Assembly (NCBI GenBank): GCA_002724395.1
Contig: PBOR01000030.1
Span: 65,043 to 129,042 of the forward strand
Origin: Rhodospirillaceae bacterium
GTDB lineage: Bacteria > Pseudomonadota > Alphaproteobacteria > UBA8366
DNA length: 64,000 nucleotides
Direction: 5' to 3'
In this document: in pieces, positions 1 to 64,000 of the stretch
Layout: every line of letters begins with the position of its first letter
Numbering within the stretch: the first letter of the stretch is position 1
Translations under genes and position numbers: made by a program
The notes under the pieces: generated by a model
Database searches by the model: none
Seen by the model: the letters and a program-made list of their open reading frames with translations, nothing else
What the model was told of the DNA's origin: nothing

Positions 1-89
1 AAGGCGTTTTCCACGGATACGCTGGTGCGATGCCCATCCAGTATGACAGAATGCTTTTTGATTTCGCTGAGATCGATCTGATTAGACAT
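1..89 (-). CDS. Ribbon-helix-helix (RHH_4-like) domain protein, N-terminal fragment truncated by window edge
   Basis: Reverse strand reads MSNQIDLSEIKKHSVILDGHRTSVSVENA...; the 'K(H/R)SV.(L/I).GHRTSVS(V/L)E.A' pattern is typical of small alphaproteobacterial RHH proteins. Confidence 0.55.
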   Translation of the reverse strand, partial: MSNQIDLSEIKKHSVILDGHRTSVSVENA

Positions 90-270
90 TTTGTTCGAAG
101 CGACGTTTACGCAAATCTCGGGGAGGTCGACTATTCGTCCATAGATTGCTGGTCACGCTAGGATCACTTTCTGTGCTCAAGTTGATGCAGGGACTAACAC
201 ACTTCAAATGTCTAAGCCTAAAAAGGTTTCTTGTCATCTTATTGAAAATTTGTTCGACCAAATGTCGTGT

Positions 271-897
271 TCAATATAGTGCAATCGAAAACTTTTCTAT
301 AGCGTTTACCGCTATATTAATATTTTGCTCTTCCGTTCTTCCGGACTTTTTCCGCGGTTTGAAGCTATGTTCGCCATCTTCAATCCATTGCAATTTAATG
401 GCGCTTGAGAAGCGATAAGTTTCGACTTCATCCTTTCGACCAAACGGGTCGCGCGTTCCCTGGCAAATTAGTGTTGGGGTCGCGAGTGTTAGTAAGTGTT
501 CAGTGCGCGGCTTTTCTGGTTTGCCGGGGGCGTGAAACGGATAGCCGAGACACACCAACCCCTGCACTTGCGCCATGTCCGTAACGAGACTAGCTATTCG
601 ACCGCCTAACGATTTGCCGCCGATAATTACTTTCTCAGCATCAACCGATTCGATCATGTTTTGCCATGCTTGGACTAGAACAGCTTGTTTGTCCGGGAGG
701 CATCTCTTTCCGATTTCACGTGCTCTCATCATATAGGGAAAATCGAAGCGGATGACCCGAAATCCACGGCTTGCAAGTTTCTCTGCAAAGGCGGTCATAA
801 AGGGATGCTCTTTACCGCTTCCTGCACCGTGGGCGAAAATAATAGTCTGTGAAGCAGTATTGCTGCCGTTTACTAGTATACTTTTGGTCAAAATCAA
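271..897 (-). CDS. alpha/beta hydrolase (KANL3/Tex30-like, dienelactone-hydrolase-like)
   Basis: 208 aa ORF with FAHGAGSGKEHPFM, GGKSLGGRIAS nucleophile elbow, and GTRDPFG / DGEHSF acid and His motifs. Confidence 0.8.
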   Translation of the reverse strand: MILTKSILVNGSNTASQTIIFAHGAGSGKEHPFMTAFAEKLASRGFRVIRFDFPYMMRAREIGKRCLPDKQAVLVQAWQNMIESVDAEKVIIGGKSLGGRIASLVTDMAQVQGLVCLGYPFHAPGKPEKPRTEHLLTLATPTLICQGTRDPFGRKDEVETYRFSSAIKLQWIEDGEHSFKPRKKSGRTEEQNINIAVNAIEKFSIALY

Positions 898-1092
898 TCG
901 GTAAAACTCGTGCGGTTCTAGGTGGGGTTTTAAAAATATAAAACTTAGCGGCGATCAAACTAAACATAATCCCGTTGGGGAATAAGCAACCTGCCGGACA
1001 TCAGCCAAACTTGTACCAGCTCGAATGCCGGGCATTGATTCACGCGATAGGTCTGAAATTCGGTTAGTAAGGCTATATACAATGGGTTTTTT

Positions 1093-2709
1093 TTATAGTT
1101 CTTTAAAAAAATCATGCCCCTTGTCGTCAGTTACGATGAAGGCGGGGAAATTCTCTACTTCAATGCGCCAAATCGCCTCCATACCTAAATCCTCGAATTC
1201 GATGCACTCGACTTTTTTAATGCAGTCCAGCGATAATCGTGCGGCGGGTCCACCGATGGAACCAAGATAGAAACCGCCATGTTTCTTGCAAGCATCGATT
1301 ACCATATCGGACCGATTACCTTTAGCGAGCATGATCATTGATCTGCCGGCTGCCTGAAATTGATCTACAAAGGAATCCATGCGTCCAGCTGTGGTTGGCC
1401 CGAATGAGCCGGACGCATACCCGTCGGGTGTTTTTGCGGGGCCGGCATAATAGATCGGATGATCTTTAAAATATTGCGGAAGGTCACCGGTTTTTTCCAA
1501 TTGCTCGCGTAATCGATTATGCGCGGAATCTCGGGCGACGATAATTGTGCCTTTCAGGGAGAGCCGTGTTTTGATCGGATACTTTGTCAATGTTCCCAGA
1601 ATTTCTTTCATCGGTTTATTGAGGTCAATATCTATCACTTCGCCGGCTAGATCATCATCTGAAATATCCGGTAGGTACTTAGCTGGATTGGTTTCCAACT
1701 GTTCTAAAAAAACACCATCCTTAGTGATCTTCCCCAGGATTTGTCGGTCTGCGGAGCACGAAACACCCAGGCCGATCGGTAAACTCGCACCATGACGTGG
1801 CAACCGTATGACGCGCACATCGTGGCAAAAATATTTGCCACCGAATTGTGCGCCGATTCCCATATTCTGCGTCATCTCAAGAATTTGTTCTTCCATGCTG
1901 ATATCGCGGTAAGCATTACCTTTATCGTTTCCTTGTGTTGGCAAATTATCAAGGTAACGGCAACTCGCAAGCTTAACTGTCTTTAAATTGAGTTCCGCCG
2001 ATGTGCCTCCAATAGCAATAGAAAGATGGTAAGGAGGGCAGGCGGATGTTCCAAGCGTACGAATTTTCTCATCTAAAAATCCAATTAGGCGTTCGGGAGT
2101 AAGCAGTGACGGAGTACCCTGGAATAAAAAAGATTTGTTAGCGGAACCGCCACCTTTGGCGATGAATAAAAATTTATAGGACTCGCCTTCGTCAGCGTAG
2201 AGTTCGATCTGTGCTGGTAGATTATTTTTAGTATTCGTCTCTTCGTACATCGATAGCGGTGAGACCTGGCTATACCGAAGGTTTCGCTCTTGGAATGTTT
2301 CAAATATTCCTCGGCTAATCGCTGCTTCGTCAGATGAACCAGTCCATACATTCTGACCTTTTTTACCCATAACAATGGCGGTGCCCGTATCCTGGCACAT
2401 TGGTAGAATACCGCCAGCTGCGATATTAGCATTCTTCAACAAATCGTAGGCTACAAAACGGTCATTATCTGATGCTTCTGGGTCGTCGAGAATTTTTGCA
2501 AGCTGTTGAAGGTGGGAAGATCTAAGCAGATGGCTGATGTCGGCAAAGGCTTGCTTGGACAAGAGTGTTAGCGCTTCTGGGTCTATTTTAAGAATAGGCT
2601 TTCCATCGAATTCATCTATGCTGACATGTTGATCCGATAGTTTCTTATAAATGGTACCATCTTCGCCCAAGGGGAAAATGGGGTGATAGTCGAATGCTAA
2701 ATCACTCAT
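1093..2709 (-). CDS. fumA: Fumarate hydratase class I (Fe-S)
   Basis: ORF 1093..2739; likely start [68 protein letters not shown] are class I fumarase motifs. Confidence 0.92.
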
Positions 2710-2969
2710 TAAAATGTCCTTCCTACAGTAACGCCCCATGTCTGGAGCCCCTATTATTTATTGTTCAGTCTGTGACCGCAGGCACAGCATTCTTGGAGAT
2801 GTTTTATATGATTTAGATCAATGAGGAAGGGAGTACAAAATGAAATAGTTTTTAAATGTGTCAATTCTGATAGGCGCGCGTGAGACAATAGTTTGGTTTT
2901 TGCCTGCAGCAGTCATATTGAGTTGATAAGCTCAGCTAGATTCCTGACCGAGAGGCGACATTGATGCGT

Positions 2970-3473
2970 TTAGTCTTTACGGAAGGTGTCCAACGTGACC
3001 ACATTATTGCTCTGATGGTTGGACTTGATCGTAGCGACAGCTTCTTTTTCGTTCCCGTTAGAATCGGTAATTAACGCCGTGTCAGACTCCACGGGTGTGT
3101 CGTTTTCAGCTAAGTCCTCAAGAACCTGAAACTGAAGAGCAAAATTGACCGATGGGTCGGCGAGGCCTGTAACGGCACTAAACGGAATTTGCATTCGCTG
3201 GTGTACGTCATTGAAGCTGAGAGAAACTGCAAACCCTTCGTCGCTAACGTCTAAATCCCAAAATTGATACTGCAAGACGATAGTCATTTCGTTTGGATAC
3301 TTTTGTTTTAACGAATTGGGAATCTTGACTTCCGGGTGGGTAGTATCAAAGGTTAAGTAAAGATGATGATCATCGGGCAGGCCGTGCTCGGCAATTTGGT
3401 CCAGCGCAGCCCGCACTACGCCTTTTAGGGCATTCTCCACCATTTGATCGTAGCGTAATAAGTCGGTGCTCAT
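2970..3473 (-). CDS. sspB: SspB family ClpXP adaptor (alphaproteobacterial type)
   Basis: 167 aa; LYLTFDT..P.V.IP..L...YP.EMTIVLQYQFWDL, F.V.LSF......IPF.A.....DPSV.F.LQF, typical of SspB-alpha. Confidence 0.88.
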   Translation of the reverse strand: MSTDLLRYDQMVENALKGVVRAALDQIAEHGLPDDHHLYLTFDTTHPEVKIPNSLKQKYPNEMTIVLQYQFWDLDVSDEGFAVSLSFNDVHQRMQIPFSAVTGLADPSVNFALQFQVLEDLAENDTPVESDTALITDSNGNEKEAVATIKSNHQSNNVVTLDTFRKD

Positions 3474-3539
3474 AGTTTCTTTTTCTTAGTTCTTTGAAGG
3501 ACGAAAACAGATTTTTCCTTAAGTATGCTTAAAACTAGT

Positions 3540-3838
3540 GGGGGGCTTCTGTTGCCCGGTGCCCCCCGAACCGCGCTTACCTAACCTAAGTTAAGCAGCG
3601 AGGCGGGCTTCGCCCGCAAAGTTGTCGTTGGCATTTAACGACTATAGCCCGATAACGGTGGTACCATGCCGAGCACAAAGTCTGCCTTTACCACGCGCGT
3701 CGATCCTGTTTCGCCCCCAAAAATACCCCAGTGATGTATTGAAAGCCACAAAACTGGTGGAGGCGCCGGGTACCGCCCCCGGGTCCGCAACGCTTATTCC
3801 GCAAACCGTTTAGCGCTATAGCCGGCAAGCCGGCAGCA
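3540..3838 (-). ncRNA. ssrA: Two-piece (circularly permuted) tmRNA; outer ends approximate
   Basis: Minus strand: acceptor piece ends ...GGACCCGGGGGCGGTACCCGGCGCCTCCACCA (CCA at 3757..3755), about 36 nt intervening segment, then coding piece starting GGGGGCGAAACAGGATCGACG at 3718. Tag frame GCC AAC GAC AAC TTT GCG GGC GAA GCC CGC CTC GCT GCT TAA (3632..3591) = ANDNFAGEARLAA*. 5' GGGGGCG (3718..3712) pairs with CGCCTCC (3765..3759) as a 7-bp acceptor stem with a G3-U wobble. Confidence 0.93.
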
Positions 3839-3958
3839 CGAATATAAGTCTATTTGTAATGGATATAAACCTGTTCAAACAATTATTACGCTAATCGTCC
3901 CCATCTTCCCCATAATTCACAGATGGCCCCAGACAATTGTCAGCTATACATTGTTCTA

Positions 3959-4753
3959 ATGCAGCAATATCACGATTTGTTACGACGCATTCGCAAAGAA
4001 GGTGTTTTTAAAGACGATCGCACTGGTGTCGGCACGTATAGTGTGTTCGGACATCAGATGCGCTTTGATTTGAGCGAAGGGTTTCCTTTGCTCACCACCA
4101 AGAAATTACATTTAAAATCCATCATTCACGAATTGATTTGGTTTCTAAGTGGTAACACAAATATTGCTTATCTGAGGGAAAATGGTGTTTCCATTTGGGA
4201 TGATTGGGCGGACGAGGCCGGTGACTTGGGTCCAGTGTATGGAGAGCAATGGCGGTCTTGGCCGAGTCCCGGGGGGCGACGAATAGACCAAATTTCTCTC
4301 TTACTAGACCAGATCAAGACAAATCCGAATTCGCGCCGGCTAATTGTGAGTGCTTGGAACGTAGCCGAATTAGACCAGATGGCGTTGCCCCCTTGTCATT
4401 GCCTATTCCAATTCTACGTGGCTGATGGAAGGCTTTCCTGTCAGTTATATCAGCGGAGTGCTGACGTTTTCTTAGGTGTTCCTTTCAACATCGCTTCCTA
4501 TGCATTGCTGACCCAAATGATCGCTCATGTGGCTGAATTAGTGCCTGGCGATTTTATCCATTCTTTCGGGGATACGCATCTTTATGCCAATCACATTGAG
4601 CAAGCCGACATTGTGCTGGCGCGCGATCCATATCCGCTTCCGCGAATGTTGCTCAACCCCGATGTGAAAGACCTTTTTGCATTTACCTATGGCGACTTTA
4701 CGCTGGAGGATTATAGGTTTCATCCTCATATCCCGGCCAAAGTAGCAGTCTGA
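3959..4753 (+). CDS. thyA: Thymidylate synthase
   Basis: 264 aa from [37 protein letters not shown] and [20 protein letters not shown] motifs. Confidence 0.97.
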
Positions 4754-4759
4754 GTTAGG

Positions 4760-5251
4760 ATGCGCATCTCGATCATCATCGCGATAGCGGAAAATGGGTT
4801 GATCGGCCGCGATGGTGATTTGCCTTGGAGGCTCTCGGAAGATTTGAAGCGATTCAAGGAGACCACCATGGGCAAACCGATTATTATGGGGCGTAAGACG
4901 TGGAAATCGATTGGGCGTCCGTTACCAGGCCGCCCGAACGTTGTCATTAGCCGAGACCCGAATTATGCTGCCGATGGTATAGATGTGGTGCAAAGCATTG
5001 AGCAGGCGTTTGCGCGTGCGTGCGAACTCGGTTCGGATGAAATTATGGTAATTGGTGGTGCGGAAATTTATCGTCTCGCTCTGTCAGATGCGGACCGGAT
5101 GTATATCACCGAGGTACATTTGAAAGTTGAAGGGGATACTCATTTCCCGCACTTCGACCGAAATGATTGGCGAGAGAGTGTGCGGGAGGGTCCCTTCCTC
5201 GCTGAGAAGAGCGACCTGACTTTCAGTTTCGTGCAACTTGATCGCGTTTGA
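4760..5251 (+). CDS. folA: Dihydrofolate reductase
   Basis: 163 aa; IAENGLIGRDGDLPW, MGRKTWKSIGRPLPGR, VIGGAEIY. Confidence 0.96.
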   Translation: MRISIIIAIAENGLIGRDGDLPWRLSEDLKRFKETTMGKPIIMGRKTWKSIGRPLPGRPNVVISRDPNYAADGIDVVQSIEQAFARACELGSDEIMVIGGAEIYRLALSDADRMYITEVHLKVEGDTHFPHFDRNDWRESVREGPFLAEKSDLTFSFVQLDRV

Positions 5252-5297
5252 GACCTTAGTGGCAATGTTGTTTTCATTTGTCTCGCGCCCAATCGCT

Positions 5298-6422
<1,125 letters not shown>

Positions 6423-6581
6423 TTAATCTTTTGTGATGATGCACACCCTGGCAAAGGGGCAACTCGAACGCAAGTATCTTCGGATAGGTTCTGATCCCGT
6501 TAAAGGAGATTTGCGCTGCCTTTTTTTAAAAATCTATAAACTATGATGGAGAGATAGCTTCTATTGGACTCATTGTTCGAT

Positions 6582-7451
6582 TTATTGCCGTCCCAACACT
6601 AGCACCCAGTAATGAAAATGCCGACTGCGGCCTCCATCTTGTGGGTGAAAACGGTAACCTATTCCTGCCTCCTTTATATCTCGCTCAAGCATAGCTTCTC
6701 GATGACTATCTGAACCGATCCAGCCATGCACCACCTCTTCGGGAGTTGTTTGGCCAGCTGCAATGTTTTCAAGAATATAACGCCAAGGATAACCAGCACG
6801 CTCCGCGCGTTCTGCAACGCTGCTACCATCAGGGGCGATGTGAGCAAAATAATCCTTTACTGCCATATCGTTAGAATGGGCTTGCGCGGCTTCATTTAAA
6901 TCGTCGTTAGCTAGAAGAGGACGTAATTTGTAGCGGGCGCGGTAGGCATTCACCTTTTTAAGCACTGCCGTTCGCCAATTGCCAGAAAAGCGTTGCGTGG
7001 GCTTCGCTAGCGTAATTGCCCAATAATGATTGTGCCCTCGTGGATCGTTAGCAATAGCCGCATATCCAATACCTATTTCTTGAATGTCGTGGGTTAGAAT
7101 GTGATTGCGCGCTTGGTCATCCGCCTCCCAATGCGTTACCACATGAGCGGCACTGGGCAATCCGGCAGCAACCTCAAGAGCAACCTTCTGAAAAGAATAG
7201 CCAGTTTTCAGAATGTTATTCTCGAAATCTGAGCCATCACGAGCGCGCGTATCGAAAAAGCGGTGTTGGGCCATAGATTCCGCATGCTCCTGTGAGAACT
7301 GGGTAAGGCGTGGTTCGAGACGTAGTGGATTCAGAGAATATTTTGCGCGCAGCTTATTGACCTGATTTAGAATTTGGTCGAGCGTTTCTGCCGTAACCGG
7401 CGCGGGTGATATCCAAAGGAATACGCCTAAAACGAGAAGTATGATGTACAT
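6582..7451 (-). CDS. Secreted protein with two tandem CAP/SCP domains
   Basis: ORF 6582..7577; likely start MYIILLVLGVFLWISPAPVTAE (signal peptide). Two repeats: 'LNQVNKLRAKYSLNPLRL...QEHAESMA...GIGYAA...NHYWAITLAKP' and 'LKKVNAYRARYKLRPLLA...AHSNDMA...HIAPDGSSV..R....GY......ENIAAG...GIGYRF...HYWVLVLGR'. Confidence 0.8.
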   Translation of the reverse strand: MYIILLVLGVFLWISPAPVTAETLDQILNQVNKLRAKYSLNPLRLEPRLTQFSQEHAESMAQHRFFDTRARDGSDFENNILKTGYSFQKVALEVAAGLPSAAHVVTHWEADDQARNHILTHDIQEIGIGYAAIANDPRGHNHYWAITLAKPTQRFSGNWRTAVLKKVNAYRARYKLRPLLANDDLNEAAQAHSNDMAVKDYFAHIAPDGSSVAERAERAGYPWRYILENIAAGQTTPEEVVHGWIGSDSHREAMLERDIKEAGIGYRFHPQDGGRSRHFHYWVLVLGRQ

Positions 7452-7486
7452 TGCGGCTATTTTGATTTGACAGATATAGTGGGTCC

Positions 7487-8641
7487 CTACTGGATCACGA
7501 TATTGGGCGCGGCACGTTTTCCCGCTTTGTCTCCTTCGAGTGTATTCCAAAGCTGAGTTGCAATAGACCGAAAACACTCCGCGTGTTTGCTATCGGGCTG
7601 ACTTACCACGATTGGGTCGCCGCCGTCCGATGTTTCACGGATGTCTATATGCAGTGGAATTTCACCGAGGAATGGTAGGTCTAATTGGCCGGCTTCGTCT
7701 CGCGCACCGCCATGACCGAAAATGTCTGCCTGATGGCCGCAACTTGGGCAGAGGAAATAACTCATATTCTCAATTATCCCCAGGACGGGAACCTCTACTT
7801 TACGAAACATATTTAACCCTTTCCGGGCATCGATGAGCGCGATGTCTTGCGGCGTAGAAACGATCACCGCGCCCGCAAGAGGGACCTGTTGCGACATTGT
7901 CAGTTGTGCGTCACCCGTGCCTGGTGGCATATCGACAATCATGATATCGCACTCACCCCAATGCACATCACCAAGAAATTGCTGTAAAGCGCTCATCACC
8001 ATGGGGCCGCGCCAAATCATTGGCGTGTCTTCTTCTACGAGAAAGCCAATAGACATTAGTTTGATCCCGTGCCGTTGCATTGGTTCGAGCGTATTGCCGT
8101 CTGGGCTATTTGGTTTCTCGCCAGCAAGCCCCATCAAACGCGGTTGCGACGGGCCGTAGATGTCAGCATCTAAAAGGGCAACGGTCTGTCCATTTGCTGC
8201 GAAGGCCAGCGCCATATTTACTGCAACGGTAGATTTTCCAACACCGCCCTTGCCGCTGGCAACTGCGAGGATGTGTTTGATGCCTGGTGCGAGAACTTCT
8301 TTTTGTTTCGGCGCTCCGCCAACTCCGCTGCCAGCTGCACTTTTAGGCCCTCCGCCGGGACCAGCCTGTGGTGGTTTCGATTGCTGTGGCGAGTTGTGTG
8401 CGGTTAAAACTGCAGTGACAGATAGAACGCCGGGTATTTTATTTACAGCAGTTTCGGCGGCTTGACGCAGTGGTTCCATCGCCTCACCTTTGCTGGGGTC
8501 AACTTCAAGGGTAAAGCCGACATTGCCATCTTTAATGACAAGACCACTGACCATTTGGAGAGTAATAATGTCTTCATCATTTTCAGGCTCAATGACGCTT
8601 GATAGAGCATCGAGAACTTCATCTTCGGTTACAGCAGCCAT
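7487..8641 (-). CDS. mrp: Mrp/NBP35 family Fe-S carrier ATPase
   Basis: ORF 7487..8941 over-extended; start at MAAVTEDEVLDALSSV (8641). SGKGGVGKSTVAVNMALA P-loop, DADIYGPSQPRLMG, CPSCGHQ.DIFGHGGAR. Confidence 0.93.
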   Translation of the reverse strand: MAAVTEDEVLDALSSVIEPENDEDIITLQMVSGLVIKDGNVGFTLEVDPSKGEAMEPLRQAAETAVNKIPGVLSVTAVLTAHNSPQQSKPPQAGPGGGPKSAAGSGVGGAPKQKEVLAPGIKHILAVASGKGGVGKSTVAVNMALAFAANGQTVALLDADIYGPSQPRLMGLAGEKPNSPDGNTLEPMQRHGIKLMSIGFLVEEDTPMIWRGPMVMSALQQFLGDVHWGECDIMIVDMPPGTGDAQLTMSQQVPLAGAVIVSTPQDIALIDARKGLNMFRKVEVPVLGIIENMSYFLCPSCGHQADIFGHGGARDEAGQLDLPFLGEIPLHIDIRETSDGGDPIVVSQPDSKHAECFRSIATQLWNTLEGDKAGKRAAPNIVIQ

Positions 8642-8791
8642 ACTTGAAATCTCCCTTAGGGCACCAATATCAAAGGTTGTAAATATTGGGCTTTGCGCAA
8701 AAGCGCTAGCGGTGTCATATATGACAGAATGCCGGTAGGTAAAGGGATATCCGGTTAAATAGATTGAAAACACCAGTACGGGGAAAAGAAT

Positions 8792-9967
8792 ATGCCTTGG
8801 CAAAATCAGAGCAGTGGCGGTGGCGGTGGCCCTTGGGGGGGCGGCGGCCAAGGTCCTTGGGGCGGCGGAAGCAGTGGTGGCGGTGGCAACCCGCCGGATC
8901 TTGATGATGTGTTGCGTAAAAGTCAGGACAAATTGAAGCAATTGTTTCCCGGCGGCGGATCAGGGAAAATGCTCGTTTTAATTGGACTTTTAGCTGTCGG
9001 CGTATGGCTCTTAACCGGTTTTTACCGCGTTCAGCCCGATGAACAGGGCGTGGAGTTGATTTTCGGCAAGGCCGCACCAGTACCAAAAGGGCCTGGACTC
9101 CATTATAACTTTCCAGCGCCGATCGGTGAAGCGATAACGCCGAAAGTAACCAAATCGAATCGAATCGATGTTGGCTATCGCAGTACGTCGACGCGAGGCG
9201 GTCGGGCCGGTACTGATCGCGATGTTCCTCAAGAAAGCTTAATGCTGACTCAAGATGAGAATATCGTCGACATGGATTTTGCGGTGCTTTGGAAAATTAA
9301 AAACGCAAAAAATTTCCTTTTCAATATTCGAGATCCGGAATTGACCGTGAAAGCTGTTGCAGAAAGTGCAATGCGTGAAGTGGCCGGGCAAACTTCTTTT
9401 GACGATGCAGTAACGATAGGCCGCGAAAAGATGCAATCCAGAACCAAAGCCCTGATGCAGAAGATTCTGGACAGTTATATGTCAGGAATTGAAATTGAGA
9501 ATGTGCAATTGGAACAATCCGATCCGCCAGAACAGGTGATTGATGCGTTCAACGACGTCCAGCGGGCACGGCAAGATCAAGAGAGACTTCGCAATGAGGC
9601 GGAAGCTTACGCAAATTCTATTGTGCCGGAGGCGCGCGGTTTGGCTGAGCAGAAGCTGAAACAGGCTGAAGCTTATCGCGAGCAACAAATTCAAGAAGCT
9701 AAAGGTGAGGCTAAAAGATTTGAAGATGTCTACAAGTCCTACAAAGCCGCACCGGACGTCACCCGACGTCGTATGTATTTGGAGGTGATTGGTCAAGTTT
9801 ATGGAGACGCTCAGAAGGTCATAATTGATCAGAAAGCGGACGGTGGGCAGGGCGTTGTTCCTTATTTGCCGTTGCCTGAAATTCAAAAGCGAATTCGGAA
9901 AAATTCAGATAGCAATCCTGATGAAGCGGTTGATGCTGCGCCTTCGAGCGCCAGCCAGTCCCAATAG
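8792..9967 (+). CDS. hflK: FtsH protease modulator HflK (SPFH/band 7)
   Basis: 391 aa; Gly-rich N-terminus, TM, GFYRVQPDEQGVELIFGK, followed by hflC. Confidence 0.95.
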   Translation: MPWQNQSSGGGGGPWGGGGQGPWGGGSSGGGGNPPDLDDVLRKSQDKLKQLFPGGGSGKMLVLIGLLAVGVWLLTGFYRVQPDEQGVELIFGKAAPVPKGPGLHYNFPAPIGEAITPKVTKSNRIDVGYRSTSTRGGRAGTDRDVPQESLMLTQDENIVDMDFAVLWKIKNAKNFLFNIRDPELTVKAVAESAMREVAGQTSFDDAVTIGREKMQSRTKALMQKILDSYMSGIEIENVQLEQSDPPEQVIDAFNDVQRARQDQERLRNEAEAYANSIVPEARGLAEQKLKQAEAYREQQIQEAKGEAKRFEDVYKSYKAAPDVTRRRMYLEVIGQVYGDAQKVIIDQKADGGQGVVPYLPLPEIQKRIRKNSDSNPDEAVDAAPSSASQSQ

Positions 9968-9980
9968 GTGGAAACGAGCA

Positions 9981-10859
9981 ATGTCCAAGAATAAATCACT
10001 AATTATTATAATTTTCGTTGTTGTTGCTGCAATCGTGGCACTTCAGACTTTTTTCACCGTGCATCAAACTCAGCAGGCCATTGTCCTGCAATTTGGTGAA
10101 CCAAAACGTGTTATTCGCGAGCCGGGCTTGGCCTACAAAATACCCTTTATTCAGAATGTCCAAACCTATGATCGTCGGACGCTAGATTTGGACCCGCCGC
10201 AATTTGAAGTGCTTCTCACCGATAAAAAGCGGATCAATGTGGATGCATTTGCACGGTACCAAATAATTGACCCTCTATTGTATTTCCAACGTGTGACGAC
10301 GGAAGCCACCGCGCGCGACCGATTGGGGAAACTTATCAACCCGTCGCTTCGCGCAGTGATCGCCAAGGTTTCTCTACAAGAAGTATTGTCGGCCAAACGT
10401 AGTGGTTTGATGGAATTGATCCAGAAGCAAGTTGAGGGCGATGCAGCCCGGCTGGGGATGAAAGTCGTTGATATCCGCATTGGCCGCACAGATTTGCCTG
10501 AAGATACTAGCCTGTCAGTTTACGGTCGCATGCGTACGGAGCGTGAGCGTCAGGCTCGTGAAGCTAGGGCGGAGGGTAAAGAAATTGCGCAAAAAATACG
10601 TGCTCAGGCTGATAAGGAGCGCACGGTTCTTTTGGCAAATGCAGAACGCGATGCGCAGATATTCCGCGGTCAAGGTGAAGCTGAGCGCAATAATATTCTT
10701 GGTAGAGCCTATGGTTTAGATCCTGAATTTTTCGCGTTTTATAAGTCGCTTGAACAGTATCAGAAGGCGTTGATAGGTAACGAAACGACGATGGTATTAA
10801 GCCCGGATAGCGAGTTTTTCAGATATTTCGGCAATTTAAGTAGCAATCAGAAAAAGTAA
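9981..10859 (+). CDS. hflC: FtsH protease modulator HflC
   Basis: Start at ATG 9981 (MSKNKSLIIIIFVVVAAIVALQTFFTVHQTQQAIVLQFGEPKRVI); the listed ORF from 9825 is N-terminally over-extended. Confidence 0.95.
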   Translation: MSKNKSLIIIIFVVVAAIVALQTFFTVHQTQQAIVLQFGEPKRVIREPGLAYKIPFIQNVQTYDRRTLDLDPPQFEVLLTDKKRINVDAFARYQIIDPLLYFQRVTTEATARDRLGKLINPSLRAVIAKVSLQEVLSAKRSGLMELIQKQVEGDAARLGMKVVDIRIGRTDLPEDTSLSVYGRMRTERERQAREARAEGKEIAQKIRAQADKERTVLLANAERDAQIFRGQGEAERNNILGRAYGLDPEFFAFYKSLEQYQKALIGNETTMVLSPDSEFFRYFGNLSSNQKK

Positions 10860-10881
10860 TTTTAACCTAGTCTGTGTTTGA

Positions 10882-11241
10882 ATGATCCGGATTACTTTTT
10901 TGGCATTCGCCTTGTTTTTGGCAATTGAAGGCACAATTGCAGCATTTTGGCCGGCTTGGGCAAAAAAAAAGATGGCGGATATGCAAGACATTCCGAATCG
11001 TGCCCTGGGCTTCATAGGATTACTATTCATCTTTTCAGGTGTTGTGGTCGCGGGGCTTGCTGACGGGATCATTAAGATTGCGGCAGTTGCAGTTATCTTG
11101 GAAGGCGCGCTTTATGGTGTCATGCCCGCCCTCATGAAGCGAGTGATGGCAGTTGCCGTGCGGTCCTCTGAAGCAGTATTGAGGATATGGGGTGAGACCG
11201 CACTTGGGATAGGAGTTACTGCGTTAGCGTTATTTTATTGA
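10882..11241 (+). CDS. DUF2065 family inner-membrane protein with two DUF2065-like units
   Basis: 119 aa; 'LAFALFLAIEGTIAAFWPAWAKKKMADMQDIPNRALGFIGLLFIFSGVVV' and 'AAVAVILEGALYGVMPALMKRVMAVAVRSSEAVLRIWGETALGIGVTAL' both resemble YjeT/DUF2065; located after hflC as in E. coli hflKC-yjeT. Confidence 0.7.
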   Translation: MIRITFLAFALFLAIEGTIAAFWPAWAKKKMADMQDIPNRALGFIGLLFIFSGVVVAGLADGIIKIAAVAVILEGALYGVMPALMKRVMAVAVRSSEAVLRIWGETALGIGVTALALFY

Positions 11242-11348
11242 TGGTAGCTTTTGGGGTTTATTGACCTGTGCCTTATTTCGGCCACGTATGAAGCGAAAAT
11301 TTGATGATATTTGGGAAACTTGTGTTGATCTATTGAACTGCCTTTGAA

Positions 11349-11364
11349 GCGGCATACATGCCGC
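11349..11364. promoter_or_regulatory. Inverted repeat GCGGCA-TACA-TGCCGC upstream of degP (operator or hairpin candidate)
   Basis: Perfect 6-bp arms (TACA spacer), 44 bp upstream of the degP ATG. Confidence 0.35.
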
Positions 11365-11407
11365 GGAGCAGCAGTAAATTTAGGTGTGATGCCAAACGAC
11401 ATTAAGG

Positions 11408-12910
11408 ATGGAGGTTCTAATGGACCAATCAGTGAAAAGACGAGCCACAAGTAAACCCATTCGCAACTTACAGTGGTTGGTTGCGTTACCATTGATGGCC
11501 GTATTGTTCATTCATGCTGGGCCGGTATCTGCACGTTCCGCGCCGGATAGTTTTGCTGATCTAGTAGAGAAACTTTTGCCCGCGGTGGTCAACATCTCAA
11601 CTAGTCAGAAGGTATCGCGCAAAGGCGGTCATGGTTTTCCCGATTTCGATTTACCACCAGGCTCACCATTTAAAGATTTTTTCGATCAGTTCAAGAAACA
11701 CCGTAAAGACCAACCAGAACCTAGCGAAAAAGCGACGTCGTTGGGATCTGGTTTTATTATCGATAAATCTGGCCTAATTGTGACAAATAACCATGTGATC
11801 GACGGTGCTGATCAAATCACAGTGGTATTGAAAGATTCGACGCGTTTAGAGGCTACAGTACTAGGTAAAGATGAGAAGACGGATTTGGCTTTGTTGAAGG
11901 TGACTTCAAAGAAGCCGCTGCCATTCTTAAAGTGGGGTGAATCTAAAAAAGTGCGTGTTGGTGACTGGGTACTGGCAATTGGTAATCCGCTCGGACTGGG
12001 TGGTTCGGTCACTGCGGGCATTGTTTCGGCCCGCGGTCGTGATATTCGTTCTGGGCCATATGACGATTTCATCCAGACAGATGCTCCCATTAATCGAGGT
12101 AATTCCGGTGGGCCGTTGTTTGATATGCAAGGCCGTGTCATTGGTATTAACACCGCTATTCTGTCTCCCAACGGCGGCAGTATCGGGATTGGGTTTTCTA
12201 TACCCTCGCAATTGGCGAAGGGTGTTATTGGACAGTTGCAAAAGTTCGGTGTCACTAAGCGTGGTTGGCTCGGTGTACAAATCCAAACCGTTTCCAAGGA
12301 TATTGCAGATAGTCTTGGTCTGGATGAGGCCTATGGGGCGCTTGTCGCGGGGATCGTGAAAGATAGCCCGGCGGCGAGAGCGGGATTTAAGAGTGGCGAT
12401 GTGATATTACAATTTGATGGTAAGAAAGTTACTGAGTCCCGTCGTTTGCCACGCATGGTAGCGGAAACCGACGTAGGTAAAAAGGTACGGGTAGATATTT
12501 GGCGGGCTAAGAAAAACAGAAAGCTCTGGGTAAAGCTGGGAGAACTTGAAAAGGTCGATCAGGTGGCACTCGGAGATGGCAAAAGAGCGCCCAAAAGTAC
12601 CGCACAGAATTTTGATGAGCTTGGTCTCAGTCTGGCAACCATAAGTAATGATTTAGAAAAGCGCTTTAAGCTGGCGGACGATGTCGAGGGCGTTTTGGTA
12701 ATAGATACTAAATCGGACGGCGTGGCTGCAGAAAAGGGTCTTCGACCTGGAACGGTGATCGTTGAGGTTAATCAGGTAAAGGTAAAAACTCCCCGCGATT
12801 TTTCCGAGGCGCTTAAGAGAGCTCGAAAAGCAAATCAAAAATCAGTTTTGTTGCTTATTAATGAAGGTGGCGAGGTACGCTTCATTGGCCTAAAATTAGT
12901 TAAAGGGTGA
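11408..12910 (+). CDS. degP: Do family serine endopeptidase (DegP/HtrA) with two PDZ domains
   Basis: 500 aa; TNNHVIDGADQITV, DEKTDLALLKV, TDAPINRGNSGGPLFD catalytic Ser motif, two PDZ-like regions. Confidence 0.94.
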   Translation: MEVLMDQSVKRRATSKPIRNLQWLVALPLMAVLFIHAGPVSARSAPDSFADLVEKLLPAVVNISTSQKVSRKGGHGFPDFDLPPGSPFKDFFDQFKKHRKDQPEPSEKATSLGSGFIIDKSGLIVTNNHVIDGADQITVVLKDSTRLEATVLGKDEKTDLALLKVTSKKPLPFLKWGESKKVRVGDWVLAIGNPLGLGGSVTAGIVSARGRDIRSGPYDDFIQTDAPINRGNSGGPLFDMQGRVIGINTAILSPNGGSIGIGFSIPSQLAKGVIGQLQKFGVTKRGWLGVQIQTVSKDIADSLGLDEAYGALVAGIVKDSPAARAGFKSGDVILQFDGKKVTESRRLPRMVAETDVGKKVRVDIWRAKKNRKLWVKLGELEKVDQVALGDGKRAPKSTAQNFDELGLSLATISNDLEKRFKLADDVEGVLVIDTKSDGVAAEKGLRPGTVIVEVNQVKVKTPRDFSEALKRARKANQKSVLLLINEGGEVRFIGLKLVKG

Positions 12911-13010
12911 GTGCGCAAAAATTTCTGAAACCGAAGGCGGCGTCGAATATTCGGAGTTGCTATTTATTACCTTTCCCACCTGACTAGAAATTTTCGGCGC
13001 TTCAAGCATA

Positions 13011-13985
13011 ATGCTTGAGATTCAGAAAGAAGAATTGGGGGGTATGGAAGTGGTTTCAACCAAATCATCGACACGCCTAAAACAACTCATACACCGTAAA
13101 GATAAGGTCTTAGTTGTGCTACATCCTCCGTCGGCCGCCCATGCGCGCGTGATGGAGGAAGCAGGCTGCGAGGCAGGCTTTGTAGGCACCGGTGGAGTTG
13201 TTGGCGCTTATACGGGCATGGATGATGTTGGCCAGGCGAGCATGATGGAATGTATTCAAATTGCCGGATGGATAGCTGAAAGCGTCAAATTCCCTATTAT
13301 TCTGGACGGCGATACGGGGCATGGTGGGATCATGGCGGTTCGGCGTCTAATCCGCGAGTGTATACGTCATGGGATTGCTGGTATTCGCATTGACGATCAA
13401 CCCATAGAAGGTAAACGGAAAACGCAAAGCGACGGTGTCGAAGTGGTATCCATTGATCAGGCGGTGGCGCGTTATCGGGCTGCAGTGGATATGAAAAACG
13501 AGTTGGATCCAGATTTTATTATTCAGGCACAATGCTACGCCCGCGACGCGGCTAATAGCGACCTTGAAGATTGTATCAAACGTTTGCAGGCCTATGAGCA
13601 GGAAGCGGGCGTGGATTGGGTGCAGATAGAATCACCTCATTCGAAAGAAGAGATCGCGCAAGCCCGTGCAGCGGTCAAAGGACCGCTTTCATTTATGAAG
13701 GGTAAGCTGAAGCAATTTTTGACTCTTGAGGAACACCTGGAACTGGGCTGTAATATTGCTTGGTTTCCGGGCTTCACCCATCATGTTACCTGGGCAGCGC
13801 TTTATGATTTCATGCTCGATTTTAACGAGCGCGGTATGACCGCGTGGGATGAATTTCAGGCGTCTCGCAAGGACAAACCTTATCCAATTCCGAAAGTGGG
13901 CCCGGAAGGAGAGGGGCAGGCGAAACAGATGGAGCTTGAGCAGAAATATTTCAGCGCGGAAATGTTGAGAAAATATAGAGCCTAA
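13011..13985 (+). CDS. Isocitrate lyase/PEP mutase superfamily protein of unknown specificity
   Basis: 324 aa; AHARVMEEAGCEAGFVG, ILDGDTGHGGIMAVRRLIRE, GIAGIRIDDQPIEGKRKTQ. Family clear; canonical KKCGH lyase motif not present. Confidence 0.82.
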   Translation: MLEIQKEELGGMEVVSTKSSTRLKQLIHRKDKVLVVLHPPSAAHARVMEEAGCEAGFVGTGGVVGAYTGMDDVGQASMMECIQIAGWIAESVKFPIILDGDTGHGGIMAVRRLIRECIRHGIAGIRIDDQPIEGKRKTQSDGVEVVSIDQAVARYRAAVDMKNELDPDFIIQAQCYARDAANSDLEDCIKRLQAYEQEAGVDWVQIESPHSKEEIAQARAAVKGPLSFMKGKLKQFLTLEEHLELGCNIAWFPGFTHHVTWAALYDFMLDFNERGMTAWDEFQASRKDKPYPIPKVGPEGEGQAKQMELEQKYFSAEMLRKYRA

Positions 13986-14007
13986 ACGTAAAAACGAGGA
14001 AACAAAT

Positions 14008-15165
14008 ATGGCACGTGGTAATTTGAAAATTTTTGATTCCGATACCCATGTTGGGCCTTATGTGAACGTATTGGAACCTTATATGAGTGAGCGCGACAGG
14101 AGAGTGCTAGCAGAAGAGTGGGGGGAGTTTAAGTCGACTGGAGCGCGAACTGACAATACTACTTTTACGCGTGGCGCGAGGAAGTACCTTCGTCGTTTGG
14201 GAGAAGCCGAAGCGGATACATCGAAAAAGGGTTATATGGCTGGGTTTATAGGTGCTCAGAAAAAGAGCCCGTCTTCGCAAGTGGACAACGACCCTCACGA
14301 ACGCATTAAAGACATGGATTTGGAGGGGGTTGACGTAAACCTGACATTACCTTCGGGTTGGTTTGGCACTTTTATCGGTCATGACGACGTGGAGCTTGAA
14401 ACCGGTATGATCAGTGCTTACCACCAGTGGATGGAGGATTATTGCGGAGTATATCCAAAGCGTATTGGCGGTGTAATTTTGTGCACGAGCCGAGACATCG
14501 AGTTCAGTGTGGCACAAATAAAAAAATGGGGTAAATCTGGTTGGGCGTGGGGTATTCTTGTCTATACGCCACCGAAAGTGCCACTAGATCATCCTGACAT
14601 TGAGCCGATTTGGAAGGCTGCCGCAGATCATGATCTGGCGATTACATTGCACACATTTACGGTAATGCCACCCTATGCCCCCGGTGGAACGGATAACTGG
14701 GAAAATCTCTTCCTCCAGCGCTCGGCATCGCATCCCTGGTGCGGAATGCGGAATGTTGCCTGTGTCGTTGGATCCGGCATTATGGATCGGTATTCGGATA
14801 TCCGTGTGGGCTGTTTGGAGGCGGGCCACAGCTGGCTGCCGTTTTGGATGGCGCGCATTGATGAGCACGCGCGCACCATTCCATCTGCCTTACCCGAGGA
14901 TTTAAAGATGTTGCCTAGCGAGTACATTAAAAGTGGTCGCTTTTTTCAAAGCATCGAAATTCCTGAAGGTGGCGAGTTAACCAATATGATTATCGATTTT
15001 CTCGGTGAAGATATTTTGATGTATGCCTCGGATTATCCGCACGGGGAGAGCCATTTTCCTGAATCGGTTGATTTGGTCATGGATTGGACAATGTCCGATG
15101 AGCGTCGTTCAAAGCTCATGTGGGAGAATGCTTGCAAACTTTATGCGCGCGCCGACGTGACTTAG
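14008..15165 (+). CDS. Amidohydrolase family metal-dependent hydrolase (amidohydro_2-like)
   Basis: 385 aa; IFDSDTHVGP N-terminus, LGEDILMYASDYPHGESHFPESV C-terminal metal motif. Confidence 0.82.
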   Translation: MARGNLKIFDSDTHVGPYVNVLEPYMSERDRRVLAEEWGEFKSTGARTDNTTFTRGARKYLRRLGEAEADTSKKGYMAGFIGAQKKSPSSQVDNDPHERIKDMDLEGVDVNLTLPSGWFGTFIGHDDVELETGMISAYHQWMEDYCGVYPKRIGGVILCTSRDIEFSVAQIKKWGKSGWAWGILVYTPPKVPLDHPDIEPIWKAAADHDLAITLHTFTVMPPYAPGGTDNWENLFLQRSASHPWCGMRNVACVVGSGIMDRYSDIRVGCLEAGHSWLPFWMARIDEHARTIPSALPEDLKMLPSEYIKSGRFFQSIEIPEGGELTNMIIDFLGEDILMYASDYPHGESHFPESVDLVMDWTMSDERRSKLMWENACKLYARADVT

Positions 15166-15185
15166 AGGAGAGTTGGGGAAAGTAT

Positions 15186-16361
15186 ATGCCAAAGATTGAT
15201 CGCGTCGAAATTAGGGTTACGGACTATACCTCCCGTCTGAAACGAACGACCATGCACGGCGACTACGATACGGGTGCATCGGGCACATTACTTGGTAAAC
15301 CATGTCTGCTTCGTATCTTTGCCGATGGTATTACCGGATACGCTCAAGTTCGCCCGACGACGCCGGGCCACTCAATGCCAGATACTTGGAAAAGTGTCTC
15401 CGGTGCTTTTGAGGAGATTATCGGGCCTATGCTGATTGGGCGTGATATTTTTGATATCAACGCGATATTCGCGGAATTCGATATGTTTCTTCCCTACAAT
15501 CCTGTAGTTCGCACGATGCTAGATTTTGCGCTTCATGATGCCCAAGGTAAGGCTACTAACCAGCCTGTTCATAATCTGCTCGGCGGTCTTTCCCAGGAGT
15601 TATTGCCACTAGAATGGTCGATCAGCATGTATGACGACCCACAACAGAGTATCAATGATGCCCTCCGCGGTAAGCAGGAATTTGGTATTAATGTGGCCTG
15701 CCTCAAAGCGGGTTCGCCTAAGGGCTGGCGCCATGATGTCATGTGCTTCGAGAAGCTTCGTGAGAGCTGTGGGCCCGAAATGGAGCTTGGTATGGATCCC
15801 AATACCGCCTGGAGTGTGCCCGATACGGTTTTAGCCTTGGAGGCCTGCCGCGATGCGCGTCTTGATTATATCGAACAGCCGATTGAACGACGCGATCATG
15901 CAGGGCTAGCTCATATTCGGCGTAGTGCGCGCGGCACAAAGGTAATGGCTGATGAAGCAGTGATGAGCGTACAAGATGCTTACGATTTAGCAAAGGCGGA
16001 AGCCTGCGACGTATTCTGCGTCAAGCTCTATCGTATGGGAGGATTGAAGATAGCGCAAAAAATTGCCGGCATTGCGGAAGGTGCTAATATTCTCATTAAT
16101 ATCGGTGGGCTTGCCGTGATGTCGCAGTTGGAGGCTGCAGCCGCAGCACATTTCTACGCTAGTCTGCCCGCACGCCGTTGCATGCCGGCGGGTGAATTTA
16201 TTTTTGGGCTTGGTGTATCCGGCGAGGACCCGCTGGTCCCCGAACCTGACTTTAAAATTGAGAATGGCCATGTAAGGCCGCCTGCGGGTCCTGGGCTTGG
16301 GATCAATATCGACGAAAAAGCTCTAGAGAAATACACACTCTATAAGGAGGTAATTTCATGA
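15186..16361 (+). CDS. Mandelate racemase/muconate lactonizing enzyme family (enolase superfamily) protein
   Basis: Start MPKIDRVEIRVTDYTSR (15186). MDPNTAW, YIEQPIE, VMADEAV, VFCVKLYRMGG, PAGPGLGINIDE. Confidence 0.85.
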   Translation: MPKIDRVEIRVTDYTSRLKRTTMHGDYDTGASGTLLGKPCLLRIFADGITGYAQVRPTTPGHSMPDTWKSVSGAFEEIIGPMLIGRDIFDINAIFAEFDMFLPYNPVVRTMLDFALHDAQGKATNQPVHNLLGGLSQELLPLEWSISMYDDPQQSINDALRGKQEFGINVACLKAGSPKGWRHDVMCFEKLRESCGPEMELGMDPNTAWSVPDTVLALEACRDARLDYIEQPIERRDHAGLAHIRRSARGTKVMADEAVMSVQDAYDLAKAEACDVFCVKLYRMGGLKIAQKIAGIAEGANILINIGGLAVMSQLEAAAAAHFYASLPARRCMPAGEFIFGLGVSGEDPLVPEPDFKIENGHVRPPAGPGLGINIDEKALEKYTLYKEVIS

Positions 16362-17788
16362 ACGCTCAAGTCGCAGAACTCGATAACGCTCCCGCGGACG
16401 TCGCGCCGGTCACGCGCATTGTTGCGGAATGGGTTGCCAATCTAAAATTAGAGGATATCCCTGAAGCCTCACTCAAGCATGCTCGGCGTGCATTATTGGA
16501 TAGCCTCGGCTGTGGTATTTACGGTAGCGAACAGGAATGGTGCCAGTTGGCAACCATTGTGGCGGAGGAAAACTCCTTCGGCGGTCCTTGTGCGGTCTGG
16601 GGTGCCGGCAAACGTGTTGGTCCGGCGGATGCGGCTATGGTTAACGGCACTGGCATACATGGTTTTGAGATCGATGATCTTCATGTAGAATCGATGCTAC
16701 ATCCTGGTGCGGTTATATTGCCTGCGGTCATAGCGCTCGCGGAAGCGCGCAATCTCTCGGGCAAAGATATTTTGCGGGGACTGGTGGTCGGTTACGAGAT
16801 AGGCATCCGTACGGCGATTTGTTCCAGTATCGAACATAAACTCAAAGGCTATCATATGACGCCCACTAACGGCACGATTGGAGCTGCCGCAGCGGCAGCC
16901 GCCACTTTGGGTCTTAATGTCGAGAAGACCAACGACGCCATCGGTATTTCAGTTAGTTTTGCGTCCGGCCTCTATTCTGCGCGAAAAGGCGCAATGACTA
17001 AACGCCTTCATGGTGGTCTGGCGGCCCGGAACGGCGTTCTGGCGGGTTTGCTGGCAGAGAAAGGCTTTACTGGCGCTAAGGATGGATTGGAAGTCGATTT
17101 CGGCGGTTATTTCTCAACCTTGGGCGAAAATTCTGATCTTTCAATCATGACCGACGACCTGGGCTCGCGCTGGCATATCGATGATATTGGCTTTAAGGCT
17201 TATGCATCTTGCGGTAGCACGCACACTACGGTGGATTGCGTGAAGAAACTGATGGATGAGGGACTTAGTGCTGATAATTTGGAAAGTCTTACGGTGCGTA
17301 TCTCGAAGGCGGGCTTTACTAACGTGGGGTGGAAATACGAGCCAGTTGGCATTGTAGGCATGCAAATGAACGGCCGTTTTGTCGCCGCGACGCAATTACT
17401 GAAGGGTGAAGTTTTCGTAAATCAGTTCTCCGTCGATCGAATGGAAGATCCTGATACACTCGAGCTTATCAAGAAAATAGATATTGTTCATGACCCAGAA
17501 ATTGATGCTCTGGGACTTGCAAAACGCCACACCGTCGTGGTTACAGCTAAGGATACTAGTGGGAAGGAGTATGAAACTACGCGCGAACAGCGAAAAGGTA
17601 GTGCGCAATTCCCGCTGAGTGACGCGGAGTTGGAATCCAAATTTCGCCGGACCGCGGGCGTTGTTATTCCGGAAAAGACTGCGGATAGAATTGTCGAATT
17701 GGCAGGCTCTATCGAAACGGCAGAGACAACGGAGGAATTGAGTAGTTTGTTGTTGGGTCAGGCGCAAATACCGCTTGCTCGGCTTTAG
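16358..17788 (+). CDS. MmgE/PrpD family protein
   Basis: 476 aa; ARRALLDSLGCGIYG, AAMVNGTGIHGFEIDDLH, HPGAVILPAVIALAE, KRLHGGLAARNGVLAGLLAEKGFTG. ATGA overlap with the preceding gene. Confidence 0.9.
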   Translation: MNAQVAELDNAPADVAPVTRIVAEWVANLKLEDIPEASLKHARRALLDSLGCGIYGSEQEWCQLATIVAEENSFGGPCAVWGAGKRVGPADAAMVNGTGIHGFEIDDLHVESMLHPGAVILPAVIALAEARNLSGKDILRGLVVGYEIGIRTAICSSIEHKLKGYHMTPTNGTIGAAAAAAATLGLNVEKTNDAIGISVSFASGLYSARKGAMTKRLHGGLAARNGVLAGLLAEKGFTGAKDGLEVDFGGYFSTLGENSDLSIMTDDLGSRWHIDDIGFKAYASCGSTHTTVDCVKKLMDEGLSADNLESLTVRISKAGFTNVGWKYEPVGIVGMQMNGRFVAATQLLKGEVFVNQFSVDRMEDPDTLELIKKIDIVHDPEIDALGLAKRHTVVVTAKDTSGKEYETTREQRKGSAQFPLSDAELESKFRRTAGVVIPEKTADRIVELAGSIETAETTEELSSLLLGQAQIPLARL

Positions 17789-17839
17789 AATCGCATTAGA
17801 TTATCGTCTTTTTAACGCGATTGTTCCGAGGAATCTCTC

Positions 17840-19066
17840 ATGGTTCAGGCTGAAACAACCGCGCCGCTAACGCGACGCGAGCAGGGCGTTGTTGCGCTCA
17901 TTAGCACTGGTCACGGCATAACCCATTATTTGCACTCTATTGTGCTAGTGGTGAGCCCACTTATAAAAGAAAAGTTCAATCTCTCTTATACGGAACTTGG
18001 ACTTTTTTTCACTATTTACACGTCAGGCAATTTCCTTGCAGCTTTAGTCGGCGGCCCATTTGCTGACCTAACCGGCCGACGACAATTACTGCAAGTGGTT
18101 TCGATGGCAGTCTTATCGTTAGCCATTCCGTTGCTCGGGTTTGTGGAGGAGTATGCCACGCTTCTAGCGCTGGGCGTCTTCATTGCATTTTCTAATCAAC
18201 TTTGGCATCCGGCTGCTATTCCCTATTTGGCGACCCGGTTTAACTCGCACCGTGGGTATGTCATGTCGATCCACGGAATGTGTTCCAATATGGGTGACGT
18301 ATTAGTCCCTTTGATTGTACCTGCTATGTTGACCGGTAATTATATGGTTGCGCAGCTAGACCCTATGTCGTGGCGCAGCGTCATGATCGTCAATGCGACC
18401 CCCGGCTTTCTGATTTTGCCGCCTTTGGTCCTCATGGCATTGCGGGAGAAGGTTTTAAAGGCAGGCGGCGAAAGGCTCAATCTGAAGAGCTATTTTGCTG
18501 GCATCGTCGAGCAGGCTAAAAATCGCGTGGTAATGGGGGTCGGGCTTATTGCTGGTCTAAGGACTACGGCGCAGTCGGGTTCGCGTAATTTCTTACCGGT
18601 TTATTTGGTTGATCAATTTGACTGGACCTTGACCCAGGCTGGTTTCGCGTTGTTGCTGCTTAATTTGGGTGGCTCAGTTGCGGCTGTTCCAGCGGGTATG
18701 GCATCGGATAAATTTGGCAGGCGCAGAGTTATGTTAGTCGCCATCACTGCGGCGACGCTGTTCATCCTTATGCTTCCGCTGTTACAGGATGAATTCATGA
18801 TCGTGATGGGAATTTGTTTGGTTGGCTTCTCTATATATGCAACCCGACCGGTATTGCTAAGTTGGATGATGGATTCGGTGTCCAGTAATTTTCGTGGCAC
18901 CGCGACAAGCTTAATGTTTGCCACTCAATCGGTGTTTTCGATCCCAAACATGGCGATTACCGGTATCATCGCCGATACGTTTGGTGTTGCAACAATCTTT
19001 TATTGGTTCGCTTTGATGCTACTGATAGCTAACGCGGTTATCTTCTTTCTGCCAAAGGATGACTGA
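17840..19066 (+). CDS. MFS transporter (FSR-like), array copy 1
   Basis: 408 aa; GHGITHYLHSIVLVVSPLIKEKFNLSYTELG, DLTGRR, WHPAAIPYLA, ATRPVLLSWMMD. Confidence 0.9.
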   Translation: MVQAETTAPLTRREQGVVALISTGHGITHYLHSIVLVVSPLIKEKFNLSYTELGLFFTIYTSGNFLAALVGGPFADLTGRRQLLQVVSMAVLSLAIPLLGFVEEYATLLALGVFIAFSNQLWHPAAIPYLATRFNSHRGYVMSIHGMCSNMGDVLVPLIVPAMLTGNYMVAQLDPMSWRSVMIVNATPGFLILPPLVLMALREKVLKAGGERLNLKSYFAGIVEQAKNRVVMGVGLIAGLRTTAQSGSRNFLPVYLVDQFDWTLTQAGFALLLLNLGGSVAAVPAGMASDKFGRRRVMLVAITAATLFILMLPLLQDEFMIVMGICLVGFSIYATRPVLLSWMMDSVSSNFRGTATSLMFATQSVFSIPNMAITGIIADTFGVATIFYWFALMLLIANAVIFFLPKDD

Positions 19067-19071
19067 GGCCG

Positions 19072-19170
19072 GTGACAGCTACGTTGTATGTCATCTTCGG
19101 TCTCATGCTAACCGCTGCCACCTTCTTTTGGTTCATCCCCTACACAAGTAGGGGAGGCGACAAAACTTAG
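19072..19170 (+). CDS. Putative 32-aa single-pass membrane microprotein
   Basis: GTG start 5 nt after copy 1 stop; reads MTATLYVIFGLMLTAATFFWFIPYTSRGGDKT*; one hydrophobic helix then a charged tail. Below the ORF track cut-off. Confidence 0.4.
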   Translation: MTATLYVIFGLMLTAATFFWFIPYTSRGGDKT

Positions 19171-19192
19171 GGAATAGGGTAGTCAGGTATTT

Positions 19193-20413
19193 ATGTCCAA
19201 TATCGTAAATGCCTTTAAACTTCCGAATCCGGGCCCAGCTTTATGTCTGATGGCGGGTCATGGGGCAACCCATTGGATGATTGGGGTGTTTTATGTGTTG
19301 CTTCCGTTTGTCCGGGAGGATTACGGTTTTAGCTATACGCAAATTGGGTTTTTGTTGGCTGCTTTTGAGGCAGGCGTACTCGTGTGCAGTCTGGCGAGTG
19401 GGCCGGTAGTGGATATGACTGGGCGTAGGGTAATTTTTCAGGTGTTGGCGCTGGTGGTGGGCGGCTTGGCGATGTTGGCCCTTGCGGTAGCTCCCGATAT
19501 TTTCTTTTTCTGCGTGATGGCAGCGTTGGTGGGCGGGGCGACCCAATTTTGGCACGCACCAGCGACGGCCTTTCTGTCGTTCTATTATACTACGAACTGG
19601 GGCTATGTGGTTGGTATTCACGGTATGGGTGCTAATATAGGTGAAGCTATTGGCCCGCTTATCGCCGGTGTTGTGATTACAACTTTTGGCTGGCAAATGG
19701 GCGCTTTGGTCCCTGCAGTTGCGTCGATTGTGGCAGCCATTGCGTTGTTTGTTTTGTTGTTACCCAAGGACACCCCGGGCGATGGGGAAAAAGCCAAGGG
19801 TCTTACTCTCGGCCAATATTTCGATGGCTTCGCGGGGCTGCTTAAGAATTTTGGCGTAATGATACTATGCGTCATGATGGGTTTCCGTTCGACAGCGCAG
19901 TTATTAGTCCGCACCTTCGTACCGCTTTATCTGCGCGATATTATGGGTGCAAGTGCTACAATAATCAGTGCGGTTTATGCGATCATGCATGTGGGCGGAA
20001 TGATAGCGAACCCGGCGGGTGGCGTAGCGTCAGACCATTTTGGGCGCAAGCCAATCCTGGTGGTGGCGTTACTGGCTGGCACTGCGCTCATACTAGGGCT
20101 GACTCTGGTTGGTAATGAGGTTCTCTTTATCATCGGCATCGGTTTTCTTGGTTTTACGCTATACGGTACGCGGCCGGTGACGCAAAGCTGGATCCTCGAC
20201 ATGGTGCCGAAGAACTTGCATGCAACCAGCGTGGCCCTGCGCTCTTTGGTGCAATCGGTGTTTGGGCTCGCTGCTCCGCCGCTAGGCGGTATGGTGGCCG
20301 ACATGTACGGTTTGTTGCACGTTTTCTACGGTATCGCGTTATTACTGATGATTGCAAACTTACTGACATTTTTAGTACCGGAAGTCTCTAAAGATGAAAA
20401 AGCGGCTGAATAG
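19193..20413 (+). CDS. MFS transporter (FSR-like), array copy 2
   Basis: 406 aa; GHGATHWMIGVFYVLLPFVREDYGFSYTQIG, VDMTGRR, FWHAPATAFLS, GTRPVTQSWILD. Confidence 0.9.
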   Translation: MSNIVNAFKLPNPGPALCLMAGHGATHWMIGVFYVLLPFVREDYGFSYTQIGFLLAAFEAGVLVCSLASGPVVDMTGRRVIFQVLALVVGGLAMLALAVAPDIFFFCVMAALVGGATQFWHAPATAFLSFYYTTNWGYVVGIHGMGANIGEAIGPLIAGVVITTFGWQMGALVPAVASIVAAIALFVLLLPKDTPGDGEKAKGLTLGQYFDGFAGLLKNFGVMILCVMMGFRSTAQLLVRTFVPLYLRDIMGASATIISAVYAIMHVGGMIANPAGGVASDHFGRKPILVVALLAGTALILGLTLVGNEVLFIIGIGFLGFTLYGTRPVTQSWILDMVPKNLHATSVALRSLVQSVFGLAAPPLGGMVADMYGLLHVFYGIALLLMIANLLTFLVPEVSKDEKAAE

Positions 20414-20494
20414 CGCAGGCCACTCGATCGCCCTTGTTAACGAGGCGTCTCGGCTTTAAGGTAATGTTTCCTTTGCGCTGTTCAGGATAATTCT

Positions 20495-21742
20495 TTGGCC
20501 TCTCCCCGGTTTCTATCTGCATTCCGGCTGCCCAATGCCGGTGGTGCTTGGCTGATGTGTATTGGACATGCGGCGACCCATTGGGTTTCGGCTATTTTCT
20601 ATATGTTACTGCCATTCATCCGCGAAGAGATGGGGATGAGCTATGCGGAAGCTGGCTTGCTCGCGTCGGCTTACCAGACCGGCTTTTTTCTGGGTAGCTT
20701 AGCTAGTGGGCCCGTCGTCGATATTACCGGCCGTCGGGTTGTGTTCCAGGTTGGAGCTTTAGTAGCGATTGGCGCCGCTATTACTGTGATTGGCGTGGCG
20801 GAAAATTTCCTGTTGTATCTTGTGATGGTTATGCTCATGGGGGGCGCTGCCAATTTTTGGCATCCGCCAGCCATTGCATTCATATCCGATACCTATCCCA
20901 ATAATCGTGGACTTGCGCTCGGCGTACATGGCATGGGCTCAAATATGGGCGAGGCTTACGGTCCTTTGATCGCTGGATATTTAATTACCCTAATAAGCTG
21001 GCAGGGGACGGCGATTGCGGCAGGAATGCCCACAGTCGCCGTGGCATTTATACTTTTTATAATATTGATTGGAAAAGACAAACCGGTCTCTGGCAAAGGT
21101 CCTCAAAGCCAAGGGCAAAGTATGACTGAGTATTTGGAAAATTTTGCCGATTTATTGCGCAACCCGATCGTTGTTGGGATTTCATGCATGTCGGGAATTC
21201 GCTCCGCTGGTCAGACTCTGGTAAAGACGTTCCTGCCATTGTACATGAAGGATTCGCTGGGCATGGGGGCCACGATGATGGGCTGGGCCCTTTTTGTTAT
21301 GCAACACGGTGGCATGATTGTGGCTCCCATCGCCGGCGTAGCTGCAGATCGGTATGGGCGACGACGGATGCTTATATTGGTGTTGAGCGTTACATCGGTG
21401 TCAATGATCGCGCTGACTTTCATTGAGAACAAGATGCTTTTCGTAGTTGGGATGGGTGCGTTTGGGTTTGTCACCTATGCGATGCGCCCCATCAGTCAGG
21501 CGTGGATGATGGATGCAGTACCTAATGATATGGCTGCTTCGTCTATGAGCTTTATGTTTTTAGTTCAAGGTATACTTGGCATGCTGTCGCCGTTCCTTGG
21601 TGGTTGGCTGGCTGATGCGCATGGACTTGAATCGGTTTTTTATCTTATTGCGGGCTTGTTGCTTATCGCTAACGCGGTAACTTTCTTTATTCCCGATCCT
21701 TCTAAACACGTGGCCCAACCAGTCACTAAGCCGGCGGAGTAG
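20495..21742 (+). CDS. MFS transporter (FSR-like), array copy 3
   Basis: 415 aa (TTG start); GHAATHWVSAIFYMLLPFIREEMGMSYAEAG, VDITGRR, FWHPPAIAFIS, AMRPISQAWMMD. Confidence 0.9.
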   Translation: MASPRFLSAFRLPNAGGAWLMCIGHAATHWVSAIFYMLLPFIREEMGMSYAEAGLLASAYQTGFFLGSLASGPVVDITGRRVVFQVGALVAIGAAITVIGVAENFLLYLVMVMLMGGAANFWHPPAIAFISDTYPNNRGLALGVHGMGSNMGEAYGPLIAGYLITLISWQGTAIAAGMPTVAVAFILFIILIGKDKPVSGKGPQSQGQSMTEYLENFADLLRNPIVVGISCMSGIRSAGQTLVKTFLPLYMKDSLGMGATMMGWALFVMQHGGMIVAPIAGVAADRYGRRRMLILVLSVTSVSMIALTFIENKMLFVVGMGAFGFVTYAMRPISQAWMMDAVPNDMAASSMSFMFLVQGILGMLSPFLGGWLADAHGLESVFYLIAGLLLIANAVTFFIPDPSKHVAQPVTKPAE

Positions 21743-21747
21743 ACGCG

Positions 21748-22971
21748 ATGGCGGCAACCGAAAACCATACAGCATTTGGAGGTAAGCCTGTGGCGCCCGT
21801 GATCTTGTTGGCCCTTGGTCACGGCGCGACCCATTACACCTGGGGCACAATCTTAATACTTGTGCCATTTATCAAGCAGGCACTCGACCTCACCTATACT
21901 CAAGCCGGATTGATAGTAGCGGTCTTTCATGTGACGGGTTTTTTCGCAAATTTCATGACGGGATTGGCGGTCGATGTTTCCGGTCGCCGGATGTTATTCA
22001 TGGTGTTGTCTGCTTTATTGTGCGGGGCGACGACATTTTCCTTGGGCTTGTCGAGTAGCTTGTTTTTGATTTGTGTTGCTGCTGGGTTTATGGCGATTGG
22101 CGTACAGGGTTGGCATCCGCCGGCTTTTGCTTGCCTTGCCGAAGAGTATGAAAAGGCTAAAGGGTTGGTTTTCTCTATTCACGTGGTGGCGGCAAATATA
22201 GGTGAAGCTCTGGCATTTCAGATCGGTGGCTTGTTGGTTACGTTACTTGGCTCTTGGCAGCTTGCGGCAATGGCTGGCGGTATGCCAGGCCTTTTGATGG
22301 GCGTTATTTTACTCATTTTTATGTTGCCTAAGGAACGCGGAGCCGGCGGCGGACAAAAGCAGGGTATGGGGCTTAAGGATTATCTTGAGGGATATGTGCA
22401 GTTACTAAAAAACATGCCAGCTATGATGGTTTGTTTAGTGAGCGCACTTCGCACTATGGCGCAAAACGGTTTAATGGTTTTTGTGCCGCTTTATTTAATC
22501 GATGTTTTGGGGGTGACCGCCGCGCTAACCGGCACCGCAATGTTGCTGATGCAGGTGACCGGTGGTTTTGCCACGCCTGTTGGTGGTTATACTGCTGATC
22601 GGTATGGGCCACGCCCTGTTCTGTTTGTTTGTATAAGTATCACTTCGGTAGCTATTGTTGCAGCGACCCTTTTGACGGATCCGACCAGCTATATCGCGTG
22701 TATCGCCATCATTGGTTTTGTATTGTTCGCCATTCGGCCGGTCTTGCAGCGCTGGATTGTCGATTTGGTGCCAAACGAGTTTCGAGGGTCCGCGACCAGT
22801 GTGATGTTCAGCATGCAGGCGGCGGCTAACGCTATTACACCCATTATAGGTGGCTGGATTGCAGATAGTTACGGTATGATGCCGGTTTTTTACTTCTTGG
22901 CGGTAATTATGTTGACGGCGAATTTGGTTACGGTGGTTTTGCCGAAGAGAAATCCTGCGAATGCTGATTGA
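21748..22971 (+). CDS. MFS transporter (FSR-like), array copy 4
   Basis: 407 aa; GHGATHYTWGTILILVPFIKQALDLTYTQAG, VDVSGRR, GWHPPAFACLA, AIRPVLQRWIVD. Confidence 0.9.
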   Translation: MAATENHTAFGGKPVAPVILLALGHGATHYTWGTILILVPFIKQALDLTYTQAGLIVAVFHVTGFFANFMTGLAVDVSGRRMLFMVLSALLCGATTFSLGLSSSLFLICVAAGFMAIGVQGWHPPAFACLAEEYEKAKGLVFSIHVVAANIGEALAFQIGGLLVTLLGSWQLAAMAGGMPGLLMGVILLIFMLPKERGAGGGQKQGMGLKDYLEGYVQLLKNMPAMMVCLVSALRTMAQNGLMVFVPLYLIDVLGVTAALTGTAMLLMQVTGGFATPVGGYTADRYGPRPVLFVCISITSVAIVAATLLTDPTSYIACIAIIGFVLFAIRPVLQRWIVDLVPNEFRGSATSVMFSMQAAANAITPIIGGWIADSYGMMPVFYFLAVIMLTANLVTVVLPKRNPANAD

Positions 22972-22992
22972 GAAATATTAGAAAGGCAGTAA

Positions 22993-24264
22993 ATGGCCGC
23001 AAGCGCTGAAAATGGTAAGGCATGGGTCCCCGGTAATGGGGCATTCGCACTGCTGTGCGCGGGGCACGGGGTCACTCACTTTGTCTTCGCGGCAACCATC
23101 ATGTTGTTGCCTTATATTCGCCAAGACGGTGGCTTGAGCTACACGGAAGCAGCTAGCCTAGGGACGGTTTATTATGTAGCTGCTTTCATCGCTAATTTCG
23201 TTAGCGGTTACTGGGTGGATGCGGTCGGAAAGCGCGTGATGGTGCAGCTGGTAAGCGTATTAATGGCCGGTGGTGGCGTGATAATGGCCGGACTTGCTGG
23301 CTATGTCATGGACGGGTTCTCACTGTTCATCGTATTGGCGATTGGTTGGGCGTTTAGCGGCATGGGTAATCAGGCCTGGCATCCGGCGGCCTTTTCGTAT
23401 TTAGCCAAATACTATGATGATCGGCGCAGTTTTGTTTTTTCCATCCATGTGGTGGCGGCAAATGTGGGAGATGCTATTTTTCCGCTTATAGCCGGTTTTC
23501 TATTGGGTCACGTGTTTGTTTCAGTTGCGGGTAAGGAGATGTGGGAGCCGGTAGCGATTTTCGCCGGTATTCCCTGTTTGTTGGTAGGGACTATCCTTAT
23601 AGTTTATTTGGCACCGCGCGATCGCGCGATTATTGGCGGGCCGCCGAAGGGTATGAGTACAAAATCCTATTTCGAGGGATACGCCCAATTGCTGAAGAAT
23701 AAGAATGCCATGTTGTTGGCATTGGTGGCTGGCCTTCGGAATGCGTCACAAACCGCACTACTCTATTTTTTGCCGTTATATATGGTAGATGTGATTGTGA
23801 GCGGTCCCGTATTAGTTGGAATTGCGCTTACCTTGTTGCAGGTAGGCGGGATGCTCGGTGCACCCATCGCGGGATATGTGGCGGACTGCAAAGGGCAGCG
23901 CCCCGTAGTTTTCGTATGTTTAACACTGACGACTGTCATTCTCGTGGCGGCACTTTTCGTAAAAGAGCCCACGCATTTTGTAGCGGTTATTGCGCTGATG
24001 GGCTTCGCGCTCTACGCAGTTCGGCCTGTGGTGCAAAGCTGGATGATGGATTTGGTGCCGGAAGAATTTCGTGGGTCCGCCACTAGTGTGATGTTTGGTG
24101 TGCAATCCGCTATGAATGTGATCTTCTTGTCCGTCGCGGGGCCGATTGCGGACGCCTATAGCCTCGTCACAGTGTTCTATATTATTGCTGGCGTGGTGTT
24201 GATCGCAAATATGCTGACCTTCGCTTTGCCAAAAAATTCGACTCGTATAACCGTAACACTCTAG
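22993..24264 (+). CDS. MFS transporter (FSR-like), array copy 5
   Basis: 423 aa; GHGVTHFVFAATIMLLPYIRQDGGLSYTEAA, VDAVGKR, AWHPAAFSYLA, AVRPVVQSWMMD. Confidence 0.9.
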   Translation: MAASAENGKAWVPGNGAFALLCAGHGVTHFVFAATIMLLPYIRQDGGLSYTEAASLGTVYYVAAFIANFVSGYWVDAVGKRVMVQLVSVLMAGGGVIMAGLAGYVMDGFSLFIVLAIGWAFSGMGNQAWHPAAFSYLAKYYDDRRSFVFSIHVVAANVGDAIFPLIAGFLLGHVFVSVAGKEMWEPVAIFAGIPCLLVGTILIVYLAPRDRAIIGGPPKGMSTKSYFEGYAQLLKNKNAMLLALVAGLRNASQTALLYFLPLYMVDVIVSGPVLVGIALTLLQVGGMLGAPIAGYVADCKGQRPVVFVCLTLTTVILVAALFVKEPTHFVAVIALMGFALYAVRPVVQSWMMDLVPEEFRGSATSVMFGVQSAMNVIFLSVAGPIADAYSLVTVFYIIAGVVLIANMLTFALPKNSTRITVTL

Positions 24265-24273
24265 TGGGGTGCT

Positions 24274-25506
24274 ATGTCTAATTTGGGTTTTTCCGACGCG
24301 CTTAAGCTCAAAGGCCAAACTGCAATTGCGTTGATTGGTCTTGGTCATGGTGCCGTGCATTGGGTCTATATGGTATTCACGGTTCTGACGCCTTGGATTA
24401 AGCAAAGCTTTAGCTTGAGCTATACGGAAATCGGATCGCTTCACGCCATCTTTCATATTGCGTCTTTTGCCGCCAATGCTGGCAGTGGCGTCTTGGTGGA
24501 TATCACCGGCAAGCGTGTTTTGTTTCAAGTGGTTGCCGTGTTAGCTGGCGGCATTGCTATATTAGTCTGTGGTTTAGCGGATGGTTTTTTGCTGTTGGCC
24601 AGCATGATGGCCATTATCGGTGCTTCCAATAATCTCTGGCACCCTGCAGCACTTGCCTTTTTATCGCAGGAGTTCCCGGAGAATAAGGGTTATGCGCTTT
24701 CAGTCCATTCTGTGGGGGCGAGCCTTGGCGATATATTGGCGCCCTTGGTCGCTGTTTCTTTTTTTATGGGGGTTTTGCAGATCAGCTGGCGGTTCGCGGC
24801 GATGGTCAGTTCTGTGCCTGTTTTCCTTGTTGGATTGGCAATTCTAATTATTGTACTGCCAAAGGATTTTATAGGACCTACTGGCGATGCGAAGCGAGGT
24901 ATGAGTGGGCGTGATTACTTATCTGGACTTGCTACTCTTCTAAAAAATAGGGCTATTTTGGGTATTTCATTGATGGCGGCCTTTCGCACGTCGGCATTGT
25001 TTTGTATCTTTTTCGCTTTACCGCTCTATTTGGTCGACGTGTTGGGTCTATCGGTGGAAACACAAGGACTTGCTATGGCTATGATGCAGATTGGCGGTTT
25101 TGTTACCGGCCCATTGGCGGGTACTTGGTCGGATAAGATTGGGCGTCGTCCGATTGTGATGGGCGGATTATCGGCGATTACAATCGTGATAATTGGCCTG
25201 ACTTTTGTTGGCAATCCTGCGGTGTTTGTAGTCGGTATTACGGTTTTGGGGTTTGCACTTTATGCTATTCGCCCGGTCACCCAAGCTTGGATGATGGATC
25301 TTGCGCCAAAAGAACATGGCGCGTCGGCAGCGAGCGTCATGTTTGCGATGCAAAGTGGCTGGACTCCAATCGTCGTGCTTCTGAGCGGTGTGGTTGCCGA
25401 TGAGTTTGGTCTACTCTCCGTGTTCTATCTTATTGCTGCCTCGATGCTATGCGCTAACATTGTGGCATATTATTTGCCTAGTGAAAAAAGAGAGGAAAGT
25501 CACTAG
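24274..25506 (+). CDS. MFS transporter (FSR-like), array copy 6
   Basis: 410 aa; GHGAVHWVYMVFTVLTPWIKQSFSLSYTEIG, VDITGKR, LWHPAALAFLS, AIRPVTQAWMMD. Confidence 0.9.
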   Translation: MSNLGFSDALKLKGQTAIALIGLGHGAVHWVYMVFTVLTPWIKQSFSLSYTEIGSLHAIFHIASFAANAGSGVLVDITGKRVLFQVVAVLAGGIAILVCGLADGFLLLASMMAIIGASNNLWHPAALAFLSQEFPENKGYALSVHSVGASLGDILAPLVAVSFFMGVLQISWRFAAMVSSVPVFLVGLAILIIVLPKDFIGPTGDAKRGMSGRDYLSGLATLLKNRAILGISLMAAFRTSALFCIFFALPLYLVDVLGLSVETQGLAMAMMQIGGFVTGPLAGTWSDKIGRRPIVMGGLSAITIVIIGLTFVGNPAVFVVGITVLGFALYAIRPVTQAWMMDLAPKEHGASAASVMFAMQSGWTPIVVLLSGVVADEFGLLSVFYLIAASMLCANIVAYYLPSEKREESH

Positions 25507-26393
25507 CTGACGAATTCGTCGTCCCGGTACCCCTGCAGATAAAGAAGCGCTGTGAGATCGCCGTGATCAATCCGTGCCGCTGCCTCGCGGGCTACAATGG
25601 GTTTTGCATGATAGGCAACGCCAATGCCGGCGGCGCCCAGCATCGTGAGATCGTTAGCGCCATCACCGACGGTTATACTGGCTTCTATTGGAATGTTTTG
25701 TGCCTTGCATAGCGCTAGTAAACGCTCTTTCTTCGCGTTCCGCCCAAGGATCGGTTCAATCACTTGGCCGGTTAGTTTACCATCGGCAATTTCCAATTGA
25801 TTAGCCTGATGAAAATTGAACCCTAGCTGATCACGAATATCGGCTGTATAGCTGCTAAAACCACCGGAGACTAAGGCGCAATAAGCATCATTGGTGCGCA
25901 TGGTGGCCACTAATTCTTTTGCTCCCGGCATTATGCGGATAGATTTTTTTGTTCGCTCGATCGCACCGATATCAAGCCCGGCGAGGAGCGCGACTCGTTC
26001 TTTGATGGCGTCATCAAAATCTAACTCACCATTCATAGCGCGTGCGGTAATTTCGGCTATTTGATCGCGAATGCCTACTTCGTCGGCGAGTTCATCAAGC
26101 ATTTCGTTTTCAATAATAGTTGATTCCATATCGGCGACAAGTAGGCGCTTTCTTCGGCCCAAAAGTGGTTGAGCGACAGCATCTACTGCGATATCGCCGA
26201 GCGCTTCGAAGGCTAATTCGCGACTATCTTCGCATTCAATGCCGGAAAACCTAAGGTCTACAGCCGTACGGTAGGCTAACCAGTAGGGGGGGTCGATCTT
26301 CGCCCCCATACCCGCCAGCGTGGCAATGACTTCCGATATTTGGGTCTCGTCTAGTTGGCTTTTTGGGCCAATCAATGTCAGTACTTTGTCCAT
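25503..26393 (-). CDS. serB: Phosphoserine phosphatase
   Basis: ORF 25503..26531; likely start MDKVLTLIGPKSQ (26393). LLVADMESTIIENEMLDELAD, ALVSGGFSSYT, VGDGANDLTMLGAAGIGVAYHAKP. Confidence 0.93.
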   Translation of the reverse strand: MDKVLTLIGPKSQLDETQISEVIATLAGMGAKIDPPYWLAYRTAVDLRFSGIECEDSRELAFEALGDIAVDAVAQPLLGRRKRLLVADMESTIIENEMLDELADEVGIRDQIAEITARAMNGELDFDDAIKERVALLAGLDIGAIERTKKSIRIMPGAKELVATMRTNDAYCALVSGGFSSYTADIRDQLGFNFHQANQLEIADGKLTGQVIEPILGRNAKKERLLALCKAQNIPIEASITVGDGANDLTMLGAAGIGVAYHAKPIVAREAAARIDHGDLTALLYLQGYRDDEFVS

Positions 26394-26421
26394 AGCGCTG
26401 TCATCTGTATCCTCCTGGCTT

Positions 26422-27378
26422 ATGACTGGCAACGAACAATCTAACGTCCTGGTAATTACGGGGCCGACTGCGAGCGGTAAATCTGGTGCCGCATTGTCTG
26501 TGGCTGAAGAGTTTGGTGGCGCAGTAATCAATGCGGACAGTATGCAGGTCTATCGGGATTTACGCATTTTGACCGCTCGACCATCGGAAGCAGATGAAGT
26601 GCGCGTGCCACACCTTCTTTATGGCGCGCTTGCAGCCTCGGAGCGGTGCACGGCGGTGCGATGGTCTGAAATGGCATTGGCGGCAATCGAAGAACAGATT
26701 GGTTATGGGAAACTGCCCATTCTTTGCGGAGGCACGGGTCTTTACCTTAAAGCCTTGATGGAAGGCTTGTCACCTATACCCGATATTCCTGATGATGTCC
26801 GGGATGCGGTGCGCGCGCGGGTTAAGTCTGAAGGGACGGATGGGTTACATAGGGAGCTGGTGGCACTTGGAGATCCGATAGCGGCGCGCCTTATGCCTGC
26901 GGATAGGCAACGTGTTACTCGTGCTTTCGAAGTATATAAGGCAACCGGCCAGTCTCTCGCTGTCTGGCAAGCTCTGCCGAGCGAGGGAATTGCCGAGCAC
27001 TTGCAATTCCATACAATTTTGATCGATCCGCCGCGCGACGCGCTTTACAGGTCTTGTGACCGACGTTTTGCCGAAATGGCAGGAAATGGCGCAATTGAGG
27101 AAGTCCGAGATCTAATGGCTCTTAAGCTCGACCAGGGGTTACCGGTGATGAAAGCAGTCGGTGTAAAAGAACTTGCAGGATTTTTGGATGGTATCCAGAC
27201 TTTAGATGATGCCATAGCCGCATCTCAGCGGGCTACAAGACGACTTGCTAAAAGGCAGATTACTTGGTTCTCGAATCAGATGATTCCAAATCTACATATT
27301 AAAAAGCAATATTCAGAAAGAATTTTATATGAGATCTTTTCATTTGTTATGAAAAAACGGTTGACCGGGGTTAGGTGA
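26422..27378 (+). CDS. miaA: tRNA dimethylallyltransferase
   Basis: Start MTGNEQSNVLVITGPTASGKSGAAL (26422); INADSMQVYRDLRILTARPS, CGGTGLYLKALMEGL, KRQITWFSNQM. Confidence 0.95.
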   Translation: MTGNEQSNVLVITGPTASGKSGAALSVAEEFGGAVINADSMQVYRDLRILTARPSEADEVRVPHLLYGALAASERCTAVRWSEMALAAIEEQIGYGKLPILCGGTGLYLKALMEGLSPIPDIPDDVRDAVRARVKSEGTDGLHRELVALGDPIAARLMPADRQRVTRAFEVYKATGQSLAVWQALPSEGIAEHLQFHTILIDPPRDALYRSCDRRFAEMAGNGAIEEVRDLMALKLDQGLPVMKAVGVKELAGFLDGIQTLDDAIAASQRATRRLAKRQITWFSNQMIPNLHIKKQYSERILYEIFSFVMKKRLTGVR

Positions 27379-27454
27379 CGGACTATTGTCCCGCTCCCGC
27401 CGGCATATTTGCCCGCGATTTGTTATTGGCTGCGGTTTTTAGCGGCCTAGACAG

Positions 27455-29254
27455 TTGAAATTTTTAATAATGGAGCGTGTCATGGCGTCACGGAAACGCA
27501 TGGGCGGTGCTGAAATCGTAATCAAGGCTTTGGTTGATCAAGGTGTCGAAGTGGTGTTTGGGTATCCGGGGGGTGCTGTTCTACCGATTTATGACGCCAT
27601 TTTTCAGCAAAACCGGATTCGCCACGTTTTGGTACGCCATGAGCAAGGCGCCGTCCATATGGCGGAAGGCTATGCGCGCTCTACTGGTAAAGTTGGTGTG
27701 GTACTCGTGACTTCTGGTCCCGGTGCGACGAATGCAATCACGGGGCTTACCGATGCGTTGATGGATTCGATTCCCGTTGTGTGTCTGACCGGTCAAGTGC
27801 CAACTCATTTGATCGGAAATGACGCCTTTCAGGAATGCGACACGACCGGGATTACGCGCCCGTGTACGAAGCATAATTATCTGGTTAAGGAGACTGACGC
27901 ATTAGCACGGACCATTCATGAGGCTTTTTATGTGGCGAGCCATGGCAGGCCCGGCCCCGTCGTGGTGGACCTGCCAAAAGATATTCAATTTGCGGATTGT
28001 CCCTACACGGATCCTAAATTAGTTAAGCCAGCGACCTATCGTCCGGCGATGAAAGGGAATATGGACAATATTGCTGAAGCAATCGAACTTATTGCCAAGG
28101 CTGAACGTCCAATTTTCTACGGCGGGGGGGGGATTATTAATTCCGGGCCAGCAGCTTGTAAAAAATTTACTAATTTTGTCCGTACCACGGGCTACCCTTG
28201 TACTTTAACGCTTATGGGCTTAGGAGCTTACCCAGCCTCCGATAAGCAATTTCTCGGCATGCTCGGAATGCATGGCACGTATGAGGCAAATCTTGCTATG
28301 CATCAATGTGACGTAATGGTAGCCATTGGGTCACGGTTTGATGATCGAATTACAGGACGGCTTGATGCGTTCGCGCCTGGGGCCAAAATCATTCATGTTG
28401 ATGTGGACCCTTCGTCGATCAATAAAAACGTCAAAGCAGATATACCCATAATTGGCGATGTCGGGCACGTCATGAGTCAGTTTGCTAATGCCTGGAAAAA
28501 ACGAATTAAACGTCGACGTAATGGTAAGGCTATTGATGCTTGGTGGAAACAAATTGACCGGTGGCGTGCGCGTAATTGTTTGGCCTATAAAAAAGACGAC
28601 AATGTCATTAAACCACAATACGCACTTGAGCGTTTGCAGGCTCTGACTGCAGATCGCGATACTTTCATAACTACGGAGGTTGGCCAGCATCAAATGTGGG
28701 CGGCGCAATTTCTGAAGTTTGATAAACCCAACCATTGGATGACGTCCGGTGGCCTTGGAACTATGGGCTATGGGTTTCCAGCAGCACTCGGTGTACAGAT
28801 GGGCCATCCGAATAAGCTGGTGGTCGATGTTGCTGGGGAAGCTTCATTTATGATGAATATTCAGGAAATTTCGACTGCGGTGCAGCATCACTTGCCGGTC
28901 AAAGTGTTTATTTTGAACAATCAGTATCTCGGCATGGTACGCCAATGGCAGGAATTATTGCATGGTGGTCGCTATTCTGAGAGTTATGCGGAGGCACTGC
29001 CTGATTTTGTCAAGCTTGCTGAATGTTTTGGTGCGGTTGGTTTGCAGGCGACCAAGCCGTCGGAAGTTGATGACGTTATAAAAGAGATGATACTAACCGA
29101 TAACATGGTTATCGTTGATGTTCGTGTTGATCAAAAGGAAAATTGTTATCCAATGATTCCGTCCGGCTCACCTCATAATGAAATGATTTTGAGCTCTGAA
29201 GCAAAAGCGGTAAGCAGCGGCGGCATCTCGGAAAAAGGCAAGGTATTGGTTTAG
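27455..29254 (+). CDS. ilvB: Acetolactate synthase large subunit (start possibly 27482)
   Basis: VVFGYPGGAVLPIYDAI, RHEQGAVHMAEGYARSTGKVGV, TSGGLGTMGYGFPAALG; followed by ilvN. Confidence 0.95.
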   Translation: MKFLIMERVMASRKRMGGAEIVIKALVDQGVEVVFGYPGGAVLPIYDAIFQQNRIRHVLVRHEQGAVHMAEGYARSTGKVGVVLVTSGPGATNAITGLTDALMDSIPVVCLTGQVPTHLIGNDAFQECDTTGITRPCTKHNYLVKETDALARTIHEAFYVASHGRPGPVVVDLPKDIQFADCPYTDPKLVKPATYRPAMKGNMDNIAEAIELIAKAERPIFYGGGGIINSGPAACKKFTNFVRTTGYPCTLTLMGLGAYPASDKQFLGMLGMHGTYEANLAMHQCDVMVAIGSRFDDRITGRLDAFAPGAKIIHVDVDPSSINKNVKADIPIIGDVGHVMSQFANAWKKRIKRRRNGKAIDAWWKQIDRWRARNCLAYKKDDNVIKPQYALERLQALTADRDTFITTEVGQHQMWAAQFLKFDKPNHWMTSGGLGTMGYGFPAALGVQMGHPNKLVVDVAGEASFMMNIQEISTAVQHHLPVKVFILNNQYLGMVRQWQELLHGGRYSESYAEALPDFVKLAECFGAVGLQATKPSEVDDVIKEMILTDNMVIVDVRVDQKENCYPMIPSGSPHNEMILSSEAKAVSSGGISEKGKVLV

Positions 29255-29265
29255 GAATCAACACA

Positions 29266-29847
29266 ATGGCTAAAAAAAAGGCTTCAAAGGCAAAAAAGTT
29301 AATGACAACGGCACAACCCGGATCGGCTTATTTCTTAGTAGACCCGGATAAGCGGATTGAGCGCCATACTATGGCGGTTATGGTGGTTAATGAACCAGGT
29401 GTGTTGGCGCGTGTTATTGGTTTGTTTTCGGGCCGTGGTTATAACATTGAAAGCCTAACAGTTGCGGCAGTTACCGAAGATGATGGCATGTCATTGATCA
29501 CAATTGTGACCTCCGGCACACCTATGATTATTGAGCAAATTCGCAATCAGCTCGATCGTTTGATTCCTGTGGAATCCGTCAAGGATTTAACTTTGGAGGG
29601 GCCTCATGTAGAGCGCGAGTTAGCAATGGTTAAGGTGGTGACAAAGGCAAAATCGCAGGAACGAGCAGAGATCCTTCGTTTGGCGGAAATATTTGGTGCC
29701 ATTGTGGTTGATACAACAACGAGGTCTTTCGTCTTCGCGATGACCGGATTGCCCGGCAAGGTCGACTCCTTTATTGGGCTGATGCGGGAACTCGGTAAAA
29801 CGGAAATTGCTAGAAGTGGTGTCGTTGCAATTGCCCGAGGCGCGTGA
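29266..29847 (+). CDS. ilvN: Acetolactate synthase small subunit
   Basis: 193 aa; HTMAVMVVNEPGVLARVIGLFSGRGYNIESLTV; Lys-rich N-terminal extension. Confidence 0.95.
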   Translation: MAKKKASKAKKLMTTAQPGSAYFLVDPDKRIERHTMAVMVVNEPGVLARVIGLFSGRGYNIESLTVAAVTEDDGMSLITIVTSGTPMIIEQIRNQLDRLIPVESVKDLTLEGPHVERELAMVKVVTKAKSQERAEILRLAEIFGAIVVDTTTRSFVFAMTGLPGKVDSFIGLMRELGKTEIARSGVVAIARGA

Positions 29848-29900
29848 GCCCTCTAAAAGATGCCATTCTTTTTATGGACAAGTAACGCAAGAGATATTGA

Positions 29901-30935
<1,035 letters not shown>

Positions 30936-31087
30936 TAATTTCTCATTGAGCTTCAGGAAAATACTGCAAAAAAGAATTGCATAGCACACCTTTCGTAATG
31001 GGCACTCCTGAACTATATTCAAAGAGAAATCTGATAACTAGCGTTCGTCAGTCTTGGCTTGCGCACAGAATATGACGGTCTGGTGAA

Positions 31088-31213
31088 ATGAACGTTCATA
31101 TGAAACTGAACTCACTACGAATTGCGCGAAAGCATTTTCGTATGCAATTCCAGTGTTGCGTCTGCGTAGTCCTGCTTATTGGAGGTGGTCTAGGTCGACT
31201 TATACGCCCCTGA
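31088..31213 (+). promoter_or_regulatory. Candidate leu-operon leader peptide ORF (attenuator); inner start at 31142 possible
   Basis: ATG...TGA reads MNVHMKLNSLRIARKHFRMQFQCCVCVVLLIGGGLGRLIRP*; branched-chain-rich C-terminus; stop codon lies inside the 5' arm of a hairpin directly upstream of leuA. Confidence 0.45.
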
Positions 31214-31253
31214 CACTTTTTGTCCCTGCAAGGGAGAGGTGATCAGGGGTTTT
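31207..31253 (+). terminator. Candidate attenuator hairpin upstream of leuA
   Basis: CCCCTGA (31207..31213) pairs with TCAGGGG (31243..31249), followed by TTTT; nested TCCCT-GCA-AGGGA stem in the loop. Confidence 0.5.
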
Positions 31254-31298
31254 CGGCTATGAACCGCTTAAGCGACAAGTAAGTAAAGGATTAGAACC

Positions 31299-32861
31299 AT
31301 GACGAAAGATCAGAGTGCGGCAGCATCCGAGCGTATTATCATTTTTGACACCACAATGCGCGATGGCGAGCAGTCACCGGGCTGCTCCATGAATTTGGAA
31401 GAAAAATTACGCATTGCCGAATATCTCGATGAGATGGGGGTAGATGTCATGGAAGCTGGTTTTCCGATAGCTTCTAATGGTGATTTTGAAGCGGTTACGG
31501 AAGTTTCCAAGATCGTCAAGAACGCTAAGGTGGCAGGATTATCACGATCTGGTTATAAGGATATTGACCGAGCCTGGGAGGCTCTCCGGCACGCCCAGCA
31601 GCCCCGAATCCATACCTTTATCTCCACAAGTCCGCTCCATATGAAACATAAGCTGCAAATGTCGCCGGAAGCAGTCCATGAAGCAGTTGTTGATTCGATT
31701 TCTCATGCGCGTAATCTCTGTGAGGATGTGGAATGGAGCCCGGAAGACGGAACGCGGACGGAGAGGGACTTCCTTTGTAAGTGTGTTGAGTCCGCTATCA
31801 AGGCTGGTGCTGCCACAATCAATATTCCTGATACGGTTGGCTACACCATTCCTGATGAATTTGCCGATATTATAGGTATGTTGCGCGATCGAGTTCCGAA
31901 TATTGATAAAGCGGTGATTTCTGTCCATTGCCATAATGATCTCGGTTTAGCTGTAGCTAATACGTTGGCTGCTATTAAGGCCGGTGCACGACAGGCAGAG
32001 TGCACGATTAACGGCATTGGTGAGCGAGCCGGCAATGCGTCGTTGGAAGAAATCGTAATGGGCCTGAGAGTGCGTCACGATTTAATGCCTTATGAGAATG
32101 GCATTGTGACTGAAAAAATTATCGGGGCCAGCCGTTTATTATCGTCAGTAACCGGGTTTGCAGTCCAACCTAACAAGGCGATCGTTGGGGCTAATGCGTT
32201 CGCTCATGAAGCAGGTATTCACCAAGATGGTGTGCTGAAACATGCGGGTACCTACGAAATTATGACCCCTGAGTCGGTTGGTTTGCTGCAATCCTCTCTT
32301 GTGTTGGGTAAGCATTCTGGTCGTCATGCTTTCCGAGATAAGTTAGAGCAATTGGGCTTTGAGCTGGGCGATAATGCCGTTCAGGAGGCATTTGTGCGGT
32401 TTAAGGCGTTGGCGGATAAAAAGAAGGACGTCTATGACGAAGACATTATTGCCCTCGTCGAAGATGAAATAACGCAAGCTTCGGAAGCGATAAAATTTGT
32501 ATCGCTTGGTATTATTGCAGGTTCAAAAGGGCCACAACAAGCAGATTTGGAACTGGAGATCGATGGTAAGGTCCGAGCTATTCAGGCGACGGGTGATGGG
32601 CCCGTAGATGCGACTTTCAACGCTATTAGCGCGCTGATGTCTCATACGGCGAAATTGCAGCTTTATCAGGTGCATGCTGTTACAGAGGGTACTGATGCGC
32701 AGGCACAAGTCACTGTTCGGTTAGAAGAAGATGGTAAGTCGGTGAATGGACAGGGGGCTGATACAGATACCTTGGTTGCATCGGCAAAGGCCTATATACA
32801 TGCATTGAATAAGTTGATTGTTAAGCGGGCTAAAACTGCGCCAGAGGCACTTAGCGCATAA
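31299..32861 (+). CDS. leuA: 2-isopropylmalate synthase
   Basis: 520 aa; [54 protein letters not shown]. Confidence 0.96.
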
Positions 32862-32938
32862 AATATGCGCGAGGATGTAAAAAAAGTTTTTTAAAGGTGC
32901 GCAGCGGCGTAAAAAGACACTCGGAGGAACAAGTTTAA

Positions 32939-33982
<1,044 letters not shown>

Positions 33983-33989
33983 TAGCCAA

Positions 33990-34943
33990 TTGGTATGGCT
34001 CTGTTTGTCTGGTGGTCGGAACAAAGGGGATTTAGGGTTGAAACCGAATAGGAGCAGCGTCCTTCGTTTAGCCGCACCAGTGCGGAATTTCACTCAGAAA
34101 TTTTCTTATTTGTTCCTTTTGTTTGGTGCGCTCGCAATCATATTGCTAGGCCGAGCAGATCCTCAGATTTTTGAACGCACTAGGATGGCGGTTACTGACA
34201 TCGTAGGTCCAATACTTGATGCTGCCTCTCGTCCACTAGCATCCGCTTCTGATGCTATTAGCGAGTTACAACACCTATCACAATTGCGGGAAGATAATGC
34301 CACTCTTCGTCTTGAAAATAGAAGGCTAATTCAATGGCAAACAGCGGCACGGTCTCTCATTGTGGAAAATGAGGAGCTGCGCCGCTTGTTGAGCTTTGTG
34401 CCCGACGATGTGGCCAAGTCCGTAACTGCTCGGGTTATCGGGGAGTCGGGCGGTACGTTTGTGCGCAATATTTTGATCAATGCGGGACGACTGGCCGGTG
34501 TTGCTAAGGGGCAAGCGGCAATAGTCAGTACTGGGTTAGTAGGGCGTGTCCAGGAAGTGGGAGAGAGGTCCGCGCGAATTTTGTTGATCACGGATCTCAA
34601 TAGCCGCATTCCAGTGCTAGTTGAATCTACCCGACAGCGTGCGGTGTTGGCCGGTGATAACTCGGATCGGCCGCGTTTGTTGCATTTGCCCGGTAATGAG
34701 GTGGTAGAAAAAGGGGAACGGATCGTGACATCTGGGCATGGTGGTGTGTTTCCGCCAGGATTACCAATTGGTGTCGTTGCTCGGTCAAGTAAGGTGGATG
34801 CTATTGTGCAGCCTTTCATTCAAGGTGAAAAAGTGGAATTTATCCGTTTGATGGATTTTGGCTTGATAGGCGTTTTGAGCGATTTGGAATGGCGGACTAA
34901 AGCAGGTTGGCCAGAACGGCATGACAAGCCTACGAAACAATGA
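33990..34943 (+). CDS. mreC: Rod shape-determining protein MreC
   Basis: 317 aa; NILINAGRLAGVAKGQAAIVSTGLVGRVQEVG, ILLITDLNSRIPVLVESTRQRAVLAG; between mreB and mreD. Confidence 0.94.
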   Translation: MVWLCLSGGRNKGDLGLKPNRSSVLRLAAPVRNFTQKFSYLFLLFGALAIILLGRADPQIFERTRMAVTDIVGPILDAASRPLASASDAISELQHLSQLREDNATLRLENRRLIQWQTAARSLIVENEELRRLLSFVPDDVAKSVTARVIGESGGTFVRNILINAGRLAGVAKGQAAIVSTGLVGRVQEVGERSARILLITDLNSRIPVLVESTRQRAVLAGDNSDRPRLLHLPGNEVVEKGERIVTSGHGGVFPPGLPIGVVARSSKVDAIVQPFIQGEKVEFIRLMDFGLIGVLSDLEWRTKAGWPERHDKPTKQ

Positions 34944-35461
34944 TTGATCGAAACAGTAGTTGGTATTGGCTGGACTACGTGGCACGGTATGCTGCACCAT
35001 TATTGATTACGATAGGCCTAGTCCTGGTCTCACAAGTTCCTCTTCGATTACCTGGTATTGCGCCGGTCACGATAGGCTTTAGCCTAATTGCGGTTTTTTA
35101 TTGGGCGCTTCATCAGCATGATATGCTGCCGGCGGTAGCCGTTTTCTTTATTGGTTTATTACAAGATATGCTTGTCGGTACACCTATTGGCCTAAGTGCG
35201 TTCTCTCTCCTTTTTGCTTATGGGGTTGTTATTTCTCAGCGGCGTTTTTTCTATCGAAAGTCCTTTCTCGTGGTTTGGTTAGGGTTTTCAATAACAGCGA
35301 TTTTGTTCGGGGTTTTGCGCTGGGGATTGGTATCTTTCATTGAAGGACGAGTCGTCCTGTTGGGGCCAACCATAATTGAATTTTTCCTTACCGTTACTTT
35401 TTATCCTATATTCGGATATATCTTCGTATTAGTTCATCGGTCTTTGCTGCGCGAGGCCTAG
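34940..35461 (+). CDS. mreD: Rod shape-determining protein MreD
   Basis: 173 aa polytopic protein, GLLQDMLVGTPIGLSAFSLL; ATGA overlap with mreC. Confidence 0.9.
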   Translation: MIDRNSSWYWLDYVARYAAPLLITIGLVLVSQVPLRLPGIAPVTIGFSLIAVFYWALHQHDMLPAVAVFFIGLLQDMLVGTPIGLSAFSLLFAYGVVISQRRFFYRKSFLVVWLGFSITAILFGVLRWGLVSFIEGRVVLLGPTIIEFFLTVTFYPIFGYIFVLVHRSLLREA

Positions 35462-37327
35462 ATGAAACAAGAGCAAACACAGGATAAGGTTTTTAATCGC
35501 CGCGCTGCAATATTGGCGGCGGGACAACTGACCGTGTTTTTAGGCCTCAGCGCACGCATGTATTACTTACAAGTAATCGAAGCCAACCGCTATCGGGTAT
35601 TGGCCGAAGAAAACCGTATTAGTCTTCGTTTGTTGCCACCACCACGGGGCGAAATTATTGATCGAAAAGATCGACCGTTGGCAGTTAATGTTCAAATCTA
35701 CCGTTTGGTTATTGTCCCTGAGCAGGCTAAGAACGTTGGTGAAATGCTGACTCGGTTATCGCAATTGGTTGAGGTCAGCGCTGATGACCGCCGTAGGGTA
35801 CGTCGTGAAGCTAAACGTCGCCGTGCCTTTGTGCCCATTACTGTTCGAGAAAACTTATCCTGGGAAGAAGTGAGTCGTATCGAAGTCAATGCACCGGATC
35901 TACCGGGCATTACAATCGATGTTGCACAAAGCCGCTATTATCCCTTTGGGTATGTATCCGCTCATATATTGGGTTATGTGGCTGCTGTATCGGAAAAAGA
36001 GTTGTCCGGTGATCCTGTCTTGGAATTACCAGGTTTCCGGATTGGCAAGAATGGAATAGAACGGCGTTATGATCTTGAGCTTCGTGGTCGTGCTGGTAAT
36101 ACGGAAGTGGAAGTAAATGCACTGGGCCGGGTAATTCGTGAAATCGCCCGCAAAGATGGCCAGCCTGGCCGTGGAATTTCTCTGACTGTCGATATAGACC
36201 TTCAAAAGTTTATTACGAAACGTGTCTCCCTAGAGCGTCGCGCTTCGGTTGTAGTCATGGATACGCATAACGGCGATGTTTTAGGAATGGTCTCGAGACC
36301 GGGATTTGACCCGAATGCCTTTAACAGTGGCATGACGGTTGGCGAATGGAAAAAGCTTGCTAGTAATCCTGACCGACCTCTTACAAACAAAGCGATCGCT
36401 GGGCAGTATGCGCCGGGGTCAGTTTTCAAAATTATTGTGGCAATGGCAGCGCTTGAGAGCGGCATTAGGCCTAACATATCGGCTGAGTGTGAAGGTGTCT
36501 TAGAGTTTGGCGATGAATTATTTCACTGTTGGCGGAAAGACGGGCATGGGAATGTAGACCTCGTCGATGCTATTAGAGAATCTTGTGACGTTTATTTTTA
36601 TGAGTTGGCACAAAAGCTCGGCATAAATAGTATTGCCAAAATGGCGGTGCGAATGGGATTCGGCGAAGTGCTAGACATAGAAATCCCTGGTGAGCGGCCG
36701 GGATTGATCCCTACAAAAAAATGGAAACGCAAAGTCCGCGGCGCCGCCTGGCTGGGTGGTGAAAGTTTGATAAACGCAATTGGCCAGGGTTATGTGTTGG
36801 CGACTCCGCTGCAAATGGCTGTAATGGTCGCCCGCGTGGTTAATGGCGGTTATGCGGTCGTTCCTCGCCTCACAAAAGGATTTGATGACGAACATGGTCC
36901 GATTCAGAGAGTGACGGATTTCCCATCCCTTGGAATATACCAACGGACACTAAAACTGGTGCAACAAGCGATGGATGAAGTTGTGAATAATCCAAGCGGA
37001 GGAACCGCATATCGCGCACGTATTATCGAACCTGCTTGGCAAATGGGCGGTAAAACCGGGACATCTCAGGTGCGTCGAATAACGCTGCAAGAGCGTGAAA
37101 TGGGATTGAAGAAGAATGAAGAACGGCCCTGGAGAGAGCGGGATCATGCGCTTTTTGTTGGCTACGCGCCTATATCATCACCTCGCTATGCTTGCGCTGT
37201 TGTCGTTGAACATGGTGGCAGCGGTGCAAAGGCGGCTGCGCCGATTGCACGCGACGTCTTGCGTGAGGCTCAGCGATTAGACTCGGCTGCCACGCGGTTA
37301 AAGAAAGTCGCACAAAATGAGAAATAA
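35462..37327 (+). CDS. mrdA: Penicillin-binding protein 2
   Basis: 621 aa; RGEIIDRKDRPLAVNVQIYR, QYAPGSVFKIIVAMAALE (SxxK), GGKTGTSQVRR (KTG). Confidence 0.96.
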   Translation: MKQEQTQDKVFNRRAAILAAGQLTVFLGLSARMYYLQVIEANRYRVLAEENRISLRLLPPPRGEIIDRKDRPLAVNVQIYRLVIVPEQAKNVGEMLTRLSQLVEVSADDRRRVRREAKRRRAFVPITVRENLSWEEVSRIEVNAPDLPGITIDVAQSRYYPFGYVSAHILGYVAAVSEKELSGDPVLELPGFRIGKNGIERRYDLELRGRAGNTEVEVNALGRVIREIARKDGQPGRGISLTVDIDLQKFITKRVSLERRASVVVMDTHNGDVLGMVSRPGFDPNAFNSGMTVGEWKKLASNPDRPLTNKAIAGQYAPGSVFKIIVAMAALESGIRPNISAECEGVLEFGDELFHCWRKDGHGNVDLVDAIRESCDVYFYELAQKLGINSIAKMAVRMGFGEVLDIEIPGERPGLIPTKKWKRKVRGAAWLGGESLINAIGQGYVLATPLQMAVMVARVVNGGYAVVPRLTKGFDDEHGPIQRVTDFPSLGIYQRTLKLVQQAMDEVVNNPSGGTAYRARIIEPAWQMGGKTGTSQVRRITLQEREMGLKKNEERPWRERDHALFVGYAPISSPRYACAVVVEHGGSGAKAAAPIARDVLREAQRLDSAATRLKKVAQNEK

Positions 37328-37333
37328 AGTGCG

Positions 37334-38509
37334 ATGAAAAAATATAGTGGGCATAGTTCCATGAAACGCACTTCTCTTGGAAACCCGGAAATGCGTTTAG
37401 TTGAAAAACTGGGGCAGATAAATTGGACTATGGTGCTCCTCATTTTAGCCGTAGCTTTTATTGGCTTTGCAATGTTGTATTCTGCTGCCAAGGCTAGCTT
37501 TGATCCCTGGGCATCGCGCCAGATTCTAAGGTTTGTGATTGGGCTCTTTTTAATGTTTGCAATCGCTATCATGGATATTCGATTCTGGATGCGGCATGCG
37601 TATCTTTTCTATGGGACCGGCTTAGTCCTCCTAGTAGCAGTGGAAGTTGCTGGCTCCATTGGTATGGGCGCACAGCGTTGGCTTGATTTCGGTGTGCTCC
37701 GAATTCAGCCCTCCGAAATTATGAAAATAGCTATCATTATGGCTCTCGCGCGATATTTTCATACTTTAGCGATTGAGGATGTGGGGCGGCCTTTATACCT
37801 ATTAGTACCGCTGTTCATTACCCTTGCCCCTGTGGTGCTTGTGTTGCGGCAACCGGATCTTGGAACAGCGGTGATGATCGTACTAGGCGCAGGTGCTATG
37901 TTTTTTATCGCTGGCGTGCGTGTCTGGAAGTTTGTTGTAGTACTGGTCTTGGGTCTGGCTTCTGTGCCTGTGATTTGGAATTTTCTGCATTCCTATCAAC
38001 GTAATCGTATATTGACGTTTCTCAATCCGGAATCGGATCCTTTGGGAGCGGGTTATCATATTCTACAATCCAAGATTGCATTTGGTTCGGGAAGTGTTTT
38101 TGGGAAAGGCTTTATCAATGGCTCGCAGAGTCATTTGGAGTTTCTGCCAGAAAGACATACGGATTTCATCTTTACGATGCTTGCCGAAGAATTCGGTCTC
38201 GTAGGTGGCGTTATGGTACTTTTGCTTTATTCAGTTTTGCTGATGTACGGGCTCGCAATAGCGTTGCGGAGCCGTAATCAATTCGGGCGCCTTTTGGCTA
38301 TGGGGTTGACGACGAACCTCTTCCTCTATGTTTTTGCCAACGTTGCCATGGTGATGGGGGTAATTCCAGTGGTCGGAGTTCCACTACCATTAATTTCTTA
38401 TGGTGGTACCGCTATGTTTAGTGTTTTGGTTGGTTTCGGGCTGATTTTGAATGTGTATGTCCACAAGGACTTACGAATTGGACGGCATTGGTCTGAAAGT
38501 AGCGTCTAA
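37334..38509 (+). CDS. rodA: Rod shape-determining protein RodA (SEDS)
   Basis: 391 aa; QPSEIMKIAIIMALARYFH, RQPDLGTAVMIVLGAGAMFFIAG, VPLPLISYGGTAM. Confidence 0.96.
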   Translation: MKKYSGHSSMKRTSLGNPEMRLVEKLGQINWTMVLLILAVAFIGFAMLYSAAKASFDPWASRQILRFVIGLFLMFAIAIMDIRFWMRHAYLFYGTGLVLLVAVEVAGSIGMGAQRWLDFGVLRIQPSEIMKIAIIMALARYFHTLAIEDVGRPLYLLVPLFITLAPVVLVLRQPDLGTAVMIVLGAGAMFFIAGVRVWKFVVVLVLGLASVPVIWNFLHSYQRNRILTFLNPESDPLGAGYHILQSKIAFGSGSVFGKGFINGSQSHLEFLPERHTDFIFTMLAEEFGLVGGVMVLLLYSVLLMYGLAIALRSRNQFGRLLAMGLTTNLFLYVFANVAMVMGVIPVVGVPLPLISYGGTAMFSVLVGFGLILNVYVHKDLRIGRHWSESSV

Positions 38510-40104
38510 TGAAGCGCATCGATACAAACCCTAATAGTGCAAATCCGTCTCAGCAACAAATCAGCAGCCTTTTAGAACATTATAATGCTGGGCGATTTGG
38601 TGATGCAGAAGCGTTAGCTATATCCATTACTCAACTATTTCCGGAAGAACAATTTGTTTGGAAAGTACTGGGCGCTGTATTAAGGCAAACGGGAAGGAGT
38701 TTGGAGGCTGTAAATGCTAATAAAAAAGCAGTTGAGTTAGATCCTCAAGATGCTGATGCCCACAATAACTTGGGCGTTACACTCCAGGACCTGGGTAGAT
38801 TAAGCGAGGCCGAGGTAAGCTATTCGCATGCGATAGCTCTGGAACCTGGCTTTGCTGAGGCCCACTGCAACTTGGGTATTACGCTCCATACGCTTCAACA
38901 ACCGGGTAGATTAGAAGAAGCAGAAGAAAGTTTAAGACACGCGGTAGCATTAAAACCAGAATTTGCTGAAGCGCACTGTAATTTGGGTATCACACTTCAA
39001 GAACTAGGTAGATTTGAAGAGGCTGAAGTAAGCTTTAGGCAAGCGATAGCGTTGAATTCTAATTATCCGGAAGCCCATAGCAACTTGGGTATTACGTTAA
39101 ACTCGATGGGCTTAAAAGAAAGGGCCCTAGAGCACTTTGAAATAAACCTTCAATTAGTGAGGGGGCTGAATCCTATAAATCGTCATCATGATAGTTTTAT
39201 AAAGATCAGCAAAGCAAAGATTGATCATGATATTGAGCAGTTCGAATATTTAGCTACTTCGGGTTGTGACAGTAAAAAATTCAAAGACCTTGCCGATCTC
39301 TTCAAAACTGTATCATCAGAAATTAATTATAAATCAGAAACGGATATTTTGACTCTAAGCAACAAACATCAAAGTTTCTTAAGAGATACTTACAATCGCC
39401 CTCTTCATATTCTTGACGCTCCTGCATTAAATGACTCGGCAATAGGTAAGACCCTCAATGTAAGTAAGATTACTGAGGACTATTTTGAACATGAGTTTGG
39501 TTTAACTTACTTCGATGAGTTTCTAAGCTCTGCCGCCCTAGAGTCTCTCAGAGAGTTCTTGCTGGGAAGCACAATTTGGTTCGATTTCTTCCATGATGGT
39601 GGGTATGTAGGGGCCTATCTAACGGAAGGCTTGGCCTGTCCATTGGTTCTGCAAATTGCCGAGGATCTCAGAAATAAACTTCCAAAAATATTTAAAAACC
39701 ATCACTTAACTCAGCTTTGGGCATATAAGTATGATAGCCGTGCTTTCGGCATAAATAACTCTTTCAAAGGAATAAATGTTCATGCAGATTTTGCGGCTGT
39801 AAATGTAAATTTTTGGATCACCCCTAAATCGGCAAACTTGGACCCATCTTCGGGTGGATTGATCGTATATAATACCGAGGCACCTTTAGAATGGGATTTT
39901 AAAACCTACAATAATAATGAAGAAAAGATACGCGCGGAGATCGAAAAGTATGATCAGAAAAAAACGATCATACCTTACAATGAAAATAGAGTTGTGATTT
40001 TTAATTCAAATTTATTCCATGAAACAGATAAAATTGAGTTTAGTGAAGGGTATGAAAATCGGCGTATCAATATCACAATGCTATTTGGGAGGAGGGAGTT
40101 ATAA
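38509..40104 (+). CDS. TPR protein with C-terminal 2OG-Fe(II) oxygenase-like domain
   Basis: 531 aa; TPR units (AEAHCNLGITLQELGRFEEAEVSFRQAIAL), then GINVHADFAAVNVNFWITP (HxD) and VVIFNSNLFHETD...RRINITMLFG (distal His, Arg). TAATG overlap with rodA. Confidence 0.78.
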   Translation: MKRIDTNPNSANPSQQQISSLLEHYNAGRFGDAEALAISITQLFPEEQFVWKVLGAVLRQTGRSLEAVNANKKAVELDPQDADAHNNLGVTLQDLGRLSEAEVSYSHAIALEPGFAEAHCNLGITLHTLQQPGRLEEAEESLRHAVALKPEFAEAHCNLGITLQELGRFEEAEVSFRQAIALNSNYPEAHSNLGITLNSMGLKERALEHFEINLQLVRGLNPINRHHDSFIKISKAKIDHDIEQFEYLATSGCDSKKFKDLADLFKTVSSEINYKSETDILTLSNKHQSFLRDTYNRPLHILDAPALNDSAIGKTLNVSKITEDYFEHEFGLTYFDEFLSSAALESLREFLLGSTIWFDFFHDGGYVGAYLTEGLACPLVLQIAEDLRNKLPKIFKNHHLTQLWAYKYDSRAFGINNSFKGINVHADFAAVNVNFWITPKSANLDPSSGGLIVYNTEAPLEWDFKTYNNNEEKIRAEIEKYDQKKTIIPYNENRVVIFNSNLFHETDKIEFSEGYENRRINITMLFGRREL

Positions 40105-40331
40105 AAAGCAAATAGATATTTTGAGAGCGATCTCTACAAGAAGCACTCAAGTAAGCAAATACCCCTGATGGGAAAAGCGGAATGTGTTTTATGTACCATC
40201 CATCTTCCATGATAGCCGAGTAATAACATTGTTACCTACGGGTAGTTTATGTCGCGTACCATACCCAGATTGCCAGAGAAAATGGGCTACATAACGCTGA
40301 TGTAGATATTTTCTGGCCAATCAATATTAAG

Positions 40332-41120
40332 TTATAACCGGAAAGAAGGATCATCCCGGTTTGCCTGTCGAAGCACGGCGGCCCATTCGTCGGTGCCCAG
40401 TGGTTTCTTCTCCCACCGTTTCTTGTACTGGTCTCGAGTGTGTTCGCAGACTTCTTTTGGTACTTCCTTATATTCGGCACCGCCCATCATAAGCTTAGTT
40501 TGTACTCGGCAGGTGTCGACCAATCGGTCCATAAGAGCGAAAGTCTCTGCGATATTACGCCCGACCGTTAACAGCCCGTGATTGCGCATGATCATGCATT
40601 TCTTATCGCCCAGCTCCTCGGCTATAACAGGCCCTTCTTCATCATGATCAGCCAAACCTTCGTAATCATGGTAGGCCACTTCACCATAGAAGGCGAGACT
40701 CTCTTGGTTAATAAACTGAAGGCCTTTTACGGAAGCTGAAACGGCGACGCTGGACTCCTCGTGGATGTGCAGCGAAGCACCGCGATCTGGCTTCAAATCT
40801 AGCAACGCGCTATGGAAATTGAGGCCAGCCGGTCCCGGCGGTAAATCCGACTTCGTAAGCTGATTGCCGTTCAGGTCGAATTTGATGAAATCGCTGGCTG
40901 TTAGTTCAGACCAAAATAGGCCACGAGGATTGATCAGTATTTTATCTGGCTCGTCGGGAATGCGGGCGACGAAGTGATTGCGGATATTTTTGTTCCAGCC
41001 AAACTTATATGCGATCCGGCAGCCCGCAGCGAGATCGACGCGGGTTTGCCATTCGCTATCGCTGACTTGTCCCTTAATGGAATTGTGTTTGCGATCGGTG
41101 ATGGTGGATGCTTGCACCAT
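40332..41120 (-). CDS. Class II aldolase/adducin family protein
   Basis: ORF 40332..41135; LDLKPDRGASLHIHEESSVAVSA, KKCMIMRNHGLLTVGRNIAETFALM. Confidence 0.87.
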   Translation of the reverse strand: MVQASTITDRKHNSIKGQVSDSEWQTRVDLAAGCRIAYKFGWNKNIRNHFVARIPDEPDKILINPRGLFWSELTASDFIKFDLNGNQLTKSDLPPGPAGLNFHSALLDLKPDRGASLHIHEESSVAVSASVKGLQFINQESLAFYGEVAYHDYEGLADHDEEGPVIAEELGDKKCMIMRNHGLLTVGRNIAETFALMDRLVDTCRVQTKLMMGGAEYKEVPKEVCEHTRDQYKKRWEKKPLGTDEWAAVLRQANRDDPSFRL

Positions 41121-41177
41121 GTTGTTGCCTCCCAAGATCCTAATTTTGTCTAGTTTCCCATCCGATAATAGGCTGCG

Positions 41178-42344
41178 TTATGCTAAACGGAAAGTACTCT
41201 CCGCAATGATTTTTTCTTCGTCGGTGGGAACAACGTAGACATCGATTGTGCTATTCAACGCATGGATTCGCGTGGCATTTGCATTGTTATTTTTTTCATC
41301 CAACCGAGCCCCCATCCACTCCAGTCCTTTGACAATGCGAGCGCGGATATTGGGTGCATTTTCGCCGATACCGGCGGTGAATACTATTGTATCGAGACCC
41401 TCTAGGTCAGCGATTAGGGCCGCCAGTTCTCGAACCGCTCTATAGACGAAAAAATCAATAGCCTCTTTTGCATGTGGGCTATCGCTTTCACCCAATTCTC
41501 GCATGTCGCTAGAAATGCCCGAGATGCCTAAGAGTCCCGACTTGTCGTTTAGCAGAGCTGAGATTTCGCTGAGCGACATATCTTTGTCTTGTAGTAAATG
41601 TAGCAGTATACCTGCATCCAGAGTGCCCGGACGTTTGCCCATCACGAGGCCATCCATGACGGTAAATCCCATTGTAGTATTGATACTCCGTCTCTCTCGC
41701 ATAGCGCATAGGCTAGCACCATGGCCGAGATGGGCGACGATGACGCGTTCATCTGCTTTGTCACCTATGATTTCCGGCAATACCGAGGCAATATATTCGT
41801 AGGACAAGCCATGGAAACCATAGAGCAGAATTCCGTCATCAGTCAGTGCGCGGGGTAGCGCGGTGATTTGTGCGAGCCGAGGCTGCGTACGGTGAAATGC
41901 GGTATCGAAGCACGCGACCTGCGGTAAACTAGGCCGTGCTGCCATGATTGCAGTGACACCTTTGAGGTTTTCAGGTTGATGGTTGGGGGCAAGGGGAACG
42001 AAATCATTTAACGCGTCGATTATACTATTGTTAATGAGAACGGGTTTGCTGAAGTGGCGGCCGCCATGGACGATACGATGACCGGCGGCAATGACTTTGA
42101 TATTTCTGGACTTTTCCAGCCAATCTAGAAGGTTTGCGATTAAACCCCCGTGCTCGTCTTCACTCTGAATAGGACGCAAAAAGTTTGCTTCTATCTGCTT
42201 CCCATCGATAAACAGTCTTGGCGTCGAGAGCATGGCCTCTATTTTGCCACGACAAATCGATTTCAATTTGTTCGCTGATTTTGCGAATAACGCGAATTTT
42301 ACTGATGAGGACCCTGTGTTTAGTGCGAAAACAGACAAACCCAT
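41178..42344 (-). CDS. ackA: Acetate (or propionate) kinase
   Basis: Start MGLSVFALNTGSSSVKFALF; GHRIVHGGRHF, FDTAFHRTQP, YGFHGLSYEYIA, VAHLGHGASLCAM, FTAGIGENAPNIR. Confidence 0.92.
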   Translation of the reverse strand: MGLSVFALNTGSSSVKFALFAKSANKLKSICRGKIEAMLSTPRLFIDGKQIEANFLRPIQSEDEHGGLIANLLDWLEKSRNIKVIAAGHRIVHGGRHFSKPVLINNSIIDALNDFVPLAPNHQPENLKGVTAIMAARPSLPQVACFDTAFHRTQPRLAQITALPRALTDDGILLYGFHGLSYEYIASVLPEIIGDKADERVIVAHLGHGASLCAMRERRSINTTMGFTVMDGLVMGKRPGTLDAGILLHLLQDKDMSLSEISALLNDKSGLLGISGISSDMRELGESDSPHAKEAIDFFVYRAVRELAALIADLEGLDTIVFTAGIGENAPNIRARIVKGLEWMGARLDEKNNNANATRIHALNSTIDVYVVPTDEEKIIAESTFRLA

Positions 42345-42354
42345 TTTGGACTCC

Positions 42355-43593
42355 TTATTGGTTTGCAACTCGGCGCCAAACGGGTATTAGGTCTTCCCGT
42401 AATACGTTTTCCCAAGATAAACGTCTCGTTTCCACGTCTTTCCGAGCCGCGGCACCAACACGTGCTAGCCTTGCTGGATCATTAAGCAGTTCGTCGATCA
42501 TAGCCGCCCAATGGCTCGAAGATTGGTTTTCAACAATTATACCGTCCTTATTTTGCTCGCTGACGTAAATATCGCCGCCGCCGGGTGCCACCAAAACGGC
42601 TGTGCCGCAGGCCTTCGCTTCAAGCACCGCGTTAGGCCAAACCTCTAAAGTCGAGGGAAATACAAATAAATTAGAGGAGGCATTCAAATGTGCGACCTGT
42701 TGGGGACTCAGTGTACCGGCAAAACTCACGTGTCCACCGAGTACTTGTTCAATTTCTTCCCGTAAATAGCCTTTGCCTGCTAGAATCAGGTGAAAGTCTT
42801 GACCGTGATCTAAAAGGCGTTTAGCGGCCTTTACCAAGGTCATTATGTTTTTGCTAGCGTCAAGACGACCGACAAAAGCGATTAATGGAATGTCGTTACG
42901 AATGCCATATTGCGTCCGAAGCTTATTTGCGTCGCTTTTGTTTGGATGAAATAGAGTTTTGTCGATACCGCGCCTTAGCTGTGTATGTGGCAAAGCGTCG
43001 GGTACATAAACCGGAAAATTATCATTCCCCGAAGCTAACACAGCAGCGCAGTTGGCTATATGTTTTCTCAAAGACTTTTCCATATAGCGAGAAAATCGAT
43101 CAGGAAGATCGACTCGATTAATCAACAAGTGTGAGATAAAGTTTTCGCCGAATAATCGCAGGATGGCGCGTTCCGAATAAACCTTTGTGAAACCAGGTGT
43201 ATTAGTATGAGATGAGTGTACCATAGGTATGCCTCGTTGGCGGGTAAATTTAGCGGCTGTATGGGCGTAAGCGAAGTGACCGTCCGTAGTGTGAATAACA
43301 TCGTAATTTTTTAAATAGTATTTGAGGCGGCGATGATTCCGAGCCAGATCAGAGTAATCCGCAAGATTGCGTAAAAAAAACAGACGCTCGCTGCTGAAGA
43401 TAGGTTTCAGCGTTATAATTCTAGATCGTGGCCCCAGAGGGATGATTTCCTCGAATGAACCTTGAAAATGTACCGATAGATCAATGTCCTCATTTATTTT
43501 TACAGATGCTTCGGCAATGCGTTCCCAACATTTCACATGTCCGCCCGCATGTGGGCCTCGGCCCAGGTCTACGAGGACCCCTACTTTTAACAT
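42355..43593 (-). CDS. Glycosyltransferase family 4-like (GT-B)
   Basis: 412 aa; LIAFVGRLDASKNIMTLVKAAKRL, LILAGKGYLREEIE, SSNLFVFPSTLEVWPNAVLEAKACGTAVLVAPGGG. Confidence 0.88.
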   Translation of the reverse strand: MLKVGVLVDLGRGPHAGGHVKCWERIAEASVKINEDIDLSVHFQGSFEEIIPLGPRSRIITLKPIFSSERLFFLRNLADYSDLARNHRRLKYYLKNYDVIHTTDGHFAYAHTAAKFTRQRGIPMVHSSHTNTPGFTKVYSERAILRLFGENFISHLLINRVDLPDRFSRYMEKSLRKHIANCAAVLASGNDNFPVYVPDALPHTQLRRGIDKTLFHPNKSDANKLRTQYGIRNDIPLIAFVGRLDASKNIMTLVKAAKRLLDHGQDFHLILAGKGYLREEIEQVLGGHVSFAGTLSPQQVAHLNASSNLFVFPSTLEVWPNAVLEAKACGTAVLVAPGGGDIYVSEQNKDGIIVENQSSSHWAAMIDELLNDPARLARVGAAARKDVETRRLSWENVLREDLIPVWRRVANQ

Positions 43594-43791
43594 GCCAACT
43601 CCCAGGACTAAAAGATCGTTGATTTATGGCGCTCGGCTTTCAGGCTGGTCAAGCGTCGTCGATTGCAAAGCTGTGTTAACTTGGTTTTTCTATAAATATT
43701 TTAAGTTAAAATTAGAGAGTAAATCAAAGCGTTCCTTGACGCGATAATTTGGTCATGCGAGGCAAGTCCCCTAATCACAGATGTAGAAGCG

Positions 43792-45306
43792 ATGGCTATT
43801 AAGCAAACCAATATTGATAGTTTGTTGGAAAAAGGTGTCGACCTGATGCGACAGGGTGCATTCGTCGATGCAGAAAAGATTTTCCACGAAGTTTTACTGA
43901 AGGCGCCTGGGGAGCCAACCGCATTAGAGGCCCTCGCGGTGATATTAATGGAACAGGGTAATTTGCCCGAAGCAATCGAGAAATTTAATAAGGCTCTACA
44001 AAACGGCAGTAAGCGGCCAGATTTGCATTATAATTTAGGCAATGCATATGCGGCGGCTGGCCAGTTTCCTGATGCGGCTATCGCTTACAGCTGCGCGGTT
44101 GAGCTTGAAGATGGTTTTATTGAGGCATGGTTAAATTTGGCGGAAGTATTGGAAAGGCTCGACCGATTGCAAGAATCGATTGATGCCTATGAAAAGGTAC
44201 TGGAACTTGACTCTGATCTGGCGCCCGCCCTCACTAATCTTGGGTGTGTTTTAACAGAAGCTGGACAGTTTGGTGAGGCAATTATAGCGTTCGAGAAATC
44301 TATTGAGTTAGAGCCAGCATTTCCACCGACACATACTAACCTTGGTAATGCGCATAAATATGCAGGTGAATTAGGGCTGGCAATAGCTGCACACCGTGAG
44401 GCTATACGATTGGCACCGGGTTATGCTGATGCTCACTATAATTTAGGAACAGCTTTGTCCATGGCCAGTGAATTCGGTGAAGCAGAAGAAGCTTTTCTTT
44501 CTGCTTTGAAATTTAGCCCGTCCCTTAGCCGCGCCAAGCTGGCATTAGGCGCGGCTAAAATTGGGTTGGGAAAAGCTAAGGCAGCTATTGAATTATGTGA
44601 TGCATCCCCCCCAGATGATTGTGAGATGTTGGCGCTCAAATCATTCGCAATGGCAGCTGATGGGTTAGGGGACGAGGCACGTTCCTTTGCGGACTATGAT
44701 CGATTTGTGACTTCGACTAAATTGTCGCCTCCATCAGGCTATTCTTCTTTGGAAGCGTTTAATGACCTTTTGGTCGAGCATGTTTTGGAACATCCTTCAT
44801 TGGCCCATGCTCCGACAAGCCATGCCACTGTAAATGGCCAGCACACGGGTAATTTGTTGATAGGACCGAAGGGGCCATTTGCAGATTTTGAGGAAGCGTT
44901 GTGGCAGGCCGTTGGCTCCTATCAAAAAAATCTCTCCAAATCATCCGCGCACCCGTTTCAAGGTGAACGGGAATTATCTGAATTAGTAGCTTGGGCTATT
45001 GTTTTGGAGAGTGAGGGCCACCAGGTGCCTCATATCCACCCGACAGGCTGGATCAGTGGCGTTTATTATTTACGATTACCCAATTTTGAGGCAGCTACTA
45101 AAAGGAAAAGCTCAGCCGGTTGTCTCGAGTTCGGTGCTCCGCCGCCGGATATTCCGTTTGACGGAGAGCCGCATTTAAAAACCGTTCAGCCCGAAGAGGG
45201 GATGCTTGTTCTTTTCCCATCATTTTTTTATCACCGAACTATACCGTTTGAAGCGGAAACGGCCCGGGTGAGTATAGCATTCGATTTTCGTCCGGCCGAT
45301 TCATAA
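43792..45306 (+). CDS. TPR protein with C-terminal putative 2OG-Fe(II) oxygenase domain (TIGR02466-like)
   Basis: 504 aa; multiple TPRs, C-terminal VPHIHPTGWISGVYYLRLP and MLVLFPSFFYHRTIPFEAETARVSIAFDF. Confidence 0.82.
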   Translation: MAIKQTNIDSLLEKGVDLMRQGAFVDAEKIFHEVLLKAPGEPTALEALAVILMEQGNLPEAIEKFNKALQNGSKRPDLHYNLGNAYAAAGQFPDAAIAYSCAVELEDGFIEAWLNLAEVLERLDRLQESIDAYEKVLELDSDLAPALTNLGCVLTEAGQFGEAIIAFEKSIELEPAFPPTHTNLGNAHKYAGELGLAIAAHREAIRLAPGYADAHYNLGTALSMASEFGEAEEAFLSALKFSPSLSRAKLALGAAKIGLGKAKAAIELCDASPPDDCEMLALKSFAMAADGLGDEARSFADYDRFVTSTKLSPPSGYSSLEAFNDLLVEHVLEHPSLAHAPTSHATVNGQHTGNLLIGPKGPFADFEEALWQAVGSYQKNLSKSSAHPFQGERELSELVAWAIVLESEGHQVPHIHPTGWISGVYYLRLPNFEAATKRKSSAGCLEFGAPPPDIPFDGEPHLKTVQPEEGMLVLFPSFFYHRTIPFEAETARVSIAFDFRPADS

Positions 45307-45322
45307 AACTGAAGGGTAGATT

Positions 45323-46543
45323 ATGTACGAACTCTTAAAGGGTCTGCGGGTTATCGAAGTGTCGGCTTTTATCGCTGCGCCTTATGCGGGGCTCAGTCTA
45401 GCCCAAATGGGCGTCGATGTAATTCGAATTGATCCCATAGGTGGTGGTTTGGATTATCGGCGTTGGCCGGTTACCGAAGAAGGGCGCAGCCTGTATTGGG
45501 CGGGGCTCAATAAGGGCAAAAAATCCATTGCACTGAATGTGCGTGAAGACGAAGGGCGCGAAATAGCCCACGCTTTGATGGCTGAGCCAGGACCGCAAAA
45601 AGGTATGGTGATTACTAATTTGCCACCGCGTGGTTGGTTGGCTTACGAGGCTATTAAAGCAAAACGCGAAGACCTGATTATGGTAAGTATTGTTGGTAAC
45701 CGAGATGGATCGGTAGCACTCGATTATACGGTTAACGCGGCAGCTGGTTTTCCGCTAGTAACCGGACCAGTGGACTACAGCGGGCCGGTCAATCACGTCA
45801 TGCCGGTTTGGGATGTGGTCGCAGGTTTATCTGCGGTCCAAGGTTTAATGGCCGCTGAGCGGAAGCGTCAGGAGACCGGAGAAGGTGAGTTCGTTCAACT
45901 CGCTCTATCGGATACTGCGTTCGCAACACTCAGTCATCTTGGCTATATAGGGGAAGCTGAAATAAAGGGCGAAGACCGGCCGAAGACGGGGAACCACGTG
46001 TTTGGTACCTATGCACAGGATTTCGGTACGTCAGATGGCAAACGCGTCATGGTTACAGCCTTCACACCCCGCCATTGGCAGGTGTTAGTCGATGCTACAG
46101 ATACGGCTAATGCAATGGCTTTAATAGAAAAAGATCAACAGTGTGATTTAAGGCGTGAAGAAAACCGTTATGCGGCCCGCGGTCCTATCACGGATGCTCT
46201 AAAGGGTTGGTTTGAAATCCACACGTTTGATCAGGTCCAGTCGGCACTGGATGAAGCGGGCGCGTGTTGGGGTCCATATCAATCGGTGACCGAGGCTATC
46301 GCAAATGATCCGCGACTATCTACCGAAAGCCCTTTATTCGATGAAATCGATCAGCCGGGCATTGGGCGCTATCGTGCCGCAGGAGCTATGATGGATTTTG
46401 CCGGAGAAGATCGGGTGCCGGTTCGTCCCGCACCGGTCCTCGGCCAAGATACTGATCAGGTATTGTCCGAAATTTTAGGTTTTAGCGATGGCGAATTAGG
46501 CCGGTTACACGATCAAGGTATTATTGGAAATGCGGTACCCTAA
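45323..46543 (+). CDS. CaiB/BaiF family III CoA-transferase, resembling 2-methylfumaryl-CoA isomerase
   Basis: 406 aa; VIEVSAFIAAPYAGLSLAQMGVDVIRIDPIGGGLDYRRWPVTEEGRSLYWAGLNKGKKSIALNV. Subfamily assignment from memory of annotated homologues. Confidence 0.8.
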   Translation: MYELLKGLRVIEVSAFIAAPYAGLSLAQMGVDVIRIDPIGGGLDYRRWPVTEEGRSLYWAGLNKGKKSIALNVREDEGREIAHALMAEPGPQKGMVITNLPPRGWLAYEAIKAKREDLIMVSIVGNRDGSVALDYTVNAAAGFPLVTGPVDYSGPVNHVMPVWDVVAGLSAVQGLMAAERKRQETGEGEFVQLALSDTAFATLSHLGYIGEAEIKGEDRPKTGNHVFGTYAQDFGTSDGKRVMVTAFTPRHWQVLVDATDTANAMALIEKDQQCDLRREENRYAARGPITDALKGWFEIHTFDQVQSALDEAGACWGPYQSVTEAIANDPRLSTESPLFDEIDQPGIGRYRAAGAMMDFAGEDRVPVRPAPVLGQDTDQVLSEILGFSDGELGRLHDQGIIGNAVP

Positions 46544-46651
46544 GGTAAGTAACTGTTAGGAACGTTTTGCGGAGCAGAATGCCCATAAACAGTGCGTGCC
46601 TTAAATCGTCTATCTGTGAAGCAATATTTTGCTCCGCACTCCTGCATTGAT

Positions 46652-46670
46652 GCATAATTATGGATTATGC
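46652..46670. repeat. Inverted repeat GCATAAT-TATGG-ATTATGC in a convergent intergenic region
   Basis: Perfect 7-bp arms, 5-nt spacer. Confidence 0.5.
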
Positions 46671-46738
46671 GTCTCCTTAGCGCGTGCGCTGATTGAACTA
46701 ACGATTAGCAATTACATGAGAAAGAGGGGCGTGATGGC

Positions 46739-48160
46739 TCAGTAATTCCATTTTAAATTTACGCCAGCGCTATGGCTCTCATATTGTTGAGTGGAATCGT
46801 TCGACCAATTTTGTTCGTAACTATAGCTTCCGACAATATCGATGGCTTCTTGGATGAAGCCTTTATAGGTCAGACTGGGTCTGCTGATAAGGTTCGAATC
46901 ACGCCGCTTCCCGGCGACATCTGCCTCGCTATCGTCGTAAAAACGGCAGAAATAGTTGATGTCCGCTCTAAATAGAAGTTTTTCTAGGAAAGGGATTTCG
47001 TACTGCGCTGAAATAGCCGGTTCAATATAACGGAAACGATCTTGCCTAGCATTGTTGTACGTTAGGCCCGGTGTCAGGAAAAAGTAATCACCTTTCTGTA
47101 AAAGACTATAGAGCGCTAAGGTAGCGGATAATTGGGCCTCGGCAGCATTTCTACCTTTAAATTCCGATGAAAAGTTCTCTCGGCTTATTTTAAACTCAGC
47201 TTTATTGAGCCAATAGCCCTGCAAGTTTTCAATCGATACCGAGGCGCCTCCCGTATCGGAGAACCGCTCATAGTTGAGTAAACTGATTTTTCCAAACGGC
47301 GCGAGAGCTAATTGCCAATTATTCGCTAACGGAAACACTGGGCCCACTTTGAGGCTCAGGCGATTAAAATCGCTGTCACGATCCCTAAGATAAAGGTCAC
47401 CATAGACGAAAAGATCGGTGCGCAGCCGGAAATCGTGCATTTTACCTAACATTCGTTCATCGAAAAACGAGCCGGATGCATTAAGAATAGTACTATTAGT
47501 GCGTGGAATGATATCCGGCCTACCGCTAGCACCGCTCGCATAGCGAAAGCCGCCATCAAATGAGAGAGTTGTTTTCGTGCTATTAACATTGGTGGTGGTT
47601 TTGCCGTTATCCACATCGTGTTTTGAACGCAGTAATAGCTCTTTGGTGGTGGCGGGACCAAGAATGGATGAAATTCGCTCGAACCCTGCTTTGGCGGCCG
47701 CATTATTATGATCGACGCGGAGCGCGCGCTGATAGGCAAGTAACGCCTTAAATTTAGTACCTTCAGCTTCCATCAATTGAGCGTAGCGTAAATTGAGGGC
47801 GATATTACCTGGGTCTTGCTGCAGTGCTAAATAAACCTGGTTGCTATTCGGTGCGGCGACGGCTTTTTGGACGGTCTGACCGTAAAAAGCATTATACGCA
47901 CGAACATAATCTTCGTAGGTGGCGATCGCATAATTGTAATAAGAATTAATTAGATCGGACCGTTTGGTGAGCAGAGAGTGTTCGTAATTCACACGTGCCA
48001 ACTGGGCCAGATTGTAGTAGTGCAGAGGTAGCTCTCTCGCTTGCGCGCACCCCAACCACGCCACCATTATGACTAATAATGCGGATATAAACCGGCACGG
48101 ACCCCACACCACACACGATCGTACCGGCGACCTTAGCGAAGGTGCGCCCTTACCTATCAT
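46739..48160 (-). CDS. TPR plus outer-membrane beta-barrel protein, Slam/DUF560-like
   Basis: 473 aa; signal-like N-terminus, TPR-like LALQQDPGNIALNLRYAQLMEAEGTKFKALLAYQRALRVDHNNAAA, C-terminal alternating aromatic strands ending ...SHSAGVNLKWNY. Confidence 0.6.
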   Translation of the reverse strand: MIGKGAPSLRSPVRSCVVWGPCRFISALLVIMVAWLGCAQARELPLHYYNLAQLARVNYEHSLLTKRSDLINSYYNYAIATYEDYVRAYNAFYGQTVQKAVAAPNSNQVYLALQQDPGNIALNLRYAQLMEAEGTKFKALLAYQRALRVDHNNAAAKAGFERISSILGPATTKELLLRSKHDVDNGKTTTNVNSTKTTLSFDGGFRYASGASGRPDIIPRTNSTILNASGSFFDERMLGKMHDFRLRTDLFVYGDLYLRDRDSDFNRLSLKVGPVFPLANNWQLALAPFGKISLLNYERFSDTGGASVSIENLQGYWLNKAEFKISRENFSSEFKGRNAAEAQLSATLALYSLLQKGDYFFLTPGLTYNNARQDRFRYIEPAISAQYEIPFLEKLLFRADINYFCRFYDDSEADVAGKRRDSNLISRPSLTYKGFIQEAIDIVGSYSYEQNWSNDSTQQYESHSAGVNLKWNY

Positions 48161-48399
48161 TTTCTTTTCTTATTCTTTTTGTTTAGTATCCAAGTCTGCC
48201 GTTTAACCACCTTGGCTCCCAAGGAAAGTCGCTAAACGTGTCAAACATGGTTCACCACTCACGACAGTAGACCTAGTAGACGTTTAGCTCAAGAATATTC
48301 GGTAAAAACTATTTCGATTTGTAGAGGATTACTTACCACTTATCCGTGATTGAAAGCTCTTATACTTTCGATACTTAAAAAGATTCAAATTTGATTTCC

Positions 48400-49797
48400 T
48401 CATTCCACCGTAGCACTTTGGCTTTTTGTGGCTGGATGTAGCATCAGACTGGTGATTTCCTTTAAATTCCTCTCGTTCTCAAGGTTTTGTAGGCGTTCGA
48501 AAAGAGGTTTGATCGCGTCATATTGTAAAGTTCGGAGCGCGCAATCTTCAAATTTTTCCCAAAGCTCATCATCTCGCATTGGATTACTAAGTCCTCGGCC
48601 TAAATCGACGGCATTATAACTTGAAAATTTTTCCCCATTATTAGTTGTAACAATAACTTCAGCTGCATGGTACGGTTGAGAATCTGGGGTCATATCCGGA
48701 TGTACGCGGGCGTCGACTTTCTTAAGTAATTCACGGATTTTAGGTTGCTCGAAGGCTTCCCGTTCGAAATGGGCGAGTTTTATGCGCCCGTCAAGCAGTG
48801 CTCGGGATACGGTGTACTGCTGACTAAATTTACACTGCAGCGGTGTTTGAGGGTTTGGGTTATTGGTATGGGGCAATCGGAATGGGTGAACGAGGACTTC
48901 AATCTTTTTAATTTGGTCTATTTCGATATTGTTGTCGGCACGTATGCTTAGCGCTGCTTCAATTGGTGGGTGGGTGGCACCACAGCAGGGATGTTTTTTC
49001 AAACCGACACCGACACTTACGAGATCGAATGGATTGCCCCAATCTGCTAGCATTTTATCGACGTTATAGGTGCCAGGTCCGTTAAAGACCTCTAAAAAGC
49101 CTTGTTTGTGTTCGAAAGCGTTATCGTTCGAGGTGAAACCTTCTTTTGCTAGCATGGCGGCATACAAGCCGTTTCGGTTGCCGTGTCCCACATGTAGTGG
49201 TTTCGTCATGGATCCAAAATTAGATTTGATGCCGGATGCTAATGAAGCTGCTATTCCTAGTGCTTTTGCGGTTTGTTCGATACTCAGTCCTAACAGTCGC
49301 GAGGCTGTTGCGGTTGCGCCGAACACGCCAAGTGTTGCGGTCGGGTGCCACCCCTTATCGTAATGATGCATATGGACACCGCGTGCTATGCGCGAAATAG
49401 TTTCCTGACCGACCACATAGGCCAAGATGGCATCCTTACCGTTTATTTCAAGCACGTCGCCGAGTGCAAATATGATAGGCATCACCATTACGGTTGGATG
49501 ACCTCCCATTGTAATAGCCATATCGTCGAAATCGAGTGCATGGGCGGACGTGCCGTTTATCAACACCGCATCTAAGGGATTAGTGCGGTAGTCTCGTCCG
49601 AACACGGCACTAGGTCCTTCGGCACCCGCAAAGCCTGGCATTTTTTCGATGATTTTCACCATGTCTTCTGCTGCGCCAACAAATGCGCAGCCAACCGCAT
49701 CTAGCAGAGCAGTGCGTGCTAACGGAATGGCTTCAGCAGGCAAGTCCTCAAATTTAATCGCATTGATGCGTTCAGCTAAGTCGTATGAAATTGTCAT
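48400..49797 (-). CDS. MmgE/PrpD family protein (second copy type)
   Basis: ORF 48400..50115 over-extended; start MTISYDLAERINAIKFEDLP (49797). ARTALLDAVGCAFVG, INGTSAHALDFDDMAITMGGHPTV, KPLHVGHGNRNGLYAAMLAKEGFT. Confidence 0.9.
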   Translation of the reverse strand: MTISYDLAERINAIKFEDLPAEAIPLARTALLDAVGCAFVGAAEDMVKIIEKMPGFAGAEGPSAVFGRDYRTNPLDAVLINGTSAHALDFDDMAITMGGHPTVMVMPIIFALGDVLEINGKDAILAYVVGQETISRIARGVHMHHYDKGWHPTATLGVFGATATASRLLGLSIEQTAKALGIAASLASGIKSNFGSMTKPLHVGHGNRNGLYAAMLAKEGFTSNDNAFEHKQGFLEVFNGPGTYNVDKMLADWGNPFDLVSVGVGLKKHPCCGATHPPIEAALSIRADNNIEIDQIKKIEVLVHPFRLPHTNNPNPQTPLQCKFSQQYTVSRALLDGRIKLAHFEREAFEQPKIRELLKKVDARVHPDMTPDSQPYHAAEVIVTTNNGEKFSSYNAVDLGRGLSNPMRDDELWEKFEDCALRTLQYDAIKPLFERLQNLENERNLKEITSLMLHPATKSQSATVE

Positions 49798-49819
49798 CGT
49801 GGATGCTCCCAGGATTGAT

Positions 49820-50923
49820 CTAGTTCCGGATATCTTCCAGAAACCATTCTGATGGGATCTCATTACCGAGTCCCTGTTCTTTGCACTTAAGATACACCGC
49901 CCCGCCGCAAGATGCGAATTGCAGGCCGTTATTGCCTTGGTTTTCGTAATAGGTAATTTGGTCGTCGCTGGTGCGCCCCGGTACGTTGCCGGAAACGAGG
50001 TCCACGAAACATGGTAGCAAATGGTGCGTTTCTTCGCTGGGATCCTTGAAGGGAACACGCTCCAATTCCATGTCAGAACCCGCCACATAGCCGCCAGTGC
50101 CGCCCCCGATAGCATTCATGAATCCCTCACCGTCAGGGAGTTTAATTTTTTCATTACCTTGGCGGATGGCAACGTCGAAGTAATTAATTTGACTTGGGCC
50201 AACTTCAAAATCGTTGAGATTGACGACAAACATACCTGGCTCAAGCCAACCAGCCTCAAAAGTAGGAATCATGCTGTCCGTGCAACTACAAACGATATCC
50301 GAACCTTTCATGGCTTCGTGTGCTGTTTCGACCGGCGTTACCTCGATTCCAAGTTTCGCTGCCATTTTTTTTGCGTAAATATTGCGATTTTCTGGATTAC
50401 GACTGAACACTTTTACGCGTTCGATATCGCGCACACATTTGATGGCCTCTAAGTATGAACACGCCATGCCGCCGGAGCCGATCATGCCGAGCGTTTTGGA
50501 ATTATCACGGGAAAGATATTTAGCGCCAATGGCTGCCGCCCCGCCGACCCGCATATGTTGCAGAATTCCGTCATTCATTATGGCCAATGGTTCGCCATTA
50601 TCGGTGCTGAATAAATAAACTAGGCCGCAATAGGTGCCCGGTTTGACGCAGAATTTGCTTTGATTCGCCACTTCACCTTTTTCGTTCTTAGGCCAGCTCA
50701 TAATATCCGATTTGATACGACTGGCAAAAAAGCCGTTACAGGCGCCCTCAGTGGATCCCCAGCGGAAGTAACTGTCCTCCCATTGGCTTGGTGCATAGAC
50801 ATCGATCCTGGGTCGCAAGACCGACGCGCGCGATGCAAGACCGCGAAAGGCTGCTTCCTGTACATCTATGCAGGTTTGCATATCCAGTGTTTGTTCGACA
50901 ATTTCGTTACTGATAATGAGCAT
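49820..50923 (-). CDS. Ornithine cyclodeaminase / mu-crystallin family protein
   Basis: 367 aa; GILQHMRVGGAAAIGAKYLSRDNSKTLGMIGSGGMACSYLEAI, VKVFSRNPENR, GSDIVCSCTDSMIPTFEAGWL. Confidence 0.88.
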   Translation of the reverse strand: MLIISNEIVEQTLDMQTCIDVQEAAFRGLASRASVLRPRIDVYAPSQWEDSYFRWGSTEGACNGFFASRIKSDIMSWPKNEKGEVANQSKFCVKPGTYCGLVYLFSTDNGEPLAIMNDGILQHMRVGGAAAIGAKYLSRDNSKTLGMIGSGGMACSYLEAIKCVRDIERVKVFSRNPENRNIYAKKMAAKLGIEVTPVETAHEAMKGSDIVCSCTDSMIPTFEAGWLEPGMFVVNLNDFEVGPSQINYFDVAIRQGNEKIKLPDGEGFMNAIGGGTGGYVAGSDMELERVPFKDPSEETHHLLPCFVDLVSGNVPGRTSDDQITYYENQGNNGLQFASCGGAVYLKCKEQGLGNEIPSEWFLEDIRN

Positions 50924-51026
50924 TCATTTCCTCTGAAATAACTTTAATGTGTGTGATTGAGAGCAAACCGTATTTGTGTATGCTTTCAGCTGTATTATGC
51001 CAGGAAAATCTGAAGCGAGGGAGGCT

Positions 51027-51896
51027 ATGAGTATAGAGGTAGTTCCGTTGGACGCTGGGTTGGGAGCGGAGGTGTGCGGACTTGATATTAGTAAGCCCTT
51101 GGATAGACCGACAGTCGCTGCTGTGCGTACGGCTTGGCTGGAGCATTGCGTGCTCCTATTTCGTCAGCAATCACTCAACGATGATCAATTGCTTTCCTTC
51201 ACGAGTCAGTTCGGCGCCTTGGAATTCCCGCCGACCAAGCTTTTAGGCTTGAAAAATAAAATTAATCAAAAGGATGAAGTGCCGCCGGAAATCAACGTTA
51301 TTTCAAATGTAACGGAAAACGGGGTTGCGATCGGCCAGCTGGGTGCCGATGAGTGCGCCTGGCATACAGACAGCGCCTTCGTTGAAATTCCCCCAGCGGC
51401 TAGCCTTCTCTATGCGCTCGAAATTCCATCCCACGGCGGAAATACTTCTTTCTTGAACATGTACAAGGCATGGGAGACTTTAGACCCTGAGGTGCAAAAG
51501 GCAGTGGAAGACCGCGCGGTCAAGCATGATTTTACTTATACAAGCGCTGGTCATCGGCGGAAAGATTATCCGGAGGTGAGTGATCCATCGAAAGCGCCTG
51601 GGCCTACTCACCCGATTGTTCGCACCCACCCCGAAACCAAGCGGAAATGCCTCTATCTTGGTCGTCGCTTAAATAGTTACATCATGGGATTGTCGTTGAA
51701 CGAGAGTGAAGAGCTGTTGGACAAAATATGGCTTAACGCGGTGCGGCCTGAATTCATGTATGAACATGTTTGGGCGGTGGGTGATTTAGTCATGTGGGAT
51801 AATCGTTGCGCCATGCATCGTCGTGAGGCTTTTGATAATACGCAACGCCGGGTCATGCACCGTTCACAGTTGCAGGGCGACCGGCCTTATCAGTAA
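51027..51896 (+). CDS. TauD/TfdA family 2OG-Fe(II) dioxygenase
   Basis: Likely start MSIEVVPLDAGLGAEVCGLD; LLFRQQSLNDDQLLSFTSQFG, WHTDSAF, GDLVMWDNRCAMHRR. Confidence 0.9.
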   Translation: MSIEVVPLDAGLGAEVCGLDISKPLDRPTVAAVRTAWLEHCVLLFRQQSLNDDQLLSFTSQFGALEFPPTKLLGLKNKINQKDEVPPEINVISNVTENGVAIGQLGADECAWHTDSAFVEIPPAASLLYALEIPSHGGNTSFLNMYKAWETLDPEVQKAVEDRAVKHDFTYTSAGHRRKDYPEVSDPSKAPGPTHPIVRTHPETKRKCLYLGRRLNSYIMGLSLNESEELLDKIWLNAVRPEFMYEHVWAVGDLVMWDNRCAMHRREAFDNTQRRVMHRSQLQGDRPYQ

Positions 51897-51909
51897 AGGA
51901 TTTTTTTAA

Positions 51910-52911
51910 ATGTCCGATGATAACATGCGCGCCATCATCTGTGAGAAATGGTGCGACTATGATGATTTGACGTTGACCGATATGCCCCGACCCGCACTGC
52001 AGCCGGGCCATGTACGCGTCGCCGTTCGCTATGCCGGTGTCAGTTTTGCGACTACATTGGTGGTAGCGGGTAGATATCAGCGAAAGCCGCCATTGCCTTT
52101 CGTGCCTGGTACTGAAATTACAGGTGAAGTGATCGAAGTGGCTGACGATGTGACGCGCTGCAAGGCGGGCGATATCGTATTTGGAGCAATCGATTGGGGT
52201 GGTTATGCGCAAGAGGCGGTGGTGCCTGCGGTCAATCTCCATTTACTGGGTGCGGGTTTGGATATGGCTGCGGCAATAGGTCTCGCGATCTCTTATCCTA
52301 CTTCATATGGTGGGTTGGTATGGCGCGCGAATATTCAACCAGGCGAGTTCTTACTGGTACATGGAGCGGCTGGTGGCGTAGGTCTCGCCGCTGTTGAAAT
52401 CGGCGTGGCTTTGGGTGCCAAAGTGATTGGTGTCGCTAGTTCTGCAGAGAAACGCGCGGTCGTTGAGGCGCGCGGTGCTTCGGCTATTGATGGGGCAGAC
52501 TTTAAAACCCAAGTCATGGGAATGTCCGGTGGGGGCGTCGATGTAGTCTACGACCCGGTCGGCGGCGGCGTGGCGCGGCCGTCTATCAGTTGTCTCAAAC
52601 CCGACGGGAGACTGGTGACCATTGGTTATGCCGGCGGCGATATTCCTGAAATTGGCTTCAACATCCTGTTGGTTAAGAACATTTCCGTAATGGGTTTCAA
52701 TTACGGTGAATATGTTGGCTGGGGCTTAGAGGATTTACGGGATACGTACGCACCACGTGTCAATGCGGCCCAGGCCCAGCTCCTTACCTGGTGGCGAGAA
52801 GGCAAAATCCAACCAACTGTTCATTCGTGTCTGCCTTTAAAGCAATTTCGCGAGGCCATGGCGGAAGTGCAAAAGCGTCGCGCAATTGGGCGCGTAGTGT
52901 TAGAGATTTAG
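51910..52911 (+). CDS. NADPH:quinone oxidoreductase family protein (zinc-type MDR)
   Basis: 333 aa; LLVHGAAGGVGLAAVEIGVALGAKVIGVASS, FVPGTEITGEVIEV. Confidence 0.9.
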   Translation: MSDDNMRAIICEKWCDYDDLTLTDMPRPALQPGHVRVAVRYAGVSFATTLVVAGRYQRKPPLPFVPGTEITGEVIEVADDVTRCKAGDIVFGAIDWGGYAQEAVVPAVNLHLLGAGLDMAAAIGLAISYPTSYGGLVWRANIQPGEFLLVHGAAGGVGLAAVEIGVALGAKVIGVASSAEKRAVVEARGASAIDGADFKTQVMGMSGGGVDVVYDPVGGGVARPSISCLKPDGRLVTIGYAGGDIPEIGFNILLVKNISVMGFNYGEYVGWGLEDLRDTYAPRVNAAQAQLLTWWREGKIQPTVHSCLPLKQFREAMAEVQKRRAIGRVVLEI

Positions 52912-54104
52912 AAGGCCTGCGCCTCCTTCAGCGAGCGCGATAGTGTGCCGCAGAGTGGCACGGTTAACAGCACGACGCCGGCAACTACATACATAGTGAT
53001 GGTTATGGATGTGACATCTGCGAGATAACCATAGGCCAGCGGTGCAATAAGACCACAGATAGAGCCCAATGTGTATATAAGCCCGTAAGCTCGTGAGTGT
53101 TTTTCGCCTTCGATGAGATCGGGTACTGTGCCATAAATGGCTGATGAAGTCCCATTCAGAAAAATACCAAGGAACGGCAATAGGAAAAAAGCGTAAAGAC
53201 TTGGCGCTAGAACCACAAGGATGATTAAGCCTGCGGTTGAGAACTCGGTTAGCGCGATGGTTTTTGTTACGCCGATGCGTTCGGCAATTACACCGACGGC
53301 AAATTTTCCGCACATCCCGCCGAAGACTGTAACGAGCACGGCGGATGCGGCCCATTCAGTTGAGACGCCCTTTTCGATCATGAGGAAGGCAGCGAAAGTT
53401 AAAAAACCATTGCGTGTGGAATTGTCCAGCGCGGTCACTATGCCAAGCGTTAGAAATCCGGTCTTATGTTTTATGCCCCAGCCGTGAGCGGTTTCCTTTA
53501 TATCCTCATTGGGCGGAATTACAGGAGGGCCACCCACCTGGGCTGCTTTGAGGGAAACAAAAGTTGTGACGGCCATAATAAGCGCAATAGCGCTAAAGGC
53601 GTGGACCGGCGCTTGCCAGGAAAGACCATACCAGGCGGTTGCGACGATCGTAGATCCCAGAAAGGCAAATTTCCCAATGTCACCAAATGCGTTATAGGTG
53701 CCTAGCGCAGTTCGTTGGCCTTCGTTGGGGAAGGCGTTGCTAATAATCGCGGAGGCGAGTGGGTGTTGAAATGCCCCCCCACAGCCGGCGAAAAAAATGA
53801 ACGTTAAGATCATCCAAAAATTATTGGCGAAACCGAGGCCGAGAAAGGCGATGCCGGCGAGTGCCGTGCCAATTGACAACAGAGACCGGGCGCCGGTTCT
53901 TTCTGATAGCATGCCTATTGGAATTTGGAAGGCAGCAGTAGCGGCTTTGTGAACGGCGCGAATCAAACCAACTTCGGCGTAGGTTAGGTTAAATGCTTCA
54001 CGCAGTAGGGGTAGCAAGGCGTAAAACATGTCAACAAGCCCATCATGTAGTACATGTGCGCCATTGCAGGTATGTGCCGCTAACTTTGGATTGGATTTAG
54101 CCAT
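52908..54104 (-). CDS. MFS transporter (FSR-like)
   Basis: 398 aa; AHVLHDGLVDMFYALLPLLREAFNLTYAEVGLIRA, FQHPLASAIISNAFP; Fsr-like layout. Confidence 0.87.
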   Translation of the reverse strand: MAKSNPKLAAHTCNGAHVLHDGLVDMFYALLPLLREAFNLTYAEVGLIRAVHKAATAAFQIPIGMLSERTGARSLLSIGTALAGIAFLGLGFANNFWMILTFIFFAGCGGAFQHPLASAIISNAFPNEGQRTALGTYNAFGDIGKFAFLGSTIVATAWYGLSWQAPVHAFSAIALIMAVTTFVSLKAAQVGGPPVIPPNEDIKETAHGWGIKHKTGFLTLGIVTALDNSTRNGFLTFAAFLMIEKGVSTEWAASAVLVTVFGGMCGKFAVGVIAERIGVTKTIALTEFSTAGLIILVVLAPSLYAFFLLPFLGIFLNGTSSAIYGTVPDLIEGEKHSRAYGLIYTLGSICGLIAPLAYGYLADVTSITITMYVVAGVVLLTVPLCGTLSRSLKEAQAF

Positions 54105-54225
54105 AGGGGTCTATCGCATAGAGAGCGAAATATTACAAATTTGTGAGGGTCTTAGAAGCTGGGCCGTTTGCGTCATTCAGAGCCTTCCTATAGGTTAAGC
54201 GCTCGTAACAAAATGGTGGTTTTAT

Positions 54226-55200
54226 ATGGCAATTTCTGCGCATTTTGACTCCTTTGAGGACACTGCGTCCGATACGACGGACTTTTTGGCCGATGTTAAA
54301 AGCGGACTAAGTGCTCAAAGCAAGTCATTACCGTGTAAATATTTCTACGACGAAGTAGGTTCCCAATTGTTCGACCGCGTCTGTTACGTGGAGGACTATT
54401 ATCCGACGCGGACAGAGACTACGATAATGGAAGCATATGCGGCTGATATGGCAAAGGCCATCGGGCCTGGTGCGAAGCTTATTGAATATGGTAGTGGGGC
54501 CTCCAAAAAAGTTCGCGTTTTGTTGGACGCCTTGATAGAGCCTGCAGCCTATGTCGCGGTGGATATATCCAAGGAATTTTTACTACAATCCGCCGAAATG
54601 CTAGCGGCTGATTATCCAGCGTTGAACCACCATGCATTATGTGTGGATTTTACAAAACCATTCTCGTTACCGGAGGATGTTATCGCTTCCGGGCATCGTG
54701 CGGTTGGATTTTTCCCTGGCTCTACAATTGGTAATTTCACACGTGACGACGCAAAAGATTTTCTGTCTGGATGCGCCAAAACACTCGGGGAAGGCGGAGG
54801 ATTGCTGATTGGTGTAGACCTTAAGAAGGATAAAAAAGTTCTCAATGCTGCCTACAATGATTCGGATGGTATTACCGAGGCATTCAATTTGAATTTATTG
54901 GAGCGGATAAATCGAGAGTTAGCTGGTACCTTCGATTTAGGTTGCTTTGCTCATCTTGCTTTTTATAACGAGGATGAAGGGCGGATGGAAATGCATTTGG
55001 AAAGTCTTACTGAGCAAACGGTGCAAGTGGGTCAGAATTCGTTTCAGTTCCGCAAAGGCGAGCGTATCCACACGGAGAGCTCTTACAAATACACAATTGA
55101 GGAGTTTCAGGCTCTCGCTACATCATCAGGGTTTTCTGCTGTGAGTGTGTGGACGGACGACAATCTCCTATTCAGTGTTCATTTTTTGGAAGTGAGTTAA
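54226..55200 (+). CDS. egtD: L-histidine N(alpha)-methyltransferase (EgtD family)
   Basis: 324 aa; LPCKYFYDEVGSQLFDRVCYVEDYYPTRTE, LIEYGSGASKKVRVLLDAL, FFPGSTIGNFTRDDAKDFL, RIHTESSYKYTIEEF. Confidence 0.88.
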   Translation: MAISAHFDSFEDTASDTTDFLADVKSGLSAQSKSLPCKYFYDEVGSQLFDRVCYVEDYYPTRTETTIMEAYAADMAKAIGPGAKLIEYGSGASKKVRVLLDALIEPAAYVAVDISKEFLLQSAEMLAADYPALNHHALCVDFTKPFSLPEDVIASGHRAVGFFPGSTIGNFTRDDAKDFLSGCAKTLGEGGGLLIGVDLKKDKKVLNAAYNDSDGITEAFNLNLLERINRELAGTFDLGCFAHLAFYNEDEGRMEMHLESLTEQTVQVGQNSFQFRKGERIHTESSYKYTIEEFQALATSSGFSAVSVWTDDNLLFSVHFLEVS

Positions 55201-56393
55201 ATAGTTTTATTTTCTCGGAGAGATCTGAGTCTGTCCTCATCGTAACCTAACTTTGTTAATATTTCGTCGGTATTTGCGCCCAGTTCCGGTGCTGGGTTTG
55301 TGGGCGTTGGAGTGCCTGTTTCGAATGGAGCATCTAATAAGCGGAACGGCGTGCCGTCTTGCAATGTTAAATCCATGACCCTATCTCGTTCTTTTATGAA
55401 CGGATTTTCAATGGCTTCGCCCAAATTGAGGATTGGGGCGGCAGGCACAATGCCTGCAAAAATTTCCAACCATTCCGATGTAGTTTTAGCCGCAAGGGTT
55501 TCGTCTAGTAGCGTCTGAATATCTCTGCGATTTTCCAAACGTTCCTTGAAGTTAGCGTAGCGTGGGTCGCTGCCCAGTTCTGGTCGACCGATCTTGTCAC
55601 ACAAGATTGGCCAGAATTTTTCCTTATTACACATGAGGAAAATCCAACCGTCTTTTGTACTGAATTGTGCGCACGGAACTAGAGAGGGATGACCCGAGCG
55701 TGCCTCACGCCCTTGTATGCAGCGTTCGTTCAAATACCATGTGCCGAGATAACCAAGATTAGACATGGCTAAATCGAATAGATTAGTGTCGATATTTTGA
55801 CCTTGGCCTGTTTCGCGGGCGCGAATAATTGCAGCGCAGCAGGAAAGTGCCATGGTTTGGCCAGTCATAATGTCAACGAGCGAGAGTCCCATGCGAGAGG
55901 GTAGCGTGTCCGGCTCGCCAGTTAATGAAAAATAACCGGCTTCTGCCTGCATCAGGTAATCAAAGCCCGGCCAGTCTTTGCGTGAACCGTCGCGCCCATA
56001 TGCTGTAAGGAATGCACAAACTATTTTGGGATTAATCTCACCAAGCGTTTCATAGGTGAGTCCCAGTTTTGCCGGAACATCGCCTCGCATATTACAGCAT
56101 AGTGCGTCCGCAGACCTGACAAGATCGTGGAATACTGCTTTGCCGGCCCGTTTGCTGATATCAAGTGTGATGCTTTTCTTATTTCGATTGAAAGATTGGA
56201 AGAACTCGCTAGATGCGGTGCTTTTTCCATTTCCAAGGAAATAAGGGCCAACCGAACGGCTCATATCGCCGCCATCATGCGGGTTTTCGATTTTGATAAC
56301 TTCTGCGCCGAGGTCAGCCAAATATTGAGTACCACACGGACCAGCGCCATATTGCTCCACTGCTAAAATTTGAACATCACTTAAAGGGAGCAT
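55197..56393 (-). CDS. CaiB/BaiF CoA-transferase family protein
   Basis: 398 aa; VEQYGAGPCGTQYLADLGAEVIKIENPHDGGDMSR, FFQSFNRNKKSITLDI. Confidence 0.9.
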   Translation of the reverse strand: MLPLSDVQILAVEQYGAGPCGTQYLADLGAEVIKIENPHDGGDMSRSVGPYFLGNGKSTASSEFFQSFNRNKKSITLDISKRAGKAVFHDLVRSADALCCNMRGDVPAKLGLTYETLGEINPKIVCAFLTAYGRDGSRKDWPGFDYLMQAEAGYFSLTGEPDTLPSRMGLSLVDIMTGQTMALSCCAAIIRARETGQGQNIDTNLFDLAMSNLGYLGTWYLNERCIQGREARSGHPSLVPCAQFSTKDGWIFLMCNKEKFWPILCDKIGRPELGSDPRYANFKERLENRRDIQTLLDETLAAKTTSEWLEIFAGIVPAAPILNLGEAIENPFIKERDRVMDLTLQDGTPFRLLDAPFETGTPTPTNPAPELGANTDEILTKLGYDEDRLRSLRENKTI

Positions 56394-56394
56394 T

Positions 56395-57546
56395 CTAAAC
56401 TGGGTTCCGGTCGATTAACTGTTTGGCTATGATGATACGTTGTAGCTCGTTGGTGCCTTCGCCAATAGTTAACAGCGGCGCGTCACGGTAGAGGCGCTCT
56501 ACCGGGAATTCCGTGGAATAGCCATAGCCGCCATGAATGCGCATGGCCTCCAAGGAACTGGAAATAGCAGCCTCAGTTGCGAAAAGTTTAGCCATGCCGG
56601 CTTCCATATCGCAGCGTTCGTTCCTGTCAAAAGATTCTGCAGCGCGGTGAACTAGCAGACGAGCGGCATCTGTTCGAGTTGCCATATCGGCGAGCATCAG
56701 CTGGATTGCCTGATGTTGGTGTATCTGCTTGCCGAAAGTTTTCCGTTGTTGCGAATACTTCACCGCTTCATCCAATGCAGCTTGACTTACGCCAACCCCG
56801 CGGGCGGCAACATTGATACGCCCCAACTCAAGACCGCCCATGACATGCTTGAATCCGTGACCTTCTTCCCCGCCTATAAGATTTTCCGGCGGCACGCGAC
56901 AATCTTCAAACACTAGTTCAGCAGAATCGATCCCCTTATAACCAAGCTTTTCCAGCTTACGGGACGGTTTGAAGCCGTCGCCTTTTTCTACAAGAAAAAG
57001 ACTGATGCCTTTGTGGCGCGGCTCGATCTCCATATTTGTTTTGACCATGACAGCAAAACAATGGCCGTGGATGCCATTTGAAATCCACATCTTAGTGCCG
57101 TTTATAACATAGTCGTTGCCATTTTTTACGGCGCGGGTTTGGATCGCTTGCAAATCAGTGCCGCAGCTAGGTTCGGTCAATGCTAAACCGCCGCGCATTT
57201 TGCCCGACGCGAATTTTGGCAGCCATTTCTTACGCTGTTCTTCTGTGCCAAAACGCTGCACGGCAGAGGCCATAATCAAGTGTGAATTGAAAATGCCTGA
57301 GAGCGACATCCAGGTGCGGCTTACCCGTTCGACAATTTTAGCGTAGGTTAGACAGGATAAGCCGAGGCCGTTATATTTTTCTTCAATTATGGCGCCGAAC
57401 AAGCCGAGTTCCGCCATCTTGCCGACGATTTCTTCTGGCCAAATATCCTTACGTTCTAACTCCATAACGTGGGGTTCAACGTCACGCACTAAGAAGCGAT
57501 CAATGGTATCGAGAATGAGGTCGTCATCATTAAAATCGGCGTTCAT
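56395..57546 (-). CDS. Acyl-CoA dehydrogenase
   Basis: 383 aa; GGLALTEPSCGTDLQAIQTRAVKNGNDYVINGTKMWISN, RIHGGYGYSTEFPVERLYRDAPLLTIGEGTNELQR. Confidence 0.93.
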   Translation of the reverse strand: MNADFNDDDLILDTIDRFLVRDVEPHVMELERKDIWPEEIVGKMAELGLFGAIIEEKYNGLGLSCLTYAKIVERVSRTWMSLSGIFNSHLIMASAVQRFGTEEQRKKWLPKFASGKMRGGLALTEPSCGTDLQAIQTRAVKNGNDYVINGTKMWISNGIHGHCFAVMVKTNMEIEPRHKGISLFLVEKGDGFKPSRKLEKLGYKGIDSAELVFEDCRVPPENLIGGEEGHGFKHVMGGLELGRINVAARGVGVSQAALDEAVKYSQQRKTFGKQIHQHQAIQLMLADMATRTDAARLLVHRAAESFDRNERCDMEAGMAKLFATEAAISSSLEAMRIHGGYGYSTEFPVERLYRDAPLLTIGEGTNELQRIIIAKQLIDRNPV

Positions 57547-57549
57547 TGA

Positions 57550-58062
57550 CTAATCCAAGTCCTCAATGGCATTGCCTTTTTTTGGCACCAGCATGGTTCG
57601 GATATAAGACATAAACTGTGTGCCGTTGGCTTTTATGCCTTTAGAACGAATGGTGACAATGCCTTGGGTGGGGCGGGATTTACTTTCGCGTTTTTCGAGC
57701 ACTTCGCTTTCTGCATAAATTGTATCACCCACAAATACAGGTGCTGTGAGCTTGATATCAGTCCAGCCAAGATTAGCAACGGCTTTTTGACTGGTATCTG
57801 ACACACTCATGCCGGCAACCATAGATAGTGTTAGGCAGCTATTCACCAAGGGTTTTCCAAATTCGCTTTTGGCCGCATAAGCTTCATCGAAATGGAGTGG
57901 ATGAGTATTCATGGTAAGTTGGGTGAACCAAACATTATCTGTTTCTGTAATAGTTCGACCCGGTCTGTGTTCGTAGACATCGCCTACCTGGAAATCTTCA
58001 AAGTAGCGACCAATGTCTTCGCGATATCGGTTAGAGCTGATTTCCTTTGGTCGATAAGTCAT
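57550..58062 (-). CDS. MaoC family dehydratase
   Basis: 170 aa; GRTITETDNVWFTQLTMNTHPLHFDEAYAA, VFVGDTIYAESEVLEKRESKSRPTQGIV. Confidence 0.9.
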   Translation of the reverse strand: MTYRPKEISSNRYREDIGRYFEDFQVGDVYEHRPGRTITETDNVWFTQLTMNTHPLHFDEAYAAKSEFGKPLVNSCLTLSMVAGMSVSDTSQKAVANLGWTDIKLTAPVFVGDTIYAESEVLEKRESKSRPTQGIVTIRSKGIKANGTQFMSYIRTMLVPKKGNAIEDLD

Positions 58063-58164
58063 AATTTGTCCTACTTACAGTCCACATTTTATCCTTCGGC
58101 GATTCCGGTAGGAGGCTAAATTCACCTTACCTCATTCCGAACCGGCCAAAGCATATTATGCACC

Positions 58165-59352
58165 TCAATAAGATCGTGGCATGCCGAGCACATTCTGGCC
58201 GATATAAGCTAGTATCATGTTCTCTGAAACCGGGGCCGTCCTATAAAGACGCGCCTCGCGCCACTTTCGTTCCACATCATATTCGCGTGCGAAACCAAAT
58301 CCACCATGGGTAGTAAGGCAAGCTTCCGCAGCCTCCCAGGCCGCTTTAGCGGCAAGGTATTTAGCCATGTTAGCTTCCGCTCCACATTGTTCGCCCGCAT
58401 CGAACATCGTGGCGGCTTTACGTGCCATAATATCTGCGCCCTGCAGCTCTGCCCAGGCTTTGGCAAGTGGAAACTGGATGCCCTGGTTGTGGCCAATGGG
58501 TTTATCGAAGACGATACGCTCATTAGCGTAATTAACGCCTTTTTTGATGAAAAATTTGCCGTCGCCTAAAGACTCTGCCGCAATCAGTACGCGTTCCGCA
58601 TTCATGCCATCAAGGATGTAACGAAAGCCTTTTCCTTCTTCGCCGATTAAGGACGAGCCTGGAATTTGCAAGTTGTCGAAAAATACTTCTGTTGTGTTGT
58701 GATTAATCATCGCGCCCAATGGTTTGATATCGCAACCATTGCCCTGAGCTTCTCTGAGATCGATCAAGAAGCAAGAAAGGCCGTCTGTACGTTTCTTACA
58801 ATCTTCAGCCGGTGTAGTGCGTGCTAACAACAGCATCAAATCGGAATGTGCTGCCCGACTGGTCCAGACTTTTTGCCCATTGACCACGTAGCCGTTGCCT
58901 TTACGATCGGCTTTAGTTTTAAGCTGAGTCGTATCGGACCCGGTTGTGGGTTCAGTTACCGCAAACGCTTGGAGCCGTAATTCACCGCTAGCGATTTTTG
59001 GAAGATACTCGTTCTTTTGATCGTCTGTCCCGTGGCGCAGAACTGTCCCCATAGTGTACATCTGAGCATGGCAGGCCGCCGCGGAACAGCCATTTTCATG
59101 GATGGATTCCAAGATTACAGCGCCAGCGCGGACCGGCAAGCCGGAGCCGCCGAACTCTTCAGGGATCAGTGCGCCAAGAAAGCCACTTTCTGTCAACGCA
59201 TTCACAAATTCGGTCGGGTAACTGCCTTCTGGTGGTTGGTCTTCCAAATCACGCCAATATTGGCCTGGAAAGCCTTCGCAAATTTTTGCGACGGCCTCGC
59301 GGAATTCTGGATAATCTTCTTCAATAGTCATTTCCATGATGTCATCATTCAT
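58165..59352 (-). CDS. Acyl-CoA dehydrogenase family protein (tandem paralogue A)
   Basis: Start MNDDIMEMTIEEDYPEFREAV (59352). AFAVTEPTTGSDTTQLKTKADRKGNGYVVNGQKVWTSRA; near-collinear with the next gene. Confidence 0.92.
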   Translation of the reverse strand: MNDDIMEMTIEEDYPEFREAVAKICEGFPGQYWRDLEDQPPEGSYPTEFVNALTESGFLGALIPEEFGGSGLPVRAGAVILESIHENGCSAAACHAQMYTMGTVLRHGTDDQKNEYLPKIASGELRLQAFAVTEPTTGSDTTQLKTKADRKGNGYVVNGQKVWTSRAAHSDLMLLLARTTPAEDCKKRTDGLSCFLIDLREAQGNGCDIKPLGAMINHNTTEVFFDNLQIPGSSLIGEEGKGFRYILDGMNAERVLIAAESLGDGKFFIKKGVNYANERIVFDKPIGHNQGIQFPLAKAWAELQGADIMARKAATMFDAGEQCGAEANMAKYLAAKAAWEAAEACLTTHGGFGFAREYDVERKWREARLYRTAPVSENMILAYIGQNVLGMPRSY

Positions 59353-59363
59353 AGTGCCGCCTC

Positions 59364-60554
59364 CTAATAAGACCGCGGCATGCCTAGAACATGCTGGCCG
59401 ATGAAGTTCATTATCATGTTGGGTGAAATGGGTGCGTTGCGCGATAGCCGTGCTTCCCGCCATTTCCGTTCTACGTCGTATTCTTTGGCGAAAGCGAAAC
59501 CACCATGGGTAGTGAAGCAAGCCTCTGCGCAGGCCCACAGCGCTTCCGCACTTAGATACTTACCACAATTCGCCTCCGCGCCGCAGCGCAGACCGGCTTC
59601 AAACATAGCAGTGGCCTTACGTACCATTAGATCAGAAGATTGGAGCTTGATGTAAGCATCCGCAATAGGGAACTGAATGCCTTGATTCTGACCTATAGGC
59701 CGGTCAAAAACTACTCGTTCATTCGCATATTTAATCGCTTTGTTGAGGAGAAAACGCGCATTGCCGATGGACTCGGCCGAGACAAGGCATCGTTCCGCAT
59801 TCATTCCATCAAGGATATAGCGGAAGCCTTTGCCTTCTTCGCCGATCATTGCGTCGCCCGGGATGTGGACGTTATCGAAAAATATTTCCGTCGTATTGTG
59901 ATTGATCATGGCATCAATAGGTTTGATTTCCATGCCGTCTTTTTTAGCTTCGCGCATGTCCACCAAGAAAACTGAAACACCATCAGTACGCTTTTCGCAT
60001 TCTTCCGTCGGCGTGGTGCGTGCCAGAAGCAGCATCACGTCGGAGTGGCCGGCGCGACTGATCCAGACTTTCTGGCCATTGATAACGTAGCCATTGCCGT
60101 CTCGTTCGGCCTTAGTCCGAAGTTGAGTTGTGTCAGAGCCGGTAGTCGGCTCCGTAACGCCAAAGGCTTGGAGGCGTAATTCTCCGGTGGCAATCTTTGG
60201 CAGGTATTGCTTTTTCTGTTCGTCCGAGCCGTGACGGAGTACAGTTCCCATCGTATACATCTGTGCGTGGCATGCAGAGCCTTGGCATCCCATTTCACAG
60301 ACCGTTTCGAGAATTACCGAGCCCGCTCGGAGCGATAGGCCAGAGCCTCCATACTCCTCTGGGATGAGGGCTGCTAGATAGCCCGCGTCGGTAAGCTCTT
60401 GGACAAATTCGGTTGGGTAGCTAGACTCCGGAGGCTCATCTTCCAGCGCTAACCAATATTCAGCCGGATATTTTTCACAGAGCTTTCGGACCTCATTTCT
60501 AAGTTCGGGAAAATCTTCATCATCGAGAATTAGTTTTGCTTCGTCGTTACTCAT
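59364..60554 (-). CDS. Acyl-CoA dehydrogenase family protein (tandem paralogue B)
   Basis: 396 aa; AFGVTEPTTGSDTTQLRTKAERDGNGYVINGQKVWISRA; same GQ.VLGMPRSY C-terminus as paralogue A. Confidence 0.92.
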   Translation of the reverse strand: MSNDEAKLILDDEDFPELRNEVRKLCEKYPAEYWLALEDEPPESSYPTEFVQELTDAGYLAALIPEEYGGSGLSLRAGSVILETVCEMGCQGSACHAQMYTMGTVLRHGSDEQKKQYLPKIATGELRLQAFGVTEPTTGSDTTQLRTKAERDGNGYVINGQKVWISRAGHSDVMLLLARTTPTEECEKRTDGVSVFLVDMREAKKDGMEIKPIDAMINHNTTEIFFDNVHIPGDAMIGEEGKGFRYILDGMNAERCLVSAESIGNARFLLNKAIKYANERVVFDRPIGQNQGIQFPIADAYIKLQSSDLMVRKATAMFEAGLRCGAEANCGKYLSAEALWACAEACFTTHGGFAFAKEYDVERKWREARLSRNAPISPNMIMNFIGQHVLGMPRSY

Positions 60555-60560
60555 TGAGCG

Positions 60561-61561
60561 TTACTCCGCTGCTGCAGCGAGAGGTGTCGCCTGTGCAAAG
60601 TTCACCGGCATACCGGCCTTTGCGATTCCGCCAGAAAGCGATTCATCGGGTAATTCGCGGGTAATGATATTGCGGACTGCACAGAGTTTTTCAATGTCTA
60701 TGCCGGTACGTAGCCCCATACCTTCAAACATAAAGGCCATATCCTCCATAACCACATTTCCGGTGGCGCCCGGCGCCCAAGGACAGCCACCAAGCCCACC
60801 GAGGCAACCGTCGAAGCGACGAATGCCCGCATCATACGCTGCATACGCGTTTACGACTCCCATACCGCGCGTGTCATGGAGATGAATGGTAATCGGGACT
60901 TCTAACTCATCCATCACTTGTCGACAAAGGGATTTGATCTGGCCCGGATTGGCGAAACCGACTGTATCGGCAAGCGAGATTTCATCTGCCCCGGCAGCGA
61001 CGAACTGTTTGGCTATACTGATCACTGCTTTAGGATCTATATCACCTTCTAGGGTGCAACCGAAGGCGGTTGCACAGCCTGCGAGCAAGGTTACTTTTTT
61101 GCCAGTTTCTTCAGCCTTTTGATCACGAAAATCTACAATTTCTTTGAAATTTTCTACTGATTCTTGCGGTGTTCGGCGAACATTCTTTAGATTATGGGTT
61201 TCGCTAACGGAAGTGACGTAGTTCAATTGATCCACGCCTGCTTCGATGCCGCGTTCAGCACCTTTTAAGTTTGGCATTAGAGCACAAATATTAAAGCCAC
61301 TTATTTTTTTTGCTGTGGTGACAACATCCAGAGCATCTTGGAATTGGGGATGAGCTTCGGCGGAACGAAAGAGCATACTTCGATATCAGTTACGCCGGCA
61401 GCTGCTTCTAAGGCAATCCATTCTTTCTTTGCCTCGGTAGGAAAGAAAGTGCTGATATTCTGCAGTCCGTCACGCAGACCAACCTCACGTAAATATACGT
61501 CTATATCGTCGCGGTCGAGCGCCTGGCCCATTCTCTCTCTCCTGAATTGTCTGATCGTCAT
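60561..61561 (-). pseudogene. Hydroxymethylglutaryl-CoA lyase-like (HMGL family) gene interrupted by an apparent 1-nt frameshift
   Basis: N-terminal frame (61301..61561) LREVGLRDGLQNISTFFPTEAKKEWIALEAAAGVTDIEVCSFVPPKLIP; C-terminal frame (60561..61376) ...PQFQDALDVVTTAKKISGFNICALMPNLKGAERGIEAGVDQLNYVTSVSETHNLKN. Halves join at a C4 run (plus-strand GGGG 61346..61349). Confidence 0.82.
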
Positions 61562-61683
61562 ATTCGTAATGGATTCCTAGCCTTCAGCGCCAGTATGAGT
61601 CAATCAATAGGAGGGTTGCTGATGGTGCTGGCGGCTGATCCTGTGCTGGCGTAGGGTGGAGCCGCATTATCTAGGGATTTTCT

Positions 61684-62571
61684 ATGACTAGCGATACGCA
61701 CCAAGCTGCGCCGTTTAAGGGTATAGCCTATATGATTTTGAGTGTCTTTTTCATGAATTTGAATAATGCACTCTTAAAGTGGCTATCAGCGGGCTATCCG
61801 TCCGGCCAAATTATTTTCATGCGGTCCTTGGTTATAGTTGTGATTGTAATGGTAATCGCCTACCGGACCGGTGGACTGAAAATCCTTAGGCCAAATAATT
61901 TTTCGGCACATGGGCATCGTGGATTTTTACAGTTTCTTAATGGATTTTTCTTTGTGCTGGCGGTAACTTACTTGCCGCTGGCGGAAACAGTAGCATTGAC
62001 ATTTGCCTCGCCATTGTTTCTCACCGCGCTTGCAATTCCCTTTTTGGGCGAACAGGTGGGCTGGCGTCGCTGGGTAGCGGTCATTTTGGGTTTTGTCGGT
62101 ATTCTCATCATTACGCGCCCAACAGGCGGTGCACTGCAGCTTGCTATGGTGTTTCCACTGGCTGCTGCATTATCTGGTGCCATGCGAGACATCGTTACGC
62201 GAAAGTTAACCGCGCACGAAAGTTCGCTATCGATACTCTTTACATCAAGCCTCATCGCCACTCTTGGAAGCCTGCTAATAGCGCCTTTTGGCTGGGTGAT
62301 GCCAAATATATTTGATCTTAGCCTGTTTCTGATGACTGGCATTTGTGTTGCTGTCGGACATTTCTTCATGATTGATACGTTTAGGTATGTGGAAGCGAAG
62401 GTGGTAGCGCCATTTCGCTATACGGGAATAATCTGGGCCACTATTTTAGGGTTTATGATTTGGGGCCATTTGCCTGACCAACTCACCGTGCTCGGTGTGA
62501 GTATCGTAATTGCGAGTGGCCTGTATATTTTGCATCGTCAACACCAACTTAATGCGCAGAAGGGCAGCTGA
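61684..62571 (+). CDS. DMT (EamA) family transporter, paralogue 1
   Basis: 295 aa; MILSVFFMNLNNALLKWLSAGYPSGQIIFMRSL, LGEQVGWRRWVAVILGFVGILIITRP. Confidence 0.9.
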   Translation: MTSDTHQAAPFKGIAYMILSVFFMNLNNALLKWLSAGYPSGQIIFMRSLVIVVIVMVIAYRTGGLKILRPNNFSAHGHRGFLQFLNGFFFVLAVTYLPLAETVALTFASPLFLTALAIPFLGEQVGWRRWVAVILGFVGILIITRPTGGALQLAMVFPLAAALSGAMRDIVTRKLTAHESSLSILFTSSLIATLGSLLIAPFGWVMPNIFDLSLFLMTGICVAVGHFFMIDTFRYVEAKVVAPFRYTGIIWATILGFMIWGHLPDQLTVLGVSIVIASGLYILHRQHQLNAQKGS

Positions 62572-62574
62572 AGC

Positions 62575-63522
62575 ATGGTTCTATCCGTCCACCAAGCGGC
62601 ACCCTTAAAAGGCATTGCCTTTATGGTGGCCAGCGCGTGTTTCATGAATCTAAATAATGCAGTTTTGAAGTGGCTCTCCGATGGGTTTCCGGTCGGGCAG
62701 ATTATTTTTATGCGGGCAGCCTTTGTATTGTTGGTACCGCTGTTTTTTTTGGTTTGGATGAATGGGGGGTGGGATGCGCTTCGTATTAACAATCTAAAAG
62801 TACATATTTTACGGGCGGCTTGCGTGTCTATGAGTGTTATTTTTTTCACGCTGGGTGTGACATATTTACCATTAGCGGATACTGTTGCCATTACTTTTGC
62901 CGGACCTTTATTACTGGCAGCTTTGGCAGGTCCTATCCTGGGCGAGAATGTCGGTTGGCGGCGGTGGAGCGCGGTGATTGTGGGGTTTGCTGGAATTCTA
63001 ATTATTATGCGTCCGACCGGAGATGTTGTTAGGTTGGCGGTACTGTTCCCGCTGGGTTCAGCATTTTTGGCAGTGACCCGGGATTTGATAACACGTCAGA
63101 TGACGGCGAAAGAGTCGTCTACTGCCGTATTGATGACCACCTTTATTCTCAATGGCATGGTGGGGGCTTGTACAATTCCTATTGGCTTTTATGCTGCAGC
63201 AAACCCAGGCAGTATCATGCCTAGCTTTGGTCCTTGGTTAATGCCTGGAATTGAATCGGTCTTTTTCTCTTTTGTTGGTGCACTTCTTGTGGGTGCGGGT
63301 CATTACGCCATGATCGAGGGATTCCGTTATGCGGAGGCTTCGACGGTAGCCCCCTTCCGTTATACTGCTATTTTTTGGGCAGGTTTGGCCGGCTTCATTA
63401 TATGGGGCGACATCCCTGATACTTGGACCCTTATAGGTACGGGGATTGTCATTGCGAGCGGGCTGTATATCCTACACCGTGAATATTTGAACCTACATGA
63501 TCGAGACAAGGCGTATGACTAA
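62575..63522 (+). CDS. DMT (EamA) family transporter, paralogue 2
   Basis: 315 aa; MVASACFMNLNNAVLKWLSDGFPVGQIIFMRAA, LGENVGWRRWSAVIVGFAGILIIMRP. Confidence 0.9.
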   Translation: MVLSVHQAAPLKGIAFMVASACFMNLNNAVLKWLSDGFPVGQIIFMRAAFVLLVPLFFLVWMNGGWDALRINNLKVHILRAACVSMSVIFFTLGVTYLPLADTVAITFAGPLLLAALAGPILGENVGWRRWSAVIVGFAGILIIMRPTGDVVRLAVLFPLGSAFLAVTRDLITRQMTAKESSTAVLMTTFILNGMVGACTIPIGFYAAANPGSIMPSFGPWLMPGIESVFFSFVGALLVGAGHYAMIEGFRYAEASTVAPFRYTAIFWAGLAGFIIWGDIPDTWTLIGTGIVIASGLYILHREYLNLHDRDKAYD

Positions 63523-63548
63523 AATTATTTTATAAAGGGTAGTGTAAT

Positions 63549-64000
63549 ATGGTTGTTGGACAGAAAGAACTGTCAGGCCAGGTGGCCATTGTCACAGGCG
63601 GTGCAAAAAATATTGGGCGTGCGACCTGTCTTGATTTGGCTGATGCGGGTGCAGCGGTTTGCGTGAATGCACTTACCTCAGTGAAAGAAGCTGAGGCTGT
63701 TGCCAAAGAGATTCGGGACAGGCAGGGCCAGGCAATGACTTTTATCGGCGATATTTCCGAGCCGGACGTAGTCAACGATATGGTTGATGCAGTGATAGCG
63801 GAATTGGGTAAAATTAATATCCTCATTAACAACGCGTCCGTTCGGAAAGTCTGCAAGTTAGAAGATATGGATATCAAGGCATTCCGCGAGATTATGAAGG
63901 CAGATGTGGAAGCACCGTTCCTTTGCGCGCGGGCAACGTTACCTAAAATGATTAAGGCTGGCGGCGGTACTATAATCAATATTGGCGGCCTCTCAGGCCA
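63549..64000 (+). CDS. SDR family oxidoreductase, truncated by window edge
   Basis: ATG 63549: MVVGQKELSGQVAIVTGGAKNIGRATCLDLADAGAAVCV...INILINNASVRKV...GGGTIINIGGLSG; open to window end. Confidence 0.88.
   Translation, partial: MVVGQKELSGQVAIVTGGAKNIGRATCLDLADAGAAVCVNALTSVKEAEAVAKEIRDRQGQAMTFIGDISEPDVVNDMVDAVIAELGKINILINNASVRKVCKLEDMDIKAFREIMKADVEAPFLCARATLPKMIKAGGGTIINIGGLSG

Follow-up and report, generated by a model that had tools for sequence, protein, structure and literature searches.

Why should a bacterial chromosome hold six adjacent and related MFS transporter genes, how did they arise, and what might they carry? The question is raised by a stretch of 64,000 nucleotides (the window), in which six intact open reading frames, all on the + strand and 30–46% identical in pairwise comparison, follow one another as M1 (17840–19066, 408 aa), M2 (19193–20413, 406 aa), M3 (20495–21742, 415 aa, with a TTG start), M4 (21748–22971, 407 aa), M5 (22993–24264, 423 aa) and M6 (24274–25506, 410 aa). 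The gaps between them measure exactly 126, 81, 5, 21 and 9 bp, and the complete same-strand frames, coordinates and gaps of the preliminary description agree exactly with the list of open reading frames. Pfam MFS_1 lies above its curated cut-off in all six (138–196 bits against 33.4, E values of 6e-40 to 1e-57; 2e-40 for M1). A shared profile run against the whole 3.4 Mb genome recovers the six at E values of 1e-176 to 1e-185, with the next MFS protein at 2.6e-27; their kinship is thus well above chance. The sequence motifs said to unite them are mostly real, GH[GA]xxH being invariant, and are elsewhere looser than first described: WHP[AP] reads WHAP in M2, DxxGRR reads DxxGKR in M5 and M6, and WMMD reads WILD in M2 and WIVD in M4.

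An assembly artefact can be rejected, as had already been argued, because an independently binned congener (G001) carries all six genes in the same order at 93–98% identity, and three genomes of a second genus (g3) carry four or five members, ordered as in the window. M1 has orthologues at 77–97% identity in G001, G003, G007 and G009, and a contig search with M3 alone gave SAT126 as its only match. No Rfam match was found in the array. Promoter-like sites were likewise not found on the + strand between 17840 and 25506, which, taken with the spacing of the genes, suggests that M1–M6 are co-transcribed.

In-situ expansion in a conserved chromosomal slot

Where this array lies, how it descended, its age and conserved order, the purifying selection on it and its mosaic loss are established. 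Most genera of the order have the same slot, hflK-hflC-degP-[MFS]-serB-miaA-ilvBHC, with one homologue inside. In the window it is bordered upstream by a degP-like protease gene (11408–12910, + strand; named from sequence features and synteny), whose orthologue adjoins the MFS gene or genes across the order, and downstream by a serB-like phosphatase gene (25503–26531, − strand), likewise a conserved neighbour across the order, which is convergent to M6 and overlaps its end by 4 bp. At 17 of the 18 single-copy loci of the order degP and/or serB stand beside the MFS gene, the one exception to this placement being locus L029 of genome G011. Within the window's family the slot holds one copy in genera g4 and g5, two in g2, four or five in g3 and six in g1, the window's own genus; the family's multi-copy loci (two with 2 copies, two with 4, one with 5, one with 6 and the window's own with 6) all lie in this slot, which is multi-copy in this family only. 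Outside the family, a homologue occurs in 13 of 385 other sampled genomes of the class, single in all 13, and a sample of 398 genomes from the phylum yielded one other matching genome, where the homologue is again single. The array arose by tandem multiplication of a resident gene, in the very slot where the single-copy orthologue stands.

The tree agrees with this origin. When class homologues serve as outgroup and one partial g5 sequence is set aside, the six join the rest of the family's copies in a single clade (89/84) that excludes the single-copy homologues of other families. Copies within the family are nearer kin to one another than to homologues outside it, and the six do not fall into unrelated MFS families. 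Class homologues were used as outgroup because a root through Fsr and the window's seventh MFS protein proved unusable, with branches of more than 6 changes per site. The partial g5 single copy groups with family f2, and its inclusion in the family clade is not rejected (AU p 0.11). Monophyly, which the preliminary description had linked to local amplification, is found for the six together with the other family copies and not for the six alone, which form no clade without the g4 and g2 copies. M2 and M3 are sisters (100/99, 45% identity). The second g2 copy falls in one clade with M4 and M5 (100/98), and the single copies of g4 cluster with M6 (98/93). Since M6 is also the best BLAST match for nearly all single-copy homologues, it is probably the resident ancestral gene. 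That the six instead came in separately, each transferred horizontally from a source of its own, and then gathered in the slot is very improbable: their low mutual identity could be read in this way, but the tree unites all family copies (the partial g5 sequence excepted) in a single clade, homologues are rare in both class and phylum, and the GC content of about 0.50 is uniform along the array.

Array order and orthology are kept between genera, with orthologues 65–78% identical, and dN/dS between congeners is 0.03–0.13 (0.049 for M1, 0.034 for M2, 0.105 for M4 and 0.078 for M5), like that of the neighbouring ilvB, enzyme and serB genes; the copies are under strong purifying selection. The longest exact run common to any pair of paralogues is 15 bp, which rules out recent duplication or gene conversion, and gene conversion among the six was not detected. 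The view of the locus as an old, maintained, local amplification is therefore upheld. Loss has occurred piecemeal, as seen from M5, which is intact in G007 but in G003 and G009 has been reduced by internal deletion to a remnant, with a common 9–11 bp deletion junction in both. M3 is present only in the window's genus and, since its branch predates the g1/g3 split, was probably lost in g3; no M3 remnant was found in the g3 gaps. The varying membership also bears on the earlier suggestion that the six proteins form hetero-oligomers with one another. The tight spacing from M3 to M6 (5, 21 and 9 bp) would permit coupled translation, but the idea is hardly tenable, as relatives that stand singly in this slot have to function alone, the different subsets in g2, g3 and g1 leave no conserved fixed stoichiometry, and the monomer is generally the functional unit of MFS carriers.

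Fold, conserved core and relation to Fsr

An AlphaFold2 model of M6 (pLDDT 85.7, pTM 0.86) has 12 TM helices, and MFS structures in the PDB match it with TM-scores of 0.63–0.81 among the best 50. Its closest folds are DgoT (D-galactonate:H+ symporter) and G6PT (SLC37A4, glucose-6-phosphate transporter), with OxlT (oxalate transporter) at rank 7; by sequence profile the best solved relative is GlpT, with G6PT also among the best matches. By sequence or fold, NorA, VMAT2 and SPNS2 come only slightly behind these anion carriers. Motif A is present between TM2 and TM3 and between TM8 and TM9, with invariant G72-D76-G79 and G283-D287-G290 (M6 numbering throughout). The core further comprises H25 and H29 in TM1, H123 in TM4, H145 in TM5, R238 in TM7 and R333 in TM10, and these His and Arg residues are invariant in all array copies and in 26 of the 26 single-copy homologues compared. 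DgoT, GlpT, G6PT and OxlT likewise have charged residues on their cavity helices, those of the array being placed in the cavity by helix assignment only, and the substrates of these four carriers are carboxylate or phosphate anions, as those of the array are predicted to be of an organic-anion type. The array family differs from the anion:cation symporters, organophosphate antiporters and OxlT in having 15–18% identity over the aligned fold, and its scores lie far short of the cut-offs of both TIGR00893 (DgoT-like anion:cation symporters; 54–73 bits, cut-off 395) and TIGR00881 (PgtP; 60–88 bits, cut-off 407.75). The GlpT-type site (H165, R45, R269) does not align with the conserved residues of the array, so the likeness can only be called analogous.

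Around this common core the paralogues differ. Position 246 in TM7 is basic in a single clade, that of M1, M2, M3 and g2a, and all others have a hydrophobic residue there; some other membrane positions are fixed within each paralogue and different among paralogues (residue 61, for example, is T/E/Q/H/Y/H). These residues bear on whether the array is a neutral or dosage-driven accumulation of diverged tandem duplicates with largely overlapping jobs. The copy number of 4–6 and the decayed M5 in two g3 genomes show that single members are dispensable; paralogues down to 30% identity against 65–78% for orthologues between genera, strong purifying selection and paralogue-specific membrane residues fixed across genera are, on the other hand, not what is expected of long-retained redundant copies, and we consider such an accumulation improbable.

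The six had been called FSR-like, a label that the comparison with Fsr itself does not sustain as it stands. When E. coli Fsr is searched against the window's genome, M1 and M6 come first, but with only 22% identity. Identity is 19–22% over full-length alignments (M1, M3 and M6; E 1e-10 with M1), short of orthologue-level similarity, which is about 55% for alphaproteobacterial Fsr (the S. meliloti protein is 54.8% identical to that of E. coli; PMC12095868). Fsr is like the array proteins in being a 12-TM MFS protein with motif A in both halves, the TM1 His and the HP motif at TM4; from the invariant polar core it has only H25, H123 and motif A in common with them, and at H29, H145, R238 and R333 it has D, F, K and F. 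By sequence the likeness to Fsr appears to be one of remote kinship only. Fsr, moreover, is encoded by a single gene rather than an array, and has been characterised as an efflux pump that depends on protons (PMC12095868). Could the six nevertheless be Fsr-type pumps for drugs or toxic metabolites, diversified for different toxins or self-made intermediates? The search result, the alignment of both short motifs (GH and HP) and of motif A with Fsr, and the presence of NorA among the solved relatives speak for it, and NorA, VMAT2 and SPNS2, hardly more distant than the anion carriers, leave some probability to an exporter of drugs or amphiphiles; the low identity, the four differing core residues, the lack of any regulator or drug-resistance gene beside the array and the nearest folds, which are mainly organic-anion carriers, make Fsr-type pumps unlikely.

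Carboxylate enzymes and a proposed role

Four carboxylate-type enzyme genes, all on the + strand, lie between degP and M1. The first (13011–13985; PEP_mutase PF13714, E 2e-30) encodes a member of the PEP mutase/methylisocitrate lyase superfamily, with oxaloacetate acetylhydrolase and PEP mutase as PDB relatives. It is followed by an Amidohydrolase-2 family gene (14008–15165; PF04909, E 3e-15), the remote PDB relatives of whose product include amidohydrolases and carboxylate decarboxylases and which has no close orthologue elsewhere in the window's family. The third gene encodes an enolase-superfamily enzyme resembling muconate cycloisomerase (15180–16361; profile and PDB matches), whose only homologue among the relatives searched is in G004, at 55%. 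The last, ending 51 bp before M1, encodes an MmgE/PrpD-family enzyme (16358–17788) with cis-aconitate decarboxylase and iminodisuccinate epimerase as its nearest PDB entries. The set of four stands between degP and M1 in g1 only and is absent from the g3 and g2 slots; with so few relatives, the link of these genes to the array can hold for g1 only. As the g3 slot lacks them and keeps most of the array, we rejected them as the key to the whole array, whose function they cannot define, and the same absence bears on import or export of successive pathway intermediates, another of the roles first proposed. The neighbours of single-copy homologues in other orders were no guide to function either, for they vary from locus to locus (a hydrolase, a CoA-transferase, HemY, an integrase and others).

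A broader connection is seen in enzyme numbers. The window's 3.4 Mb genome, which like the other g1 genome is a MAG (6–8% estimated contamination for the two), has 43 MmgE/PrpD genes, the one before M1 included, against 0–1 in two sister families. The number of copies in the slot rises with the number of MmgE/PrpD genes per Mb (rho 0.85 across 27 genomes and 0.94 within the family), these being raw coefficients that ignore phylogeny and come from few genera; with general MFS candidates per Mb, rho is 0.22 within the family.

The DgoT, G6PT and OxlT folds, the carboxylate-type enzymes upstream and the tracking of the MmgE/PrpD expansion by array size together point to organic-anion carriers. 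Related substrates are thus the favoured role among those first proposed, and the expansion probably serves the handling of several related organic acids. Each copy, with its 12 helices, would couple proton movement to the transport of one of several related organic anions of the carboxylate or hydroxy-acid type. The common His/Arg site would bind the shared anionic group and the proton, while paralogue-specific residues around it may decide which acid is carried; the co-expressed copies could then act as a repertoire supplying the expanded MmgE/PrpD and enolase-superfamily enzymes, with uptake preferred over export as the predicted direction. Taken as one claim, an ancient in-situ tandem expansion that gave rise to proton-coupled carriers for related organic anions, co-expressed with expanded enzymes, is on balance the account we lean towards. 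More tentatively, the slot may be a ‘specificity library’, in which an ancestral carrier of organic acids was duplicated in place and its copies adapted one by one, keeping pace with the MmgE/PrpD expansion.

A literature search of partial coverage found nothing relevant on bacterial tandem MFS arrays, a weak sign of novelty. A near parallel is the enolase-superfamily expansion of SAR202 (PMC10444878), where catabolic families likewise grew in one lineage with a small marine genome, several of them in correlation; SAR202 belongs to another phylum, whereas here MmgE/PrpD enzymes are expanded and a transporter array sits in one conserved slot. The copy steps of 1, 2, 4, 5 and 6 at a fixed locus, together with traceable loss, offer a natural series of transporter specificity evolution, in which the single-copy gene is the ancestral-like reference and the paralogues are the tuned variants. 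If the specificity library is true, it would provide matched carriers and enzymes for many related acids, and the carriers would stand as an uncharacterised MFS subfamily, marked by a His/Arg core. In this marine alphaproteobacterial lineage, whose unusual MmgE/PrpD expansion is comparable to the enolase expansion of SAR202, transport and catabolism may have expanded together.

An expansion in place at one chromosomal slot

The six same-strand MFS genes M1–M6 (17840-25506, +) were described earlier with their lengths and gaps, all borne out by an ORF check. All six proteins belong to MFS_1 and share 30–46% pairwise identity; none falls within a curated NCBIfam subfamily above cut-off. A profile search of the window's genome, an assembly of 75 contigs totalling 3.4 Mb, recovers exactly six genes of this type, and the next-best match (E 2.6e-27) is a seventh, lone MFS gene in the same window (52908-54104, −), a remote relative of the array and of the fosmidomycin resistance protein Fsr, near which lie a TauD-family dioxygenase, a zinc-type dehydrogenase and a histidine-specific methyltransferase family gene.

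Searches with this profile were extended to 44 genomes from the order, 386 from the class and 398 from the phylum. Besides the window's genome, 26 genomes of the order carry a strong homologue; 11 further genomes of the class sample outside the order have one copy each, and the phylum sample adds no homologue-bearing genome. Scoring in the class and phylum searches was limited to four candidates per genome, enough to reveal two or more copies but not numbers above four.

Loci were then extracted from relatives and their flanking genes matched to those of the window; hflK, hflC, degP, serB and miaA are names based on sequence features and gene order. Across the order, hflK-hflC-degP lie upstream of the MFS gene and serB-miaA-ilvB downstream. 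degP and/or serB adjoin it in 17 of 18 single-copy loci (the exception is G011), among which several contigs end before the second border gene and two loci carry inserts of a few kb. Homologues from other orders are located elsewhere. Within the window's family, this slot contains a single gene in G004, G008 and G005, two in G002 and G006, four in G003 and G009 (M1, M2, M4 and M6), five in G007 (M1, M2, M4, M5 and M6) and six in the window's genome (G000) and its congener (G001), with identical orthologue order at every multi-copy locus.

A maximum-likelihood analysis of 58 sequences under LG+C20+F+G4, with homologues from other orders as outgroup, unites all family copies except one partial sequence from genus g5 in a single clade (89/84), and a tree constrained to unite all family members is not rejected (AU p 0.11). 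M6 groups with the single copies of genus g4 (98/93), M4 and M5 with the second gene of genus g2 (100/98) and M1 with the first (86/82), while M2 and M3 form a sister pair (100/99). These groupings place the onset of duplication before the g2 split, with gene counts then shaped by losses; several joins link long branches, which leaves the details of the duplication order uncertain. In the M4–M6 gap of G003 and G009, the start and end of M5 are fused by an internal deletion, leaving decayed remnants (L021:7622-7886 and L023:8724-8990) in which two matches overlap by 9–11 bp at the junction and frame-breaking changes are also present.

Each paralogue present in both the window and G007 shows 65–78% amino acid identity, and the longest identical base run between any two paralogues is at most 15. 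Between the two congeners, dN/dS of M1–M6 is 0.034–0.126, comparable to ilvB (0.033), serB (0.108) and the enzymes encoded upstream. The array is shown to be an in-place, old, ordered expansion under selection, upholding the old, local and maintained amplification proposed in the preliminary description.

Relation to Fsr and the conserved core

The term 'FSR-like', also used there, fits only as a distant relationship within the superfamily. When E. coli Fsr is searched against the window's genome, its hits are M1, M6, the MFS gene at 52.9 kb and M3, but its identity to M1, M3 and M6 is 19–22% over full-length alignments, compared with 54.8% for an alphaproteobacterial Fsr (PMC12095868). The array is a superfamily neighbour of Fsr, yet distinct from it.

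AlphaFold2, given the six proteins and six congeneric orthologues, produced a confident model of M6 with 12 TM helices (pLDDT 85.7, pTM 0.86). In a Foldseek comparison with the PDB the top hit is DgoT; G6PT takes ranks three and four and OxlT rank seven, and VMAT and NorA follow shortly after. GlpT is the best solved relative by sequence profile. Residues invariant in every copy and in each of the 26 single-copy homologues (apart from one X) include, in M6 numbering, H25 and H29 (TM1), H123 (TM4), H145 (TM5), R238 (TM7), R333, W339 and D342 (TM10) and Q360 (TM11). The intramembrane Arg and His residues on helices 1, 4, 5, 7 and 10 suggest a putative anion site with proton coupling. Other membrane positions are constant within each paralogue and different between paralogues, most clearly position 246 in TM7, eight residues past R238, which is R in M1 and M2 and K in M3 and in the first g2 copy, four members of one clade; every other sequence has L, M, F, V or I there.

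Enzyme context and proposed role

Between degP and M1 lie four genes (13011-17788) found in the window's genus only, encoding, in order, PEP mutase/methylisocitrate lyase-type, amidohydrolase-2, muconate cycloisomerase-like and MmgE/PrpD proteins, enzyme types whose substrates are mostly carboxylates. For the enolase-superfamily (muconate cycloisomerase-like) member, the order yields a single homologue at 55%, and a sample of 384 other genomes from the class contains no strong match (E<=1e-110). The MmgE/PrpD protein (16358-17788, +) is nearest to cis-aconitate decarboxylase; a second MmgE/PrpD gene of the window lies at 48400-50115 (−). A further cluster (55197-61376, −) encodes a CoA-transferase III, three acyl-CoA dehydrogenases, a MaoC/mesaconyl-CoA hydratase-type protein and an HMGL-like lyase, and looks like a route for branched organic-acid degradation. 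The window also holds a permuted two-piece alphaproteobacterial tmRNA (3537-3873, −; Rfam RF01849, 266 bits).

MmgE/PrpD genes number 43 in the window's genome (3.4 Mb) and 45 in its congener, 22–37 in g2, 14–26 in genus g3, 9–16 in g4 and g5, 13–21 in family f2 and 0–1 in the sister families f3 and f4. Slot copy number correlates with PrpD genes per Mb, rho being 0.85 across 27 genomes, 0.83 across 15 genus means and 0.94 inside the family. The correlation with general MFS-candidate density is weaker (0.59, 0.55 and 0.22, respectively). All these values ignore shared ancestry and include two MAGs of the window's genus with 6–8% contamination. The strong MmgE/PrpD expansion may be a more striking trait of the lineage than the array itself.

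We propose that M1–M6 are putative organic-anion carriers of diverged specificities, which would be co-expressed. They would serve an organic-acid catabolic lifestyle of their host, similar to that argued for SAR202 from its enolase paralogues (PMC10444878).
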